DNA of 64,000 bases from Pandoraea sputorum (GTDB lineage Bacteria > Pseudomonadota > Gammaproteobacteria > Burkholderiales > Burkholderiaceae). Below are positions 1-64,000 of the stretch, piece after piece (position 1 is the stretch's first letter; the number at the start of each line of letters is the position of its first letter). The notes beneath the pieces are model-generated. The model made no database searches. It worked only from the letters and a program-made list of their open reading frames with translations, and was not told where the DNA came from. The DNA lies in assembly GCF_000814845.2 (NCBI RefSeq), contig NZ_CP010431.2, forward strand, positions 1,178,001-1,242,000, given 5' to 3'. The position numbers were made by a program, and so were the translations under genes.

Positions 1-767
1 CTGCCGTTTCCATTGGCACTGCGGCGCGCGCTTAACTGATCGACCAGACGCTGTTCGATGCCCCCGGTCGAGGCCGTCGAAACCTGCGCGAGCACGCCCG
101 TATCGAGGCCGAGGGCAATGGCGGCGACGCCTGCGAGCATCAGCCCCCCGAGCACGCGGCGAATCCACTCACCTGCGCCCAGCGAGCGCTTCATGGTGGC
201 GAAGACGCGTCCGCCGACGAGCAGGGCCAGTGCGAGCGACGTGGCGGCACCTGCGGCGTACGCGACGAGCAGCAGCGTCGTGCCGACGCTCGCACCTTGC
301 AGTGCCGCGCCCGTCAGCACAAGGCCGAGAATCGGACCGGCACACGGCGCCCAGAGCAGGCCCGTAGCAATGCCGAGCAGGAACGACGCACCGGGACCGG
401 TGCCTTTGGATTCGCCCGAGACACTGTCGTCGCTCTGCGCGGATTGCGTCAGACGGTTGCCCAGCGACACGAGCGGGTGTGTAAGGCGTTCGGCGAGCTT
501 CGGAAAAAGCAGCGTCGCGCCGAACACTGCGACGAGGGCGAGCGCGAGCCAGCGGCCGTACTGGTTGGCCTGCACGACCCAACTGCCACCGACTGCGGCC
601 AGCGTGGCGACAAGCGCGAACATCAGCACCATGCCCGCGAGCATGGGCAGCACGCTGCGCGAGAACGACTGACCGGCACGCGAGAATACGAACGGCAGCA
701 CCGGCAAGATGCACGGGCTGACGATCGTCAGAATCCCGCCGAGGTAGGCAAGGATGAGCAAAGTCAT
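1..767 (-). CDS. CcdA/DsbD-family membrane thiol transporter (DipZ-like), partial
   Basis: The start codon is at 767 and a CAAGGAGCG ribosome site precedes it; the reading frame stays open to the left edge, so only the first 255 codons are visible. The visible part is a chain of hydrophobic helices with the two redox-cysteine motifs of the CcdA family, SPCILPVLPF near residue 18 and APCAGPILG near residue 130. Such proteins carry reducing equivalents from cytoplasmic thioredoxin to periplasmic partners. The chain turns hydrophilic near the edge, so a C-terminal periplasmic thioredoxin-like domain is possible but not visible. It lies directly downstream of an exported MsrB on the same strand, so supplying electrons for periplasmic methionine sulfoxide repair is the likely role (inference). 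Confidence 0.82.
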   Translation of the reverse strand, partial: MTLLILAYLGGILTIVSPCILPVLPFVFSRAGQSFSRSVLPMLAGMVLMFALVATLAAVGGSWVVQANQYGRWLALALVAVFGATLLFPKLAERLTHPLVSLGNRLTQSAQSDDSVSGESKGTGPGASFLLGIATGLLWAPCAGPILGLVLTGAALQGASVGTTLLLVAYAAGAATSLALALLVGGRVFATMKRSLGAGEWIRRVLGGLMLAGVAAIALGLDTGVLAQVSTASTGGIEQRLVDQLSARRSANGNG

Positions 768-843
768 GAAGCGCTCCTTGAGCGGCGTCCGACGTGCGGA
801 CGCTGCGAGCTTTTATTTGGGGGGGCGTCGTGGTGGGCCGATA

Positions 844-1452
844 TCAGGCGGCTTGCGGATGGAACGTCATCGCAAGACCGTTCATGCAGTAGCGCAGGCC
901 GGTCGGCTTGGGACCGTCGTCGAAGACGTGACCCAGATGGCCGCCACAACGGCTGCAATGCACTTCCGTGCGCACCATGCCGAAGCTCCGGTCCGTATGG
1001 GTGCCCACGGCCTTGTCGAGCGGTGTCCAGAAGCTCGGCCAGCCGGTGTGGCTGTCGAACTTGGTGCGCGACGAGAACAGCGGCTGTGCGCAGCCTGCGC
1101 AGGCGAACGTGCCGGCACGGTGTTCGTCGTTGAGTGGGCTGGAGTAGGGCCGTTCGGTGCCTTCCTGACGCAGGATCTCGTACTGACCGGCAGACAGGCG
1201 CTTGCGCCATTCGGCGTCGCTGAAGGCCACCTCGAAGTGTTCGGTGGCGTTCGCGCCTTCGGCCGCCACGGCCGGGCGCACCAGACGCGGCACCAGCCCG
1301 GCGGCGACGGCGGCGGCCGCGGCAGTTGCGCTCAGCAGAAACAGGCGGCGCGCGGGTGTCGGGGCGGCGCTGGCCGCCACGGCACGTGCTGGCTGCGTCG
1401 CCGATGTGGCGGGCTTCCGGGGCTTGGGCGGGTACAAATCGGACAATCTCAT
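844..1452 (-). CDS. msrB: Exported peptide-methionine (R)-S-oxide reductase MsrB
   Basis: A 202-residue protein with an MsrB catalytic domain behind a long N-terminal export signal. The signal carries an Arg-Arg pair (residues 35-36) followed by LFLLS and an alanine-rich hydrophobic stretch, which resembles a Tat signal. The domain shows two zinc CxxC pairs (CAGC and CSRC), the SHTGWPSFW segment and the catalytic cysteine in RYCMN (Cys189). It reduces methionine-R-sulfoxide in proteins, here presumably in the periplasm. GGAGGATGTC precedes the start. The CcdA-like gene follows on the same strand 76 bp downstream, and a two-component system is divergent across a 236-bp gap. Tat rather than Sec export is inferred. 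Confidence 0.93.
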   Translation of the reverse strand: MRLSDLYPPKPRKPATSATQPARAVAASAAPTPARRLFLLSATAAAAAVAAGLVPRLVRPAVAAEGANATEHFEVAFSDAEWRKRLSAGQYEILRQEGTERPYSSPLNDEHRAGTFACAGCAQPLFSSRTKFDSHTGWPSFWTPLDKAVGTHTDRSFGMVRTEVHCSRCGGHLGHVFDDGPKPTGLRYCMNGLAMTFHPQAA

Positions 1453-1688
1453 GACATCCTCCGGTCAGTAGGACGATCCGGCGCGGGCTGGCCCCGCCGC
1501 AATAAGCTGGGGAGCGCGACGGCGGTGGTACGGCACAGAGGGGATCCGTGCCGGATCGATGACTGAAGATTAGTGCCCCGGCGATGGCGAAGTCCTCACG
1601 TAAAATTAAACAATTCGTGATACCTCCAGGGGCGCGATCTGCGCACAATGGGGCCTTCAAGACTCACTTTCCGGGAGCTTCCCGTCCG

Positions 1689-2441
1689 ATGGAATCGCCG
1701 CGCCGTGTCCTGCTCGTCGAAGACGACGTGCATATTGCCGATCTGCTCACGCTGCATTTGCGCGACGAGCGGTTCGAGGTCGTGCATTGCGCCGATGGCA
1801 ACGAGGGCCTGCGGCGCCTCGCCGAAGGCGGCTGGGACGCCCTGATCCTCGATCTCATGCTGCCCGGCGTCGACGGGCTGGAAATCTGCCGACAAGCGCG
1901 GCAGATGACCCGCTACACCCCCATCATCATCACCAGCGCCCGCTCCAGCGAGGTCCACAGGATTCTCGGGCTGGAATTGGGGGCAGACGACTACCTCGCC
2001 AAGCCCTTTTCCGTGCTGGAGCTGGTCGCGCGGGTCAAGGCGCTCATGCGCCGCGTCGATGCGCTCGCCCGCAATGCCCGCATGGAAGCGGGCAGCCTGG
2101 CGATTGCCGGGTTGTTCATCGACCCGATTGCGCGCGAGGCTACGCTTGGCGGCAAGCTGCTCGACCTCACGCCGCGCGAATTCGATTTGCTGTACTTCTT
2201 TGCGCGTCAGCCCGGCAAGGTGTTCTCGCGCATGGATCTGCTCAACGCTGTGTGGGGCTATCAGCATGAAGGGTACGAACACACTGTGAACACACACATC
2301 AACCGCTTGCGGGCCAAGATCGAAGCCGATCCCGCGCAGCCCATGCGCATCCTCACCGTCTGGGGGCGCGGTTACAAGTTCGCGAACGACGGTGCGCCAG
2401 AAGGTTCGGGCACCGGCGGCACCGACGCGGGAGCCGCATGA
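1689..2441 (+). CDS. OmpR-family response regulator
   Basis: A 250-residue regulator with an N-terminal receiver domain (acidic pair EDD at 11-13, phospho-acceptor Asp55 in LILDLMLPG, the AKPF lysine loop) and a C-terminal winged helix (LTPREFDLLYFFARQPGKVFS and the HTVNTHINRLRAKIE recognition region). An in-frame ATG exists at 1584, but the extra 35 residues are not receiver-like, so the start is set at 1689. It overlaps the downstream histidine kinase by four bases (ATGA), so they form one translationally coupled pair. It is divergent from msrB, which makes that operon a candidate target (inference). Confidence 0.92.
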   Translation: MESPRRVLLVEDDVHIADLLTLHLRDERFEVVHCADGNEGLRRLAEGGWDALILDLMLPGVDGLEICRQARQMTRYTPIIITSARSSEVHRILGLELGADDYLAKPFSVLELVARVKALMRRVDALARNARMEAGSLAIAGLFIDPIAREATLGGKLLDLTPREFDLLYFFARQPGKVFSRMDLLNAVWGYQHEGYEHTVNTHINRLRAKIEADPAQPMRILTVWGRGYKFANDGAPEGSGTGGTDAGAA

Positions 2442-3928
2442 TGCGTCGCTGGAATCTCTCCCTGACCCAGCGCCTGTCGCTCGTGTTCGCCGTGCTGCTG
2501 ATCGTGTGCAGCGGCACGTCGGCATGGATGCAGGTGAGGGCGAACCGCATGCACGAAGCCGAAGTGATTCAGGGACTTTCGCGCGGGCTGGCCGAGCACA
2601 TCGCCGCCAACGCGCAGCTAATGGATGCGAACGGCATGAAGCCCGATGCAGTGCGACGTCTGTTCGGGCAACTGATGGTCGTGAATCCGAGCGTCGAGGT
2701 CTATCTGCTCGACGAACAGGGACGCATCACCGGGCACGCTGCGCCGGAAGGGCATGTGCGTCGCATGCAGGTCGATCTTGGACCGGTGCATCGTCTGATC
2801 GACGGCGAGGCGCTGCCGATCTACGGCGACGACCCGCGCAACGCCGACGTGCGTAAAGTCTTCAGCGCCGCGCCGTTGCGCGTGGACGGGCGCGAAGTGG
2901 GTTACGTCTACGTCGTGCTGCTGGGCGAGGCGCACGACCGGTTTGCCGAACGCGGGGCAACGAGTGCTGCACTCAACACGGCCCTGTTGTCGATCGGTCT
3001 CGTGGCGGCACTCTGCCTGATCGCGGATCTGGCGGCGTTTGCGCTCATTACGCGCCCGCTGCGGCGACTGACGCAGACCGTGCGCGAATTCGACATCGAC
3101 GCGGCACCTCCGCCGGTGCCTGCCCTGTCGACGGAAGCGCTGGCGGCAGAACAGGCGCGTCCGAGCGACGAGATCACGGTGCTGGAGCGGGCGTTCCGTC
3201 AGATGGCCGAGCGACTGGGCACGCAATGGCGCACGCTAACGCGTCAGGATCAGGAGCGGCGCGAACTCATCGCCAACATCTCCCACGATTTACGCACGCC
3301 GCTTTCGTCGCTGCACGGCTATCTGGAAACGCTTTCGCTCAAGGACGCGACGCTCACGCCCGACGAGCGTCGGCGCTATCTCGGCATTGCGCTGGACCAG
3401 AGCCGCAAGGTCGGCGCGCTGGCGCAGTCGTTGTTCGAGCTGGCGCGTCTTGAGCATGGGTTTGTGCAGCCGGAGCTGGAGCCGTTCTCAGTGACGGATC
3501 TGATCCAGGATGTCTTCCAGAAATTCGAACTGAGCGCCGAGTCGCGCGGTGTGGCGCTGCGTGCGCAACTCGCGCCGCAGATTCCGGCGGCGCGGGGCGA
3601 CCTCGGTCTGATCGAGCGTGTCTTCACGAACTTGCTGGAAAACGCGCTGCGTTACACGCCGCCCGGCGGCGAGATCACCGTGGCAGTGGCACCGGCCGGT
3701 TCGGAAATCGAAGTTCGGGTGAGCGATACGGGGCCGGGAATTCCGGACAGCGCGCGAGAGGGCTTGTTCGAGCGGCCGTTCACGGTCGGCGGGGCACGCC
3801 GCGAGGGCGGACTAGGATTGCGGATCGTGCATCGCATCCTGCAACTGCACGACCGGCGCATCACGTTGGTGGACACGTCCGGTCAGGCAGCGCAGGGCGC
3901 GACGTTCCGCTTCACTTTGCCGACGTAA
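2438..3928 (+). CDS. Sensor histidine kinase
   Basis: A 496-residue membrane kinase. Transmembrane segments lie near residues 11-30 and 180-204 and enclose a periplasmic domain of about 150 residues. HAMP follows, then the dimerisation helix with ISHDLRTPLSSLHGY (phospho-acceptor His283), then the ATPase domain with N-box ENALRYTP, DTGPGIP and GGLGL. The periplasmic domain carries several methionines (31, 38, 62, 67, 80, 110). The known E. coli HprSR system senses oxidants through methionines and controls msrPQ, so an oxidant-sensing role next to msrB is plausible but unproven. Its 3' end overlaps the convergent lipoprotein gene by 17 bases. Confidence 0.92.
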   Translation: MMRRWNLSLTQRLSLVFAVLLIVCSGTSAWMQVRANRMHEAEVIQGLSRGLAEHIAANAQLMDANGMKPDAVRRLFGQLMVVNPSVEVYLLDEQGRITGHAAPEGHVRRMQVDLGPVHRLIDGEALPIYGDDPRNADVRKVFSAAPLRVDGREVGYVYVVLLGEAHDRFAERGATSAALNTALLSIGLVAALCLIADLAAFALITRPLRRLTQTVREFDIDAAPPPVPALSTEALAAEQARPSDEITVLERAFRQMAERLGTQWRTLTRQDQERRELIANISHDLRTPLSSLHGYLETLSLKDATLTPDERRRYLGIALDQSRKVGALAQSLFELARLEHGFVQPELEPFSVTDLIQDVFQKFELSAESRGVALRAQLAPQIPAARGDLGLIERVFTNLLENALRYTPPGGEITVAVAPAGSEIEVRVSDTGPGIPDSAREGLFERPFTVGGARREGGLGLRIVHRILQLHDRRITLVDTSGQAAQGATFRFTLPT

Positions 3929-5123
3929 GTTTGTCGCTGGCGGCGGGGGCGGTCGATTCGGTAGTCGACTCGGTGGTCGATTCGGCGGCCGGTGCCGGTG
4001 ACACGGCGTGGGGCGCCGGTACAGCGGGCGCTGCTGCTGTGGTATCGAAGTACGTCAGCTTTCGCACGAAGACGTTCGCGAACGGGTCGACTCTGTCGCC
4101 GGGCGCGGTAATCACGATGCGCACGATGTTGCCGTGGCTGTCGTACTTGTAGTGGTATTCGGAGACGTGGCGCTCGCCTGTGGCCGCGTCGGTGCGGGTC
4201 ACACGGATGAGTTCGTGGCGCGGCGAGTACTCCGAGACTTCGTTGTCCCACGCGAGCGGCAGCCATTGACCGTCGATGAACGCGGCCGCGCCGTTGTCGC
4301 GCACGATGCGTCCGCCATCGGGCTTGCGCTCCACGCTGGCGAACGTGCGATACGACACCATCTTCGGTGCCGGGCGGGCGCGGCCGTCGGCGGTAATCAC
4401 CTGACGCGCCTCGTTCGGCGCTTCCCACTGACGCGACAGCGCAAAGCATTCGTCGTCGAACTGACGCGCCTGAAGCGTGCCGGGTCGGCGATGGCGCAGG
4501 CTGTTCGAGCTGGACACCAGCGTGCGCGTCCATTCGAGATGCCCGTCTTCCTGACGCACTTGTTCCTTCCAAGCGGGATGCCGCGTTGCGTGCACGATCC
4601 ACTCGTCCGGCCCTTGCCAGTCGACGCTGCTGCCGTTGATGCTGTGCAGGCGGCCATCGGCGTCGTAGGTATAGCGGCCGCGATCGGTGCTGGCGAGCAG
4701 GTGACCCTGCGCGTCGAATTCCATTACGAAGCGATTGCCGTTATCGAGCGGGCCGACTTTGCCGGTGACGCGGTCGTAGCTGGCGATGAATCGCGTTTCC
4801 TCGATCTTGCGAACGCCAGCGGGAATGCCGCCGAAGTTGCGCATGAGGTCGTCTTCTTCACGCAGCGAGGTTTGCACGCACCATGGTAGCGGCGCCACGG
4901 CCTGCGGTGTTTCGGTGGACGGCGCAGCGGAGGCGGTGCTCATCGGCGACGTCGTCGCAACGCGGGGCGTCTGTGGGCTTGCCGGGGAGGCCGAGAGTGC
5001 GCCGGGGCGCGCGCCTGCGCAACCGGCAAGCACTGCGGTGAGTGCGGCGAGCGCCAAAGCGCCGCGCACAGGACGTAAAGAAAGCATGGATTGGACAGTT
5101 CGGGCAGGTGAAGCAGACATCAT
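3912..5123 (-). CDS. Putative lipoprotein of unknown function
   Basis: No assigned family was recognised. The N-terminus has a lipoprotein signal ending in the lipobox LAGC; a start at 5087 (MLSLRPVRG) gives the more classical signal length, while 5123 is the longest reading frame, and neither has a clear ribosome site. The mature part has a Ser/Thr/Pro-rich linker, then a region with YD-repeat-like strands (FDAQGHLLAS, YTYDADGRL, YHYKYDSHGNIVR) suggesting a beta-rich surface fold. The C-terminal tail is a tandem TTES repeat. It is probably anchored in the outer membrane facing the periplasm (inference). Confidence 0.72.
   Translation of the reverse strand: MMSASPARTVQSMLSLRPVRGALALAALTAVLAGCAGARPGALSASPASPQTPRVATTSPMSTASAAPSTETPQAVAPLPWCVQTSLREEDDLMRNFGGIPAGVRKIEETRFIASYDRVTGKVGPLDNGNRFVMEFDAQGHLLASTDRGRYTYDADGRLHSINGSSVDWQGPDEWIVHATRHPAWKEQVRQEDGHLEWTRTLVSSSNSLRHRRPGTLQARQFDDECFALSRQWEAPNEARQVITADGRARPAPKMVSYRTFASVERKPDGGRIVRDNGAAAFIDGQWLPLAWDNEVSEYSPRHELIRVTRTDAATGERHVSEYHYKYDSHGNIVRIVITAPGDRVDPFANVFVRKLTYFDTTAAAPAVPAPHAVSPAPAAESTTESTTESTAPAASDKLTSAK
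3952..3987. repeat. Three tandem 12-bp units encoding TTES repeats
   Basis: Three consecutive near-identical 12-bp units (GTCGATTCGGTA-type) occur at 3952-3963, 3964-3975 and 3976-3987. They encode the repeated Ser/Thr/Glu tail of the lipoprotein gene. The in-frame 12-bp unit allows copy-number change without a frameshift. Confidence 0.75.
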
Positions 5124-5233
5124 CGCAACGGATTGCCGGAGGTATTTTTCCTAGATTGTACCGGCTCCGTGTGACGAGTCTGCCTGAGCGGCCGCGGGGA
5201 GGGGCACGAGAGGTCGCCCCCCGGCTCACGCCA

Positions 5234-6613
5234 TTAGCGCCAGAGCGTCCACGCGAAGCCCGTGATCACAAGGATGCAGACGATATTGATGACGAATCCT
5301 GCACCGACCATCGAGCGTTGCGGCACGCAGCCGGTGCCGAACACGATGGCGTTCGGTGGCGTGGCTACCGGCAGCATGAAGGCGCATGACGCCCCGATGC
5401 CGATCACCATCGTCAGCAAAGCTTCGGGCATGCCCAGAGAGACCGAAATGGCGGCGAAGATTGGCACGAGAATCGCCGCGCTGGCCGTGTTGCTCGTCAG
5501 TTCGGTCAGGAAGACGATGAACGCGGCAGTGATCAGCAGGACCACAAGGGTCGGGCTGGTAGCGAAGATGCTGGACACGGCCTGCGCCATGACGACGCTG
5601 GCGCCCGAGTCGCGCAAGACCACGCTGAGCGTGAGGCCACCGCCGAACAGCAGCAGCACGCCCCAGTCGGTATGGGCCTGAATCTGTTTCCATGAAGCAA
5701 CGCCGGTCGTCGCGATGAGGATGGCGGCAAGCAGGGCGATCAGCGTGTCGAGCTGCCTGACGCCGCCGAGCCACGCCGCGATCTGCTGGCTGAAGATCCA
5801 GGTCATCACCGTGAAGCCAAAGATCCCGACGGCGGCGATGCGCTGGCCGGTCCACGTCATCGGCTCGACGTCGACGTCAACCTTTTGGTCCAGACGCGGG
5901 CGCAAGATCAGATACGTCGTGGCAATCATGAGCGGCAGCAGCACAGCGACCAAAGGCACACCGAATTTGGCCCACGTCAGGAAGTCGATGCCCAGATGCG
6001 ACGCGACCATGGCGTTGGGAACGCTGCCGACGACAGTGCCCAGTCCGCCGATATTGGCGCTGTACGCAATGCCGAGCAACAGGAAGGTGAACGTGCGGCG
6101 GTCGCGACTGGCGTCGAGTTGCGAGAGGATGCCCATGGCGAGCGGCAACATCATGGCGGTCGTCGACGTGTTGTTGACCCACATCGACAGCACCGCGGTG
6201 GTGAGGAACAGCATGATCGCCGCCCGATTCATGCGTCCGCCGGCGAGCGTCAGGAGCCGGTTCGCGAGGAAGCGATCGAGGCCCTGAATGCGCATGGCGG
6301 TCGCCAGCGCAAAGCCGCCAAAGAAAAGGAAAACGATCGGATGGGCGAACGACGTCAACGCGGAGGGGACTTCGAGAATGCCGAGCAGCACGGCAAGGAC
6401 CGGCACCATCAATGCGGTGGCCGTCAGGTGGACGGCTTCGGACAGCCACAACACGGCGATGAAGACGGTGAGTGCGAGTCCACGATTGGTCTTTTCGTCG
6501 AATGGCAATAGGGCAATGAGCGCCACCATCAGGATGGCATTGGCTAGCAACACACAGGCGTCGCGGGCGGACATCGCCCATTGGCGGGGGACGGTTGCGG
6601 CAAGTTCGTTCAT
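5234..6613 (-). CDS. SLC13/DASS-family anion:sodium symporter
   Basis: A 459-residue polytopic membrane protein with about a dozen hydrophobic segments. It contains both substrate/sodium signature loops of the divalent anion symporter family: VNNTSTTAMMLP in the first half and LTSNTASAAILVP in the second. The family imports dicarboxylates such as succinate or citrate, or sulfate; the substrate cannot be told from sequence alone. The start at 6613 (MNELAATVP) was chosen because the longer frame (to 6775) has a non-conserved basic leader. AGGAG directly abuts this ATG, closer than normal, so the start is not certain (6574 is another option). Confidence 0.88.
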   Translation of the reverse strand: MNELAATVPRQWAMSARDACVLLANAILMVALIALLPFDEKTNRGLALTVFIAVLWLSEAVHLTATALMVPVLAVLLGILEVPSALTSFAHPIVFLFFGGFALATAMRIQGLDRFLANRLLTLAGGRMNRAAIMLFLTTAVLSMWVNNTSTTAMMLPLAMGILSQLDASRDRRTFTFLLLGIAYSANIGGLGTVVGSVPNAMVASHLGIDFLTWAKFGVPLVAVLLPLMIATTYLILRPRLDQKVDVDVEPMTWTGQRIAAVGIFGFTVMTWIFSQQIAAWLGGVRQLDTLIALLAAILIATTGVASWKQIQAHTDWGVLLLFGGGLTLSVVLRDSGASVVMAQAVSSIFATSPTLVVLLITAAFIVFLTELTSNTASAAILVPIFAAISVSLGMPEALLTMVIGIGASCAFMLPVATPPNAIVFGTGCVPQRSMVGAGFVINIVCILVITGFAWTLWR

Positions 6614-6834
6614 CTCCTGGTACCTCGGTATGCAATTGTTTTTCGTGGAGCTTCCCGTCGTAGCAAGCTGCGCGGGAGAGGCGGGCGCGACATGACGCAT
6701 TACGGCGCATGAAGCTGCGCGACGCACGAAATGCGGCCGACAGGCCGACATTCGTGCGTTCGCCTTTGATGCCACGGATCTGCGGGAGGTGCCTTAGGAA
6801 ATCGCTCATACGTAATGCTGTGGAGTGAAAATAC

Positions 6835-7524
6835 TCACCCGCGCTTGGCGGGCGGCAGCGCCTTGTCCGGCCATGCCTGCCGAAGCGCATCGGCAAACCC
6901 GGCGCTCACGCGCGAGAACGGCCGTGCCGAGGTCGTCACGCGGGGTAGCGCGCTCCACGCGATGGACACGCCGGCTTTCTCTGAGCGCTCCACCAGCGCC
7001 CGATCTTCGCTGCACGTCATCGGGTCGAAGCCCCCCAGTCGTTGATACACCGCCGCATCGATGCCGAGGTTGGCTCCATGCACGTGACGGTGTCCGTCGC
7101 GATCTTGATAGTGAGCAAGAAATGCAGCCCGCGCCCGTTGTGCGTGGATGCCGTGCGATTCCCAGTGTATGACGCCAACGGTGCCGCAGACCACTTGTGC
7201 GCGCAGCGACAACTGATCGACGAGCCAGCCGGGAGAAACGATTGTGTCGGCGTCGGTGAATGCGAGCCAGCGAGCGCCTCTTGCGATCAGATGTTGTGCG
7301 CCACATGCACGTGCCATACCGACGTTGCGGGCGTGACACGTCAGTGCCGTGACGGGCCATGTCCCGACACGCTTAGCCGTCGCGTCGGTGCACGCATCGA
7401 GCACCACGACGACGGCGACCGGTTCACCGAAAAGCGCCGGCTGTTGCGTCGCGCGCACGACCGCTGCAAGACAGAGATCGATGTGACGCTCCTCGTTGTG
7501 TGCCGGAATGCAAATGCCAATCAT
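6835..7524 (-). CDS. Family 2 glycosyltransferase
   Basis: A 229-residue soluble GT-A-type glycosyltransferase. It starts with the nucleotide-sugar strand MIGICIPAHNEE, has VVVLDACTD and the metal-binding FTDADTIVSPGW (DxD-type), and later GANLGIDAAVYQRLGGF and the acidic SEDRALVER region. No membrane span is seen. It is the last gene of a four-gene same-strand cluster; its ATG follows the methyltransferase stop by 12 bases and is preceded by GAGG. Acceptor and sugar are unknown; the neighbouring deacetylase and NodS-like methyltransferase suggest an amino sugar (inference). Confidence 0.87.
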   Translation of the reverse strand: MIGICIPAHNEERHIDLCLAAVVRATQQPALFGEPVAVVVVLDACTDATAKRVGTWPVTALTCHARNVGMARACGAQHLIARGARWLAFTDADTIVSPGWLVDQLSLRAQVVCGTVGVIHWESHGIHAQRARAAFLAHYQDRDGHRHVHGANLGIDAAVYQRLGGFDPMTCSEDRALVERSEKAGVSIAWSALPRVTTSARPFSRVSAGFADALRQAWPDKALPPAKRG

Positions 7525-7536
7525 GGTCGGACCTCA

Positions 7537-8121
7537 TTATTCCTTGCGCCATACGTCCAGTCGAAACCGCTGGTCTTCATGCGCCACGCATCGCACGAGT
7601 CCGCTCACGCGATGCACCGCTTCATGCAGCGTATGCGTCGGCTGCACCCGGTCGTCGAACTCCGGCATGTAATGGCACATCAGCCACTCGCCCCCCGTAC
7701 TGAGCGAACGCAAGCACGACTGCATCAGCCGCGTGAAGCGCTCGGGCGACAGATAGTAAGCAAGTTCCGAGACGATCACGAGGTCCACCGAGGCCCACTC
7801 CGTCAATGGCCATGCTTCCGGCACCGACATCACATCGAGAGACACATTGTCGATGCCTCGCGCTGCAAATAGGGCACGGCAACGCTCGATGGCGCTCGGC
7901 GACAGATCGACCGCATGTAGCTTGTCGCATCTCGATGCCAGCGGCGCGGTGATCTGGCCGAGGCCGCAGCCCAGCTCGAGCGCCGCGGCGTAGCGCGGTT
8001 GTCCAAGCGACGCAAGCACCAGATCGCGCTTGCGCCGTTCGTACCAGGAAGAGTGCACCGACCACGGATCGTCGCAGGCGCGATAGCGCGCGTCGAAATC
8101 CGGGGCGTTGAAGTCCGTCAT
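7537..8121 (-). CDS. NodS-like SAM-dependent methyltransferase
   Basis: A 194-residue class I methyltransferase. The SAM-binding motif I is ALELGCGLGQITAPLA, followed by LHAVDLSPSAIERC and the post-motif VDLVIVSELAYYL. The overall pattern (DPWSVHSSWYERRKRDLVLASL near the N-terminus) matches NodS-type N-methyltransferases, which methylate de-N-acetylated glucosamine in Nod factor synthesis. The start at 8121 (MTDFNAPDF) was preferred to 8151 because GAGGTG lies at good distance. Its ATG overlaps the stop of the upstream PIG-L gene (ATGA), so the two are coupled. Substrate is unknown. Confidence 0.85.
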   Translation of the reverse strand: MTDFNAPDFDARYRACDDPWSVHSSWYERRKRDLVLASLGQPRYAAALELGCGLGQITAPLASRCDKLHAVDLSPSAIERCRALFAARGIDNVSLDVMSVPEAWPLTEWASVDLVIVSELAYYLSPERFTRLMQSCLRSLSTGGEWLMCHYMPEFDDRVQPTHTLHEAVHRVSGLVRCVAHEDQRFRLDVWRKE

Positions 8122-8876
8122 AGAAAGAACACCTCGAACGGCCGTTGCCATCGGGCGAGCGCATACGTGGGCAACACCGGGGGCGCACCTGTGCTCGGAT
8201 CGGGGCCGAGCTGACTGCGAAAGGCGGACATCGCCTGCCGCTTTGCGAGCCGATCGCGGCGCGGCAGACGCACGGCGACCGCGCGCTCGAGGGGCAGATC
8301 ATCTGAGGCCGGATCCGCCCAATGCCAGCCCCAGATCGGCATCTCGATTACGCGGCATCGGATGGCCTGTGCTGCACGAAGGCACGCACGCGCGACGGCT
8401 TCGTGGTCGGGGTGAGCGTCGAATCGCCACGGTGCGAGGACGGTGTCGCCCGGCACGAGCGCGCGACACAGGGCATCGGCGATCCGTGATTCGTGCGCCG
8501 CGACCTGGCCGTCCGGGATGCGTAGGCGATGGCGCCCGGCGCGCAGCGACAGTCTTTGCTGCGCGGTCAGACTTTCGCGAACACGGATCTCGGCTAATTG
8601 AGCGGGCGTCCACACCGTCGAGCCGGGATGGCTGGCTTCGCCGTCCGTCACCGCCCAGAGGTGGACGTCCACGTTACATCGCGCCCATTGATGCAATGTG
8701 CCGCCACATCCGAGCACTTCGTCGTCGGGGTGTGGCGCAACGACGTGCACTGCATGGCCCGGCGCGACGAGCGAGCGCGCAGGCACGGTCGGCAACGGGT
8801 GTCGGCGAAACCAGTGTTGCCAGGTCGCCTCTGCGGTGCCTTCTCCGGCAATGACGCGCGCGCTCAGAGTGTCCAT
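8118..8876 (-). CDS. PIG-L/LmbE-family deacetylase
   Basis: A 252-residue zinc hydrolase of the PIG-L family, which removes acetyl groups from N-acetylglucosaminyl lipids and thiol cofactors. The metal motif PHPDDEVLGCGG and the second motif HPDHEAVARA are intact. The start at 8876 (MDTLSARV) was chosen because the 73 residues ahead of it are an arginine-rich out-of-frame shadow of the upstream gene. It overlaps that gene by 13 bases and the downstream methyltransferase by four. A GlcNAc-containing substrate made with the adjacent glycosyltransferase is a reasonable guess. Confidence 0.87.
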   Translation of the reverse strand: MDTLSARVIAGEGTAEATWQHWFRRHPLPTVPARSLVAPGHAVHVVAPHPDDEVLGCGGTLHQWARCNVDVHLWAVTDGEASHPGSTVWTPAQLAEIRVRESLTAQQRLSLRAGRHRLRIPDGQVAAHESRIADALCRALVPGDTVLAPWRFDAHPDHEAVARACLRAAQAIRCRVIEMPIWGWHWADPASDDLPLERAVAVRLPRRDRLAKRQAMSAFRSQLGPDPSTGAPPVLPTYALARWQRPFEVFFL

Positions 8877-9907
8877 AGCGCGTCTGTGTCGTGTGCGACG
8901 ACGCTCTGGCCAAGCTCGGCGAGATCGCGTTCTGCATGGCTTTGGCGGATGAACACGGGGAGGTCGGCCAGGAGTTGTGCAAAGCGCGCATTGCGACACA
9001 TCGGGCCGGGGCCCACGGCGCGCGGTGCGTGTCGCAACACCGTCTCGGCGCACGCTTCCACCGATAGCCGGGCACGCCGTACATGATGAAGGCACGGCGC
9101 TTCGGGATGCGCGTCAATCAGTTGGGCGGTTGCGCGCAGTACGCTCGCGGCTTGTACCAGTGCGACGTCGATGACACCCATGTGCGCCAGTGTGTGAGGG
9201 TCGTCGGATCGACCGGACATGGTCTCGCGCACGACATCGGCGATGCCTGCTGCAGCACCGTACCAGCACGCAGCGATACCCGCACCGCCATGATGAAAGC
9301 CAGGACGCGACAGGTAAGCCCCCGGCGCGCCGACCCGGTGTGCGCGCGCCTCGTGAAACGTCACGTCGAAGCTTTGCGTGCATGCCATACCGATCGCATG
9401 CCATTCGTTGGGTTTGACTTCAATCCGACCGGTTTGCGCTTGTGCGAGGTCGACGAACACGAGACAGGGGGTCTCCCCGTCCCACGCGCTCACGAGCGCC
9501 GAACGCACATGCCGGGCGCCGGAGCACCACGCTTTCGTGCCGGTGAGCGTGACTTCTCGGCCGTCTCGTTCACAGGGCGTGAGCGTGACGCGTGCCGTCG
9601 GTGGTTCGGAACACCACACGGCGCACATTCCGACGGGCCCGGCAGGCGTGGCGCCTCGAAGTTCGTGAAAGATGGCCAACGCGTCGGTGTGGCTCTCGAA
9701 GAGTTTGGCCAGGCAAAGATCGACGCTGCCGATGTCTGCGAGCATTCGCCACCGCGAGCGCGTGTCTCCACCGCCCGGATAGGGCAGCGCATCGAAGCCC
9801 TCATCGATCAGCGACTGCAGCGTTTCGTAGGGACGCCCGGGCCGATATTGCTGTTGCAAGAACGCGCGAAGCGCGGACTCTGGCGCGTGCGGGTGTGATG
9901 CATTCAC
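8864..9907 (-). CDS. Acyl-CoA dehydrogenase-fold flavoprotein
   Basis: A 347-residue protein resembling acyl-CoA dehydrogenases (GSVDLCLAKLFESHTDAL, LTGTKAWCSGARHV, FHHGGAGIAACWYGAAAG, C-terminal helical bundle). It is shorter than the usual 380 or so residues, and the catalytic glutamate of fatty acyl-CoA dehydrogenases was not identifiable. The start is GTG at 9907, behind GGGGAGG; no in-frame ATG has a better site. Members of this fold also oxidise amino groups of sugars, as in nitrososugar biosynthesis. The deacetylase, methyltransferase and glycosyltransferase that follow make that an attractive alternative to fatty acid oxidation (inference). First gene of the cluster. Confidence 0.8.
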   Translation of the reverse strand: MNASHPHAPESALRAFLQQQYRPGRPYETLQSLIDEGFDALPYPGGGDTRSRWRMLADIGSVDLCLAKLFESHTDALAIFHELRGATPAGPVGMCAVWCSEPPTARVTLTPCERDGREVTLTGTKAWCSGARHVRSALVSAWDGETPCLVFVDLAQAQTGRIEVKPNEWHAIGMACTQSFDVTFHEARAHRVGAPGAYLSRPGFHHGGAGIAACWYGAAAGIADVVRETMSGRSDDPHTLAHMGVIDVALVQAASVLRATAQLIDAHPEAPCLHHVRRARLSVEACAETVLRHAPRAVGPGPMCRNARFAQLLADLPVFIRQSHAERDLAELGQSVVAHDTDALWTL

Positions 9908-10153
9908 AGTGCCTCCCCGTTCCGGATCTCTCGGACGGGTGATGCGGCGTGCGCCCGAATCTTCACCCGTTACGGGAATTCTATGAATCGGGCGTAGCAC
10001 CCGATATCGGCCGCTGTCTGAAATCGTTGTAGGCGGACGCTGGCCGACAGTGTCAGTTATCTGAGTGAGCTGGCGAGCGACCTGGTGTCGGGAGTCATTG
10101 AACGTTGAACCTGATCGCGAAGCAGGTCGCGCTCGCCAAACTCGCCAAACGCG

Positions 10154-11626
10154 TCAATCCAGCCCGCCCTGGCAGACGTACTTGATCGACAGATAGTCGT
10201 CGAGCCCATACTTCGAGCCCTCACGTCCATAGCCGGAGGACTTCACGCCACCGAACGGCGCAGCTTCGCTCGAGACGGCGCCTTCGTTTATGCCGATGAC
10301 ACCGGCTTCGAGACGGCGTGCCACTCGCTCGGCACGGCGCATGTTCTGCGTGTAGAAGTAGGCGGCCAACCCGAACGGCGTGTCGTTGGCGCGCCGAATC
10401 ACTTCATCCTCGGTGTCGAAGCGGAACAGCGGCACCACCGGCCCAAAGGTTTCCTCACGGCAGACGAGCATCTCGTCGTTCACATCGGCCAGCACGGTCG
10501 GTGCGAAGTAGTGCGGCCCGAGCGACGGCAGCGTCGTGCCACCGGTCAGCGTGCGGGCCCCATGCGAGCGCGCATCTTCGACATGACGACTGATCTTCTC
10601 CACTGCCCGACGATTGATCATCGGGCCGATCTGCGCCTGTGCGTCGCTCGCCGGTGCCACGTGCAGCGCGCTCACGCGCTGCGACAGCAACTCGGCGAAC
10701 CGGTCGTAGACACCCGCTTGCACATACACCCGATTCGGGCACACGCACGTTTGTCCGCCATTGCGGAACTTCGAAGCCATCAGGCCCGTGACCGCCGCAT
10801 CGAGATCGGCATCGTCGAACACGATGAACGGCGCATTCCCGCCAAGTTCGAGCGACAGCTTCTTGAGCGTGCCCGCCGATTCGCGCGCGAGATGCACCCC
10901 AACCGCAGTCGATCCGGTGAACGTCACCTTGCGCACGCGTTCGTCGGCGAGCCAATCCGCCACGGCCTCAATGCCTTGCGTGCGCGACGCCGTGATCATG
11001 TTCAGCACGCCCGGTGGCACACCGGCTTCGAGGGCCAGCGTCGCGAGGGCAAGCGCCGTGAGTGGCGTGTCTTCGGCGGGCTTTGCAACCACGGTGCAGC
11101 CCACGGCCAGCGCCGGGGCAATTTTGCGGGCAATCATCGCGAGCGGGAAATTCCACGGCGTGATGGCGGCGACGACGCCAATGGGCTCCTTCACCGCCGA
11201 CATGCGCTTGCCGGGTTGTTGTTGCGGAATCAGGTCGCCATAGACGCGTGTCGCTTCCCCGGCGAACCAGTCGACGTACGACGCCCCATACGCGACTTCC
11301 CCACGCCCTTCCGCCAGCGGTTTGCCTTGTTCGAGCGAGATGATCCGGGCCAGGTCGTCGGCGTTCGCAAGAATCAATGCGTGCCAGCGCTTGAGGACTT
11401 CGGCGCGTTCTCGCGGCAGCTTGTCGCGCCACGCGGGCAACGCGCGGTAGGCGGCGTCAGTAGCGGCGCGGGCATCGGTGGCCGTACTGTCGGCAACGTC
11501 TGCGAGCAACGTATCGCTGGCAGGGTCGTGCACGGCGTAGCGACCGGCATGGCGGGCGTCGGTCCATTCGCCGTTGATCAGGTTCTGACGGCGCATCAAA
11601 TCGGGGCGTGACAGGGAAAGCGACAT
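10154..11626 (-). CDS. gabD: NAD(P)-dependent succinate-semialdehyde dehydrogenase
   Basis: A 490-residue aldehyde dehydrogenase closely resembling GabD. It shows PWNFPLAMIARKIAPALAVGC, the glutamate motif LELGGNAPFIVF, the catalytic cysteine in GGQTCVCPNR and the GabD-like C-terminus EGVISSEAAPFGG-type segment (AVSSEAAPFGGVKSSGYGREGSKYG). It oxidises succinic semialdehyde to succinate. It lies 76 bp downstream of an aminotransferase gene on the same strand and probably ends the left arm of the island. It would remove the succinic semialdehyde expected from GABA-type transamination or from a trigonelline-like pathway. Confidence 0.9.
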   Translation of the reverse strand: MSLSLSRPDLMRRQNLINGEWTDARHAGRYAVHDPASDTLLADVADSTATDARAATDAAYRALPAWRDKLPRERAEVLKRWHALILANADDLARIISLEQGKPLAEGRGEVAYGASYVDWFAGEATRVYGDLIPQQQPGKRMSAVKEPIGVVAAITPWNFPLAMIARKIAPALAVGCTVVAKPAEDTPLTALALATLALEAGVPPGVLNMITASRTQGIEAVADWLADERVRKVTFTGSTAVGVHLARESAGTLKKLSLELGGNAPFIVFDDADLDAAVTGLMASKFRNGGQTCVCPNRVYVQAGVYDRFAELLSQRVSALHVAPASDAQAQIGPMINRRAVEKISRHVEDARSHGARTLTGGTTLPSLGPHYFAPTVLADVNDEMLVCREETFGPVVPLFRFDTEDEVIRRANDTPFGLAAYFYTQNMRRAERVARRLEAGVIGINEGAVSSEAAPFGGVKSSGYGREGSKYGLDDYLSIKYVCQGGLD

Positions 11627-11702
11627 TCGAATGAATCTCCGGGAAAGCGGGCAGAAGTTATCGGGCGCAGTCGTGGCGCATCAGCACATTCATTGGCGGA
11701 CA

Positions 11703-13082
11703 TCAACCGCGCAACGCGGCGCGCACGTCGGGGGTATCGAGTACTTCGTCGAGTGTCGTGCGCACGCGGGCGAAGAGTTCGGCGACGTCGTCCGCCGTGT
11801 AGCAAAGGGCGGGAGCAAAGCCGAGGATGTTGTCGCCGAACGCACGGAAGATCACGCCGTTCCGATATGCGGCAGCGCCGATCCGTTCGGGGAGATTGAG
11901 CGACGCATCAAAGCGCTGGCGTGTCGACTTGTCGGCCACGAGTTCGAGTGCACCGAGCAGACCGCGATGACGGGAGTCGCCGACCAGCGGGTGGTCGAGG
12001 AAGGCGTCCAGACCGTCGGCGAATGCCTTGGCCTGTGCCTGACCGTTCGCGAGCAAGCCGCCTTCGTCATAGAGCTTCAGGCAAGCCAGACCGATGGCCG
12101 CACTGACCGGATGCGCCGAGTACGTCTGTCCATGACCGACGGGCGTGCCGCGCGCCGCATCTGCCATGGCCTGATAGATGGCGTCGGACATCAGCACGGC
12201 GCCCATCGGCGCATAACCGGCGGTCAGCCCCTTGGCCAGCGTCATGAGATCGGGCGAGACGTCTTCCGCTTCGCACGCGAACATTGGCCCGGTGCGACCG
12301 AATCCGGTGATGACTTCGTCGGCGACGAACAGAATGTCGAGCTTTTTGCAGGCGTCTCGCATGGCGCGCAGCCAGCCCTTGGGCGGCACGATCACGCCTC
12401 CGGAGCCTTGCACCGGTTCGCAGAAAAACGCAGCGACATGCTCGGCCCCCAACTCGCCGACCTTGGCTTCGAGCGCGGCGACCGATGCGGCAATGATGGC
12501 CTGCGGATCGTTGGGCGTGGCACTGCGATAGGGATAGGGCGATGCGATGTGATGCTGTGTCGGCAACGGCAGATCGAAGTTGCGGTGAAACGCAGGCAGG
12601 GCGGTGAGTCCTGCGCCAGTCGACGACGAGCCGTGATATCCACGTTCGAGCGCGATGAAATGCTTCTTCGACGGCTTGCCGATGGCGTTGTAGTAGTGGG
12701 TGATGAAGCGCACGGCGGCGTCGACGGCGTCCGACCCGCCAAGCGTGAAATACACATGCTGCAACGATGGCGGCGCGAGTTCCACGAGCTTCTGCGCCAG
12801 CGTGATAGCGGGTGCCGAAGCGAAGCCGAAATAGCCCGTGGCATAGGGAAGTCGGTTCAGCTGCTCGGTGGCGGCCTTGACGATAGACGCCTGCCCGTAG
12901 CCGGTATTCACGCACCACAGCCCTGCGAATCCGTCGAGCAGGGCGTGTCCATTGGCATCGTGCAGCCAGGCCCCGTTGCCGCTGGTAAGCACCGTCGCCC
13001 CTCGCGCCTCATGTGCGCGGTAGTCGGCTACAGGATGGATCAGGAACTGGCGATCGGCCTCAATCAGCGATTCGATGGACAT
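11703..13082 (-). CDS. Class III PLP-dependent aminotransferase (omega-amino acid:pyruvate type)
   Basis: A 459-residue fold-type I aminotransferase. It contains the cofactor aspartate in LFVADEVITGFGRTG, the PLP lysine in LMTLAKGLTAGYAPMG, and LDGFAGLWCVNTGYG near the N-terminus, typical of beta-alanine/GABA/putrescine:pyruvate transaminases. It removes the terminal amino group of an omega-amino acid or diamine to give an aldehyde that the adjacent gabD product can oxidise. The start at 13082 (MSIESLIEAD) has CGAGG upstream; the longer frame to 13145 adds a non-conserved leader. A second paralogue lies 254 bp upstream. Confidence 0.88.
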   Translation of the reverse strand: MSIESLIEADRQFLIHPVADYRAHEARGATVLTSGNGAWLHDANGHALLDGFAGLWCVNTGYGQASIVKAATEQLNRLPYATGYFGFASAPAITLAQKLVELAPPSLQHVYFTLGGSDAVDAAVRFITHYYNAIGKPSKKHFIALERGYHGSSSTGAGLTALPAFHRNFDLPLPTQHHIASPYPYRSATPNDPQAIIAASVAALEAKVGELGAEHVAAFFCEPVQGSGGVIVPPKGWLRAMRDACKKLDILFVADEVITGFGRTGPMFACEAEDVSPDLMTLAKGLTAGYAPMGAVLMSDAIYQAMADAARGTPVGHGQTYSAHPVSAAIGLACLKLYDEGGLLANGQAQAKAFADGLDAFLDHPLVGDSRHRGLLGALELVADKSTRQRFDASLNLPERIGAAAYRNGVIFRAFGDNILGFAPALCYTADDVAELFARVRTTLDEVLDTPDVRAALRG

Positions 13083-13336
13083 GCACGGTACCTCGGGAGG
13101 ATGGGAGTGGAGAAGTGGCCCCTGAGTCCGCCCAGAATAGGCCACCGTGTCATCCCATTAAAGCCGTGCCGAAAAGGGAGGTCATCCTACGAACCGATGG
13201 AGAGGGCACGCGATGTGTCCTGCGATGTGCACGGTGTTGCGACGTGCGGCGCAGCGTTCGGGTTGCCCGCGCAGCACATCATCCACAGTCCATCGCGGCA
13301 ATCATCCGCAGACATCCGCAGACCCGCCGACTGCGC

Positions 13337-14722
13337 TCAGCGCAGCACCTGCTCCGCCACGTCGTCGACCGCTGCGCGCGCGATGCTCACCATCTCGTCG
13401 ACGTCCGCTCGCGTGGCGATCAGCGGCGGCGCGAAGCCCAGGATGTCGCCGTGCGGCATGGCACGCGCGATCATGCCGCGTGCGAGCGCAGCGGCCGAGA
13501 CACGTGGGCCGATTTTCATGGCCGCATCGAACGGCTGGCGCGCTGCACCATCGGCCATGAATTCGACGGCGGCGAGCATGCCGACGTTGCGCACTTCCCC
13601 GACGAGCGGATGTGCGTCGAACGCGGCGTGCAGCTTCTCACCGAAGTATCGGCCGACGTCGGCGGCGTTCTGCGTCAGGTTCTCGCGCGCCAGAATATCG
13701 AGATTGGCGAGTGCAGCGGCAGCGCAGATCGGATGACCCGAGTAGGTCCAGCCATGTCCCATCGGGCCGTGTTCGCGAGCACCGCGCTCGATCACGTCCC
13801 AGACACGTTCACCGACGATCACGCCCGAGAGCGGGGCGTAGGCGCTGGTGAGACCCTTGGCAATCGTGATGAGATCGGGCGTCATGCCGTAGTGTTGCGA
13901 GCCCATCGGCGAGCCAAGACGGCCGAAGCCGCAAACCACTTCGTCGGCAATGAGCAGAATGTCGTGACGACGCAGCACGGCCTGGATGGCGTTCCAATAT
14001 CCGGCAGGCGGCGTGATGATGCCGCCGGTGCCCATCACCGGCTCGCCGATGAAGGCTGCAATCGTGTCGGCCCCTTCGCGGGCGATGAGCTTTTCGAGTT
14101 CCTCGACGCAATGCGCAACGAATGCCTGTTCGCTCATTCCCTGAGGCGCCTTGCGGTACCAATGAGGGCACACGGTGTGATGCACGCGCTCGACCGGCAG
14201 ATCGAAATGCTGGTGGAAACTCGGCAGACCCGTCAAGCTGCCGGTCACGATGCCGGAGCCGTGATACCCGCGCTCGCGCGAGATGATCTTCTTCTTTTGC
14301 GGTCTACCCAGCACGTTGTTGTAGTACCAGACGATCTTGATCTGCGTCTCGTTGGCGTCTGACCCGGAGAGCCCGTAATACACCTTCTTCATGCCCGCGG
14401 GCGACCAGTCGATGATGCGTTTGGAGAGTTCGATGATGGCGTCCGTCGAATGCCCGACGTACGTGTGATAGTAGGCGAGCGAGGTGGCCTGCTTGTGGAT
14501 GGCGTCGGCCACTTCGGTGCGACCGTAGCCGATGTTCACGCAGTAAAGGCCAGCGAAGGCGTCGAGATAGCGGCGGCCCTCGTGATCTTCAATGTGCATG
14601 CCTTGTGCGGTGCGGATGATCTTGCCTGGCAGCGTGCCGCTCGCGTGATCGGCCGCGTGGGTGGACGGGTGCATGAAGTGCGCGCGATCCTGCGCGAACA
14701 GTTGGTCGGTCGAAGCGGCCAT
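13337..14722 (-). CDS. Class III PLP-dependent aminotransferase (DoeD-like)
   Basis: A 461-residue class III aminotransferase. It has LDAFAGLYCVNIGYG, VYYGLSGSDANETQIK, the cofactor site LLIADEVVCGFGRLG and the PLP lysine in LITIAKGLTSAYAPLSG. ATG at 14722 follows AAGGAGACGTCCC; the much longer open frame to 15109 is a shadow of the neighbouring dehydrogenase. The placement among a DoeB-like deacylase, a DoeX-like regulator and an aldehyde dehydrogenase matches the diaminobutyrate aminotransferase (DoeD) position of ectoine degradation clusters. GABA, putrescine or beta-alanine remain possible substrates. Confidence 0.88.
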   Translation of the reverse strand: MAASTDQLFAQDRAHFMHPSTHAADHASGTLPGKIIRTAQGMHIEDHEGRRYLDAFAGLYCVNIGYGRTEVADAIHKQATSLAYYHTYVGHSTDAIIELSKRIIDWSPAGMKKVYYGLSGSDANETQIKIVWYYNNVLGRPQKKKIISRERGYHGSGIVTGSLTGLPSFHQHFDLPVERVHHTVCPHWYRKAPQGMSEQAFVAHCVEELEKLIAREGADTIAAFIGEPVMGTGGIITPPAGYWNAIQAVLRRHDILLIADEVVCGFGRLGSPMGSQHYGMTPDLITIAKGLTSAYAPLSGVIVGERVWDVIERGAREHGPMGHGWTYSGHPICAAAALANLDILARENLTQNAADVGRYFGEKLHAAFDAHPLVGEVRNVGMLAAVEFMADGAARQPFDAAMKIGPRVSAAALARGMIARAMPHGDILGFAPPLIATRADVDEMVSIARAAVDDVAEQVLR

Positions 14723-14817
14723 GGGACGTCTCCTTGATGTCGAGGAAGTGAAGCAATGAGGTGGATGGGGCGCGAATGCGTGATTGCGCGATTGTGTCGA
14801 GGCCGGTGAACCTGGCG

Positions 14818-16293
14818 TCAGGCGTGATGCACGGGGATGCCGAGATTGCCGAGGCAGAAGTACTTGGTCTCGGTGAACGGCTCGAAGCCGTCGACGCCGC
14901 CCTCGCGCCCGAGTCCGGACGCCTTCATCCCGCCGAACGGCACCGGCGCGCCGGTGAATTTCACGCCGTTCACGCTGACCATGGCGAAGTCGAGCCGCCG
15001 GATCAGCGTGAAGATTTCGTCGATGCGACGCCCGCAAACATAGGCGGCGAGGCCGTACTCGGTGTCGTTGGCCTTCGCGATGACATCGTCGAGTGAGTCG
15101 AACGCGCATACCGCTGAAATCGGGCCGAAGTTTTCTTCGTCGTATATGCGCATGCCGGGCGCAACATCGGTCACCACGGTGGGGCTGTAGAACCAGCCAC
15201 CCAGCGCATGGGGTTCGCCGCCAACGGTGATCTGCGCGCCCTTGCGTCGGGCGTCGTCCACCCGCTGGGCCGTCGCGTCAAATGCCGCCTGATGCATGAG
15301 CGGCCCCACGTCGACGTTTTCCGCGAAGGCGGGGCCAACGCGCAGCTTGGCTACGGCCTGCGTGTAGCGATCCACGAACGCACCGTAACGCGCGCGAGCG
15401 ACGAAGATGCGGTTGGCGGCGCAGCAATCTTGACCGGACGTCTGAAACTTGGCGGCGACGGCGATACGCACGGCCTCGTCGAGATCCACGTCGTCGAGCA
15501 CGATGAACGGGGCATTGCCGCCGAGTTCGAGCGCGAGCTTCTTCACGCCGCTGGCAGCCGCAGCCTGCGCGACCAGCTGACCGACGCGCGTCGAGCCGGT
15601 AAAGCTCACGGCGCGCACGCGGGCGTCGCCCACGAGGGTTCGCATGGCCATATCGGGCTCGCCCAGCACCACATTGAACAGGCCCGGCGGCAGCCCGGCT
15701 TCATCAGCCAATTGCGCAAGCGCCAGCGCGCTGAATGGCGTTTCATGCGCAGGCTTCACGACGACGGTGCAACCGGCAGCCAATGCCGCCGCCGCCTTGC
15801 GCGTGATCATTGCGAAGGGGAAATTCCAGGGCGTGATGAGTGCGGCGACGCCGACCGGTTCGCGCACGGTGCCCAGTTGCGCGCCGTCGATATGCGAGGT
15901 GATGGTGCGGCCATCGAGGCGGCAGGCTTCGTGGGCGTACCACGCGATGAAGGACGCGCCATAACCGATTTCCCCGCGCGCCTCGCGCAGTGGCTTGCCC
16001 TGCTCGCGCGAGAGAAGGATGGCAAGGTCGTCGGCATGTCGTTCGATCAGTGCATGCCCGCGCAGCAGGGTGGCGCAGCGTTGTGCGGCGGGCGTCCAGC
16101 GCCACGTGGTGAAGGCGCGCTGGGCTGCGTCGACGGCCACGCGAATCTGATCGCGCGTGAGCATCGGCACGTGGCCGAGCGTGGTTTGATCGGAAGGGTC
16201 GACAACGGCGATGGACGCGGCGTCCTCGCTATGCGTCCAACGGCCGTCGATGTAGCACAGCGATTTGAACAGCACCGGGTGGTCGAGCAGCAT
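14818..16293 (-). CDS. Aldehyde dehydrogenase (GabD/DoeC-like)
   Basis: A 491-residue aldehyde dehydrogenase with PWNFPFAMITRKAAAALAAGC, LELGGNAPFIVLDD and the catalytic cysteine in SGQDCCAANRIF. The unusual double cysteine sits where GabD has TCVC. It is a second succinate-semialdehyde-type dehydrogenase in this island and may act on aspartate semialdehyde as DoeC does. The ATG at 16293 follows CAGGAGATTGCCG; the frame extends to 16638 without support. The Lrp-type regulator ends 155 bp upstream, and the intervening stretch holds A-tracts, so this gene may have its own promoter. Confidence 0.87.
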   Translation of the reverse strand: MLLDHPVLFKSLCYIDGRWTHSEDAASIAVVDPSDQTTLGHVPMLTRDQIRVAVDAAQRAFTTWRWTPAAQRCATLLRGHALIERHADDLAILLSREQGKPLREARGEIGYGASFIAWYAHEACRLDGRTITSHIDGAQLGTVREPVGVAALITPWNFPFAMITRKAAAALAAGCTVVVKPAHETPFSALALAQLADEAGLPPGLFNVVLGEPDMAMRTLVGDARVRAVSFTGSTRVGQLVAQAAAASGVKKLALELGGNAPFIVLDDVDLDEAVRIAVAAKFQTSGQDCCAANRIFVARARYGAFVDRYTQAVAKLRVGPAFAENVDVGPLMHQAAFDATAQRVDDARRKGAQITVGGEPHALGGWFYSPTVVTDVAPGMRIYDEENFGPISAVCAFDSLDDVIAKANDTEYGLAAYVCGRRIDEIFTLIRRLDFAMVSVNGVKFTGAPVPFGGMKASGLGREGGVDGFEPFTETKYFCLGNLGIPVHHA

Positions 16294-16356
16294 CGGCAAT
16301 CTCCTGGCATGGCATGCGTTCGTCATGCAGAGATTGTCGGGGGCGCGAGGCCGACG

Positions 16357-16393
16357 TTTTTTCCGATCGGTGGGTGCGGACTGTGGCTTTTTT
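16357..16393 (-). promoter_or_regulatory. Phased A-tracts upstream of the aldehyde dehydrogenase
   Basis: Two runs of six A (read on the minus strand) lie at 16357-16362 and 16388-16393, 31 bp apart, about three helical turns. They sit between the Lrp-type regulator gene and the aldehyde dehydrogenase it may control. Such phased tracts bend DNA and are common at Lrp-type sites. The assignment is tentative. Confidence 0.3.
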
Positions 16394-16448
16394 CTGAGTT
16401 GACGGCGTCCCGCAGAAGAATCTTTGTGCACCGGGTGGCGCAAGCGGA

Positions 16449-16928
16449 TCAGTCCGGATCGACCCAGCCGGGAACGGCGTTGCCGTCGTTCTTGACGACC
16501 TTCGTGACGATGTACGTGAAGTAGCGCTCGATGCCGAAGTCGGCCATCAGCAGATCGTCGATGAAGCGCTGGTAATGGTCGATGTCGCGCGCGAGCACGT
16601 GCACGATGTAGTCGACGCCCCCACCCGTGGCATGACATTGAACGACTTCGGGGGCTTCGCGAAGGTGGGCTTCGAAGCGATTCATGTCGTGCGCGGTGTG
16701 TCGCGCGAGCGTGATTTCGACGATGATGCGGCTAAGCTGCACCACGCCGCTCCAGTCGACGTCGGCACGATAGCCGCGAATGACGCCTGCCGTTTCGAGT
16801 CGTTGCACGCGCTCCCACGTGGGCGATACGGACAAGTGAATCAGTTCGGCCAGACGTGACTTGGTCATGCGACCCTCACGGGCCAGCACCTGAAGAATTG
16901 CGATGTCGAAGCGGTCGAGTTTCACCAT
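16449..16928 (-). CDS. Lrp/AsnC-family transcriptional regulator (DoeX-like)
   Basis: A 159-residue regulator with an N-terminal helix-turn-helix (MTKSRLAELIHLSVSPTWERVQRLETAGVIRGYRA) and a C-terminal ligand-binding domain (VEITLARHT, CHATGGGVDYIVHV). This family senses amino acids or related catabolites. Position between a DoeB-like deacylase and DoeC/DoeD-like genes matches DoeX/AsnC of ectoine utilisation clusters. It probably regulates the genes around it, but the ligand is unknown. The deacylase gene ends 56 bp upstream. Confidence 0.88.
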   Translation of the reverse strand: MVKLDRFDIAILQVLAREGRMTKSRLAELIHLSVSPTWERVQRLETAGVIRGYRADVDWSGVVQLSRIIVEITLARHTAHDMNRFEAHLREAPEVVQCHATGGGVDYIVHVLARDIDHYQRFIDDLLMADFGIERYFTYIVTKVVKNDGNAVPGWVDPD

Positions 16929-16984
16929 GGGGGCAGCACCGGAAGGGACGGACGGTCAGGCAAACCTTCGGGTCCTGCGGCGCG

Positions 16985-18028
16985 TCAGACCTGCACGTCG
17001 GCCAGGACACAAAGCATGTCGCCCATGCCGACGCGACCCGGGAAATGTCGGCCGATCAGCATACCATCGCGCGCCGCGCGGTATTCGACCGGGGCGGTGC
17101 CTGTGCGTGTCACGTCGTGAATGTGTGCGACGACGTCGCCGCGCCGCACCATTGCACCGAGATCGTGACGCATCTCCAGCAAGCCGCCATGCTCGCACGT
17201 CACATAGCAGTCGTCGTCCGGCATGGAGAGCTGGACGACCGGCGTGTCGGGGGCCATGACAGCGCCGTCTCGCCTTGCGACATCGGCAGCCACGATACCC
17301 GCCTGCACCAGCACGCCGTACACGCCGCGATGCGCAATCGCGACGCTCTGCGCGCTGGCCGTCCCACCGCCGCCGAGCTCTGTCGTCACGAACACTTTGC
17401 CCTGTGCTTCGGCGGCCGTGTCATAGAGCCCATGCGGATCGGTGTCGCGCATGCGCAGCGAGTACGGGGCGCCGAACGCCTGCATTGCGGCTTCGGCACG
17501 TGCCTGTTGCGCCACATCGGCCAATTCGTGGATCGCCGCGAACGGCAGGAAATCGAGCGTGCGGCCGCCAGAATGAATATCGACCACGATGTCCGCCAAC
17601 GGTAGCAGGCAGCGCGAGAAATAATCGGCGATGCGTTCGGTGACGGTACCGTCGGCGCGCCCCGGGAACGCACGATTGAGATTGCCGCCGTCGAGCGGCG
17701 ACGTGCGCTTTCCCGCAAGCAGGGCGGGCGCATTCATGAACGGCACGACGATGACGGTGCCGTTCACGTCAGGCGCCTTTAACGCGTTCGCCAGTCGTGA
17801 CAAGGCAATCGGGCCTTCGTATTCGTCGCCATGATTCCCGCCGGTGAATAAGGCGACCGGGCCGTCGCCGCGACGGATCACGGTGATCGGAATCATGACG
17901 GCCCCCCAGGCACTGGCATCGGTCGAGTGAGGCACCTTCAGGAAGCCATGCTGAACGCCTTCCCGATGGAAGTCGACGGTGGGATAAACGCGCGGCGGCT
18001 GCGCGTGCGCATCGTGATCGCGGTGCAC
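16985..18028 (-). CDS. DoeB-like N-acyl-amino-acid deacylase (AstE/AspA family)
   Basis: A 347-residue zinc-dependent deacylase of the succinylglutamate desuccinylase/aspartoacylase family. The zinc motif GGNHGDEYEG, the second ligand in DIHSGG and the catalytic glutamate region TTELGGGG are all present, and the C-terminal beta domain is complete. DoeB in ectoine degradation removes acetate from N-alpha-acetyl-diaminobutyrate. The start is assigned to GTG 18028 with a GGGGG stretch upstream, because the much longer frame is a shadow of the dehydrogenase gene. It follows that gene by 2 bp. An ectoine hydrolase (DoeA/EutD) gene is absent from the window, so the substrate may differ. Confidence 0.82.
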   Translation of the reverse strand: MHRDHDAHAQPPRVYPTVDFHREGVQHGFLKVPHSTDASAWGAVMIPITVIRRGDGPVALFTGGNHGDEYEGPIALSRLANALKAPDVNGTVIVVPFMNAPALLAGKRTSPLDGGNLNRAFPGRADGTVTERIADYFSRCLLPLADIVVDIHSGGRTLDFLPFAAIHELADVAQQARAEAAMQAFGAPYSLRMRDTDPHGLYDTAAEAQGKVFVTTELGGGGTASAQSVAIAHRGVYGVLVQAGIVAADVARRDGAVMAPDTPVVQLSMPDDDCYVTCEHGGLLEMRHDLGAMVRRGDVVAHIHDVTRTGTAPVEYRAARDGMLIGRHFPGRVGMGDMLCVLADVQV

Positions 18029-18030
18029 GC

Positions 18031-18975
18031 TCAATACCCCCGCGCCAGATCGACGTTGCCGGGAATGCGCCCCGTCGCGCGGAAATTCCGCAGATTGGCG
18101 GCAATGACGGCCGCCGCCGTTTCGTGATCGGTCGGCGCGGAGATGTGCGGCAACACGGTGATCGACGGGTGGTCCCATAGCGTCGACGTCACCGGCAGCG
18201 GCTCCGCGTCGAAGACATCGAGCACGGCATGCGAGAGATGCCCCCGGTCGAGCGCCGCGATCAGGGCGTCGGTCACGACGACAGGACCTCGCGAGAAGTT
18301 GATGAGCGCGGCCCCCGGCTTCATCAGATTCAGACGCCGGCCGTCGAGCATGCCACGCGTCTGGGCCGTCAGCGGAATCAGGCTCACGACGATGTCGCTT
18401 GCGGCGAGCATCGCCTCGAGTCCGTCGTCTCCGGCAAGGGTTTCGATGCCGTCGAGCGCCTTGGGCGAGCGACTCCAGCCTCGAACGGTAAACCCGGCAT
18501 CGCGCAGCCTTGCGGCAGCCGCCTGACCGAGTTCGCCGAGCCCGAGTAAGCCGACGCTTGTTTGCGAAGGCTTGCGATACGCTTGCTGCCGCCATTCGTG
18601 CCGTGCCTGCTGCTTCGCGTAACGCGGCATGTCGCGTTGCAGGTAGTAGGTCCAGGCAAGCACGGCCTCGGCCATCGTGCGAGACATTTCCGGATCGATC
18701 AGCCGCATGATCGGCGGGCTGCCTGCCGGTAGCGTGCTGACGAGCGATTCGACTCCGGCCCAGAGACTCTGGATCCACAGAAGGCCGGGAAGACAGGAGA
18801 TGTCGGCCGGGTCCGGATTCGCGACGATGGCAACCGACACCTGTTCGCGCTGGCGGCTCGAAAGCTCGGCGAGCGGCGCGACGATGTCGCCCGGCAGTGC
18901 CGCACGCAAGGCGTGCAGATAGGGACGCTGATAGTCGGCGGACATCCGGCTAAGGAAGGCAATGACGGGCGGCAT
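18031..18975 (-). CDS. D-2-hydroxyacid dehydrogenase (GhrA-like)
   Basis: A 314-residue NAD(P)-dependent dehydrogenase related to glyoxylate/hydroxypyruvate reductase A. The Rossmann motif GLLGLGELGQAAA is followed by the family catalytic residues: Arg in NFSRGPVV, Glu in FDAEPLP and His in LPHISAPT. It would reduce a 2-oxo acid such as glyoxylate or oxidise the 2-hydroxy acid. The ATG at 18975 gives the expected length; the longer frame covers the preceding gene. It lies 11 bp downstream of the PF06684 gene and 2 bp upstream of the deacylase, so the three form one operon. Confidence 0.86.
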   Translation of the reverse strand: MPPVIAFLSRMSADYQRPYLHALRAALPGDIVAPLAELSSRQREQVSVAIVANPDPADISCLPGLLWIQSLWAGVESLVSTLPAGSPPIMRLIDPEMSRTMAEAVLAWTYYLQRDMPRYAKQQARHEWRQQAYRKPSQTSVGLLGLGELGQAAAARLRDAGFTVRGWSRSPKALDGIETLAGDDGLEAMLAASDIVVSLIPLTAQTRGMLDGRRLNLMKPGAALINFSRGPVVVTDALIAALDRGHLSHAVLDVFDAEPLPVTSTLWDHPSITVLPHISAPTDHETAAAVIAANLRNFRATGRIPGNVDLARGY

Positions 18976-18986
18976 CGTGTGCTCGC

Positions 18987-19580
18987 TCAGGCGGTGGCGG
19001 CTGCGTCGTTCGCCATCTCTTCCATGTCCTGGAAGCGGTCGGCGATACGCGGGTGTACACGACCGCCGTCTGCCGCACCGATGGCCAGCAGAATTTCGTC
19101 GGCGGCCGGTGCGTCCGTCATCTGAAACGTGGCGGTGATGAAGTGCGAGCGTTTGCCCGTTTCCGACTTGTGGATCATCGGCACGGACACCAGCGCGCCG
19201 GGGCCGACGCGCGTGTTGGTGAAGGGCAGGAATGCCGTGCCGCTCACTGCGCTGCGGAACAGGTTGCCGAAGCGCAGCGTGTGGATGATGGCGGAGGCGT
19301 GTTCGATCTCGCCGTTGGTGCCGACGACGGCGGCCTTGCCGTAAGCCTGGACACGATCGCCGGGCATCACGTCGACGAGGCGCTGCGTCATGAGTGCGCC
19401 AAGTTCGGGCGCCAGACGAAGGATCTCGGGACGCAGGTTCTCTACGAAGCCCAGACCTGCCCACGGATTGCGAATCACGGCGGCGACGACGACGGTCGTG
19501 ACGGGTTCGGCGGCCGCCTTGCCGCCTTCACGGTAGGTCGTCTCGACAAAGGTGGCGATCTTGCGCAGCTCTTGTTTCAC
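18987..19580 (-). CDS. PF06684 'amino acid synthesis' family protein
   Basis: A 197-residue protein of the former DUF1185 family. Recognisable parts are the N-terminal VETTYREGGK, the VAAVIRNPWAG segment, VQAYGKAAVVGTNGEIEHASAIIH and a C-terminal ITATFQMTDAPAADEILLAIG. Structures of this family show a chorismate-mutase-like fold, but I know of no established reaction. The start is GTG with CAGGAGACACCC upstream. It heads the left arm and is divergent from the PucR-type regulator across 221 bp, so it is probably controlled together with the right arm. Confidence 0.8.
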   Translation of the reverse strand: MKQELRKIATFVETTYREGGKAAAEPVTTVVVAAVIRNPWAGLGFVENLRPEILRLAPELGALMTQRLVDVMPGDRVQAYGKAAVVGTNGEIEHASAIIHTLRFGNLFRSAVSGTAFLPFTNTRVGPGALVSVPMIHKSETGKRSHFITATFQMTDAPAADEILLAIGAADGGRVHPRIADRFQDMEEMANDAAATA

Positions 19581-19735
19581 GGGTGTCTCCTGTTGCGATG
19601 CAAAAACCCGCCGCGAGTGCGGCGTGGCGGTGTCGGGGAAGTGCGCTGACGGACTGGGGCGCGCGCAGCAAATATCGGAGGCTTGCGGATGAGACCCATG
19701 CTATTGCGCGGTAGGGGTGGGGTCTTCCCCTGAAT

Positions 19736-19764
19736 CGTCGGAAGATCTTTTTTTTCTTCCGACG
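19736..19764. promoter_or_regulatory. Candidate operator palindrome in divergent PucR/PF06684 promoter
   Basis: A perfect 10-bp inverted repeat, CGTCGGAAGA (19736-19745) and TCTTCCGACG (19755-19764), is separated by a 9-base pyrimidine spacer. It lies 38 bp ahead of the PucR-type regulator start and 156 bp ahead of the divergent PF06684 gene. The T-run is in the loop, not after the stem, so it does not look like an intrinsic terminator. Binding by the PucR protein is inferred from position only. Confidence 0.55.
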
Positions 19765-19801
19765 CTTTGGTGTAGATTTTCCGCAGGCAACGAGACAGAC
19801 A

Positions 19802-21685
19802 ATGCCGGAACACCACCAGCGGCTCATGGCGTTGCGCCATGTCGCCAGTCAGATCAGCAACGACGAAGACATCGAGGCACTGTTTCGCGACCTCGTGCGT
19901 TGCGCGGTGCAACAAGGCGGTTGGGATCTCGGCTCGGTCATGAGCATCGATCTCGCCCACGGCTACGGGCTCGTGATTACACGCTACGAGACGAGCATGC
20001 TGCCGCAGCACGTCGAAGACCGCTGGGAGCTTGCGACCAGTCCGTCGCTCATCGCGTTGCAGACGAACGAGCCGGTCTACATTCGCGACGCGCTCGAGAG
20101 CACGCAATTCCCCGGTTATCGGCGTGAGGCGCACGAGCGCGGCTATCGCACGGTGCTTGTGCTGCCCATGGCATCGCGCGATACGCAGGGGCACCCGATG
20201 GTGCTGACCGTTGCCTCGCGCAAAGTGCGCGACGTCGGCGACGACGATCTGACGTTCATGTCGACGGTCGTGCATCTGGGGGCAATCGCCGTCGAACGGG
20301 CGCACCGTCAGCGCGCGCAGGTCATGGCGCACGAGCGGCTGCAACGCACGCTCGAAGCGCAACGCACGCTCCTTGGCGACGTGCTCGCCGGCGGCTCGCT
20401 CGAGCAGTTGACGTCATCGCTGGGCGAGTTGCTCGGTCGGCCCGTACTCGTTATCGATTTCCTCGTGAATCAGTGGCACGCCTCGGCCTCGCCGGTACCG
20501 TCGCAAATGGACGATGCCGCCTGGGCACGATGGCTTTCCGGCGCGCAGGGACGAGAACTCGGCGGCACCGTGCGCGATGCCCTCCAGCGCTACCGACAGT
20601 CGCGTCTCGACGTGCCGCTCGGGCGGCAGTCGGGTCAACCCACCGTCAGTGCGGCCATCGAGCCCCTGAGCGTCGACGACGATCTCGTCGGCGCACTGCT
20701 CACCTTCGGTGACGAAGCACCGGGCGACCTTCAGCAATTGCTGTTGGAAAGCGCACGCTTTGCATTGAGTGTCCAATTGATGCGCAGCGTCGTGCGGTTC
20801 CGTTTCGAGACGCGCACGCTGACCGAATTATTCTTCGAAATCGTCGAGCGCCGCTGGCGCGACGAGGACGATGCGCTGGGCCGCGCTCGCCGTCTCGGCG
20901 TGGCGCTGGATGCACCGCTGCGCATGATGGTCGTCGACTATCCGGATCAACTCGGGCAAGCCGAGGTGGGGCGGGCAGCAGGTCATTTGTCGCTGGAAAG
21001 CCACAGCACGGTGGAGTTGCTGGCGCGTCAGTTGAATGTATCCCTGCATGTCGTGACGGTGGGGGGCGGGCTGGTGTGTCTGGTGCCGCAGGACAGCGCG
21101 TCGGACGATGCGGCGCTCACGCGTTTCGCCCGACGCATGAGCGAGGCATTGGCGCGCTCGCTGGGGCGTGAGCCCATCGTGGTGATGAGCGACGTGTGCG
21201 ACGGGCTTGAACCGTTGGCGCGCGAGTGGGAGCGTTGCTGGCGCATGATTCGCGTGGCGCGCAAATTTGGCCGCAGCGGGCCGCTCGATATGCCGGGGCT
21301 GGGACCGTTGCCCATGCTCATGGGCGCGGCGGATTCGTCCGACGTTCATGGCTTCGTCGATGGCACCATCGGCAAGCTGGTGGAACACGACAAGCAGTCC
21401 GGATCCCCCTATCTGGAGACGCTGGCCGCTTATCTGCGCTCCGGCTGCCGCAGTCAGCCTTGCGCCGACGCGATGGGGCTGCACGTGACGACACTGCGTT
21501 ATCGGCTCACACGCATTCAGGAACTCTTCGGCATCGACGTCGAAACACCCGAGCGGCGATTTGCGGTGGAGCTTGCGATTCACTTGCATACGCTCACACG
21601 GGGGGCGTCACCGATGGCGTCCGTGGCATCGAAGGATTCGGCGGCTGCCCCGCGCGCTGGCGCTCGCGTGGCACGGCATCCATGA
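19802..21685 (+). CDS. GAF-PucR/CdaR-type transcriptional regulator
   Basis: A 627-residue regulator. Residues about 15-170 look like a GAF sensor domain (MSIDLAHGYGLVITRYE, VYIRDALESTQFPGYRREA, VLVLPMASRD). A middle CdaR/GGDEF-like region follows, and the C-terminus carries the PucR helix-turn-helix (YLETLAAYLRSGCRSQPCADAMGLHVTTLRYRLTRIQELFGID). PucR-type proteins activate catabolic operons for purines, amino acids and related compounds on ligand binding. It is divergent from the left arm and 119 bp ahead of the flavin reductase gene, so it is the best candidate regulator of both arms. The ribosome site is weak. Confidence 0.88.
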   Translation: MPEHHQRLMALRHVASQISNDEDIEALFRDLVRCAVQQGGWDLGSVMSIDLAHGYGLVITRYETSMLPQHVEDRWELATSPSLIALQTNEPVYIRDALESTQFPGYRREAHERGYRTVLVLPMASRDTQGHPMVLTVASRKVRDVGDDDLTFMSTVVHLGAIAVERAHRQRAQVMAHERLQRTLEAQRTLLGDVLAGGSLEQLTSSLGELLGRPVLVIDFLVNQWHASASPVPSQMDDAAWARWLSGAQGRELGGTVRDALQRYRQSRLDVPLGRQSGQPTVSAAIEPLSVDDDLVGALLTFGDEAPGDLQQLLLESARFALSVQLMRSVVRFRFETRTLTELFFEIVERRWRDEDDALGRARRLGVALDAPLRMMVVDYPDQLGQAEVGRAAGHLSLESHSTVELLARQLNVSLHVVTVGGGLVCLVPQDSASDDAALTRFARRMSEALARSLGREPIVVMSDVCDGLEPLAREWERCWRMIRVARKFGRSGPLDMPGLGPLPMLMGAADSSDVHGFVDGTIGKLVEHDKQSGSPYLETLAAYLRSGCRSQPCADAMGLHVTTLRYRLTRIQELFGIDVETPERRFAVELAIHLHTLTRGASPMASVASKDSAAAPRAGARVARHP

Positions 21686-21804
21686 AAACCCTGCCGCGCA
21701 ATCGAGAGTAAATGATTTCACTTCTCCTGCGAATCGACGGAAGCTGACAAAAATGTCCTCGCATATCGTTGACCTCAACGTAATGACGTTTCGAGGTGAA
21801 CGAC

Positions 21805-22857
21805 ATGCAAGCTGTCGCCAAGCAGCGCCAGACGGCAGACGCCGCCGGCGCTACCGCTCCACTCAACCCGGGCGCTCAGTCCACACAATCCGCGAGCGCG
21901 ATTTCCGCGATCGATCCGGTCGCGCTGCGCCGCGCACTTGGCACGTTCGTGACCGGCGTCACCGTCGTCACGACGCGCGACGACGAGGGCCGCCCGCGTG
22001 GCATGACGGCGAATTCCTTCACGTCCGTCTCTCTCGATCCGCCGTTGTTGCTGGTGTGTGTCGGCAAAGGCGCGGCGAGCTACCCGGTGTTTCAGGGCAC
22101 GGAGCACTTCGCGGTCAATCTGCTGCATGACGGGCAGACCGACGTGTCGAACCTGTTCGCATCGAAGTCGGCGGAAAAGTTTGCCGCCGTGGGGCACGAC
22201 GTGGTTCACACCGGCGCCCCCGTGCTTACCGATTGCCTGACGTGGTTCGACTGCACCGTGCATGACCGGGTCGATGCGGGCGATCACGCGATCCTGATCG
22301 GCCGGATTCAGGCGTTCGGCACGAGTCCGGCGGCACCGCTCGGCTTCTGCCGTGGTCGTTATGCGCATGTGAAGGACCCGCTGCCACCGGGCTGGCTTTC
22401 GTCACACGACATGATCGTCGGCTATCTGATCGATGCCGACGGCAGCCTGCTCCTCGCGCAGGACGGCAAGGGCGGCTGGGTGCTGCCCAGCGCACCACGG
22501 CGCCTGACCAACGGGCGTCTGCCGCTGGCCGGCGGAGGCGAACTGGCGCTGGTGCCGCACGACACCTTCCTCTACTCGGTGTTCGACACCGCCGAGAGCG
22601 ATCCCGGTTACCTGATGTACCGGGCACGTCTCGCGCAGCCGCTCTCGCAGGCCGAGTTGCCGCCGCAGTTCCGATTCTTCCCGTTCGACCAATTGCCCTT
22701 CGACGACATCGCTTCGCGCGAGATTCGCTCGATGGTGCGCCGGTACGTGCGCGAGACCGCAGGCGGCCACTTCGGCATCTACATGGATTCACACGACGGC
22801 GGGCGCATCGCGATGGTGAGCGACGCGCAGCCGTGGACCCAACTCTCCCAAGTCTGA
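21805..22857 (+). CDS. Flavin reductase with C-terminal Nudix-like domain
   Basis: A 350-residue two-domain protein. Residues about 35-190 form a flavin reductase domain (ALGTFVTGVTVVTTRDDEG, GMTANSFTSVSLDPPLLLVCV, NLLHDGQTDVSNLFASK, IGRIQAFG) of the type that feeds reduced FMN to a partner monooxygenase. Residues about 200-340 resemble a Nudix fold (MIVGYLIDADGSLLLAQDG, GGWVLPSAP), but the canonical Nudix catalytic box is not visible. ATG at 21805 was chosen over GTG 21796 because GAGG lies 8 bases before it. The luciferase-like oxygenase two genes downstream is the expected partner; the pair resembles TgnA/TgnB of trigonelline degradation. Confidence 0.82.
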   Translation: MQAVAKQRQTADAAGATAPLNPGAQSTQSASAISAIDPVALRRALGTFVTGVTVVTTRDDEGRPRGMTANSFTSVSLDPPLLLVCVGKGAASYPVFQGTEHFAVNLLHDGQTDVSNLFASKSAEKFAAVGHDVVHTGAPVLTDCLTWFDCTVHDRVDAGDHAILIGRIQAFGTSPAAPLGFCRGRYAHVKDPLPPGWLSSHDMIVGYLIDADGSLLLAQDGKGGWVLPSAPRRLTNGRLPLAGGGELALVPHDTFLYSVFDTAESDPGYLMYRARLAQPLSQAELPPQFRFFPFDQLPFDDIASREIRSMVRRYVRETAGGHFGIYMDSHDGGRIAMVSDAQPWTQLSQV

Positions 22858-22872
22858 CCCTGGAGTCAATCG

Positions 22873-24384
22873 ATGCATACGACGATTCAAACGCTGGAGG
22901 GCTCTCGCCAGCAGTTGTTCATTGACGGGCAGTTCACCGCGCCGCATAGCGCCGAGTACGTGCCGAGCTATGACCCGACGACCGGCCGCCAATGGTACGA
23001 ATTCGCGCAGGCCGACGCCGTCGATGTGGACCGCGCCGTGCGCTCCGCTCAGGCCGCGCTCGTCAATCCCGCATGGCGTCGCATGACGCAGACCGAGCGC
23101 GGCAAGCTGGTGCGCAAGCTCGGCGAACTGGTGCTGGCCAACGCCGATGCGCTCGCCGCCATCGAATGTCGCGACAACGGCAAGCTGCTCAAGGAAATGC
23201 GTGCACAGATGCGCGCAATTCCCGACTCGTATCTGTATTTCGCGGGCATGGCCGACAAGCTGCAAGGCGACACCATTCCCGTCAACAAACTCGATACGTT
23301 GAATTTCAACACGCGTGAGCCGATCGGCGTGGTGGGCATGATCATCCCGTGGAATTCGCCGCTGATGATGCTGACCGGCACGCTCGCCCCTTGTCTGGCC
23401 ATCGGCAACACCATCGTGGTCAAGCCCTCCGAACACGCGACGGCGTCCACGCTCGCACTCGCGGAACTGGTGATCGAAGCCGGGATTCCGCCGGGCGTGG
23501 TGAATGTCGTGACGGGCGATGGTGTGACCACCGGCGATGCGCTGACGCGTCACCCGGGCATCGCGAAATACGTCTTCACAGGCAGCACGGTGACTGGCCG
23601 CAAGATCGCAGGCAATGCCGCGCAAAACCTCGTGCCGTGCCAGATGGAGCTCGGCGGCAAGTCGCCGCACGTGGTGTTCGGCGACGTGGATATCGAGCGC
23701 GCCGTCAACGGTGTGGTGTCCGGCGTGTTCGCTGCGGCAGGCCAGACGTGTGTGGCCGGCTCGCGCTGCTTCGTCGAGGCGTCGGTGTACGACCGCTTCG
23801 TCGAGGCGCTGGTCGAGCGCACGCGCCGTGTGCGCGTGGGGCATCCGACGCATGAAGACACGGACATCGGCCCGCTGGCGTTGGCATCGCAACTCGACAA
23901 GGTGGAGACATACGTCGCCTCCGGCGTGCAGGAAGGCGCACGCGTGGCGGCGGGCGGTCAGCGTCCCGCACGTGACGACCTCGCAGGCGGCTGGTACTAC
24001 GAGCCGACCGTCATGACGCAGGCGCGCAACGAAATGCGCTTCATGCAGGAAGAGATCTTCGGCCCGGTCGTCGGTGTGATGCCGTTCTCGGACGAGACCG
24101 AACTGATCTCGCTCGCCAACGCCACGGAATACGGCCTGGCGGCGGGTATCTGGACTCGCGACATCGACCGTGCGCTGCGCTTCGCGCGCGATGTGGAAGC
24201 AGGCACCGTCTGGATCAACACCTATCGCTCGGCCGCCTATATGTCGGCCAACGGCGGCACCAAACACAGCGGCTACGGACGTCGTGGCGGCTTCGAAGTG
24301 ATGCGCGAGTTCTCGCGCCTGAAGAACGTCGTGATCGATTACTCCGGGGCGATGCAAGACCCGTTCGTGATCCGTCTGCGCTGA
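22873..24384 (+). CDS. Aldehyde dehydrogenase (TgnC-like)
   Basis: A 503-residue NAD(P)-dependent aldehyde dehydrogenase. It has IIPWNSPLMMLTGTLAPCLAIGN, the glutamate motif MELGGKSPHVVFGD and the catalytic cysteine in AAGQTCVAGSRCFVE. GGAG lies 8 bases before the ATG, and the gene starts 15 bp after the reductase stop. In the trigonelline pathway the aldehyde (or lactol) released by ring opening is oxidised by the aldehyde dehydrogenase TgnC; the position here between reductase and oxygenase supports that role. The actual substrate is inferred. Confidence 0.85.
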   Translation: MHTTIQTLEGSRQQLFIDGQFTAPHSAEYVPSYDPTTGRQWYEFAQADAVDVDRAVRSAQAALVNPAWRRMTQTERGKLVRKLGELVLANADALAAIECRDNGKLLKEMRAQMRAIPDSYLYFAGMADKLQGDTIPVNKLDTLNFNTREPIGVVGMIIPWNSPLMMLTGTLAPCLAIGNTIVVKPSEHATASTLALAELVIEAGIPPGVVNVVTGDGVTTGDALTRHPGIAKYVFTGSTVTGRKIAGNAAQNLVPCQMELGGKSPHVVFGDVDIERAVNGVVSGVFAAAGQTCVAGSRCFVEASVYDRFVEALVERTRRVRVGHPTHEDTDIGPLALASQLDKVETYVASGVQEGARVAAGGQRPARDDLAGGWYYEPTVMTQARNEMRFMQEEIFGPVVGVMPFSDETELISLANATEYGLAAGIWTRDIDRALRFARDVEAGTVWINTYRSAAYMSANGGTKHSGYGRRGGFEVMREFSRLKNVVIDYSGAMQDPFVIRLR

Positions 24385-24420
24385 TCTCACTACACGCCAC
24401 ACTCACTGGAGACACACCCC

Positions 24421-25572
24421 ATGAAATTCTCCGTTTCGCTCAGCATGGAGCGCTTTTCGCCGCAGGACACGATGAGCGATGCCGTGCGCAACATGCTGCA
24501 CCTCGCGCGCATCGCCGACGAAGGCGGCTTCGAGACGCTGTGGACTGCCGAGCACCACACTATCGAATGCACCATCTCGCCGAATCCGTTCATCACGCTG
24601 ACGTGGCTGTCGCAGCATACCGAGCAGATTCGTCTGGGCACGGCCACCATCGTTGCGCCGTACTGGTCGCCGATCCGCCTCGCGGGCGAAGCGGCGATGT
24701 GCGACCACCTGACTGGCGGGCGCCTAGAATTCGGTATCGCCCGCGGGGCGTATCAGTACGAGTTCGATCGCATGGCCGGCGGCATTCCGCAGCAAGAGGG
24801 CGTGGCGTATATGAAGGAGCTGGTGCCTGCGGTGAAGAAGCTGTGGGAGGGCGATTACGCGCATGAGGGGCACTACTGGAAATTCCCGCTCGCGACCTCG
24901 GTGCCGAAGCCGCTGCAACAACCGCATCCGCCGATCTGGGTCGCGACACGTGACCCGGGCAGCTTCGACTGGGCCGTGGGGGTGGGCGCCAACATTCTGT
25001 CGACGCCGCTCGCGGCGCCCGTGTCCGAGGTGGCCGTGCTCGGGGAGAAATTCCGCAAGGCAGTGGCCGATCATCCGGAGCGTCCACGTCCGCGCTTCAT
25101 GATGCTGCGCCGCACGTGCGTGTACGACCGTCCGCAGGACTGGGAAGTCGCGGTGCGTCACAGCGTGGACTTCGGCCGCACGTTCGAGAACCTGATGCAG
25201 AACATCGGCTCGGTGACCAACGGATTCCCGGAGGCGGTGCCATATGAGGCCGTTGTCGGACGTGCGAACTACGATCCGGCGTCGATCCGCGAAAACCTGA
25301 TGTTCGGCACGCCCGACGAGATCGTGCGCAAGCTCGAAGTCTACGAAGCGCAGGGCGTCGACCAGTTCTGTCTCGGCCTGTCGTTCAACCTGCCGTTCGA
25401 GCTGCAAGTGAAGACGCTGCGCCTGTTCATCGATGAGGTGATGCCGCACTTTGCAGCGCGCGAAGCGCGCCGCGCTCAGGAGGCTCAGGAAGCGCAGGCG
25501 TCGCAGACCGCGCAGGCAACGCATTCGCACGCCGCCGAGCGTCCGGCGGCGTTGGCCTCGGCAGGCCGCTGA
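24421..25572 (+). CDS. Luciferase-like flavin-dependent monooxygenase (TgnA-like)
   Basis: A 383-residue LLM-class flavoprotein. Typical features are MKFSVSLSMERFSP at the N-terminus, FETLWTAEHHTIECTISPNPF, IRLGTATIVAPYWSPIRLAGEAAMCDHLTGGRLEFGIARG and a C-terminal FGTPDEIVRKLEVYEAQGVDQFCLG. This class needs reduced FMN from a separate reductase, supplied here by the upstream gene. In trigonelline degradation an oxygenase of this class opens the pyridinium ring. The last 40 residues are an Ala/Gln/Glu-rich low-complexity tail. GGAGACACACCCC precedes the start. Other ring or side-chain oxidations are possible. Confidence 0.86.
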   Translation: MKFSVSLSMERFSPQDTMSDAVRNMLHLARIADEGGFETLWTAEHHTIECTISPNPFITLTWLSQHTEQIRLGTATIVAPYWSPIRLAGEAAMCDHLTGGRLEFGIARGAYQYEFDRMAGGIPQQEGVAYMKELVPAVKKLWEGDYAHEGHYWKFPLATSVPKPLQQPHPPIWVATRDPGSFDWAVGVGANILSTPLAAPVSEVAVLGEKFRKAVADHPERPRPRFMMLRRTCVYDRPQDWEVAVRHSVDFGRTFENLMQNIGSVTNGFPEAVPYEAVVGRANYDPASIRENLMFGTPDEIVRKLEVYEAQGVDQFCLGLSFNLPFELQVKTLRLFIDEVMPHFAAREARRAQEAQEAQASQTAQATHSHAAERPAALASAGR

Positions 25573-25575
25573 CGC

Positions 25576-26502
25576 ATGGACGCGCGCGCTATGACTCAAC
25601 CTCCCGAACGTCCCGAACGTCCGGAATGTGCTGAGCGTTCCGAATCGTCTGAAGCGCCAGAGGCACCGCGTGAGCAGACGTTACAAGTGGGCGACGTCAC
25701 GCTCGCCTACCGTCTGCTCGGGCGTGGCTCTCGTGCGCTCGTTTGCATTCACGGCGTGGGCTCGTATCAGGAAGCGTGGGACGACGTGGCTGCTGCACTG
25801 GCCGACGATTTCCGCATCCTGACCTTCGACCTGCGCGGCCACGGCCGCTCGTCGCGGGTGAAGGGGCGATATGAGATCGACGACTTCGTGACCGACGTGC
25901 TGGCGCTGGCCGATCACGTGGGCTTCACCACGTTCGATCTGGCAGGCTTCTCGCTGGGCGGGCTGATTGCCCAGCGGCTTGCGCTGCTGCATCCGTCGCG
26001 GCTGCGCCGTCTGGTGTTGCTCGCGACGGTGTCGGGGCGCACCCGCGAGGAGCGTGAGCGTGTGCTGGCACGTCTTGCCGCGCTGCAAAGCGGTGAGCGC
26101 GGCGCGCATTACGACGCATCGCTCTCACGCTGGCTGACCGAGGATTTCCAGGCGAAGCACCCGGCGCGGATCGCCTACTTGCGAGAGCGCAACGCCCAGA
26201 ACGACCCGGATTGCTACGCGTCGGCGTATCGCGTGCTGGCGGAGACGGATTTCGGCGGGTTCATCGATCAGATTCGCATGCCGACGCTCATCGTCACAGG
26301 CGAAGACGATCAGGGCTCGAACCCGCGCATGGCCCGATTCATGCATGAGTGCATCGTCGGCTCGCAGCTAGCCATCCTGCCGGGCATGCGGCACTCGATT
26401 CTGGTCGAGGCGTCGGGGCAGGTGGCGGATCTGATGCGGAATTTCCTCGCCGGTGACGGCGAGAACGCGGGCGCCAGCGAAGGAGCAGGGAGCGGAGCAT
26501 GA
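25576..26502 (+). CDS. Alpha/beta hydrolase (TgnD-like position)
   Basis: A 308-residue alpha/beta hydrolase. The core begins near residue 35 (LQVGDVTLAYRLLGRG) and carries the oxyanion region CIHGVGSYQEAW, the nucleophile elbow LAGFSLGGLIAQ (serine), VTGEDDQGSNP and a late histidine in GMRHSILVE. Family members hydrolyse amides, esters or ring-opened intermediates; in trigonelline degradation a hydrolase cleaves the N-methylformamido intermediate. The first 35 residues are a Pro/Glu/Arg repeat-rich leader. The ATG is 3 bp past the oxygenase stop; a second ATG at 25591 is also possible. It overlaps the next gene by four bases. Confidence 0.84.
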   Translation: MDARAMTQPPERPERPECAERSESSEAPEAPREQTLQVGDVTLAYRLLGRGSRALVCIHGVGSYQEAWDDVAAALADDFRILTFDLRGHGRSSRVKGRYEIDDFVTDVLALADHVGFTTFDLAGFSLGGLIAQRLALLHPSRLRRLVLLATVSGRTREERERVLARLAALQSGERGAHYDASLSRWLTEDFQAKHPARIAYLRERNAQNDPDCYASAYRVLAETDFGGFIDQIRMPTLIVTGEDDQGSNPRMARFMHECIVGSQLAILPGMRHSILVEASGQVADLMRNFLAGDGENAGASEGAGSGA

Positions 26503-26876
26503 TTGTCGAAGAGCGCATTTACCGTATCCGGAACGGCTGCATGAGTCAGTACCTGAATCTCGTGCGTACTGAGGGATTGGCCATCCAGCAGCCCATTCTG
26601 GGGCATCTCGTCGGGTACTTCACGACCGATATCGGGCCGTTGAGTCAGGTGACGCATCTCTGGGCGTATCCCAGTCTGGACGAGCGGGCACGCCGGCGCG
26701 CGTCTCTCGCGCAGGACAAGCGTTGGCAGGCGTTCATTCCGCGTCTGTCCGAATTGATCGAGCAGGCAGAGAACCGCATTCTGATACCGACCGATTTTTC
26801 CCCGCTCACGGCGTTCGCGCCGCAGGCGCCCCAGGCAACTGCTGTAAAGGAATCATGGGAGAAAAGCCGTGACTGA
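26499..26876 (+). CDS. NIPSNAP-family protein
   Basis: A 125-residue dimeric alpha-beta barrel type protein of the NIPSNAP family (MIVEERIYRIRNGCMSQYLNLVRTEGLAIQQPILGHLVGYFTTDIGPLSQVTHLWAYPSLDERARR spans the core). Members are common accessory proteins of catabolic operons, with possible roles in handling reactive intermediates, but the reaction is unknown. The ATG overlaps the hydrolase stop (ATGA), and the gene overlaps the ABC ATPase gene by 8 bases, so it is fully coupled to both. Confidence 0.8.
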   Translation: MIVEERIYRIRNGCMSQYLNLVRTEGLAIQQPILGHLVGYFTTDIGPLSQVTHLWAYPSLDERARRRASLAQDKRWQAFIPRLSELIEQAENRILIPTDFSPLTAFAPQAPQATAVKESWEKSRD

Positions 26877-27915
26877 CCGACTGAGAATCGAAAACCTGTA
26901 CAAGGTCTTCGCCGACAAGCCGGCGCGTGCGCTGGCCATGTTGCGCGATGGCAAACGCAAGTCCGACGTGCTCGAAGCGCTGGGCCAGGTCGTGGGCCTT
27001 GACGACGTGTCGCTGACCGTTCCCTCCGGCGCGATCTACATGATCATGGGGCTTTCGGGCTCGGGGAAATCGACGCTTGCGCGCTGCATCAACCGGCTCA
27101 ACGAGCCGTCCGATGGCAGGATTCTGCTCGACGGTGAAGACATCTGCGCACTCGACGAACGCGGATTGCGCGAGGTGCGCCGCAATCGCATCTCGATGGT
27201 GTTCCAGCATTTCGCGTTGCTGCCGAATCGTCGTGTGATCGAAAACGTCGAGTTTGGCCTCAAGCTGCGCGGCATGCCGACGGCCGAGCGTCGTCGCCGG
27301 GCCGAGGAAGTGCTGAGCGTGGTTGGGCTGGCGCGTTGGGCATATCACATGCCGCACGAACTGAGCGGCGGCATGCGTCAGCGCGTGGGCCTCGCCCGCG
27401 CGCTTGCGACCGAAGCCGACGTGCTGATCATGGACGAGGCATTCAGCGCGCTCGATCCGCTGATTCGCACCGAGATGCAGGACGAATTGCTGCGACTCCA
27501 GCACACGCTCAACAAGACCATTCTTTTCATCACCCACGACTTTCAGGAAGCGCTCAAGCTCGGCACGCGCATCGCGATCATGGCCGACGGCCGCCTCGTA
27601 CGCGAAGGCACACCGCAGCAGATCGTGCTGGAGCCGGGGAGTGACTACGTGGCGGCGTTCACACGCGACGTCGACCGCGCGCGGCTGTTCGATGCCCGCT
27701 CGGTCATGAAGCCGCTCGATGCTGCGCGCGACCCCAATCAGCGAATCGTTTGCGTGCCATCGGACATGCGTCTGGTGGACGTCGCCGCACGCGTGCGGTT
27801 TGACGAGCCGGTAGGCGTTACCGATGACGACGGCACGTTGATCGGCGTTCTGGATATGAATCAGCTACTTGCCCGGATCGGCACCGCTGCGGGCGCAGGA
27901 GACCACCATGCTTAA
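26869..27915 (+). CDS. proV: Betaine-type ABC transporter ATP-binding protein (ProV/OpuAA)
   Basis: A 348-residue ATPase of the quaternary-amine uptake family. Walker A is GLSGSGKST, the signature LSGGMRQRVGLARAL, Walker B VLIMDEAFSALD and the switch HDFQEALKLG. The long N-terminal region (KVFADKPARALAMLRDGKRKSDVLEALGQVVGLDDVS) and the C-terminal CBS-like region are typical of ProV/OpuAA. The start is GTG at 26869. It energises import by the permease that follows with an 8-base overlap. The symbol reflects family, not proven substrate; the ligand is probably the compound degraded by this cluster. Confidence 0.9.
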   Translation: MTDRLRIENLYKVFADKPARALAMLRDGKRKSDVLEALGQVVGLDDVSLTVPSGAIYMIMGLSGSGKSTLARCINRLNEPSDGRILLDGEDICALDERGLREVRRNRISMVFQHFALLPNRRVIENVEFGLKLRGMPTAERRRRAEEVLSVVGLARWAYHMPHELSGGMRQRVGLARALATEADVLIMDEAFSALDPLIRTEMQDELLRLQHTLNKTILFITHDFQEALKLGTRIAIMADGRLVREGTPQQIVLEPGSDYVAAFTRDVDRARLFDARSVMKPLDAARDPNQRIVCVPSDMRLVDVAARVRFDEPVGVTDDDGTLIGVLDMNQLLARIGTAAGAGDHHA

Positions 27916-28864
27916 TGCCGATCAACTCGCGGTATTCCCTATCGATCAATGGATTCAGGAAGGGGTGCAGTGGATGGCGATGCACATGCGTCCGCTGTTC
28001 CTGCTGATCAAATGGCCTGTCGAGCGGTTGCTGACCTTCAACGACAGTGTGATCCACGCCGCACCGTTTCCGGTGCTCGTCGTGATCGCCTTTCTGATTT
28101 GCTGGCGCCTGGCCAGCCTGAGCGTGGCGGTGTTCAGCGCGGTGGTGTTCGTGGCGATCGCCGTACTCGGTGTCTGGAACGAGGCGATGACGACGCTTTC
28201 GCTCATCATGACGGCGATCTTTTTCTGTGCGCTTATCGGCATTCCGATCGGCATCTGGAGCGCGCGCAGCGAACGCGTTTGGCTGGTGGTGCGGCCGGTG
28301 CTCGACATCATGCAGACCACACCGACGTTCGTGTATCTCGTGCCGGTGGTGATGCTCTTCGGCGTGGGCAATGTGCCCGGTGAAGTCGCTGTGGTGACCG
28401 CCGCGATGCCGCCGCTTATCCGTTTCACGCATCTGGGGATTCGCATGGTCGAGCACGAGATCGTGGAGGCGGGGCTCGCATTCGGTGCGGACAAGCGTCA
28501 ACTGCTGTGGGAAGTGCAATTACCCCTGGCGATTCCGACCATTCTCGGCGGTTTGAACCAGACTGTGCTGACCGCGATGGTGATGTCGGTCGTGGTGGCG
28601 ATGATCGGCGCAGAAGGTCTCGGGCTGGTGGTGCTGCAGGGACTGGGGCGCCTCGATGTGGGACGTGCGGCCGTAGGCGGCATCGCCATCGTGCTCCTCG
28701 CCATGATGCTCGATCGCTTCACGCAGAAGCTTGCGAGAACGCGGCCACGCGACCAGCAGACATTCCGTGCCGTCATCTGGCGCTTGTTTCGCGGGGAGCC
28801 GAGGCGGCAAGGCGGCGCCGGTGTGGGGCCGACGACGCAGGCAGACGCGCGAGAAGCCCTCTGA
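27908..28864 (+). CDS. proW: Betaine-type ABC transporter permease (ProW)
   Basis: A 318-residue permease with several transmembrane helices and the ABC contact loop EAGLAFGADKRQLLWEVQLPLAIPTILGGLNQ. The segment VLDIMQTTPTFVYLVPVVMLFGVGNVPGEVAVV is highly typical of ProW/OpuAB. ATG at 27908 follows GCAGGAGACCACC and overlaps the ATPase stop. It forms the membrane channel for import of a betaine-like substrate together with the ATPase and the binding protein encoded 169 bp downstream. Confidence 0.9.
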   Translation: MLNADQLAVFPIDQWIQEGVQWMAMHMRPLFLLIKWPVERLLTFNDSVIHAAPFPVLVVIAFLICWRLASLSVAVFSAVVFVAIAVLGVWNEAMTTLSLIMTAIFFCALIGIPIGIWSARSERVWLVVRPVLDIMQTTPTFVYLVPVVMLFGVGNVPGEVAVVTAAMPPLIRFTHLGIRMVEHEIVEAGLAFGADKRQLLWEVQLPLAIPTILGGLNQTVLTAMVMSVVVAMIGAEGLGLVVLQGLGRLDVGRAAVGGIAIVLLAMMLDRFTQKLARTRPRDQQTFRAVIWRLFRGEPRRQGGAGVGPTTQADAREAL

Positions 28865-29033
28865 ACGCGAGCACTGACCCTTTACCGCTGAAACCCGGTT
28901 TTGCAACAAATGGAAGGCTGGCCCTGACGACGGGGTGTTGACGTCAGGGACCGGCAGCCGTGCCCGCATGCGCACGTCAGGCGGGCCGATAAATCGACGA
29001 TCCGATGGATCGAACAAGTCTTGGAGAGCAGCA

Positions 29034-30056
29034 ATGAAAGGATTGGCAAAGGCTTTCGCCTCGTTCACGCTTTCGCTCGTCGCGGCGGGTGCGTTGCACG
29101 CGCAGACGCTTCCGGGCACGGGAAAGACGATTCGCTACGCGCAGAGCGATAGCTTCGGCGGGAATTACGTCGTCGCCCAGATCGTCTCGAAGGCATTCAA
29201 GGGGTTGGGCTACGACGTCAAGCTCAGCACGATGAACACCACGCTGTTCTTCCAGGCGGTCGCGCAGGGCGATATCGATATCGCGACCGACGTGAATTTC
29301 CCGCAGCGCGAGCCGGGCTTTCGCGCCGTGGCGGCACAGGCCATGGTGGTTGGCTCCGGGCTGATTTCGGGCGATGGCATCAACGGCTATCTCATCGACA
29401 AAAAGACGGCGCTGCAATATCACATCACCAGTCTTGAGCAGATGAAGGACCCTAAGATCGCCGGACTCTTCGGCAGGGACGGCAAGGCCGAGTTGATCAG
29501 TTGCGACCCGGGCTGGAGTTGTGGCGATGTCGTCGATTATCAGATCGACAAGTTCGGCCTGAAGCAGACGGTCAAGGCGGTGCGCGGCAAGTATGAAGCG
29601 CTGATGGTCGAGGCGGTGACGAAGATCAAACAGGGCAAGCCGGCGTTCTTCTATGCGTGGAGTCCGTCGTGGGTGACGAACGCGCTCGTGCCGGGCGCGG
29701 ATGTTGTGTGGCTGCCGACGCCGGCAGACGCGCTGCCGCCGAACGTCCCGAACAAGGGCTCGGCGCTCGTGAACAACGTGGAGGGGTGTGCGGGTGGCGC
29801 GAATCCGTGCCGCATGGCGATGGCGTCGTGGAACTGGGGTTCGGTGGCGAATAAGCAGTTCGTCGCGGCAAATCCGGCCGTGAAGACGTTGATCGAGCAG
29901 ATTCGCTTCCCGGGCAAGACGTGGTCGCAGTGGGAAGCCGTCATCAGCAAGGAAGGCGGTTCTCCGGCGCTGATCACGAAACTGTCGGATGAGTGGATTG
30001 CTGCCAACAAGGCACAGATGGATCAGTGGGTGGCGACGGCGCTCAAGGCGCATTGA
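29034..30056 (+). CDS. proX: Betaine-type ABC transporter substrate-binding protein (ProX/OpuAC)
   Basis: A 340-residue periplasmic binding protein. The first 23 residues form a Sec signal peptide with cleavage after ALHA. The mature protein has DSFGGNYVVAQIVSKAF, the ligand-pocket aromatic segments CDPGWSCGD and FFYAWSPSWV, and VVWLPTPADALPPNVPN, as in ProX-type proteins that hold quaternary ammonium groups in an aromatic cage. ATG at 29034 follows TTGGAG. The 169-bp gap after the permease may carry its own promoter or a processing site. The ligand is inferred to be the betaine catabolised here. Confidence 0.88.
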   Translation: MKGLAKAFASFTLSLVAAGALHAQTLPGTGKTIRYAQSDSFGGNYVVAQIVSKAFKGLGYDVKLSTMNTTLFFQAVAQGDIDIATDVNFPQREPGFRAVAAQAMVVGSGLISGDGINGYLIDKKTALQYHITSLEQMKDPKIAGLFGRDGKAELISCDPGWSCGDVVDYQIDKFGLKQTVKAVRGKYEALMVEAVTKIKQGKPAFFYAWSPSWVTNALVPGADVVWLPTPADALPPNVPNKGSALVNNVEGCAGGANPCRMAMASWNWGSVANKQFVAANPAVKTLIEQIRFPGKTWSQWEAVISKEGGSPALITKLSDEWIAANKAQMDQWVATALKAH

Positions 30057-30117
30057 GCGATGGCATGGCCGCTCCCGCGGCCTTGCATCGATACTCAGGA
30101 CATGAGGAGAGCGTTCG

Positions 30118-30501
30118 ATGAGTTCGGAACTGTTTGAAAGAGGGCTGAAGACACGCCGTGAGGTGCTGGGCAGCGAGTATGTGGACAAGTCGATTGCCTC
30201 GGCCGATGCGTTCAATCGTCCGATGCAGGAACTGGTCACGGAGTACTGCTGGGGGGAAATATGGAACCGCCCCGGACTGGACCGGCGTACCCGCAGTCTG
30301 CTCAACCTTGGCATGCTCACCGTCATGAACCGTCCGCACGAACTGAAGTTGCACGTGCGCGGCGCGTTGACCAACGGCGTGACGAAGGAAGAAATCACGG
30401 AGGTCTTCCTGCAAGCGGCGATCTACGCCGGTGTGCCTGCAGCGATCGATAGCTTCCGGGTGGCGCGGGAGGTTTTCGATACCCTGGCCGCCGAAGCCTG
30501 A
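30118..30501 (+). CDS. PcaC/carboxymuconolactone decarboxylase-family protein
   Basis: A 127-residue protein of the carboxymuconolactone decarboxylase family, closest in length and pattern to PcaC (GEIWNRPGLDRRTRSLLNLGMLTVMNRPHELKLHVRGALTNGVTKEEITEVFLQAAIYAGVPAAIDSF). It lacks the CxxC of AhpD-type peroxidase members, so a decarboxylase or lactone-handling role fits better. GAGGAG precedes the ATG. It ends the right arm, 61 bp after the binding-protein gene. Its step in the pathway is not known. Confidence 0.85.
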   Translation: MSSELFERGLKTRREVLGSEYVDKSIASADAFNRPMQELVTEYCWGEIWNRPGLDRRTRSLLNLGMLTVMNRPHELKLHVRGALTNGVTKEEITEVFLQAAIYAGVPAAIDSFRVAREVFDTLAAEA

Positions 30502-30514
30502 TCCCGAGAGGTCG

Positions 30515-30736
30515 TCAGGGACCGGTGACGATGTCTGCTAACGTCGTCACCCGACGCCGACGCCCATAGTTGTTCACCGCACAAATCTCATAGCAGTTGT
30601 AGCGGTTCGTCGCATCGCCAGTAGCAAACGTGTACGCCCGGCAAGGGTACAGGTTGCGGTTGTTACGTATCTCATTGATTTCACAGAATTTGTCTTGGCT
30701 GTCGGTCTCGCTGGTCCAGGGCTGAGTGAACCTATT
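30515..30736 (-). pseudogene. Possible 3' remnant of a lost gene
   Basis: Seventy-three sense codons followed by TGA (30515-30517) are open on the minus strand, beginning just after another in-frame TGA at 30737-30739. There is no ATG in frame. The peptide is protein-like, with four cysteines (FCEINEIRNN, LYPCRAYTF, NCYEICAVNNYG) and codons rich in A/T at third positions, unlike neighbouring genes. No family was recognised. At this lower GC an open frame of this length can arise by chance, so confidence is low. Confidence 0.25.
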
Positions 30737-30795
30737 TCACTATTTAGCCGATCTCGACAGCAGCATAAATCTCATCTCCGGGAATACCCCGCGTC

Positions 30796-30824
30796 TTGAA
30801 ATCGTAAAACCCCGTCCCTATAAT
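30796..30824 (+). promoter_or_regulatory. groESL promoter
   Basis: TTGAAA (30796-30801) and TATAAT (30819-30824) are separated by exactly 17 bp, giving a near-consensus sigma-70 promoter. The -35 reads CTTGAAA with its preceding base and the -10 is preceded by CCC, so it also resembles a sigma-32 heat-shock promoter. It lies just upstream of the CIRCE element. Confidence 0.85.
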
Positions 30825-30850
30825 TAGCACTCGTTGGCACAGAGTGCTAA
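30824..30850. promoter_or_regulatory. CIRCE operator (HrcA binding site)
   Basis: A perfect inverted repeat TTAGCACTC (30824-30832) N9 GAGTGCTAA (30842-30850) matches the CIRCE consensus. It overlaps the end of the -10 box and the expected transcription start of groESL, so the HrcA repressor would block initiation. The hrcA gene is not in this window. Confidence 0.96.
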
Positions 30851-30928
30851 CAACCATGAATTCACCATATATGCAAAAGCTTGCATATTTAGTTTTGACG
30901 ATCTCACTGAGAGAAAGAGGAGCTTGTA

Positions 30929-31219
30929 ATGAACCTTCGTCCCTTGCATGACCGCGTAATTGTCAAGCGCCTGGACAACGAAACGAAGACGGCTTCGGGC
31001 ATCGTGATCCCGGAAGCCGCCGCCGAAAAGCCGGACCAGGGCGAGATCCTGGCCGTCGGCCCGGGCAAGCGCGATGATCAAGGCAAGTTGATCGCACTCG
31101 ACGTGAAGGTGGGCGACCGCGTTCTGTTCGGCAAGTATGCCGGCCAAGGCGTGAAGGTCGACGGCCAGGAACTGCTGGTCATGCGCGAAGAAGACATCAT
31201 GGCCGTCGTGGCCGCCTAA
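30929..31219 (+). CDS. groES: Co-chaperonin GroES
   Basis: A 96-residue GroES with the full family pattern ([15 protein letters not shown], the mobile-loop region [42 protein letters not shown]-terminal [13 protein letters not shown]). It caps the GroEL ring during ATP-driven folding of cytoplasmic proteins. AGAGGAGCTTGTA precedes the start. groEL follows after 49 bp in the same operon under the CIRCE-controlled promoter. Confidence 0.98.
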
Positions 31220-31247
31220 GACTGTCTGCCCCCAGACATCTACGTAA

Positions 31248-32915
<1,668 letters not shown>

Positions 32916-33020
32916 GTCTCGCAAGAGACTGCATGACCGGGGTGCCGCGAGGTGCCCCGAATGCCCGGCTGTCGGGCTTTGCGCAAGGACCTTGGTCCGG
33001 GCGTCGAAGTCCGCGCCTGA

Positions 33021-33059
33021 AACGGCAACGAACGCTTCGGAATTCGTTGCCGTTTTTTT
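33021..33059 (+). terminator. Intrinsic terminator of groESL
   Basis: A 12-bp stem AACGGCAACGAA (33021-33032) with TTCGTTGCCGTT (33043-33054), a 10-base loop and a run of seven T. It lies about 105 bp after groEL and before the convergent LysR gene. Confidence 0.9.
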
Positions 33060-33095
33060 ATGCGCGCTTCAATGGTCCTGATGCCAATGTCCCGA

Positions 33096-34028
33096 TCAGC
33101 CGGATTTGATCGGCGAGGGCATTAGCGGCACCGTGGCCGCAATCTCGTCCTGCATCCAGTCCCAGAAGGCATGAATCGCCCGCTCGCGCGGATGATTCTC
33201 CCGCCAGCTCACGTGGTACTCCAGACTCGGCGGAATCCGCACGTCGCCGATCTGCACCAACTCCCCTGACGCCAGCGTGTCGCGCACCAGCAAGCTGCGT
33301 GCAGTGGCCACACCGTGTCCCGCCAGCGCTGCGCGCAATAGCAGCCCCGAATCGTCGAAGATCGGGCCGCGCGTTGGTTCATGCGGCGGCAATCCGGCGG
33401 CCACTTGCCAGTCGCGCCACGATCGGTAAGCGAAGCGCAGCATCGGCAGCTTAGGCGTATCCGCCACGGTGAAGCCCGGGACGGTAGCGATCAGTTGCGG
33501 GCTGCATACGGCGATCACGAAGTCGTCGAGCAGTTTTCGGGTGACGAACCCCGGCGTTTCCACGCGCTGATGCCAGATGCCGACGTCGACGGAATAGGGA
33601 TCCGGGGCCGGGATGTCCGCATGAATGCGCACGACCAGATCGATGCCCGGGTGAAGTTTGCTGAAGCGGTCGAGCCGGGGAATCAGCCATTGCGCGGCCA
33701 GATCGGTCATCACGCTGATTTCCAGGCGGACGATGGCCGGCGTGGCGTCGGGCGTAATGCCCGCTTTGGCTTCGTTGATTGCCTCATCCAGTTCCGTCAT
33801 GCCGATGCGTACCCGCTCGGCCAGACGTGCACCGACGCTCGTTGGAATCATCCGCGCGCCGACCCGCCGAAACAGCGCCGTGCCCAATTGCTGCTCCAGC
33901 GAGCGCATATGGTGGCTGACAGCACTGTGCGTCAAATTCAATTCCTCGGCGGCCCGGGTAAAGCTCCGATGACGCACGGCGGCCTCAAGCGCACGCAGGG
34001 ATTGGAGGGGAGGGAGGTGTTGGAACAT
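33096..34028 (-). CDS. LysR-family transcriptional regulator (GcvA-like)
   Basis: A 310-residue LysR regulator. The N-terminal helix-turn-helix (LQSLRALEAAVRHRSFTRAAEELNLTHSAVSHHMRSLEQQLGTALFRR) is followed by the two-lobed effector domain (VRLEISVMTDLAAQWLIPRLDRFSKLHPGIDLVVRI). The N-terminal pattern is that of the GcvA subgroup. It is divergent from the MFS transporter gene with about 100 bp between starts, the usual arrangement for a LysR regulator and its target. The effector is unknown. The ribosome site is weak. Confidence 0.9.
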   Translation of the reverse strand: MFQHLPPLQSLRALEAAVRHRSFTRAAEELNLTHSAVSHHMRSLEQQLGTALFRRVGARMIPTSVGARLAERVRIGMTELDEAINEAKAGITPDATPAIVRLEISVMTDLAAQWLIPRLDRFSKLHPGIDLVVRIHADIPAPDPYSVDVGIWHQRVETPGFVTRKLLDDFVIAVCSPQLIATVPGFTVADTPKLPMLRFAYRSWRDWQVAAGLPPHEPTRGPIFDDSGLLLRAALAGHGVATARSLLVRDTLASGELVQIGDVRIPPSLEYHVSWRENHPRERAIHAFWDWMQDEIAATVPLMPSPIKSG

Positions 34029-34129
34029 GATGTCAAATTCTACTCACAATGCGAGCACAAAGGTTTCGTTGGCTTCGCCGCGTCGTTGCACCGACAATCG
34101 ATACCCAAGCTGATCTTAGGGTTTACTCC

Positions 34130-35341
34130 ATGTCGAAAGCACTTCGGATTTTCGTGCTGTTCGCCTGCGGATACTTCGTCTCATACGTGTACCGCGGTGT
34201 GAACATCGGGTTTGCGCCGTTCATGACGCGCGACCTCGGTCTCTCGTCTGCCGATCTCGGTCTGCTCACGAGCCTCTATTTCCTCGGTTTTGCCGGTGCG
34301 CAATTGCCAGCGGGCGTGCTGCTCGACAAGTTCGGGCCGCGCCGGGTGTCGTCGCTGGTGTTGCTGCTCGCGGCGGTCGGTGCGGCGTTGTTCGGTCTGG
34401 CGCATGGCGTTGGCGCGCTGATGGTCGGGCGTCTGCTCATTGGCGTTGGCGTATCGGTGTGTCTGGGCAGCGCATTCAAGGCGCTGGCGCAGTGGTTTCC
34501 GGTGGCGCGTCTGCCGTTGCTCAACGGTCTGGTGATGGCCGTGGGCGGCATGGGCGGCGTGGTCGTCGGCACGCCGCTGAACTGGTTGCTCGGTCTGACG
34601 GACTGGCGCGTGGTGTCGTTCGGACTGGCGGCGCTCACAGTATTCATGTCCATCGCGCTTTGGTTCGGTGCACCGGAGAAGCCCGGTTCGCACGCACAGG
34701 GCGGCTTGTCGGAGGCGTTGCAGGGCGTGCGTCAGGTGCTCGGCAGCGCGATGTTCTGGAAGGTGACGTCGCTCTCGGGCATCACGCAGGGTGTGTTCTA
34801 CGCGATGCAGTCGCTGTGGATGGCGCCGTTCATGCGCGACGTTGAAGGGGTGTCGGCGGCGCAGGCGGCATCGCTCGTGTCGGTGGTGGGGCTGGCGATG
34901 ATGGCGGGCAGCGTCGTGTTCGGGGCGGCGGCTCGTTCGCTGGAGCGTCGCGGGGTGAGTGTGTTCGCTTTCTCCGGCGTCGGCATGGTGCTGTTCGTCG
35001 TGGTGCAGTTGCTGCTGATGCTGCGCACGCCGATTCCGCCGGTCTGGCTGTGGGCCGCTTACGGCATCTTCGGCGGCACGGGCATTTTGTCTTATGCCGT
35101 ACTCGCGGAGTACTTCCACGGCACGCTGATCGGACGCGTCAACACGTCGCTCACCCTCGTCATCTTCCTGCTGATCTTCCTGTGCCAGGTTGGCGTGGGC
35201 GCGGTACTTGGTGCATACGCGGCGCACAGTCCGGACGGGCACTTCGCGGCGTGGACGGTGCTGGTCGTGCTGCAAGTCGTCGGTGCGGTGTGGTACTTCT
35301 GGCCGCAGCGCCAGAGCGTCGGCAAGGTCGCCGCGGCCTGA
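34130..35341 (+). CDS. MFS transporter
   Basis: A 403-residue major facilitator with about 12 transmembrane helices. The loop after helix 2 reads FLGFAGAQLPAGVLLDKFGPRRVSSL, the MFS signature, and the N-terminus is FVLFACGYFVSYVYRGVNIGFAPFM. The substrate is not identifiable; the pattern is that of organic anion or sugar-acid type importers. The start at 34130 (MSKALRIF) was preferred since the frame to 34049 adds a basic leader overlapping the regulator's promoter. An intrinsic terminator follows. Control by the divergent LysR protein is likely. Confidence 0.87.
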   Translation: MSKALRIFVLFACGYFVSYVYRGVNIGFAPFMTRDLGLSSADLGLLTSLYFLGFAGAQLPAGVLLDKFGPRRVSSLVLLLAAVGAALFGLAHGVGALMVGRLLIGVGVSVCLGSAFKALAQWFPVARLPLLNGLVMAVGGMGGVVVGTPLNWLLGLTDWRVVSFGLAALTVFMSIALWFGAPEKPGSHAQGGLSEALQGVRQVLGSAMFWKVTSLSGITQGVFYAMQSLWMAPFMRDVEGVSAAQAASLVSVVGLAMMAGSVVFGAAARSLERRGVSVFAFSGVGMVLFVVVQLLLMLRTPIPPVWLWAAYGIFGGTGILSYAVLAEYFHGTLIGRVNTSLTLVIFLLIFLCQVGVGAVLGAYAAHSPDGHFAAWTVLVVLQVVGAVWYFWPQRQSVGKVAAA

Positions 35342-35392
35342 TCCGCGACGGCTGCGGCAAAGTCACCGGACTGCCGCAGCATGCTGAATACG

Positions 35393-35419
35393 AAAAGGCT
35401 CGCCACGGCGAGCCTTTTT
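35393..35419 (+). terminator. Intrinsic terminator after MFS transporter
   Basis: GGCTCGC (35397-35403) pairs with GCGAGCC (35408-35414) around a 4-base loop. A-rich bases precede the stem and a T-run follows, so it may work in both directions for the convergent MarR gene as well. Confidence 0.85.
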
Positions 35420-35438
35420 CTTTACGTCGAGATAACCC

Positions 35439-35981
35439 TCATTTCACGCCTTCCAGCACCTTAAGCCAGTCGCTTAGCCCGGACTCGACGTTAATGAGCG
35501 TCGCTCTGGTGAGCGGTGCGAGCATACGGTGTTCGTTGGCCACGTGCGCTTCGACGGCACGCTCGATCAGGGCGAAGCCATCGTCGGTTAGCTGGACGAG
35601 CGTGCTGCGCGCGTCGTCCGGGTTCGGTACGCGGGCGATCCAGCCTCGCGCTTCGAGACGCTGCAACCGGTGCGTCATGGTGCCCGACGTCACCATCAGC
35701 GTGGAGAAGAGCGCCGTCGGCGCGAGCCGATAAGGCGCGCCGGCGCGACGCAGCGTCGCGAGCATGTCGAACTCCCAGCCGCTCATATCGAACTCGGCGA
35801 ACGTGGCGTCGAGCTGCTGCTGGACGAGCGCCGCGCAACGCTTGAGTCGGCCGATCACGCCCATGGGCGAGACATCCAGATCCGGACGCTCGCGATGCCA
35901 TTGTGCGAGGATGCTGTCGACCGCGTCGCCGCTCCTCTCACTCCCCGCATTCCCCTCAGTCCCCGTTGAACGCTTCGACAT
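35439..35981 (-). CDS. MarR-family transcriptional regulator
   Basis: A 180-residue winged-helix regulator. The DNA-binding part includes FDMSGWEFDMLATLRRAGAPYRLAPTALFSTLMVTSGTMTHRLQRLEARGWIARVPNPDDARSTLVQLT, with the Asp-Asp-Arg wing. MarR proteins usually repress an adjacent exporter and release on ligand binding. The start at 35981 follows AAGGAG; the frame to 36116 runs through the operator region. It is divergent from an EamA exporter, and two palindromes lie between them. Confidence 0.9.
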   Translation of the reverse strand: MSKRSTGTEGNAGSERSGDAVDSILAQWHRERPDLDVSPMGVIGRLKRCAALVQQQLDATFAEFDMSGWEFDMLATLRRAGAPYRLAPTALFSTLMVTSGTMTHRLQRLEARGWIARVPNPDDARSTLVQLTDDGFALIERAVEAHVANEHRMLAPLTRATLINVESGLSDWLKVLEGVK

Positions 35982-35993
35982 GCCACTGACTCC

Positions 35994-36017
35994 TTTTATC
36001 TTGACATCAAGACAAAA
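35994..36017. promoter_or_regulatory. MarR-type operator, site 1
   Basis: TCTTGA-CA-TCAAGA (35999-36012) is a perfect 6+6 palindrome with a 2-base centre, extended by TTTT and AAAA flanks with one mismatch. It matches the usual MarR-family site type and overlaps the regulator's ribosome-site region, which suggests autorepression. Confidence 0.7.
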
Positions 36018-36033
36018 GGATACCAAACTTCGA

Positions 36034-36055
36034 TTTATCTTGAATTGAAGATAAA
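36034..36055. promoter_or_regulatory. MarR-type operator, site 2
   Basis: TTTATCTT (36034-36041) and AAGATAAA (36048-36055) form a perfect 8-bp inverted repeat with a 6-base centre. It ends 5 bp before the EamA start codon. The centres of sites 1 and 2 are 39 bp apart. Confidence 0.7.
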
Positions 36056-36060
36056 TTGCG

Positions 36061-36939
36061 ATGACCCGAATTTCTGCGCAGACGACAAGCACCGCGTGGC
36101 TGGATGTGATCGTCACAGCACTCGCCCCGATGATCTGGGGATCGACCTACATCGTGACGACGCAGGTGTTGCCCCCCGACCGACCGTTTACGGCTGCGCT
36201 GATTCGCGTGCTGCCCTCGGGATTGCTGCTGTTGCTCTACGCGCGCAGCCGGCCTGCGCGCGGCGACTGGGCGCGATTGCTGACGCTCTCCGCTCTGAAC
36301 ATCGGCGCATTCCAGGCGCTGCTGTTTGTCGCGGCCTATCGGCTGCCGGGCGGTCTGGCGGCGGTCGTCGGCGCGATTCAGCCTTTGCTGGTCATGGGGC
36401 TGGCGTGGGGCGTGGATCGGCGGCGGCCGCTGATGACGACAGTGTGGGCGGCGATTGCCGGTGTCGTCGGGATGGGCGTCCTACTGCTTTCGCCTGGGAC
36501 GGTGTTCGAGCCGGTCGGCATTGCGGCGGCGCTTGCTGGCGCGGCCTGCATGGCGGCAGGCACTTATCTGACGCGCCGCTGGCGACTGAGCATGCCGGTG
36601 CTGGCGCTCACCGGCTGGCAACTGTTGCTGGGTGGTTTGATGCTGACGCCGGTAGCGTTGTTGGCGGACCCGCCGCTGCCGTCACTCACAGGGTGGCAGA
36701 CGGCTGGCTATGTCTATCTGTCGATGGCGGGGGCGTTGCTGGCGTATGCGTTGTGGTTTCGCGGCATCGCGCGTCTTGCGCCGGTGGCGGTGTCGTCACT
36801 GGGTTTGCTCAGTCCGTTGACTGCCGTCGTACTCGGCTGGGTGCTGCTCGGTCAGGCGATCAAAGGGCTGGCATTCGTGGGACTTGCGATGGTCTTCGCG
36901 AGCATTCTGGCGGTGCAGTGGACGGCGTCGAGGACGTGA
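36061..36939 (+). CDS. EamA/DMT-family exporter
   Basis: A 292-residue protein with ten hydrophobic helices and two EamA repeats (APMIWGSTYIVTTQVLPPDRPFTAALIRVLPSGLLLLL in the first; LLLGGLMLTPVAL to SLGLLSPLTAVVLGWVLLGQ in the second). Family members export amino acids, metabolites or drugs. There is no clear ribosome site; the ATG nearly abuts the second MarR-type palindrome, so repressor binding would directly block this gene. Substrate unknown. Confidence 0.88.
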   Translation: MTRISAQTTSTAWLDVIVTALAPMIWGSTYIVTTQVLPPDRPFTAALIRVLPSGLLLLLYARSRPARGDWARLLTLSALNIGAFQALLFVAAYRLPGGLAAVVGAIQPLLVMGLAWGVDRRRPLMTTVWAAIAGVVGMGVLLLSPGTVFEPVGIAAALAGAACMAAGTYLTRRWRLSMPVLALTGWQLLLGGLMLTPVALLADPPLPSLTGWQTAGYVYLSMAGALLAYALWFRGIARLAPVAVSSLGLLSPLTAVVLGWVLLGQAIKGLAFVGLAMVFASILAVQWTASRT

Positions 36940-37018
36940 TCGCTTCGCGGGTCCTGTCCGGGCCGCCGTCCGATGTGCGGTGTGCGGTGTGCGTGCGACG
37001 ATGTCGCCGATACCGTGA

Positions 37019-37498
37019 TTACTCCGCTGCCACCCAATCCCCCGACTTGCCGCCGTGCTTCTCCAGCACGCGAACGTCGGTCATCGTCATGCCGCGATCC
37101 ACGGCCTTGCACATGTCGTAAATCGTCAGCAGACCGACTTGCACGGCGGTGAGGGCTTCCATCTCGACGCCGGTGCGCCCGATGGTCTCGACCTGCGCGC
37201 GGCAGTGCACGGCATTCGCGCCGTCGTCGACGAGAAACTCGACCGTCACGCGCGTGAGGGCCAGCGGGTGGCACAGCGGAATCAGATCGGCCGTGCGCTT
37301 GGCGCCTTGAATGGCCGCGATGCGGGCGATGCCCAGCACGTCGCCCTTCTTGGCCGTGCCGGTGCGAATGAGCGCCAGCGTTTCCGGCTTCATGCGGATG
37401 GTGCCGCGCGCCACTGCGATGCGGTGCGTGCTGTCCTTGCTGCCGACGTCAACCATGTGGGCCTGTCCGGCGGTGTCGAAGTGGGTGAGTTCTGCCAT
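37019..37498 (-). CDS. moaC: Cyclic pyranopterin monophosphate synthase MoaC
   Basis: A 159-residue MoaC of normal length. Conserved segments include [16 protein letters not shown], the active-site [11 protein letters not shown] and [28 protein letters not shown]. It converts 3',8-cyclo-GTP to cyclic pyranopterin monophosphate in molybdenum cofactor synthesis. It is divergent from the M48 protease gene and has no other molybdopterin gene beside it here, though an XdhC-type gene lies at the right end of the window. Confidence 0.96.
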
Positions 37499-37648
37499 GA
37501 GTCGATGCTGAGAAAGTGCGGGAAATCAGTCTGAAATCGTGCGAGATCGTGCGGACCGCACCTGCGCTGTGTCTGCGCCGTGCCTGTGTATTCGCCGCTG
37601 CGCCTCTGTTTTTATCGTTCGGGCGACGGTGCGGAACGTCCGCGTCTG

Positions 37649-37665
37649 GCTGCTATCATAGCAGC
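37649..37665. repeat. Short inverted repeat in moaC/M48 intergenic region
   Basis: GCTGCTA (37649-37655) and TAGCAGC (37659-37665) form a perfect 7-bp inverted repeat with a 3-base centre. It contains TATCAT, a possible -10 hexamer for the protease gene 38 bp downstream. Function is unknown. Confidence 0.45.
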
Positions 37666-37702
37666 AGCCTCGAATGATCAGCGCCACGCTGCGCCCACGC
37701 CC

Positions 37703-39295
37703 ATGACGTCCATGCCGACGCACGCCCGTCATCCCAACCCCCTCGATTCAAGCGCATACGGCGTCGCCCGCTGGCGGCGCATCGTCGCCGTTTTGATGCT
37801 GCCGGTGATGACGGCAACGACGTTCGCCACCGCCGTCATTCCGACGCAAGCGCTCGCGCAGGGCTTGCCCACGCTCGGTCAAAGTTCGGCTGCCGATCTT
37901 TCGCCTGCGATGGAGCGCAAGCTGGGGGAGCGCGTGATGCGCGAGATCCGCGCCGATCCCGATTACGTCAACGATCTGCTGCTCTCCGACTACGTCAATG
38001 CGCTGGGCAGCAAGCTTGTCTCGGCGACCCGCAAGGTCGGCATCGACGCGAGCCAGAGCTTCGAGTTCTTCGTCGTACGCGACGCCGCGATCAACGCCTT
38101 CTCGCTGCCCGGCGGCTTCATCGGCATCAACACCGGGCTGATCGTCACCACGCGGACCGAGTCGGAACTCGCCTCCGTGGTCGGGCACGAGACGGGGCAC
38201 GTCCTTCAGCATCACATCGCACGCATGCTAGGCCAGCAGGCGCAAAACTCGTGGATTGCGCTGGGCGGCCTGCTGCTGGGCTTGCTGGCCGGTATCGGCG
38301 CGCGCAGCTCGGATCTTGGGATGGGCATCGCCATGGGTGGGCAAGGGCTGGCCGTCGACCGTCAACTGCGGTTCTCGCGCGACGCGGAGCGCGAGGCCGA
38401 TCGCGTCGGCTTCCAGTTATTGCAGGCTGCCGGTTTCGACACGTATGCCATGCCGACATTCTTCGAGCGTCTGCAACGCGCCGACTCGATCAACGAGGCC
38501 GGTGTGCCGGAATACGTGCGGACTCACCCGCTCACGACCGAGCGCATTGCCGACATGCTCAACCGCTCGCGCACCGCCGGTTATCGTCAGCCGGAGCAGT
38601 CGCCGGAATACGCGTTCGTGCGTGCGCGCTCGCTGGTCCTGCAGCAGAAGTCGGCGAGCGATTTTGCGGCCATTGCCGACGCGCAACGTACCGCGATCAG
38701 AACGCAGACCGCACCGAACGTGGCGGGGGCATGGTATGCGGTGGCGCTGGCCGAAGTGAAGCAACGACGCTGGGAACCCGCGCGCGACGCGCTTGAGCGC
38801 GCCCGCACTGCCTTCGGCGGCACCGGGCCGGGCACGCCGAGTCTGGCAGTGCTGGCGTCGGACATCGCAAGGTTGTCGGGCAAGCCCGACGAAGCGCTTC
38901 GGATCGCCACGCAGGCGCGCGCGGCCTTCCCGCTGTCACAGGCGGCGGATATGGCCTATGCCGATGCGCTTATCGCCAGCCAGCGCGTTCCCGAAGCCAC
39001 GAAGTTCCTGCAATCGCAGGTCGAACGCTATCGCAGCGAGCCGATCTGGTGGCGTGCATTGGCTGGCGCATGGGCGGCGGGCGGCAAACGGGCGCGTCAG
39101 CATGAGGCGCTCGCCGAGCAATATGCGCTGCAAGGTCAGTGGATGGCGGCGGTGAGTCAGCTCAAGCTCGCGCGCGACGCCGGGGATGCCGATTTCTACG
39201 AACTGTCGACCATCGACGCGAAACTGCACGAGTTCCAGCGCCGGTACAAGGAAGACAAGGAAGACGAGAAGGAATTCAACAAGCAGTTCGGCTGA
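37703..39295 (+). CDS. Periplasmic M48 metalloprotease with TPR region (BepA-like)
   Basis: A 530-residue exported zinc protease. A signal peptide ends near residue 52 (TQALA). The M48 domain carries HETGH (162-166) and the third zinc ligand in DAEREADRVG, and the C-terminal half looks like tetratricopeptide repeats (LAEVKQRRWEPARDALERA, LSGKPDEALRIATQARAAFPLSQ). The BepA family degrades misassembled outer-membrane proteins and helps LptD assembly. ATG 37703 is chosen because the frame to 37580 adds a long leader ahead of the signal; no ribosome site is clear and 37712 is also possible. The tail is Lys/Glu/Asp-rich. Confidence 0.88.
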   Translation: MTSMPTHARHPNPLDSSAYGVARWRRIVAVLMLPVMTATTFATAVIPTQALAQGLPTLGQSSAADLSPAMERKLGERVMREIRADPDYVNDLLLSDYVNALGSKLVSATRKVGIDASQSFEFFVVRDAAINAFSLPGGFIGINTGLIVTTRTESELASVVGHETGHVLQHHIARMLGQQAQNSWIALGGLLLGLLAGIGARSSDLGMGIAMGGQGLAVDRQLRFSRDAEREADRVGFQLLQAAGFDTYAMPTFFERLQRADSINEAGVPEYVRTHPLTTERIADMLNRSRTAGYRQPEQSPEYAFVRARSLVLQQKSASDFAAIADAQRTAIRTQTAPNVAGAWYAVALAEVKQRRWEPARDALERARTAFGGTGPGTPSLAVLASDIARLSGKPDEALRIATQARAAFPLSQAADMAYADALIASQRVPEATKFLQSQVERYRSEPIWWRALAGAWAAGGKRARQHEALAEQYALQGQWMAAVSQLKLARDAGDADFYELSTIDAKLHEFQRRYKEDKEDEKEFNKQFG

Positions 39296-39345
39296 CGGGC
39301 GCTCAGGGCGTCCCGTCGCGAAGTCTGTCGGCGCGTGGCCGAAAA

Positions 39346-39987
39346 TCAGGCCGCCGGTGCCTGAGGATCCCGCTCGAAGCCGTACGTCTGCGGCAACGTG
39401 CCCGCGTGAACGATGGACAGCGGCAGCGAGTCTTCATTGCGCCAATGCAGGCGCACCGCGGCCTTCGCGTCCGCCGTGTCGTCAGCCGTCTCTGCCACTT
39501 CGAACGCCTGCGCCAGATCCGACACCTGCGTGAGCAGATCGATATCGTGATCGTGCAGCAGCGCCAGCGGCGCGGTCGCGTCCCCAACACCCTTCGTCCC
39601 CACAAAGGCGACGCTGCCATCCTCATCAAGCAGACAGGCCTGTGGCACGAACGTTTTGCCCAGTTGATCCGTCAGCACAGGGGCGCCCTGTCCGTCGTTC
39701 GCTGCGGCGTCCCACGTGAGGCGCACCACGAACGGTGCGTAAGCCAGCGAGACGTACACGCGTTGCGGGCCGTTCTGGAAGTACCAGCGGCCCGCGTCGT
39801 CGCTGGCGTAATTGCGGGCGATGAACGCAATCAGCGCGGTATGTCGAATCGGGTCGCCAGCCGTGCCTTGTGCCTGCGCCTGCTCGTCGCGCATGCGCCA
39901 CTGGCCGCGACGATCGAGTGCGAGCCAGCCGTAGCAGTGCGGCACATTGGGCCATTTGGCCATCGCCTGTCGAACGATCTCATCCAT
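39346..39987 (-). CDS. Conserved hypothetical protein
   Basis: A 213-residue soluble protein of a family seen beside yheT-like genes in related bacteria; I do not recall a firm family number. It begins MDEIVRQAMAKWPNVPHCYGWLALDRRGQWRMRDEQ and has WYFQNGPQRVYVSLAYAPFVVRL in the middle. No signal peptide or membrane segment is seen. The start at 39987 separates it from the yheT shadow frame. It is the last gene of the waaF-yheT run, 68 bp after yheT. No function can be assigned. Confidence 0.75.
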   Translation of the reverse strand: MDEIVRQAMAKWPNVPHCYGWLALDRRGQWRMRDEQAQAQGTAGDPIRHTALIAFIARNYASDDAGRWYFQNGPQRVYVSLAYAPFVVRLTWDAAANDGQGAPVLTDQLGKTFVPQACLLDEDGSVAFVGTKGVGDATAPLALLHDHDIDLLTQVSDLAQAFEVAETADDTADAKAAVRLHWRNEDSLPLSIVHAGTLPQTYGFERDPQAPAA

Positions 39988-40055
39988 TAGGTAGGAGCCC
40001 TTAACGTGTGTTGGTGGTGTGCCGACGCCCAGAATAATCGTCGTTCGGCCGTCGT

Positions 40056-41093
40056 TCAGCGCTCGACAGCAGACGGCAGAAACTGACGGAAGTAGTCTAC
40101 GACGGTATGCGGCATCCACGTCAGCCCACCCGGAAACGGCCCGCTCATGAAGCCGACGTGTCCGCCATGCGCCGGTTGCAGCAGTTGGACGAAGCGGCCG
40201 ACGTCGCCTTCCCCCGGCAAGGCGCTGGCGGGTTGGAACGGGTCGTTGCGGGCGTTGATGACGAGCGTGGGGACTTCGATGGCGGGCAGAATCGGCTTGC
40301 TCGACGCCCGCGTGTAGTAGTCGAACGCGCTGTGATAGCCGTGCAGCGGCGCGGTGACGACGTGATCGAATTCGCCGAGATCGCGCGCGGCCATCATCAG
40401 ATTGCGGTCGTAAAGCCCGGGGTACTGATCGAGCTTGGCGAGCGCCTTCTTCTTGAGCGTGCCGAGGAAGTTGCGCGTGTAGACCATGTTGAAGCCATGC
40501 GAGAGCGCCAGACCGCCCGCACGCAGATCGAGCGGGGCGGAGATCGCGCAGGCCGCGCTGACGACTTGCGTCGCGTGCCCCTCGCGCTCGCCGAGCCAGC
40601 GCAGGAGTACATTGCCGCCGAGCGACACGCCCGCCGCAAAGATGGGCCCGGACGTATGGGCACGCAGGCGTTGCAGCATCCAGTCGATTTCGGTGCTGTC
40701 GCCGGAGTGATAGAAGCGCGGGGCGCGGTTCATGCGTCCGCTGCAACTGCGAAAGTGGGGAATCACGCCGCGCCAGCCCTGCGCTTGCACCTCGCGCATC
40801 AGGGTGCGGGCGTAATGGCTGCCCGAACTCCCTTCCAGACCGTGGAACAGCACGACCAGCGGTGTTTCGACGAGACCGTCGGGGGCGGGCGGGGATTTCT
40901 GCGAGGCGGGCGGTGCGACCAGCCAGTCGACGTCGACGAAATCGCCGTCGGGCGTGTCCCAGGTCTCGCGACGGAACTCGACCGACGGGCGGCGGCCCAG
41001 CAGCGCGGGATAGATCGTCTGGCTGTGGCCGTCCGGCAGCCACCGGGGCGGCCGGTAATCCTTAGGCAGAAAGACGGCCGGGCGCGCTGTCAT
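40056..41093 (-). CDS. YheT-family alpha/beta hydrolase
   Basis: A 345-residue hydrolase of the YheT/ABHD1-3 family. It opens with PRWLPDGHSQTIYPALLGRRP, has VVLFHGLEGSSGSHYARTLM, the nucleophile elbow FAAGVSLGGNVLLRWLGE, the acid region LVINARNDPFQP and the terminal histidine in PAHGGHVGFM. These are cytoplasmic esterases or thioesterases of poorly known substrate. It lies 16 bp downstream of the NTF2-like gene in the waaF operon. Confidence 0.9.
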   Translation of the reverse strand: MTARPAVFLPKDYRPPRWLPDGHSQTIYPALLGRRPSVEFRRETWDTPDGDFVDVDWLVAPPASQKSPPAPDGLVETPLVVLFHGLEGSSGSHYARTLMREVQAQGWRGVIPHFRSCSGRMNRAPRFYHSGDSTEIDWMLQRLRAHTSGPIFAAGVSLGGNVLLRWLGEREGHATQVVSAACAISAPLDLRAGGLALSHGFNMVYTRNFLGTLKKKALAKLDQYPGLYDRNLMMAARDLGEFDHVVTAPLHGYHSAFDYYTRASSKPILPAIEVPTLVINARNDPFQPASALPGEGDVGRFVQLLQPAHGGHVGFMSGPFPGGLTWMPHTVVDYFRQFLPSAVER

Positions 41094-41109
41094 GCGAACA
41101 CCGTACGGC

Positions 41110-41565
41110 TTAGTGCAGCCCGTCCGGACGCGCGTGCATCATCAGGCTGAATTGCTCGACGGCATGCGGCGGCAGGGGGCTTGAGTGGATGTGGGCGAAG
41201 CGCCAGTCGCCTTGCTCGTGCACGAGCACGTAGGTCGTGTGGATGAGCTGGGCGGTCGTTTGCCCGGCGTCTTCCTTGCCCACGCGGATGGCTTCGGTCG
41301 CAGTGTGCACGACCGTGCCGACGGTGTCGTACTCGGTCGTATCGAGCGAGTCGATCAGCACGACGCTCTGTGCGAACTGGGCGACGAGGCCGCTGCGGAT
41401 CTGCTCAAGGCCATCCCAGCGCGTGCCGTCGGCGCGAATGTAGCTGACGAAATCCTCGTTCGCCCAGAGCGTCATCGCGCGATCCGTCTGACCACGGCGC
41501 AGCGCGTCATAAAAGGCCGTGATGGTTTCACTGGCGGCATCGAACAGACGGACAAAACGTGGCAT
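41110..41565 (-). CDS. NTF2/SnoaL-like (ketosteroid-isomerase fold) protein
   Basis: A 151-residue protein with the NTF2-like cone fold pattern (ITAFYDALRRGQTDRAMTLWANEDFVSYIRADGTRWDGLEQIRSGLVAQF, and VLVHEQGDWRFAHIHSSPLP at the end). The fold serves as isomerase, hydrolase or binding module, so no reaction can be given. It sits between waaF and yheT on the same strand, 57 bp after waaF. Confidence 0.82.
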   Translation of the reverse strand: MPRFVRLFDAASETITAFYDALRRGQTDRAMTLWANEDFVSYIRADGTRWDGLEQIRSGLVAQFAQSVVLIDSLDTTEYDTVGTVVHTATEAIRVGKEDAGQTTAQLIHTTYVLVHEQGDWRFAHIHSSPLPPHAVEQFSLMMHARPDGLH

Positions 41566-41622
41566 GAGGATTTACCGTTGAGTGTTACCGGGATCGAACC
41601 GAAAGCTTGCCGTGCGCGGCGC

Positions 41623-42648
41623 TCAGCGCTGCGTCAGCAGAATGTTGCGCAGATTCGCGAACACATGCTCGGGCATCAACTCGTTCAGGCAGCGTGTATG
41701 ACCCAGCGGACATTCGCGGGCAAAACACGGGCTGCACTCCAATTGTAGCCACAGGATGTGCGCCTGCTCGGACAACGGCGGCGTGTGGCGCGGATCGGAC
41801 GAACCGAACAAGGCGATCTGCGGGCGGCGCAGGGCGGCTGTCACATGCATCAGGCCGGAATCGTTGCTCACCACGGCGTTCGCGCGTGCGAGCAGGGCGC
41901 AGGCCTCGGCCAGCGACGTCTGCCCGCAAAGATTGCGCACGAACGGCGCGTCGGCGGCAATTTGCTGGGCCAGTGCACCGTCCTTGCCCGAACCGAGCGC
42001 GACGATCTGCGCATACGGGAACGAGCGGCGCACCAATTGCGCGAGTTGCGCAAAGTGCCCTGGCGGCCAGCGCTTGGCCGGTCCGAACTCGGCACCCGGG
42101 CAGAACACCACGAGCGGCACGCGCAGATCGAGGCCGAAGCGCGCGAACACGCGGGCTGATTCGTTCAGGTCGGCTTCGATGCGCGGCGTCGGCAGTGTTT
42201 CCGGCAGCTTGGCACCCGGGGCGAACGCGAGCGCAGCGTAATGCCGCACCATCGGTGGGCGCTCGTCTTTGCGCGGATTGGCGTGACGCACGTTGAGCAG
42301 GCCGTAGCGCTGCTCGCCCTTGTAGCCGATGCGCAACGGAATGCGCGCCAGCCACGGAATCAGAGACGACTTCAGGGAATTCGGCAGCACATAGGCAGCG
42401 TCGTACCCCTCGTCGGCCAGCACGCTCGCGAGCCGGTAGCGCTCGAGGGGCTGCAATTTGCCGTGCGCGAGGTCGGTGGCGACGACGCGCGAAATCTCCG
42501 GCATGCGTTCGAGCACCGGGGCGACCCAGCCGGGCGCGATCGCGTCGATGGTCAGACGCGGATGCAGACGCTTGAGCAGGGTAAACAACGGCTGCGCCAT
42601 CAGCGCGTCCCCAATCCAGTTGGGGGCGATCACCAAGGCTTTATGCAT
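41623..42648 (-). CDS. waaF: ADP-heptose:LPS heptosyltransferase II
   Basis: A 341-residue family 9 glycosyltransferase. It starts MHKALVIAPNWIGDALMAQPLFTLLKRLHP, has PLVVFCPGAEFGPAKRWPPGHFAQL and the C-terminal NDSGLMHVTAALRRPQIALFGSSDPRHTPP that binds ADP-heptose. It adds the second heptose to the LPS inner core at the inner membrane. It follows the CHCC zinc-finger gene by 79 bp and precedes the NTF2-like gene. Confidence 0.94.
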   Translation of the reverse strand: MHKALVIAPNWIGDALMAQPLFTLLKRLHPRLTIDAIAPGWVAPVLERMPEISRVVATDLAHGKLQPLERYRLASVLADEGYDAAYVLPNSLKSSLIPWLARIPLRIGYKGEQRYGLLNVRHANPRKDERPPMVRHYAALAFAPGAKLPETLPTPRIEADLNESARVFARFGLDLRVPLVVFCPGAEFGPAKRWPPGHFAQLAQLVRRSFPYAQIVALGSGKDGALAQQIAADAPFVRNLCGQTSLAEACALLARANAVVSNDSGLMHVTAALRRPQIALFGSSDPRHTPPLSEQAHILWLQLECSPCFARECPLGHTRCLNELMPEHVFANLRNILLTQR

Positions 42649-42727
42649 CGTGGCGGAGACTCAATTCGTTAAGCGTGGCGATGAAACGAGCCCGGCGGTC
42701 GGGCCGTTTCACGAGGAAGACGGACGA

Positions 42728-42922
42728 TCAGTGACCCTTGATCACGGTGCCGGGCTTCAGGCGATAGCGCGTGCCGCAATAGGCACAGGCGGCTTCGCCG
42801 TGGCTCACGTCGATGAACACGCGCGGGTGGCTGCTCCAGAACTGCATCTTCGGGTTCGGGCAGTGGACCGGGAGATCTTCAGCGCCGACTTCGACGACCG
42901 GCATTTGTTTGACTTCGCTCAT
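42728..42922 (-). CDS. Zinc-finger (CHCC-type) domain protein
   Basis: A 64-residue protein of the zf-CHCC family related to mitochondrial NDUFS6. The metal ligands are in VHCPNPKMQFWSSHPRVFID and ACAYCGTRYRL. The family is small, conserved in proteobacteria and has no firm function. The start at 42922 (MSEVKQMPVV) fits the family; the frame to 43033 adds an unrelated leader. It heads the waaF operon. Confidence 0.88.
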   Translation of the reverse strand: MSEVKQMPVVEVGAEDLPVHCPNPKMQFWSSHPRVFIDVSHGEAACAYCGTRYRLKPGTVIKGH

Positions 42923-43370
42923 GGGGTTCGGACCGTGGTGATGTTCGATGAATTCGCGGTGTGCCGCAAATCCGAAGTTTCGAGAATTGCCCGGACGGTG
43001 TCGGTCACTGGGTGACGCCCGCCCGTTTACCAAAAGACGCTATTGTAAAGCAGCCGCCGCCCTTTGCGGACGGCTAGCCGCCCCGATGGCCATGACTGGG
43101 TCCGCGTGGCGCGTATGCCACAGCGGCGGCGTTGCATCAGAAAAAACAGGCGAGTGACGGCTTTTCGCATACTAAGTAACTATTTACCGTGGCTATAATG
43201 GCCTGACGTCCGCCGCCAATGATGAACATATTCACGAGACAATCCGGCAACCCTGGCGGGCGCCGTGACCGCTAGCGGTCATCTCGGGCGTGCCGGGCGC
43301 CGTCGGGACCGCTTCGCCCCGTAATGCCAGACACCGCGTCGCTCACCCCGGCGCTGCCCCCCAGCCGATC
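42923..43370. other. 448-bp divergent intergenic region
   Basis: The gap between the zinc-finger gene (leftward) and azlC (rightward) holds no gene that could be supported. It contains a TATAAT at 43194-43199 without a convincing -35, and a 16-bp perfect palindrome at 43266-43281 described separately. Confidence 0.6.
43266..43281. promoter_or_regulatory. 16-bp perfect palindrome upstream of azlC
   Basis: TGACCGCTAGCGGTCA is an uninterrupted perfect palindrome 90 bp before the azlC start and about 67 bp after a TATAAT box. No T-run follows, so it is more likely a protein-binding site than a terminator. The binding protein is unknown. Confidence 0.5.
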
Positions 43371-44213
43371 ATGTCAATGTTTCGTTTGCCTGCCGCTGAA
43401 CGTGAAGGGTTCGCGGCCGGTTTTCGCATTATTTCGCCGCTTTTGCCCGCCATCTTTTCATGGGGGCTGGTGACAGGCGTCGCCATGAGTAAATCGGTGC
43501 TGACCGTGCCGCAGGCCATCGGCATGAGCCTGATGCTTTACGCGGGGTCGGCGCAACTCGCCTCACTGCCACTCTTCGCCGCCGGTATGCCGCTCTGGAC
43601 GATTCTGCTCACGGTCGGCATCGTCAATCTGCGTTTCGTGATTTTCAGCGCGGGCCTCCAGCCGCATTTCTCCTATTTATCGTTGCCGCGTCGTATCGCG
43701 CTCGGTTACGTCAATGGCGATCTCGGTTTTGTGATGTTCATGAACCAGAACTTCGCGAACGGCTACGTGCCGGGCAAGGAGGGAACGTATTACGGCATCA
43801 CGCTGAGCAATTGGGCGGTCTGGCACGTGTCGTCGATTCTCGGCATCGTGCTCGGTGCGCTGGTGCCCGATAGCTGGGGACTGGGGTTCGCAGGCACGCT
43901 CGCGCTCATCACGATCAACAGCCGCTCGACGATGCTGGCGGTGGCGCTCGCGTCGCTCATCGGCGTGCTCGCCTTCGATCTGCCGTATCGCCTCAATCTG
44001 GTGCTGGGCGTGCTCGGTGCGCTGGCTGCGGGCATGGTGTGCGACGAACTGGCGTCGCGCCACGCAAAGCGCCTTGCACTGGCCAATCCGGTGCGGGTGC
44101 CTATTTCGACAGGGGACGACGCGGCGGCGAACGCGCCAATGACAACGAAGATCGGCGAGTCGCAGCCGGACGCCGTCCATGAAGAACGCCGCACGTCGGG
44201 AGAGCGTCGCTGA
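43371..44213 (+). CDS. azlC: Branched-chain amino acid exporter large subunit AzlC
   Basis: A 280-residue membrane protein of the AzlC family (FAAGFRIISPLLPAIFSWGLVTGVAM, the family motif LMLYAGSAQLASLPLFA, LRFVIFSAGLQPHFSYL, GYVNGDLGFVMFM). With AzlD it exports branched-chain amino acids. The start at 43371 (MSMFRLPAAER) has the family N-terminus; the frame from 43290 adds an unlikely leader. The C-terminal 30 residues are a hydrophilic extension. Its stop overlaps the azlD start by one base. Confidence 0.9.
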   Translation: MSMFRLPAAEREGFAAGFRIISPLLPAIFSWGLVTGVAMSKSVLTVPQAIGMSLMLYAGSAQLASLPLFAAGMPLWTILLTVGIVNLRFVIFSAGLQPHFSYLSLPRRIALGYVNGDLGFVMFMNQNFANGYVPGKEGTYYGITLSNWAVWHVSSILGIVLGALVPDSWGLGFAGTLALITINSRSTMLAVALASLIGVLAFDLPYRLNLVLGVLGALAAGMVCDELASRHAKRLALANPVRVPISTGDDAAANAPMTTKIGESQPDAVHEERRTSGERR

Positions 44214-44536
44214 TGAGCACCTTCGAAATCTGGTTCGCCTTCGTCGCGATGACGGCCATCACCATCGTCACGCGCACCTTCTTCCTGCTCGCCGGCGAGC
44301 GCGTGACGCTGCCGCAACGCCTGCAACGCGCACTGCGCTACGCACCGGCGGCGGCGCTTGCCGTCATCGTCGTGCCGGAGGTCGTGCTGCTCGACCATCA
44401 GTTCGCCATCCATCTGGGCAATCACAAGCTCGCGGCGGCAGTGGCGGCCACCGGCTGGTTCATCTGGCGGCGGAACATGATCGAGATGATCGTGATCGGA
44501 ATGGTCGTTTATACGCTGGGACGACTGTTCCTGTAG
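44213..44536 (+). CDS. azlD: Branched-chain amino acid exporter small subunit AzlD
   Basis: A 107-residue protein with three or four hydrophobic helices (IWFAFVAMTAITIVTRTFFLLAGE, APAAALAVIVVPEVVL, the NMIEMIVIGMVVYTLGR tail) typical of AzlD. It works as the small partner of AzlC in the inner membrane. The ATG overlaps the azlC stop by one base, so the two are co-translated. Confidence 0.92.
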   Translation: MSTFEIWFAFVAMTAITIVTRTFFLLAGERVTLPQRLQRALRYAPAAALAVIVVPEVVLLDHQFAIHLGNHKLAAAVAATGWFIWRRNMIEMIVIGMVVYTLGRLFL

Positions 44537-44622
44537 GTGGAACGCCGGATCTGCAAAATGGGCATCTGGGTGGTCGGATCAGTTAAAATGCATGTTTTTC
44601 CCACCATTTATTCCGGATTCTC

Positions 44623-45828
44623 ATGGCTTCCGTCGTACGTCTTTCCGATTTGATCGCCCAGGGCCGCCTCGCCGGCAAACGTGTCTTCATCCGCGCCGAC
44701 ATGAACGTGCCGCAAGACGATGAGGGCCGAATCACGGAAGACACGCGTATCCGCGCCTCGGTGCCGGCCATCCAGATGTCGCTCGACGCCGGCGCTGCCG
44801 TGATGGTCACCTCGCATCTGGGCCGTCCGACGGAAGGCGAATTCAAGCCCGCCGACTCGCTCGCCCCGGTGGCAAAGCGTCTGTCGGAGTTGCTCGGTCG
44901 CGACGTGAAGCTGGTCTCCGACTGGGTCGACGGCGGTTTCGACGTGGCCCCGGGCTCGGTCGTGCTGCTCGAGAACTGCCGCGTCAACAAGGGCGAGAAG
45001 AAGGACAACGACGAATTGGCGCAGAAGATGGCCAAGCTGTGCGACGTCTATGTGAACGACGCATTCGGCACGGCCCACCGCGCTGAAGCCACCACGCACG
45101 GCATCGCCAAGTACGCACCGGTCGCGTGTGCAGGTCCGCTGCTCGCGGCCGAACTCGAAGCGCTCGGCAAGGCGCTGAACGCACCGGCGCGTCCGCTCGT
45201 GGCCATTGTGGCTGGCTCGAAGGTTTCCACCAAGCTCACCATCCTCAAGACGTTGGCCGACAAGGTCGACCAACTGATCGTGGGCGGCGGCATCGCCAAC
45301 ACGTTCATGCTGGCCGCCGGTCTGCCGATCGGCAAGTCGCTCGCCGAAGCCGATCTGGTCGAAGAAGCCAAGGCGATCATCGACGCGATGGCCGCACGCG
45401 GCGCATCGGTGCCGATCCCGACGGACGTGGTGTGCGCCAAGGAATTCAGCGCGAACGCCGCAGCGACCGTCAAGGCGGCCGCCGACGTCGCCGCCGACGA
45501 CATGATCCTCGACATCGGCCCGCAAACGGCCGCCAAGCTGGCCGAGCAATTGGGCAGCGCGGGCACCATCGTCTGGAACGGCCCGGTCGGCGTGTTCGAA
45601 TTCGACCAGTTCGGTCACGGCACGGAAACCCTGGCGCGCGCCATCGCCGCAGCCAAGGGCTTCTCGATCGCCGGTGGCGGCGACACGCTCGCGGCCATCG
45701 CCAAGTACGGTATCGCCGATCAGGTCAGCTACATCTCGACCGGTGGTGGCGCGTTCCTCGAATTCCTCGAAGGAAAGACGCTCCCGGCCGTCGACGTGCT
45801 GGAAAAACGCGCGGCTCAGTCGAACTGA
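44623..45828 (+). CDS. pgk: Phosphoglycerate kinase
   Basis: A 401-residue PGK of normal length. Signatures include [81 protein letters not shown] and [23 protein letters not shown]. It transfers phosphate between 1,3-bisphosphoglycerate and ADP in glycolysis. The ribosome site is weak. pyk follows after a 265-bp gap that contains a hairpin without a T-run, and fba after that, so the lower-glycolysis genes are clustered. Confidence 0.97.
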
Positions 45829-46093
45829 TCGGGCGGATTGCGCGGAATCTGTATTGGGTTTGCTCTGAAATGCGCAAACCCAGGTGGAGCGGGGCTTGCA
45901 GGGGAGTCTGTGAGTCCGGAAAACGTTCGGTGACGGCGGTTTTGCCCGCTTTATTGCGAACGTCAGAGATCGAATCAAACGATTTCGTACGGACAATACA
46001 AACTTTTTGGTTAACCTGCGGCGGCCTAATTGCGTTACAAACCTCTAAGCGCCAGTAATGTCGAAAGCGCTGCTACCCAAAGAGGATGAAGAG

Positions 46094-47536
46094 ATGGATG
46101 TAATGAACCGCTCCACCAAGATCGTCGCCACCATCGGTCCGGCATCGAGCACGCCGGAAGTGCTTTCGCGCATGATCGCCGCAGGCGTCGACGTCGTTCG
46201 CCTGAACTTCTCGCACGGCAAGGCGCAGGACCACATCGAGCGCGCCGAAATGGTGCGCGCGGCCGCTAAGGCGGCAGGCCGCGAAGTGGCCATCATGGCC
46301 GACCTGCAGGGCCCGAAGATTCGCGTCGGCAAGTTCGAGAACGGCAAGACCACGCTCGAAGCTGGCGCCAAGTTCATTCTGGACAGCGAATGCGAACTCG
46401 GTAACGACGAGCGCGTCGGTCTGGACTACAAGGAACTGCCGCGCGACGTGCGCACGGGCGACGTGCTGCTGCTCAACGACGGCCTGATCGTGCTGATCGT
46501 CGACCGCGTGCTCGGCAGCGAGATCCACACGACCGTGAAGGTCGGCGGCGACCTGTCGAACAACAAGGGCATCAACCGTCAGGGCGGCGGGTTGACGGCA
46601 CCGGCGCTCACGTCGAAGGACATGGAAGACATCAAGACCGCGATGGCGCTGGGTGCCGATTACGTCGCGGTCTCGTTCCCGAAGAACGCGACCGACATGG
46701 AAATGGCGCGACGTCTGGCGAACGTGGCGGGCGAGCCGTACGGCATCAAGCCGCTGATGATCGCGAAGATCGAGCGTGCGGAAGCGATTCCGGCCCTCGA
46801 AGAGATTCTGGCGGCCTCGGACTGCATCATGGTCGCGCGTGGCGACCTGGCCATCGAAGTCGGCAATGCGGCCGTACCGGCGCTGCAAAAGCGCATGATC
46901 CGGCTTGCGCGCGAGATGAACAAGACGACCATCACGGCCACGCAGATGATGGAGTCGATGATTCACAATCCGGTGCCGACCCGCGCCGAAGTGTCGGACG
47001 TCGCCAACGCGGTGCTCGACGGCACCGACGCGGTGATGCTGTCGGCGGAAAGTGCGGCGGGCAAGTACCCGGTCGAGACGATCGAGGCGATGGCGGCGAT
47101 TTGCGTCGAAGCCGAGCGCTCGGAAACGGTGGAACTCGATCGCGACTGGCTGGACCAAACTTTTACGCGCATTGATCAAACGATTGCGGCCGGTGCCCTG
47201 TTTACCGCGTATCATCTTGGCGCGAAAGCCATCGTGGCGCTGACCGAATCGGGCGCGACTGCGTTGTGGCTGTCCCGTCACAAGATCCATGTGCCGATTT
47301 TTGCGCTGACGTCGCAGATGAGCAGCCATCGCAAAATGGCGCTATATCGCAACGTCTACGCGATGCGCGCCGACGCCACGCATGACCGCGATCACGCGCT
47401 CAAGCAAGCCGAACAACTGCTGCTTTCGAGTGGCGTTGTGAAGCGTGGCGACACGATCGTGCTGACGGTAGGCGAGCCGATGGGACAACCCGGCGGCACC
47501 AACACATTGAAGATCGTTCAGGTGGGCCAGGCATGA
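46094..47536 (+). CDS. pyk: Pyruvate kinase
   Basis: A 480-residue pyruvate kinase. It shows KIVATIGPASSTPEVLSRMIAAGVDVVRLNFSHG, IMADLQGPKIRVG, MIAKIERAEAIPALEEIL, the active-site VARGDLAIEVG and TATQMMESMIHNPVPTRAEVSDVANAVLDGTDAVMLS. It makes pyruvate and ATP from phosphoenolpyruvate. The start at 46094 (MDVMNRS) follows AAAGAGG and gives the usual length; the frame from 46058 adds 12 residues. Confidence 0.96.
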   Translation: MDVMNRSTKIVATIGPASSTPEVLSRMIAAGVDVVRLNFSHGKAQDHIERAEMVRAAAKAAGREVAIMADLQGPKIRVGKFENGKTTLEAGAKFILDSECELGNDERVGLDYKELPRDVRTGDVLLLNDGLIVLIVDRVLGSEIHTTVKVGGDLSNNKGINRQGGGLTAPALTSKDMEDIKTAMALGADYVAVSFPKNATDMEMARRLANVAGEPYGIKPLMIAKIERAEAIPALEEILAASDCIMVARGDLAIEVGNAAVPALQKRMIRLAREMNKTTITATQMMESMIHNPVPTRAEVSDVANAVLDGTDAVMLSAESAAGKYPVETIEAMAAICVEAERSETVELDRDWLDQTFTRIDQTIAAGALFTAYHLGAKAIVALTESGATALWLSRHKIHVPIFALTSQMSSHRKMALYRNVYAMRADATHDRDHALKQAEQLLLSSGVVKRGDTIVLTVGEPMGQPGGTNTLKIVQVGQA

Positions 47537-47668
47537 CGAAGCGGGCCGCGCGAGTGCGGCGAGGCAGTGCATATAGCACCTGCCGCGCCGGGCGCGAGCT
47601 GTCGTCATGTGGGGCGCCTCCGGATCGAAGAAAGATTTGCTTAGTTTTGTGATTCCAAGGAGAACATC

Positions 47669-48733
47669 ATGCCCCTAGTCTCTATGCGACAGCTGCTCGA
47701 CCACGCCGCCGAAAACGGCTACGGTCTGCCGGCCTTCAATGTCAACAATCTGGAACAGGTTTCCGCGATCATGGCCGCTGCCGACGAAGTTGGCGCGCCG
47801 GTCATCATGCAAGCCTCGGCAGGTGCCCGTAAGTACGCTGGCGAAGCGTTCCTGCGTCACCTGATCTCGGCCGCGGTGGAAGCCTACCCGCATATCCCGG
47901 TGGTGATGCACCAGGATCACGGCCAGTCGCCGGCGGTGTGTATGGCTGCGATCAAGAGCGGCTTCTCGAGCGTGATGATGGACGGTTCGCTCGAAGCGGA
48001 CGGCAAGTCGGTCGCCAGCTACGAGTACAACGTCGAAGTGTCGCGCAAGGTGGTCGAGTTCTCGCACTACATCGGCGTGACGGTGGAAGCCGAGCTGGGC
48101 GTGCTGGGTTCGCTCGAAACGATGAAGGGCGACAAGGAAGACGGTCACGGCGCCGACGGCACGATGACCCGCGAGCAACTGCTGACCGACCCGGATCAGG
48201 CAGCCGACTTCGTGCACCAGACGCAATGCGACGCGCTGGCCATCGCCATCGGTACCTCGCACGGCGCTTACAAGTTCAGCCGCAAGCCGACGGGCGACAT
48301 TCTCGCCATCGACCGTATCAAGGAAATCCACCGCCGCATTCCGAACACCCACCTGGTGATGCACGGTTCGTCGTCGGTGCCGCAGGAACTGCTCGCCGAG
48401 ATCCGTGAATTCGGTGGCGACATGAAGGAAACGTACGGCGTGCCGGTCGAAGAAATCGTCGAAGGCATCAAGCACGGCGTGCGCAAGATCAACATCGATA
48501 CCGACATCCGTCTGGCCATGACCGGCGCAATCCGTCGCTACCTGTTTGAAAACCCGAGCAAGTTCGACCCGCGCGACTACCTGAAGCCGGCTCGCGAAGC
48601 CGCCAAGCAGGTTTGCAAGGCGCGCTATCTGTCGTTCGGCTGCGAAGGTCAGGCTGGCAAGATCAAGACGGTCTCGCTCGACAAGATGGCCGAGAAGTAC
48701 AAGAGCGGCGATCTCGCTCAGATCGTGAAGTAA
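47669..48733 (+). CDS. fba: Class II fructose-bisphosphate aldolase
   Basis: A 354-residue zinc aldolase of the class IIB (CbbA/Fba) type. Visible are [27 protein letters not shown], the zinc region [65 protein letters not shown] and [21 protein letters not shown]. It splits fructose 1,6-bisphosphate into two triose phosphates. CAAGGAGAACATC precedes the start; a 132-bp leader separates it from pyk. A terminator lies just after it, inside the convergent gene. Confidence 0.97.
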
Positions 48734-48827
48734 ATACGCGCATTGTCGCCGCGCCGGGCAACCCGGACGGCGAAATGCCCGACCTGTGAGGGGAGGACAC
48801 TGACGAACGTCAGTTGCCCGCACCGCC

Positions 48828-49472
48828 TCAGGTCGCAGGCCCGGCTTTCGCCAGCACGCGCTGGAACAGAAGCCGGGCCTTTTCTTTTGGCATCTGCAAC
48901 TGGAATTTGCCGCCCAACTCCGAGCGGATGGTCGCGGTAATCATCTCCACGCCGTCGACGATCAGCGTCATCGGTTCGTTCATGTGCTGACGGGAAAAGT
49001 CGCGCATGCGCGTGGTTGCGCTGTCGCGCAGGCTCATCGTGATGATGACCTCCGTGTCCGTCGACCCGGATGATCCATTGGCCGCCTGCGCCGGAAACTG
49101 CAATCCCAACTGTTCGATATCGCGTGCCGCATAGAGAGCGAAGCGCGGGATGGCATCGTCGTCGTCCGGCGGGGCGATGGCGACCAGCCGGGGAAGGACA
49201 GGGCGCTCGCTGGCGTCGGATGCGCTCCCGGCGGAAGCCGAGCGCGGCGGCGTCGCCCGATGGACGGGGGCGTGCTGGGTCTGGGGTGTGGCCGCCGGTG
49301 CTGCCGTTTGCGCCAGCACCGGTGAGTTTGACAATGAGAGCAAGGCGACGGCAGTGATCGTCATCGATGCGAAGCGTCCGAGGACCGCCCTGCCGCCGCC
49401 TTTGTCAGGCCATCTCCCCATCCGTCCGATGCATGGCTGCCGGACAGTGTGCGGTGTCGATGAGATGGTCAT
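48828..49472 (-). CDS. Exported protein with stand-alone SecDF P1 head-like domain
   Basis: A 214-residue protein. A signal peptide with a hydrophobic core at VLGRFASMTITAVALLSLS ends near SPVLAQ. An Ala/Pro/Thr-rich linker follows. The C-terminal domain (IPRFALYAARDIE, VIITMSLRDSATTRMRDFSRQHMNEPMTLIVDGVEMITATIRSELGGKFQLQM) resembles the periplasmic P1 head subdomain of SecD, without any SecD membrane part. Its role is unknown. The start at 49472 has GAGGGG at good spacing; 49421 is another possibility. The 3' end overlaps the fba terminator. Confidence 0.68.
   Translation of the reverse strand: MTISSTPHTVRQPCIGRMGRWPDKGGGRAVLGRFASMTITAVALLSLSNSPVLAQTAAPAATPQTQHAPVHRATPPRSASAGSASDASERPVLPRLVAIAPPDDDDAIPRFALYAARDIEQLGLQFPAQAANGSSGSTDTEVIITMSLRDSATTRMRDFSRQHMNEPMTLIVDGVEMITATIRSELGGKFQLQMPKEKARLLFQRVLAKAGPAT
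48837..48888 (+). terminator. Intrinsic terminator of fba, inside the convergent gene's 3' end
   Basis: AGGCCCGGCTT (48837-48847) pairs with AAGCCGGGCCT (48870-48880), and a nested CCAGC/GCTGG hairpin fills the loop. A T-rich tract follows on the plus strand only. It lies about 100 bp after fba and within the last codons of the leftward gene, so one stretch serves as coding DNA and terminator. Confidence 0.82.
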
Positions 49473-49703
49473 GGCAGCCCCCTCGGCCTCGTCAGGCCAC
49501 TTTGGTCGGGTGAACGTTTCCATTGTAGGTAACATCCGGGCCGGTCGGCGGACGTTACAGCGCTTCGTAGTAAGCCCCTCCCGCGCCCCAATACCGATGC
49601 GAAACGACAGGCATTCGCCAATTTCCGGAAGTCAGCGGGGATGCCGCGTGGCAGTCTCCTGCCTCCCGTCAACCCGCCCGTTCCGGGCTACCCGGAGTTA
49701 TCG

Positions 49704-51347
49704 ATGCCGCTAAATCGCCTCCCCAAGACAGTGAGCTGGTGTTTTGGGCTCTCAAGACCGGAAGCGTCTCCACCGCCCGTGCGCGCACACGAGATGGCCA
49801 GCACGCTAACTGGTACCCGCCATGCTGACCCGTCGACGGCCGGGACAAGCGGCCTGTCCCAGGCGTCCCAGGCGCCCCAGGGGTCTCAAGTGTCGTCCAC
49901 GCCCGACTCACCGTCGTTGCAGAGCCGCATGACGATGGCGGCGGACTGGAAGCGCTCCACGTCGCATGATCTCCGAGATCCAGCCACCTCTGGCCAAAGC
50001 CCCGTCGCCACCCTTCCCATTTCGCTTTGGGAGTGCGACGACCCGACGCCCGACTGGGCGGCGCCGCTGCGAGAGACGGCGCAAGCGTGGGTCGAGCGCT
50101 ATGGCGTGAACACCGCAAAGCTGATTCGCGTGGGCGGCGAGTGCACCCGTTTCGGCCTGCTGGAGCTGGAGGGGTACCGGTTCATCGTGGGGCCGACGGC
50201 GACGCCAGCCGAAGCGCGTAGCCTCACGCACATGCTCAAGACGAATCCGCAGATCGGCGCGATCTTCTGTGTAGAGCCAGGCACGATGCAGCGGATGAGC
50301 AACGGCGATGCGTCCGATGGGACAGGCTATCGGGAGCGTCCGATCAGCGATTACATCACCCGTGTCACCCGCCGGGGTGGCCGTCACAGTGCGCCGGATT
50401 CAGGCGTGGAGGCAGCCGCAAGAGCAGACACAAAAGCAGGCGCGGGCACGAGTGCCGGGGCGTCCGCCGCGCCCGGTCAGCTCGATGGCGGACTCTCGCA
50501 TGTGCAATTCATGGAGTTCAAGGGCATGGAACGCTTCGACGCCCAGATCGACGGTGCCGTGCTCTGGCGCTCCGGCAAGGGGGTGGCGGATTTCATGCGT
50601 CAGCATCCGGGCAAGATCCCGCTCATCTGCTCGGAGCGGGGTATCGCCCGACCGTGCGCCGTGATTGCCAGCGCCGCGCTGCAGTTGTGCGGAGGCGACG
50701 CACGGCTACGCAGCCGACTTGCCCACGAAGTCATCCGGCAGCGTGCCGACGCCAGCGATCATCACATCAACGTGGCGGCGCGCAGCTTCGACCTGATTGC
50801 GGAGTTGTCGCGGCTCACGAGCATGCTGCGCGAGCCGGGGCGTGGCGACACGCGCAGCGAGCGCAAGGTGCACATTCTCAGGCAGCGACTGATGGGAACG
50901 GACAGCGGGGTGGCGATCGACTGGCAAAGCCCAAAGGGACGCCACCGGCTCGCCGACTATCTCGAAGCGAATTTCGAGAAGGTAGCGCCATTGCTGGCGT
51001 CGGGCGGATTACCGCCCGGCATGGCCATGCTGTGGTTGCGTGACGAACTCGATACGCTCAACGGTATTCGCTTTCTGTCGGAAGCGTACATCGAAGGCCA
51101 CACGGACCGGATCTCGCAGGAGACCATCTCCGTCAACGACCCGAATGCCGTGCGGCTGGTGTCGTTCGACGACTACGGCCTCACCTGCGACAACAAGTAT
51201 TACGACGCAAGTTCGGTGGCCAGTTGGTACCGGCACTGTCTGGGGGCTTCGAAGCCGCTGTCGAATCCGGTTTCGCGTGCGCCGGTGGTGGCACTGCTGG
51301 TGCAGGCGTCCGAAAAGTCGCGGCTGGAAGCGCATTTCCGCCGCTGA
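49704..51347 (+). CDS. Orphan protein with U-box-like C-terminus
   Basis: A 547-residue protein that I do not recognise as a whole. The first 100 residues are Ser/Pro/Thr/Gln-rich and look disordered. The middle is helical and soluble with no membrane segment. Residues about 478-530 fit a U-box/RING-like pattern (NDPNAVRLVSFDDYGLTCDN, YYDASSVASWY, PLSNPVSRAPV), comparable with bacterial effector E3 ligases of the NleG kind. The start at 49704 follows CGGAG; the frame from 49641 is less well supported. It sits alone between glycolytic and purine genes, so a secreted effector is possible but no secretion genes are near. The U-box match is by eye. Confidence 0.55.
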   Translation: MPLNRLPKTVSWCFGLSRPEASPPPVRAHEMASTLTGTRHADPSTAGTSGLSQASQAPQGSQVSSTPDSPSLQSRMTMAADWKRSTSHDLRDPATSGQSPVATLPISLWECDDPTPDWAAPLRETAQAWVERYGVNTAKLIRVGGECTRFGLLELEGYRFIVGPTATPAEARSLTHMLKTNPQIGAIFCVEPGTMQRMSNGDASDGTGYRERPISDYITRVTRRGGRHSAPDSGVEAAARADTKAGAGTSAGASAAPGQLDGGLSHVQFMEFKGMERFDAQIDGAVLWRSGKGVADFMRQHPGKIPLICSERGIARPCAVIASAALQLCGGDARLRSRLAHEVIRQRADASDHHINVAARSFDLIAELSRLTSMLREPGRGDTRSERKVHILRQRLMGTDSGVAIDWQSPKGRHRLADYLEANFEKVAPLLASGGLPPGMAMLWLRDELDTLNGIRFLSEAYIEGHTDRISQETISVNDPNAVRLVSFDDYGLTCDNKYYDASSVASWYRHCLGASKPLSNPVSRAPVVALLVQASEKSRLEAHFRR

Positions 51348-51396
51348 CCGGTCCAAGCCTCTGAAGGGAAAAGGCGGCGCGCAGCCCGCGTGACGT

Positions 51397-51437
51397 GAAG
51401 ATGTCGGCCCCCGTCGACTCGCCGGACCGACATCTTC
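51397..51437. repeat. Inverted repeat upstream of purC
   Basis: GAAGATGTCGG (51397-51407) and CCGACATCTTC (51427-51437) form a perfect 11-bp inverted repeat with a 19-base loop. No T-run follows. It lies 22 bp before the purC -10 box, so it may be a regulatory site or a weak terminator of the orphan gene upstream. Confidence 0.5.
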
Positions 51438-51459
51438 GTGAAACGACCCTCGACGCGCG

Positions 51460-51465
51460 TATAAT
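51460..51465 (+). promoter_or_regulatory. Probable purC -10 box
   Basis: A consensus TATAAT lies 35 bp before the purC GTG start. No good -35 hexamer is seen at 16-18 bp spacing, which suggests an activator or weak promoter. Confidence 0.5.
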
Positions 51466-51499
51466 TACGCCTTTGCCCTTCCTGATATTGGGTCCCGCC

Positions 51500-52405
51500 G
51501 TGACTACCCCCGCTCTGAACGCCCTGTACGAATCTTCCCTCAAGAGCCTGCCGCTGCTCTCGCGCGGCAAAGTGCGCGATAACTACGCCGTCGGCGACGA
51601 CAAGCTGCTGATCGTGACGACGGACCGCCTCTCGGCGTTCGACGTGATCATGGGCGAGCCGATTCCGGGCAAGGGCCGTGTGCTCAACCAGATGGCCAAC
51701 TTCTGGTTCGACAAGCTCGCACACGTCGTGCCGAACCACCTGACGGGCGTGGCCCCGGAGACGGTCGTCTCCGCCGACGAAGCCGCGCAGGTCGCTGGCC
51801 GTGCGGTCGTGGTCAAGCGTCTGAAGCCGATCCTCGTCGAAGCCGTCGTGCGCGGTTATCTGGCTGGCAGCGGCTGGAAGGACTATCAGGCAACGGGCGC
51901 GGTGTGCGGCGTGAAGCTGCCCGCCGGTCTGCAAAACGCGCAGCAACTCCCCGAGCCGATCTTCACCCCGGCGGCCAAGGCCGAACTGGGTGAGCACGAC
52001 GAGAACATCAGCTTCGACGACATGGTGAGCCGCATCGGTCGCGAACTGGCCGAGCAGATCCGCGAGATCTCGATCCGTCTGTACAAGGAAGCCGCCGCTT
52101 ACGCCGCCACGCGCGGCATCATCATCGCCGACACGAAGTTCGAATTCGGTCTGGATGACGACGGCAAACTGCATCTGATGGACGAAGCGCTGACCGCCGA
52201 TTCGTCGCGCTTCTGGCCGGCCGACTCGTACGCCGTGGGCAGCAACCCGCCGTCGTTCGACAAGCAGTTCGTGCGCGACTGGCTGGAAACGCAGCCGTGG
52301 GGCAAGACCCCGCCCGCACCGGCACTGCCGACGGAAGTCGTCGAGAAGACGGCCGCCAAGTACCGCGAGGCGCTCGAGCGCCTGACCGGCCAGCAACTGG
52401 CCTGA
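51500..52405 (+). CDS. purC: SAICAR synthetase
   Basis: A 301-residue PurC. The start is GTG at 51500 (protein [12 protein letters not shown] onward); the frame from 51395 covers the promoter. Family segments are [71 protein letters not shown] and [31 protein letters not shown]. It joins aspartate to CAIR with ATP in purine synthesis. It heads purC-purE-purK-tsaC, with purE starting 16 bp downstream. Confidence 0.96.
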
Positions 52406-52421
52406 GCGGGGCACCGAGACT

Positions 52422-52928
52422 ATGAGCGATAAGCAAGCCGTGGCCCCGCGCGTTGGCGTGGTAATGGGGTCCAACTCGGACTGGGAAGTGATGAAGAACG
52501 CGGCCGCCATTCTGGCCGAGTTCGGTGTGCCTTACGAGGCGCAGGTCGTCTCGGCGCACCGCATGCCGGACGACATGTTCCGTTACGCCGAAGCCGCACG
52601 CGAGCGCGGTCTGGTCGCGATCATCGCCGGTGCTGGCGGCGCCGCGCACCTGCCGGGCATGATCGCCGCCAAGACGACCGTGCCGGTGCTGGGCGTGCCC
52701 GTGCCGAGCAAGTATCTGCGTGGCGAAGACTCGCTGCTTTCCATCGTGCAAATGCCCAAGGGCGTGCCGGTCGCGACCTTCGCCATCGGTGAAGCCGGTG
52801 CGGCCAACGCGGCGCTGTTCGCCGTCTCGATGCTGGCAGCCGACGACAAGACGCTTGCCGACAAGCTCGAAGCGTTTCGTGCGAAGCAGACCGAAGCCGC
52901 GCGCGGCATGACGCTGCCTGCGCTGTAA
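52422..52928 (+). CDS. purE: N5-carboxyaminoimidazole ribonucleotide mutase
   Basis: A 168-residue class I PurE. It shows [43 protein letters not shown] and [28 protein letters not shown], which include the active-site serine, aspartate and histidine. It converts N5-CAIR made by PurK to CAIR used by PurC. Lies between purC and purK with short gaps. Confidence 0.97.
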
Positions 52929-52968
52929 AAGAAAAAACGTCCCTGCTACCGTCTGTTCCTAAACGTCG

Positions 52969-54162
52969 ATGAATTCCGTCTCCGCTGCGCCCGTCCTTCC
53001 CGGCCAATGGCTGGGTATGCTGGGCGGCGGCCAACTCGGCCGCATGTTCTGTTTTGCCGCCCAGTCGATGGGCTACAAGGTCTGTGTGCTGGATCCGGAC
53101 CCGCGTTGCCCGGCCGGTGCCGTGGCCGACCGTCTGATCGTGGCCGATTATCGTGACGAGACGGCGCTCGCCGAGCTGGCCGCGCTGTGTCCGGCCGTGT
53201 CGACCGAGTTCGAGAACGTGCCGGCGCAGTCGCTCGATTTCCTCGCGCAAACCACGACCGTGAGCCCTGCCGGGCGCTGCGTCGCGATTGCGCAGGATCG
53301 TGTGGCGGAGAAGCGTTTCATCGAAAGCTGCGGTGTGCCTGTGGCCCCGCATCTGGTGATCGAGTCGAACGAGGCGCTTGCCGCCATCAGCGACGCGGCC
53401 ATCAACAGCGTGTTGCCGGGCATTCTGAAGACGGCGCGTCTGGGCTACGACGGCAAGGGGCAGGTGCGTGTGAACACGCCTGCCGAAGCCCGCGAAGCCT
53501 ATGCGGCACTCGGCGGCGTGCCGTGCGTGCTGGAAAAGCGCCTGGCGTTGGCCTTCGAAGTGTCCGTGCTGAGTGCACGCGGCGCTGACGGTAAGGTCGC
53601 CACGTACCCGCTCGCCCAGAACGTCCACATCGACGGCATTCTCGCGACGACGACGGTGCCCGCCCCCGATGCGGCACCGGCCATTGCCGACGCCGCGCGT
53701 GCCGCGGCTGCGGCGATTGCGTCGCAAATGGATTACGTGGGTGTGCTGTGCGTCGAGTTCTTCATTCTGAAGGACGGTTCGCTCGTCGCAAACGAAATGG
53801 CGCCGCGCCCCCACAACAGCGGTCACTACACCATCGACGCCTGCGCTTCGAGCCAGTTCGAACAGCAAGTGCGCGCGATGGCCGGACTGCCGCTTGGTGA
53901 GACGCGTCAGCACTCGCCAGCCGTGATGCTCAACATCCTCGGCGACATCTGGTTCGACGGCCCCGCCAAGGACCAGCCGCGTACCCCCGCCTGGGCGGCC
54001 GTGGCAGCGCTGCCGTCCGCACGCGTGCATCTGTACGGTAAGGAAGACGCGCGCGTGGGCCGCAAGATGGGCCACATCACGTTTGCTGGCGCTACGCTCG
54101 ACGAAGCCCGCAAGGCGTGCCTGAGCGCGGCGACCAGCCTCGATATCCCGCTGGAAGACTAA
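52969..54162 (+). CDS. purK: 5-(carboxyamino)imidazole ribonucleotide synthase
   Basis: A 397-residue ATP-grasp enzyme. N-terminal [49 protein letters not shown] and [30 protein letters not shown] are characteristic of PurK. It makes N5-CAIR from AIR, bicarbonate and ATP. It lies 40 bp after purE and 7 bp before tsaC. Confidence 0.96.
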
Positions 54163-54169
54163 GCGAGCG

Positions 54170-55270
54170 ATGTCCACACCCTCCACGCCCTCCACGCCCC
54201 AGACACTGCCGACAGCGGCGGCATCCATCGACACCCCGCGCGTCGTCATGCCGTCGGCGGCGGCTATCACGCAAGCGGCCGAACAACTGGCGGCGGGCGA
54301 GTTGGTCGCGTTCCCGACGGAGACGGTCTACGGGCTTGGCGGCGACGCGGAGAATCCGGCGGCTGTGGCGTCGATCTACGCGGCGAAGGGGCGTCCGGCC
54401 AATCACCCGGTCATCGTGCACTTTTCGCCGGAGGGCGACCCCGGCTACTGGAGCGACGACGTCACGCCTGCCGCGCGCAAGCTGATGGACGCGTTCTGGC
54501 CCGGTCCTCTCACGCTCATTCTCAAACGCGCACCGCATATCCCCGACGCTGTCTCCGGTGGTCAGGATTCGGTCGGTTTGCGTGTTCCGTCGCACCCGGT
54601 GTCGCAGGCATTGCTGCGCGAGTTCGCCCGGATCAAGGGCGGGCAGGGGGGTGTGGCAGGTCCGTCCGCCAACCGGTTCGGTCAGGTGAGTCCGACCGCC
54701 GCGCAGCACGTGCGCGACGAATTCGCCGGGCTGCCGGGCGTCACCGTTCATGTACTCGATGGCGGAGAAGCGGCCGTCGGTATCGAATCGACCATCGTGG
54801 ATCTGTCGCGCGGATTCCCGGCGCTGCTGCGTCCAGGGCATATCACGCCGGAACAGATCGCCGAGGCGCTGGGCGAGATGCCGCGTCTGCCGGGGCAGGA
54901 CAGTAACGCACCGCGTGCCTCAGGCACGCTCAAGGCGCATTACGCGCCGCGCACACCGCTGTATCTGTGCGACGCCGGGCAGTTCGCGGCAGCGCTGGCC
55001 GTGCATCCTGCGGGCGAACGGGTGGCCGTGGTGGCCTTTGCCCCGACACTCGCGACGTTGCCCGCAGATATCGCCGCATCTACCGACATCGTGAAGCTTG
55101 TGCTGCCTGCCACGCCTGCAGGTCTGGCGACCGATCTGTACGCGATGCTGCGCCGCCTCGACCGCGCCAACGTCACGCACATTCTGTTCGAGCGTCTGCC
55201 GGACACGCCCGCCTGGGCGGCTGTCGGCGACCGCCTTGGCCGCGCCGCTGCGGCATTCGAACGCGCTTAA
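54170..55270 (+). CDS. tsaC: Threonylcarbamoyl-AMP synthase (Sua5-type)
   Basis: A 366-residue long-form protein: a YrdC domain (AAEQLAAGELVAFPTETVYGLGGDAENPAAVASIYAAKGRPANHPVIVH, GPSANRFGQVSPTAAQHV) followed by a C-terminal Sua5 domain. It makes threonylcarbamoyl-AMP for the t6A37 modification of ANN-decoding tRNAs. The N-terminus (MSTPSTPSTPQTLPTAAAS) is a repeat-derived Ser/Thr/Pro leader. It starts 7 bp after purK, so it belongs to the purine operon. Confidence 0.94.
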   Translation: MSTPSTPSTPQTLPTAAASIDTPRVVMPSAAAITQAAEQLAAGELVAFPTETVYGLGGDAENPAAVASIYAAKGRPANHPVIVHFSPEGDPGYWSDDVTPAARKLMDAFWPGPLTLILKRAPHIPDAVSGGQDSVGLRVPSHPVSQALLREFARIKGGQGGVAGPSANRFGQVSPTAAQHVRDEFAGLPGVTVHVLDGGEAAVGIESTIVDLSRGFPALLRPGHITPEQIAEALGEMPRLPGQDSNAPRASGTLKAHYAPRTPLYLCDAGQFAAALAVHPAGERVAVVAFAPTLATLPADIAASTDIVKLVLPATPAGLATDLYAMLRRLDRANVTHILFERLPDTPAWAAVGDRLGRAAAAFERA

Positions 55271-55285
55271 ATCTCACCGCCCGAT

Positions 55286-56152
55286 TCAGGTCGTCTTTCC
55301 CTCCGGCATCGGCGTCGTCTCACGTGCATGACGCCATTCCGGCGGCCCGAACAACGCCATCCACTTGTTGCGCCAGCCCGGCATCGTGACGACGTCACGC
55401 GCCATCGTGCGCCATTCGTGGAACGTCAATGTGATCGGGTTATGGGTGTGGATCTGGTCGACGATGCCGTATTCGCATGGCTCGGCGTCGCTTTCCTCGA
55501 CGTATGAGCCGAACAGGCGGTCCCAGATCACCAGCACGCCTGCGTAATTCCTGTCGATGTAGCGCGGGTTGCGTGCGTGATGCGCGCGATGGATCGATGG
55601 CGTATTGAGCACGTACTCCAGCCAGCCCAGCTTCGGAATCGCCTGCGTGTGCACGAAGAATTGAAACGCGAGGTTGAGCAGCACCACACCGACGATCTGC
55701 ATCGGGGTGAAGCCGATGAGCGCCATTGGTGTCCAGAACAGCCACATGCCCGCCACGGGATACATCAGGCTCTGCCGGAACGCCGTCGACAGATTCAGTC
55801 GCTCGGACGAGTGATGCACGACGTGCGCCGCCCACAGCCAGCGAATGCGATGGCTGGCGCGGTGAAACACGTAGTAGAGAAAGTCCTGAACGATGAAGAG
55901 CAGCACGAAGCCGACCCATCCGGCAGGCATCGTGTAGATGCGGTGATGGTCGTAGAGCCACGCGTAGAACGGCACAATGAGCAGCCATGCGAGCTTGTCC
56001 GCGCCCTGATGCATGAGCGCGAGCGTTGCGTTGCTGATGGTGTCCTTCAGGCTGTACATGCCGGGACGGCGGCGTCGCCAGTACCACGCCTCGATGCCGA
56101 TGCACAGCACGAAGACCGGCGCGAGCGCCAGCAGAATCAACTCGACGTTCAT
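55286..56152 (-). CDS. Fatty acid hydroxylase/sterol desaturase-family membrane protein
   Basis: A 288-residue protein with several transmembrane helices and the histidine clusters of the di-iron hydroxylase superfamily: HRASH, HVVHHS and HRAHHARN. Members hydroxylate or desaturate lipids; the specific substrate is not known. The start at 56152 (MNVELILLALAP) follows GAGGAG, preferred to GTG 56170. Convergent with tsaC, 16 bp apart, without a terminator between. Confidence 0.9.
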   Translation of the reverse strand: MNVELILLALAPVFVLCIGIEAWYWRRRRPGMYSLKDTISNATLALMHQGADKLAWLLIVPFYAWLYDHHRIYTMPAGWVGFVLLFIVQDFLYYVFHRASHRIRWLWAAHVVHHSSERLNLSTAFRQSLMYPVAGMWLFWTPMALIGFTPMQIVGVVLLNLAFQFFVHTQAIPKLGWLEYVLNTPSIHRAHHARNPRYIDRNYAGVLVIWDRLFGSYVEESDAEPCEYGIVDQIHTHNPITLTFHEWRTMARDVVTMPGWRNKWMALFGPPEWRHARETTPMPEGKTT

Positions 56153-56392
56153 GACCTCGCGTCTCCTCACGATTGGGTCATCTGAACCGGTGTCCCTGCA
56201 TCTCTTGACGTGCCACTTTATGTGACACGGCCGGTGCAGGTGACACCGATGGAACGTCTATTCTGACGCGAATCGCTCTCGCTGGCGCTGCCGTTAGAGG
56301 GAAACGTCAAGTGCCGCGTCGGGACTCGCTTCTGCGTCGATGCACTTCCAAAGCGCAACGAAAGCAGGATGCAAGCCCGACGCCCGCCGCAC

Positions 56393-58042
56393 TCAGGGGG
56401 CGTTTTCGTACACCCAGGAAATCAGCGCATCGTTGAACGGACGCGCGTTGCTGGCCTTCGGATCGTTGATCAGCGAGACCACGACATAGGTGCTGCCCGA
56501 GCGCGTTGCAACGTAGCCCGCAACCGCGCCCACATCATCGAGCGTTCCCGTCTTGATGTGCGCGTTGCCTGCGACCTCACGATTGGTCAGACGATTGCGC
56601 ATGGTGCCGTCGACACCGACCGTCGGCATCGATTCGATGAGCACCTGTCCGGTCGGGCTATTGATGCCGTGTTGCAGCAGCCGCGCCAGTTCCGAGGCAC
56701 TGATGCGCTCCACGCGCGACAGACCCGAACCGTTCTCCACGACGAGGCCCGGCGTGGCGAGATCGTTCTTTTCGAGCCAGCGGTTGAGCACTTCACGCGA
56801 GCGCGCAATGCTCGCTGGCGTCTTGCCGTCGGCAGCCAATCCCAGCGTGAGGAACAGCTGACGCGCCATCACGTTGTTGCTGAACTTGTTCATGTCATGC
56901 ACGACTTCGGCCAGCGTCTGACCGCGATGTGTGACGAGCAGACGCGCACCCGGCGGCACAACCCCCGTGCGCACGTTCCCAGTGAACTGGCCGCCCGACG
57001 CCTGCCACAGCGCACGGAAGCCGCCGAGGAAGAAGCGGTCGCGATCCGGCGCGGCGATGTTCCATCCCTTGTCCTCGCACGACGCAGGATACGTTCCCGA
57101 GAAGTGCGCCACGTAGGCGCCGTCGGGTGTCGTGCTCAATGTGGGATGAATCCGTGCGAGCCAGTCGCCGCAATTTCCCGCGGGCGTCGACGACATTTCG
57201 TTCGCCACTTGCAGGTTCGCGAGCGGGGGCAGCACGCCGACATCCACGGTGCCGTTCGGATTGCCGGTGAAGCTGAACGACATCGCCTTGAACGAGTACA
57301 GCAGCGGATCCGGCGCGACGTTGTAGGGGCGGTCGCTGTCACCGTCGATGGGGCCCTGCGCGCCGATGTCCGCGCTATAGGCCGAACGGTCGAGCACGAT
57401 GTCGCCATTGATATTCGTCACGCCCGCGTTGCGCAGCTCAGTGACGAATTTCTCCATCTCTTCGGGCACCAGCTTCGGATCGCCCGTGCCTTTGAAGTAG
57501 AGATTGCCGTTAAGCGTACGACCGTCGGACGCACCGTCGGTGAACGCCTGCGTGCGCCAGCGGTAATCGGGGCCGAGCGTGTCGAGCGCGGCAATCGTCG
57601 TCACGAGCTTCATCGTCGACGCAGGATTGCGCGGCACATTCGGATTCACGGCGAGCAGCGGTGCAGGCACCGCGCCACGCGTTTGCAGCGGGTTGTCCAC
57701 TTTCGCGACGATCACGCTTACGTGCGATGCGGGCACCTTGCTCGCCGCCAGCGCGCGGGCCAGCGGTTGCGGCAACGGCGTGGCGTGCGGTGCCGTCACC
57801 GGCACCCTCGGCATTTTGCGCTTCGCCTGCTTTTCGGATTTTGCGTGCACAGGCGCGCTTGCCAGCATGGCAATGGCCAGCACCGCGCCACAGGCGCGCG
57901 CAAAGTTGGGCGTCGGGGAGATGGCGGAGCGGGACGAAAGTGACGAGAGTGACGAAAGCGGGAAGGTGCGGAGGCGATGCAGTGCGTCGGACGCGTGACG
58001 AAGGGAATGCAAAGGGCGGCGGGGCAGGCGTAGCAAACGCAT
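56393..58042 (-). CDS. dacB: D-alanyl-D-alanine carboxypeptidase/endopeptidase (PBP4 type)
   Basis: A 549-residue class C penicillin-binding protein. The three active-site motifs are intact: SxxK in NPASTMKL (Ser142, Lys145), SxN in KFSNNVMAR and KTG in HIKTGTLDDVG. A signal peptide ends at PVHA near residue 67; the 40 or so residues ahead of the hydrophobic core are unusually long and Ser/Leu/Arg-rich, so an internal start is possible. It trims and hydrolyses peptidoglycan cross-links in the periplasm. It is divergent from a two-component system across 241 bp. Confidence 0.94.
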   Translation of the reverse strand: MRLLRLPRRPLHSLRHASDALHRLRTFPLSSLSSLSSRSAISPTPNFARACGAVLAIAMLASAPVHAKSEKQAKRKMPRVPVTAPHATPLPQPLARALAASKVPASHVSVIVAKVDNPLQTRGAVPAPLLAVNPNVPRNPASTMKLVTTIAALDTLGPDYRWRTQAFTDGASDGRTLNGNLYFKGTGDPKLVPEEMEKFVTELRNAGVTNINGDIVLDRSAYSADIGAQGPIDGDSDRPYNVAPDPLLYSFKAMSFSFTGNPNGTVDVGVLPPLANLQVANEMSSTPAGNCGDWLARIHPTLSTTPDGAYVAHFSGTYPASCEDKGWNIAAPDRDRFFLGGFRALWQASGGQFTGNVRTGVVPPGARLLVTHRGQTLAEVVHDMNKFSNNVMARQLFLTLGLAADGKTPASIARSREVLNRWLEKNDLATPGLVVENGSGLSRVERISASELARLLQHGINSPTGQVLIESMPTVGVDGTMRNRLTNREVAGNAHIKTGTLDDVGAVAGYVATRSGSTYVVVSLINDPKASNARPFNDALISWVYENAP

Positions 58043-58283
58043 GACGGGCGGGGTTCTCCAGTGTTGCGCGCTGCGAAACCCCACAGCGCTGTGCGATGCG
58101 TGCCATTGTAAGTCCGACGTGCAACGAACTGTCGCTACAATGAGTCGAATTCCGGTGAGTGTCACTCGAAGGCAACATTGAGCGATCCCTCGCGACGCGC
58201 GTTGCATCGTGCACATCGATGGACGCTCAACGCTTGCGACCGATGTCAGACACCCCGGGCAAAGCCTCAACCGGTGCCAAACC

Positions 58284-58988
58284 ATGCGAATTTTGTTGGT
58301 GGAAGACGATACGATGATCGCCACGGCCGTCATGAAAGGTCTGCGCCAGGACGGCTGGACCGTCGACCATGTCGGCGACGGGCAGCGTGCGCTCGACGCG
58401 CTCGCCGTGGAGTCGTACGACGCGCTGCTGCTCGATCTCGGTCTGCCGCGTCGCGACGGTATCGACGTGCTGCGTACACTGCGCGGACGCGGTCAGACGC
58501 TGCCGGTGCTCATTGCCACCGCGCGCGACGCCGTGGCGGACCGCGTCAAGGGACTGGACGCCGGTGCCGACGACTACCTCGTCAAACCCTTCGATCTCGA
58601 CGAACTCGCGGCACGGCTGCGCGCACTGCTGCGGCGCCAGGCCGGACGCAGCGAGCCGTTGCTGCGCCATGGCGGCATCGTGCTCGACCCGGCAACGCGT
58701 CAGATCACCTGCGACGGCACGCCCGTCATGCTCTCGGCACGCGAATACGCCGTGCTCGAAGCGTTGCTCAACCGCCCCGGCGCGGTGTTATCCAAGTCGC
58801 AGCTCGAAGAACGCATCTACGGCTGGGGCGAGGAAGTCGCGAGCAACGCCGTCGAAGTCCACATTCACGGGTTGCGCAAGAAGCTCGGCGCGGATGCCAT
58901 CCGCACGGTGCGTGGCGTCGGCTACATGATGCCCGCGCAGACGAACGAGACCCCGAACGGTGGTCCATCGGCATCGGAGACGAACTGA
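58284..58988 (+). CDS. OmpR-family response regulator (QseB/PmrA-like)
   Basis: A 234-residue regulator with receiver domain (MRILLVEDDTMIATAVMKGL, phospho-acceptor Asp51 in LLLDLGLPRRDG, the VKPFD loop) and a winged helix (MLSAREYAVLEALLNRPGAVLSKSQLEERIYGWGEEVASNAVEVHIHGLRKKLG). This length and pattern are those of the QseB/PmrA/TctD subgroup. The start at 58284 is the natural receiver start; the frame from 58209 is unsupported. The stop overlaps the kinase ATG by one base. A PmrA-type box lies upstream of degP 2 kb away, a probable target (inference). Confidence 0.92.
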   Translation: MRILLVEDDTMIATAVMKGLRQDGWTVDHVGDGQRALDALAVESYDALLLDLGLPRRDGIDVLRTLRGRGQTLPVLIATARDAVADRVKGLDAGADDYLVKPFDLDELAARLRALLRRQAGRSEPLLRHGGIVLDPATRQITCDGTPVMLSAREYAVLEALLNRPGAVLSKSQLEERIYGWGEEVASNAVEVHIHGLRKKLGADAIRTVRGVGYMMPAQTNETPNGGPSASETN

Positions 58989-60397
58989 TGCGCTCGATCC
59001 GTCGCCGCCTGCTCTTCGGCTTGCTCATTACGCTGGCGATTGCACTGGTGCTCGCAGGCATCGCCATCTTCCGTCAGGCGCGCACCGAAGCCAACGAGTT
59101 GTTCGACTTCCAGTTGCAGCAGATGGCGTTGTCGCTGCCTGCCGAATCGTTCTCCAGTGTGCCGGGCGAGCACAACGACACGGAAGGTCTCGTCATCCAG
59201 ATATGGAGCCAGAACGGCGTGGAGTTGTATTACTCGCACCCGCGCACCCCACTGCCGCCGCGCGCCGAACTCGGCTTCACCACGGTGCAGACCCCCGTCG
59301 GCGACTGGCGCGTCTACGCGGCACGCGTAGGCGACAACGTTGTGCAACTGGCGCAGCCGATGGTGATCCGCGACTCGCTCGCCGTATCGATGGCATTGCG
59401 CACGCTGCTGCCGCTGGTCGTGGCCATGCCGTTGCTCGGCTTGCTCGTGTGGATTGTCGTGGGTCGTGGGTTGAGGCCGTTGCGTCGTGTGACGAAGGCG
59501 CTCGATGCGCGTGCGCCGGGCGCATTGGAGGCGTTCCCTGAAGCCGGTTTGCCGGACGAAGTGCGTCCGCTGGTGCGTGCGCTTAACAGCCTGCTCGGTC
59601 GGCTCGACGACGCACTGGTTCAGCAAAAGGCCTTCGTTGCAGACGCCGCGCATGAGTTACGTACGCCGCTCGCTGCCTTGCAGCTTCAGGTGCAGTTGCT
59701 CGAACGCGCGCATACCGATGCAGAGCGTGCCGAGGCCATGCGCGATTTGCGTGACGGCGTGCGTCGTGCGTCACACATGGTGGCGCAGTTGCTGACGCTG
59801 GCGCGTCAGGAGCCGGATGCCGCGCGGGCGGCAACGGCGTTCACCGACTTGCCGTTGGCGCCGCTGTTGCAGGACGTCGTTGCGCGCCACGCGGCGCTGG
59901 CCATCGCACGCGGCATCGATCTGGGGCTGGACGCCCCCGATGCGCTGGCGCAGATCAGTCGCGTGCGCGGCGATGCGAACGCACTGCAGACGCTCTTCGG
60001 CAACCTCGTCGACAACGCGCTGAAATACACGCCGCGCGGCGGACACGTGGATGTGCGTCTGATCTCGGCGACGCCATCTCCGGTCGTCGAGATCGAAGAC
60101 ACCGGCCCGGGCATTGCACCGGCCGAGCGCGAGCGTGTGTTCGATCGATTCTTCCGTGGCGGCGCGGCCATGACAGATGGTGCGATGCCGTCCGATGCGT
60201 CGGGGCAGCACGCGGTGGACGCGGCAAGCGAGCCGGACGCGCCGCGTGCGCAGGGCAGTGGTCTGGGTCTCGCCATCGTGCGAAACATCGCGCAGGCGCA
60301 TGGCGCACAGGTGGAGTTGCTCGACGCTCGCAACGCTCACGGATTGCGCGTGCGTGTGAGCTTCGGCGGCGCGACCTCGGTGCCACCGGCGCTTTGA
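58988..60397 (+). CDS. Sensor histidine kinase (QseC/PmrB-like)
   Basis: A 469-residue kinase. Transmembrane segments lie near residues 8-28 and 138-160, flanking a periplasmic domain of about 110 residues of the 2CSK-N type. Then come the dimerisation helix VADAAHELRTPLAALQ (phospho-acceptor His222) and the ATPase domain with N-box DNALKYTPRGG, EDTGPGIAP and GSGLGLAIV. The linker between the G1 and G2 boxes has an insert of about 30 residues (MTDGAMPSDASGQHAVD region). Co-translated with the regulator. Confidence 0.92.
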   Translation: MRSIRRRLLFGLLITLAIALVLAGIAIFRQARTEANELFDFQLQQMALSLPAESFSSVPGEHNDTEGLVIQIWSQNGVELYYSHPRTPLPPRAELGFTTVQTPVGDWRVYAARVGDNVVQLAQPMVIRDSLAVSMALRTLLPLVVAMPLLGLLVWIVVGRGLRPLRRVTKALDARAPGALEAFPEAGLPDEVRPLVRALNSLLGRLDDALVQQKAFVADAAHELRTPLAALQLQVQLLERAHTDAERAEAMRDLRDGVRRASHMVAQLLTLARQEPDAARAATAFTDLPLAPLLQDVVARHAALAIARGIDLGLDAPDALAQISRVRGDANALQTLFGNLVDNALKYTPRGGHVDVRLISATPSPVVEIEDTGPGIAPAERERVFDRFFRGGAAMTDGAMPSDASGQHAVDAASEPDAPRAQGSGLGLAIVRNIAQAHGAQVELLDARNAHGLRVRVSFGGATSVPPAL

Positions 60398-60479
60398 TCG
60401 CGGCGGCCTTTCTCGTCTCGCGGTGCCGACGCTCGCGCCGACACCGCGCCGACGCCACGTTAATGACGGACTGAGCCAC

Positions 60480-60905
60480 TCATCCGCGCGTCACACTGGT
60501 GACCTTGTCGTTTTCAATCGTGAGCGTGCGGCGATCCGGCCGGTGATCGCGTGTGGTCGGCATGGTCTTGCCGTCCTGCACGCCGATGCGCCACGGGCAC
60601 CCTTGCAGCATCGACTTCGCTTGCGTGAGCGACTTGCCGACAATGGCCTGATCGGACGGTGCATCCTTCGAACATTCCCCGTTCTGGCTTTGCATCTGCC
60701 CGGACATCGCCCCTTGCGCGGGCGTTGAGTCCGCCGGCCCCTGCGTGCCCACACCGTTGCCCGATGCGGCCTGCGCAGACATCGCCAGCGTCAGACAGAA
60801 AAACGTTCCGGCTACGCCGATCCAGCGTGATGCACGGCGCGCTTGGTGAAGGAGCGGGGAGGAGGTGGACGCTTCGGATGTGTCCAACATATCGATCTTG
60901 GGCAT
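60480..60905 (-). CDS. Exported I78-family-like peptidase inhibitor
   Basis: A 141-residue secreted protein. A signal peptide core (WIGVAGTFFCLTLAMSAQA) ends near residue 48, after a hydrophilic N-terminus. The C-terminal part (IVGKSLTQAKSMLQGCPWRIGVQDGKTMPTTRDHRPDRRTLTIENDKVTSVTRG) fits the I78 inhibitor pattern of a threonine/aspartate loop and RL-type strand. Two cysteines (ECSKD and QGCPW) could form a disulfide. The start at 60905 has AGGAGAATCACA upstream. It is divergent from the DegP-type protease, so the protease may be its target or partner (inference). Confidence 0.72.
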   Translation of the reverse strand: MPKIDMLDTSEASTSSPLLHQARRASRWIGVAGTFFCLTLAMSAQAASGNGVGTQGPADSTPAQGAMSGQMQSQNGECSKDAPSDQAIVGKSLTQAKSMLQGCPWRIGVQDGKTMPTTRDHRPDRRTLTIENDKVTSVTRG

Positions 60906-61227
60906 TGTGATTCTCCTGTCGATGAAAATCGCGCGGCGCGAAATTGCACCACCCAGCCACCGTAGACAGCGGCACGCGACGTACGCAAGTCGAACAACGC
61001 GAGGTGCGCCTTCAAACGCCAGCAACGGTGACGCATAGCAATCACTGTCGCTCCGAATCGTCTTCGATGAATGACATTGCGGCGTCGACGCTTTTTCCAT
61101 CGAAGCGCTGCGTTGCCGTCCTAAAGTCTCCTGAATGTTCCCTCAGGTTTCGTCTTAAGGTTCTCTTAAGGGAGCCTCTCTACGATGACAGTCATGTTCA
61201 AACGTGGTCGTCGGTAAGGAGAGACTC
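60906..61227. other. 322-bp divergent promoter region between I78-like gene and degP
   Basis: No gene was supported here. The right third holds the PmrA-type box (61154-61170) and a TACGAT -10 candidate (61181-61186) for the protease gene. Nothing specific was recognised in the left two thirds. Confidence 0.6.
61154..61170 (+). promoter_or_regulatory. PmrA/QseB-type box at the degP promoter
   Basis: CTTAAG (61154-61159), five bases, CTTAAG (61165-61170) exactly fits the PmrA/BasR consensus YTTAAK-N5-YTTAAK. It covers the expected -35 position of a TACGAT -10 at 61181-61186, as in activated class II promoters, and lies 57 bp before the degP start. Confidence 0.75.
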
Positions 61228-62769
61228 ATGCAGACTTCGAAGCTCACTCGTACGTTGGTTGCTGGTGCCGTGCTCGTTGCCCTGACGGGCGGCTATGTGG
61301 CGGGCCGTCAGCACTGGCAGACGCCTCTGACCTCGGAAATGGTCAGCGACGCGAGCGCTGCAAGCTCCCCGGCTGCCACCCCGGTTGCTGCGCAAAATGC
61401 CCCGAACACCGCGCCCCGCATGCTGGTGCCGGACTTCTCGCAACTGGCGGAACAATACGGACCGGCCGTAGTCAACATCAGTGTGACGCACGATGGGAAA
61501 CCTTCGGCGCAACGCGGCTCGGCTGCAAATCAGCTCCCGCCGGGCATGGATCCTAACGATCCGCTGTTCCAGTTCTTCCGGCACTTCTACGGTGCACCCG
61601 GTAACGACGGTGGCGATAGCGGTGGCGACGACGGTAGCAGCGGGCCGACGCGCAGCCTCGGTTCGGGCTTCATCGTGAGTCCGGACGGCTACATCCTCAC
61701 TAATGCCCACGTCGTCGACGACGCGAGTCAGGTGACGGTGAAGCTCACCGACAAGCGCGAGTACAAAGCGAAGGTCGTGGGCAGCGACAAGGCGAGCGAC
61801 GTTGCGTTGCTGAAGATTGCCGCCACGGATTTGCCGACGGTGAAGATCGGCGATCCGTCGAAGTCGAAGGCGGGTGAGTGGGTTGTGGCCATCGGTTCGC
61901 CGTACGGCTTCGACAACACCGTGACGGCGGGTATCGTGTCGGCGAAAGCGCGCGCGTTGCCCGACGAGAACTACACGCCGTTCATCCAGACGGACGTGCC
62001 GGTCAATCCGGGTAATTCGGGCGGACCGCTGTTCAACCTGAACGGTGAGGTCATCGGCATCAACTCGATGATCTACTCGCGTACCGGCGGATTCCAGGGC
62101 TTGTCGTTCGCGATTCCGATCGACATGGCGATGAAGGTCAAGACGCAGCTTCAGCAGTACGGCAAGGTGAGTCGCGGTCGCATCGGTGTGGCGATTCAGG
62201 AAGTGAATCAGTCGCTGGCGAAGTCGTTCGGTCTGCCCAAGCCTACCGGTGCGTTGGTGTCGTCCATCGACAAGAACGGCCCGGCGGCGAAGTCGGATCT
62301 GAAGCCGGGGGACGTGATTCTGGCCGTCAACGGCGCGACCATCGAGGATTCGGTGCAGTTGCCGGAGAAGATTGCGGATATGCGTCCGGGGCAGACAGCC
62401 ACGCTCACTGTGTGGCGTAACGGCGCGAAGCAGGATGTGTCGGTGAAGATTGCCGCGCTCAACGACAAGAAGGACACGGCGAGCACCGACGATTCGGCAA
62501 CGCATGGTCGGCTGGGCCTGGCGGTTCGCGAACTGTCGCCGCAGGAGAAGCAGGCGGCGCAGGTGACGAATGGTCTGCTGGTCGCACGTGCGGGTGGTCC
62601 GGCAGAGCAGGCCGGGGTGGAGGCGGGCGACATCATTCTGTCGCTCAACGGCACGCCGGTCACGAGCGTCGCGCAACTGAGCGAGAAGCTCAAGAAGGCG
62701 GGCAATAATGTCGCGTTGCTCGTGCAGCGCGACGGGCAACAGATTTTCATCCCGGTCGATCTCGGCTAA
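61228..62769 (+). CDS. degP: Periplasmic Do-type serine protease (DegP/MucD)
   Basis: A 513-residue exported protease/chaperone. An N-terminal signal or anchor (TRTLVAGAVLVALTGGYVAG) is followed by a trypsin-like domain with His161 (LTNAHVVDD), Asp191 (DVALLKI) and Ser264 (PGNSGGPLF), then two PDZ domains (GVAIQEVNQSLAKSFGL and RLGLAVRELSPQEKQ). It degrades misfolded envelope proteins. The start at 61228 follows AAGGAGAGACTC. No clear signal peptidase site is visible, so it may stay membrane-anchored. A PmrA-type box lies at its promoter. Confidence 0.95.
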   Translation: MQTSKLTRTLVAGAVLVALTGGYVAGRQHWQTPLTSEMVSDASAASSPAATPVAAQNAPNTAPRMLVPDFSQLAEQYGPAVVNISVTHDGKPSAQRGSAANQLPPGMDPNDPLFQFFRHFYGAPGNDGGDSGGDDGSSGPTRSLGSGFIVSPDGYILTNAHVVDDASQVTVKLTDKREYKAKVVGSDKASDVALLKIAATDLPTVKIGDPSKSKAGEWVVAIGSPYGFDNTVTAGIVSAKARALPDENYTPFIQTDVPVNPGNSGGPLFNLNGEVIGINSMIYSRTGGFQGLSFAIPIDMAMKVKTQLQQYGKVSRGRIGVAIQEVNQSLAKSFGLPKPTGALVSSIDKNGPAAKSDLKPGDVILAVNGATIEDSVQLPEKIADMRPGQTATLTVWRNGAKQDVSVKIAALNDKKDTASTDDSATHGRLGLAVRELSPQEKQAAQVTNGLLVARAGGPAEQAGVEAGDIILSLNGTPVTSVAQLSEKLKKAGNNVALLVQRDGQQIFIPVDLG

Positions 62770-62898
62770 GGCTTTTATGCCTCTTAGGCTACACAGGCCC
62801 CGAGAAAGACGCCAAGGGGTGCCACGCACTACCCGGGTACCGACGGCGGCGCTGTCGGTACGAACCGCATCGTTAAATCATGCAAGGGGAGGTTGAAC

Positions 62899-63348
62899 AT
62901 GTGGCAACAACAATGGCAACGCTGGTCGGTGGCAGCCGCCACCGCCGCAGCACTGACGGGCAGTCTGGGCGGCATTTCCGTCGCCCATGCACAGGGCGGC
63001 ACCTTGCCCCCGACGATGCAGCAGGGCAACGTGACCTACGTGTCCGGCGGCATCGACAGCGACGAATCGGGCACGTTCAAGCGTGAAGCGTCGCGCTGGC
63101 CGCTGTCCATCATGATGGCCGCACGCGGCGATGGCGCGAACGAATACATTGCCGACGCTCAGGTGCAGATCATGCACGGCGGCACGACAGTGCTCGATAC
63201 GCGCTCGAAAGGGCCTTACATGCTGGTGAAGTTGCCCGACGGCGACTACACCGTGAAGGTGACGTACGAGGGCAAGCCCATGACGAAGGATGTGAAGGTT
63301 TCCGCCAAGGGTCACGCCGTCGCATCGTTTCTGTGGCCGCACGAATGA
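62899..63348 (+). CDS. Small exported protein with carboxypeptidase-regulatory-like fold
   Basis: A 149-residue protein with a signal peptide ending at SVAHA near residue 32. The mature part (VSGGIDSDESGTFKREASRWPLSIMMAARGDGANEYIADAQVQI to LVKLPDGDYTVKVTYEGKPMTKDVKVSAKG) looks like a small beta-sandwich of the carboxypeptidase-regulatory type. Function unknown. The ATG at 62899 has GGGGAGG at 6 bases; the TTG at 62893 was rejected. It lies 129 bp after degP and ends before a strong terminator. Confidence 0.78.
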   Translation: MWQQQWQRWSVAAATAAALTGSLGGISVAHAQGGTLPPTMQQGNVTYVSGGIDSDESGTFKREASRWPLSIMMAARGDGANEYIADAQVQIMHGGTTVLDTRSKGPYMLVKLPDGDYTVKVTYEGKPMTKDVKVSAKGHAVASFLWPHE

Positions 63349-63443
63349 TGTGCCGATCAGTCGGGCGAACGTAGTGCCACGGATGTTTGACGCGTAAGTT
63401 GAGGTTACCCAGGCAGTACCACTCTGCAACGAGTGAGCGAGTT

Positions 63444-63480
63444 GCGCCGCCATGTTCTTCATGGCGGCGCTTTTTTTTTT
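63444..63480 (+). terminator. Intrinsic terminator after the degP region
   Basis: An 11-bp GC-rich stem GCGCCGCCATG (63444-63454) and CATGGCGGCGC (63460-63470) with a 5-base loop, followed by ten T. It closes the rightward unit before the convergent xdhC-like gene. Confidence 0.93.
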
Positions 63481-63518
63481 GCAGATTCGGAAAAGGTGGG
63501 GCGCGAGGGGGCGGGCTG

Positions 63519-64000
63519 TCAGGCAGCGCTACGGCACGGGGCAGCAGACGGAGTGTCGTCGTCTGACGGGGTAGATGCACCTTCGGCACGCACGGCAAAC
63601 GTCTGCGTGACGGCGATACCGTTTTTGATCGCCGTCATCTCGGCAAGAATCGCCACGGCGATTTCGGCAGGCGTGCGCGCGCCGAGGTGCATACCGACAG
63701 GGCCATGCAGCCGCTCGATTTCTGTCGTGCTCAGATCGAACAGCGAGAGCCGCTCGCGACGTCGTGCATTGTTCACACGCGATCCGATCGCACCGATGTA
63801 GAACGCTGGCGACTTGAGCGCTTCGAGCAGCGCCATGTCGTCGAGCTTCGGATCGTGCGTGAGCGTGAGCACGGCGCTGTGGGAATCGAGTTGCAGACGG
63901 ACGATGAGATCGTCGGGCATCTCGCGCGAAAGTTCGGTGCCCTCGACCTGCCATTCGTCGGCATACTCGCTGCGCGGGTCGCAGACGATCACGTGATAGT
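63519..64000 (-). CDS. XdhC-family protein, partial
   Basis: The frame is open to the right edge, so the 5' part is missing; the GTG at 63992 is internal. The visible C-terminal 160 codons show the XdhC Rossmann part: VIVCDPRSEYADEW, VLTLTHDPKLDDMALLEALKSPAFYIGAIGSRVNNARRRERL and LHGPVGMHLGARTPAEIAVAILAEMTAIKNG. XdhC proteins bind and sulfurate molybdenum cofactor for xanthine dehydrogenase-type enzymes. The C-terminal extension after ITQTF-type sequence (AVRAEGASTPSDDD) is not conserved in the family as I know it. Confidence 0.9.
   Translation of the reverse strand, partial: YHVIVCDPRSEYADEWQVEGTELSREMPDDLIVRLQLDSHSAVLTLTHDPKLDDMALLEALKSPAFYIGAIGSRVNNARRRERLSLFDLSTTEIERLHGPVGMHLGARTPAEIAVAILAEMTAIKNGIAVTQTFAVRAEGASTPSDDDTPSAAPCRSAA

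Follow-up and report, generated by a model that had tools for sequence, protein, structure and literature searches.

A stretch of 64,000 nucleotides of Pandoraea sputorum DNA (the window) carries at 19802..30501 what, judged from sequence, is a catabolic operon with the enzyme classes of the trigonelline (Tgn) pathway. In A. baylyi, that pathway (tgnABCDE) comprises a two-component flavin oxygenase, the TgnC aldehyde dehydrogenase, an alpha/beta hydrolase, and a succinate-semialdehyde dehydrogenase (SSADH). The oxygenase of the window, whose kind we call the W type or W clade, occupies a separate branch and is accompanied by diaminobutyrate enzymes instead of methylamine ones, which points to a natural compound other than trigonelline as the food.

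Gene content of the operon and its divergent arm

Gene families were assigned by Pfam and NCBIfam profile matches with curated cut-offs. The operon, on the plus strand, begins with a PucR-type regulator (19802..21685; PF13556, PF17853, PF13185) containing GAF, GGDEF-like, and PucR HTH domains. It is followed by a flavin reductase component (21796..22857; PF01613), which resembles PDB 3rh7 across nearly its entire length, a TgnC-like aldehyde dehydrogenase (22873..24384; PF00171), and the oxygenase component, a luciferase-like flavin monooxygenase (24421..25572; PF00296, 184.5 bits). The place of the Tgn hydrolase is occupied by a PcaD-like alpha/beta hydrolase (25576..26502; PF00561), for which PcaD-type NCBIfam models are the best matches, yet below cut-off. 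Its gene is overlapped by that of a NIPSNAP family protein (26499..26876; PF07978). Downstream of the importer genes lies a PcaC-like carboxymuconolactone decarboxylase (CMD) family protein (30118..30501; TIGR02425, 154.7 versus a cut-off of 155.7). Gene set, strand, and order were all as claimed in the first-pass annotation, and the families were borne out by both profile collections. Its figure of 169 bp for the gap preceding the ProX start codon is correct to the base. A short gap is also present after the regulator gene, but it measures 110 bp to the first GTG rather than 119 bp, a figure that depends on which start codon is chosen.

The importer had been described as being of the betaine type, and this holds: ProVWX is complete (26869-30056, plus strand). 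It consists of a ProV-type ATPase (26869..27915; PF00005; TIGR01186, 332 versus a cut-off of 326.6), a ProW-type permease (27908..28864; PF00528; PRK10952, 329 bits, under the cut-off of 439), and a ProX-type substrate-binding protein (29034..30056; PRK11119, 381.7 versus a cut-off of 215). The ProW start was taken as the ATG at 27908, in an ORF open from a TTG at 27869. The residues that we take to form the aromatic ligand box of E. coli ProX, W65/W140/W188 (PDB 1r9l), align to F89/W161/W209 of the window protein, with two of the three positions retained. In an alignment of 63 sequences including the window, W161 and W209 are each present in 54, the other nine being gaps; the third position (F89) holds F in 46 sequences and W in none.

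The divergent arm (10154-19580, minus strand) belongs to the same story. The intergenic region contains an inverted repeat (19733..19767; 13-nt arms, 92% complementary), a candidate operator whose motif is found in seven of eight named Pandoraea loci, more weakly in the eighth, and in none of the non-Pandoraea loci compared. Next to it the arm encodes a DUF1185 or 'amino acid synthesis' family protein (18987..19580; PF06684, 219.7 bits), which occurs in both W and Tgn clusters and is 54% identical to its counterpart in the Acinetobacter tgn cluster, and a GhrA-like 2-hydroxyacid dehydrogenase (18031..18975; PF02826; 31 of the best 80 of 207 loci). There follow DoeB, of the N-acetyl-diaminobutyrate deacetylase family (16985..18028; TIGR02994, 487 versus a cut-off of 402.7), and an Lrp/AsnC regulator of the ectoine-operon type (16449..16928), as well as Ssd, a DoeC-type semialdehyde dehydrogenase (14818..16326), and Atf, a DoeD-type class III aminotransferase (13337..14722). 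The last three are 64-68%, 75-78%, and 81% identical, respectively, to their counterparts in the ectoine operons of Caballeronia and Burkholderia. The arm ends with a second class III aminotransferase (PRK05965; 11703..13145; NF004625, 839 versus a cut-off of 729) and a GabD-type SSADH (10154..11626; TIGR01780, 631.8, slightly below the cut-off of 646.4), the latter 51-53% identical to the SSADH of the Acinetobacter (51%) and S. meliloti Tgn-type clusters. Semialdehyde dehydrogenases, GabD and Ssd, do lie in the divergent arm, as had been noted.

By its gene content, the Pandoraea arm represents the downstream (3') half of an ectoine operon, doeB-asnC-ssd-atf, lacking the ectoine hydrolase DoeA. 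No DoeA was found in 32 Pandoraea genomes at E values up to 1e-60, and the best match in the window's own genome scores 43 bits against a cut-off of 613. DoeB is near the oxygenase in just 12 of the best 80 of 207 W loci, persists as mere remnants in two Pandoraea loci (L009, L128), and is probably either accessory or a relic of the ectoine operon that supplied the arm.

The W clade of oxygenases

Alignment with Tgn proteins, a check that the first-pass annotation proposed for the oxygenase, aldehyde dehydrogenase, and hydrolase, gave identities of 33% to annotated TgnA for the reductase, 43% to annotated TgnC for the aldehyde dehydrogenase, and 29% for the hydrolase. All three references come from the Acinetobacter tgn cluster, in which the third is labeled just alpha/beta hydrolase. 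The oxygenase, however, is 42.9% identical to annotated Acinetobacter TgnB, a reference that is a homology annotation in a plasmid cluster tgnA-B-C and not the A. baylyi protein itself; a homologue on Sinorhizobium (S. meliloti) pSymA is 72.2% identical to this TgnB. In the tree, W oxygenases form their own 17-row clade (support 100/100) with TgnB in the sister clade, and both the identity and the separate clade argue against orthology with TgnB. The enzyme is nevertheless nearer to TgnB than to any curated NCBIfam LLM family listed. SsuD, NtaA/DmoA (44 bits, cut-off 279.7), and the others fall below cut-off, none of the 25 families listed of 29 matching over it (best TIGR03619, 113.2 versus 166.9), in a comparison whose 25 families exclude RutA and whose tree is without a RutA or SsuD reference. 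The names used earlier, TgnA for the oxygenase and TgnB for the reductase, were swapped: the public annotation has the oxygenase as TgnB and the reductase as TgnA, and a published figure legend likewise names the oxygenase TgnB.

The W and TgnB-like types occur together in 12 of 30 W genomes and are direct neighbors in Shinella sp. WSC3-e. Because TgnB lies in a separate, well-supported clade and the two types adjoin in this strain, trigonelline is not supported as the substrate. Several W-clade database proteins carry the source name trigonelline monooxygenase, a name found on none of the 120 matches listed in the TgnB-clade search. What automatic annotation groups under this label divides into clades with different partner genes.

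Conservation was scored from top BLAST hits in the best 80 of 207 named loci, spread over several proteobacterial orders. The W oxygenase was present in 80, the reductase and hydrolase in 79 each, the PucR-type regulator and DUF1185 protein in 78 each, and the aldehyde dehydrogenase in 76, a gene set far from chance. Some core-gene misses sit at contig ends (e.g., L044 and L061), and in four loci (L033, L035, L036, and L037) no aldehyde dehydrogenase was found between reductase and oxygenase. Within the same 80 loci, the importer is of the betaine type (ProX) in 44 and of the polar-amino-acid type in 33, never both, an either-or pattern that would perhaps fit a compound combining betaine and amino-acid character. 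The named hosts, judged by their names, are mainly soil and plant bacteria. Genes for eut, doeA, and doeB lie near the W cluster in four of the 80 (L041, L077, L081, and L085), and also in R. etli p42f.

Diaminobutyrate enzymes and candidate substrates

The association with Atf was assessed in DoeA-negative sampled genomes of Pandoraea's family, calling Atf at ≥80% identity, a threshold chosen after a gap was seen between 80 and 73%. Atf was present in 15 of 16 genomes with the W oxygenase and in 0 of 30 without it (Fisher p 3e-11; the genomes are related); omitting Pandoraea, the counts were 4/5 versus 0/22 (p 3e-4). Most Pandoraea points represent one linked locus. In the four non-Pandoraea genomes, from three further genera, Atf lies beside an Ssd gene on a contig other than that of the W oxygenase; in three (G415, G551, and G733) the two are separated by >100 kb or by their placement on different large contigs, and the contigs of the fourth (G754) are too short to judge distance. 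In G674, the sole W-positive, DoeA-negative genome lacking Atf, matches to the oxygenase, hydrolase, and regulator are split over more than one reading frame, suggesting that its W cluster is decayed or its sequence faulty. Atf is without internal stops and 94-99% identical in ten other W-positive Pandoraea, and was found in none of the eight W-negative Pandoraea tested (of 21). An Atf-like gene lies ≤10 kb from the W oxygenase in 9 of the best 80 of 207 loci, counted on cut flanks; most Pandoraea flanks stop short of Atf. Since 14 of 19 non-Pandoraea W genomes also carry DoeA, W is not merely a replacement for ectoine hydrolase.

GMAS, a methylamine enzyme, exceeded its cut-off in 1 of 18 W-only genomes, 8 of 12 with both types, and 19 of 42 with the TgnB-like type only. 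None of the 11 W-positive Pandoraea had it over cut-off, and without Pandoraea the contrast is not significant (1/7 versus 19/42, p 0.22). In the one W-only genome with GMAS (G423), the gene is 18 kb from the W oxygenase. Given the lack of any over-cut-off GMAS in W-positive Pandoraea and the link to diaminobutyrate enzymes, the N-methylated substrate of the first-pass annotation is doubtful, although methylamine, if released, could be excreted.

We consider it possible, at a little under even confidence, that the pathway is a Tgn-like, O2-dependent ring opening of an N-substituted pyridinium-type betaine other than trigonelline, freeing 2,4-diaminobutyrate (DABA). Gene content, clade, conservation, and the Atf association are observed; every reaction, the amine, and the substrate are inferred. 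ProVWX would bring the compound in, and the flavin reductase would supply reduced flavin to the luciferase-like oxygenase, which would open the ring. The aldehyde dehydrogenase would oxidize the product and the hydrolase would then split it, yielding DABA instead of methylamine. DABA would pass to aspartate via Atf and Ssd, and GabD would oxidize the succinate-semialdehyde half. Our leading guess at the substrate, still rather unlikely in itself, is nicotianine, N-(3-amino-3-carboxypropyl)nicotinate. This compound is the amino-acid homologue of trigonelline, and Tgn chemistry on their common ring would yield succinate semialdehyde, formate, CO2, and DABA, the last of which the ectoine-pathway half would take to aspartate. 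The DABA-releasing scheme assigns no function to GhrA or the second aminotransferase. Counted against it are the DoeB remnants in two Pandoraea, the location of DoeB away from the oxygenase in most W loci, the few Atf-like genes on the cut flanks, the relatedness of the test genomes, the identity threshold set after the gap was seen, the single linked locus behind most Pandoraea points, the loss of significance of the GMAS contrast without Pandoraea, and the four loci (of the best 80 of 207) without an aldehyde dehydrogenase in its usual place. Atf-type enzymes may also act on other omega-amino acids.

Another N-methylpyridinium carboxylate, such as homarine (N-methylpicolinate), might undergo the same ring opening, with methylamine excreted and ectoine-type genes adjoining because both substrates are osmolytes. 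The betaine-type importer is consistent with this, the sister position of the W clade makes another isomer plausible, and the coexistence of the two oxygenases in 12 genomes, adjoining in Shinella, and the single GMAS gene 18 kb from a W oxygenase are in its favor. We regard it as improbable, given that the Atf association outside Pandoraea is independent of physical linkage, that homarine chemistry would be expected to yield 2-oxoglutarate, needing no aminotransferase or semialdehyde dehydrogenase, and that the hosts look by name mainly like soil and plant bacteria; section 8 of PMC8269262 also describes the Tgn oxygenase as unlikely to act on homarine. A diverged second pathway for trigonelline would explain the same enzyme classes, the common DUF1185, CMD, and NIPSNAP families, and the trigonelline monooxygenase names confined to the W clade among the matches listed. 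This is very unlikely, with TgnB 43% identical and in a different clade, no mutual exclusion between the types, none of the 11 Pandoraea with W having GMAS over cut-off, and regulators and importers of other classes.

The repeated proximity of ehu/eut/doe genes, together with the amino-acid-type importer of rhizobia, could instead reflect a non-pyridinium substrate containing DABA, in which the oxygenase would cut a C-N bond; it might be a cyclic amidine of the ectoine type or a metal chelator from plants, for example nicotianamine. Against this improbable reading, 76-79 of the best 80 of 207 loci retain each of the proteins of the Tgn ring-opening core (aldehyde dehydrogenase, hydrolase, DUF1185), the NtaA/DmoA match is far below cut-off, and most non-Pandoraea W genomes also have DoeA. 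It is still harder to credit that the ectoine-type arm is a decaying remnant outside the pathway and the Atf association an accident of relatedness: the lack of DoeA in all 32 Pandoraea genomes searched and the doeB remnants would fit, but Atf is intact in W-positive Pandoraea and missing from the W-negative ones tested, and aminotransferase and dehydrogenase are kept without DoeA, on separate contigs, in the four genomes of three further genera. The DABA-releasing ring opening predicts a widespread plant- and soil-associated pathway in which a heterocycle is opened and its diaminobutyrate unit passed to enzymes hitherto tied to ectoine. If true, two separately known pathways have been recombined, one serving as front end and the other as back end, a new diaminobutyrate source in soil bacteria is named, and the distribution of Atf, with either ectoine hydrolase or the W oxygenase, is a ready marker.

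Comparison with known clusters

Tgn clusters have in common with W a core of DUF1185 protein, hydrolase, reductase, oxygenase, and aldehyde dehydrogenase. The SSADH that the pathway requires is provided in the window by GabD, albeit from the divergent arm, which is encoded on the opposite strand. The first-pass annotation had called NIPSNAP and the PcaC-like protein extra to the Tgn set, which is not so: the S. meliloti pSymA Tgn-type cluster has a NIPSNAP (53% identical), and the tgn cluster of Acinetobacter sp. PK01 has, like the window, both DUF1185 and CMD proteins (the CMD protein 60% identical). In contrast, the Tgn regulator is GntR and that of W PucR-type; the Tgn importer is an NCS1 permease or another ABC type and that of W ProVWX or polar-amino-acid; and W goes with Atf, with a weaker tie to GMAS.

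A third type of LLM cluster (Parasedimentitalea marina pW43B, Aminobacter sp. SR38 pSR3) has, like W, an LLM (49% identical), aldehyde dehydrogenase, hydrolase, and DUF1185 protein, but adds RidA, CoA-dependent enzymes, and a 3-keto-5-aminohexanoate cleavage protein, with no Atf/Ssd in the stretch seen. Finally, the ectoine operons of Caballeronia and Burkholderia (eutBC-doeA-doeB-asnC-ssd-atf) share doeB-lrp-ssd-atf with the window in the same order, at 64-81% identity, whereas the window arm is without DoeA and EutB/C and is coupled with the DUF1185 and GhrA genes and with the oxygenase operon.

Gene content and the ectoine-type arm

Open reading frames and Pfam and NCBIfam matches bore out the plus-strand operon at 19802-30501 that the first-pass annotation had described. 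The host genome is a single contig of 5.74 Mb, and the closest named relatives of the luciferase-like oxygenase (24421-25572) are Pandoraea proteins with 93-99% identity, which assigns the host to Pandoraea in the family Burkholderiaceae. The divergent arm lies on the minus strand, with gene bounds taken from selected start codons. It encodes a DUF1185 protein (18987-19580), a GhrA-like protein (18031-18975), DoeB (16985-18028), an Lrp/AsnC regulator (16449-16928), the semialdehyde dehydrogenase Ssd (14818-16326), the diaminobutyrate aminotransferase Atf (13337-14722), a second class III aminotransferase (11703-13145), and GabD (10154-11626). A cpn60/GroEL gene (31269-32915, plus strand) directly follows the operon. 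Between the two arms, an inverted repeat at 19733-19767 was the sole palindrome obtained from our operator search and was found in Pandoraea only; shorter TCTTCC/GGAAGA half-sites are also present in some other genera.

In a scan of named genomes, we retained the best 80 of 207 loci (oxygenase identity 71-99%); within this set, hosts include Pandoraea, Caballeronia, Paraburkholderia, Bosea, Mesorhizobium, Rhizobium and Azospirillum. Using trimmed protein queries, we found the reductase, hydrolase, regulator and DUF1185 genes each in 78-79 of the 80 loci and the aldehyde dehydrogenase in 76, with L033, L035, L036 and L037 having no such gene between reductase and oxygenase. Accessory genes were less frequent: NIPSNAP in 44 loci, the carboxymuconolactone decarboxylase family (CMD) protein (30118-30501 in the window) in 38, Lrp in 32, and GhrA in 31. 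Furthermore, 60 plasmid records carry this oxygenase clade (E up to 1e-120).

The minus arm of Pandoraea corresponds to the 3' half of the ectoine operon. In Caballeronia grimmiae and Burkholderia multivorans, the ectoine operon is ordered eutB - cyclodeaminase - doeA - doeB - lrp - ssd - atf, the last genes of which are usually named asnC-ssd-atf, and Pandoraea is 66% identical to these operons in DoeB, 64-68% in Lrp, 75-78% in Ssd and 81% in Atf. DoeA is the ectoine hydrolase, and DoeB belongs to the N-acetyl-diaminobutyrate deacetylase family. DoeA was absent from the window's own genome and from all 32 Pandoraea genomes. DoeB exceeded its cut-off in 9 of the 32, all nine of which carry the window-type oxygenase; in the other two Pandoraea with this oxygenase (L009, which we equated with genome G450 through matching coordinates, and L128, from G469), doeB is a fragment, and lrp, ssd and atf are of normal length.

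Elsewhere, eut, doeA and doeB lie near the window-type cluster at four of the 80 loci (L041, L077, L081 and L085) and on R. etli p42f, where ehu-eut-doe occupy one side of the cluster and Lrp, Ssd-like and Atf-like genes the other. Atf- and Ssd-like genes adjoin the cluster at Rhizobium, Ensifer, Methylocapsa and Agrobacterium loci, as does an Atf-like gene in Bosea. In Paraburkholderia fungorum, DoeB (543 bits against a cut-off of 402.7) is encoded within the plus-strand operon, where its gene follows that of a second ProX.

The window-type oxygenase and TgnB

A second set of plasmid oxygenases shares ~42-46% identity with the window protein and includes that of the S. meliloti pSymA cluster, located between noeB and nifB; trigonelline catabolism genes are reported from the symbiotic region of pSym in the title of a paper from 1991. 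The placement hinges on a plasmid of Acinetobacter sp. PK01 with genes annotated tgnA, tgnB and tgnC, an annotation by homology rather than the A. baylyi sequence itself. Its TgnB, the trigonelline oxygenase, shares 72% identity with the S. meliloti protein and 43% with that of the window. All 17 window-type sequences grouped together in a tree of 40 rows (support 100/100), and those of TgnB fell in another group. The two clades differ at 31 columns, each at least 93% conserved on both sides, including G252, L258 and G319 in the window type versus Y, W and W in TgnB. Judged from the alignment, these residues would fit a wider pocket, although other clades share several of the positions.

Among 398 genomes of the family, 30 have the window type (at least 79% identity), 54 have a TgnB-like type (the 42-47% type, an unsorted class that comprises more than one subclade, as L124 and L125 illustrate), and 12 have both. 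No TgnB-like match was found in the 11 Pandoraea with the window type. In Shinella sp. WSC3-e, the two types lie side by side. The two types probably act on different substrates.

We also searched for TIGR03105, which we take to be GMAS, a methylamine-assimilation enzyme. It exceeded its cut-off in 1 of 18 genomes with only the window type, 8 of 12 with both, and 19 of 42 with only the TgnB-like type. The difference between the two single-type groups gave a Fisher p of 0.003 with Pandoraea but 0.22 without it. In the sole window-type-only genome with GMAS (G423), the gene is 18 kb from the oxygenase.

One contig (G728, C161; L123 and L124) carries, within ~26 kb, a window-type cluster together with two TgnB-type oxygenase clusters that differ from each other, possibly a heterocycle-catabolism island. 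At L125, just the two TgnB-type clusters are present.

Distribution of the aminotransferase Atf

The most informative result is the association of Atf with the window-type oxygenase, which narrows a loose idea of a betaine to a specific, refutable proposal. We looked for Atf, counted at 80% or more identity to the window protein (no further match exceeded 73%), in 80 genomes: all 30 with the window type, all 42 with only the TgnB-like type, and 8 of the 21 Pandoraea lacking the window type. When DoeA was present, Atf was found in every genome, both with the window type (14/14) and without it (20/20). Among DoeA-negative genomes, Atf was present in 15 of 16 with the window type versus 0 of 30 without it (p 3e-11, kinship of genomes ignored); with Pandoraea left out, the counts were 4 of 5 versus 0 of 22 (p 3e-4, kinship again ignored). 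The one window-type genome without Atf (G674, L127) has its oxygenase, hydrolase and regulator matches spread over more than a single reading frame.

The four DoeA-negative genomes outside Pandoraea that have both Atf and the window-type oxygenase come from three further genera. Each has Atf next to an Ssd gene and the oxygenase on another contig, and neither DoeA nor DoeB was detected in the stretch covered around Atf-Ssd. In two of them (G415 and G733), more than 100 kb separates the oxygenase from both ends of its contig; in G551, Atf and the oxygenase are on separate contigs of 1.2 and 2.5 Mb. Both contigs of G754 are shorter than 20 kb, so Atf may be near the oxygenase there. Given these positions and the counts, Atf therefore follows DoeA or the window-type oxygenase, and not by linkage alone.

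Candidate substrates and related clusters

The first-pass annotation had called the cluster trigonelline-like. This holds for the kind of machinery, but the substrate is probably wrong, since TgnB belongs to another clade; trigonelline is thus an unlikely substrate. Ectoine itself is also unlikely because DoeA is present as well in 14 of the 19 window-type genomes outside Pandoraea. By analogy with trigonelline degradation, ring opening, oxidation and hydrolysis of an N-substituted nicotinate would yield CO2, formate, succinate semialdehyde and the amine attached at the ring nitrogen. Were that amine 2,4-diaminobutyrate, roles would follow for the enzymes encoded in the Pandoraea arm, with the exception of GhrA, the DUF1185 protein, which is not known to have a role in Tgn clusters either, and the second aminotransferase.

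A compound that would fit is nicotianine, a pyridinium betaine that is also an amino acid. This dual nature would also account for an importer of either betaine or amino-acid type, depending on lineage: the receptor is ProX in 44 of the 80 loci, a polar-amino-acid receptor in 33, and both in none. Neither was found at L036 and L057, both of which end close to the cluster. ProX keeps two of the three residues of the aromatic ligand box. Homarine is retained as a rival candidate. Among the matches listed in literature searches on homarine, trigonelline, pyridine genes and nicotianine, no title or abstract opening described this cluster.

Two further kinds of luciferase-like cluster were observed. 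A third clade, on Parasedimentitalea marina pW43B (L117) and Aminobacter sp. SR38 pSR3 (L118), is accompanied by DUF1185, RidA, enoyl-CoA hydratase, 3-hydroxyacyl-CoA dehydrogenase and a 3-keto-5-aminohexanoate cleavage protein, which suggests a further pathway, for a ring compound or a betaine, that is linked to CoA chemistry. On Arthrobacter crystallopoietes pLDW-10 (L089), a distant oxygenase (31%) lies with a PucR regulator, CMD, flavin reductase, aldehyde dehydrogenase, BCCT transporter and amidohydrolase, and is by gene content an actinobacterial analogue.

The tgn genes of Acinetobacter sp. PK01 (L116, 1-6400) lie next to folate and sarcosine-oxidase-like genes, which fits methylamine and formate being products of trigonelline. 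We rejected a plain PcaC role for the window CMD protein: its score falls slightly short of the PcaC cut-off, and a 60% identical relative occurs in the tgn cluster, so we read it as part of the module. Because the PK01 tgn cluster also contains DUF1185, hydrolase, succinate-semialdehyde dehydrogenase (SSADH) and CMD proteins, these four are parts common to both systems.
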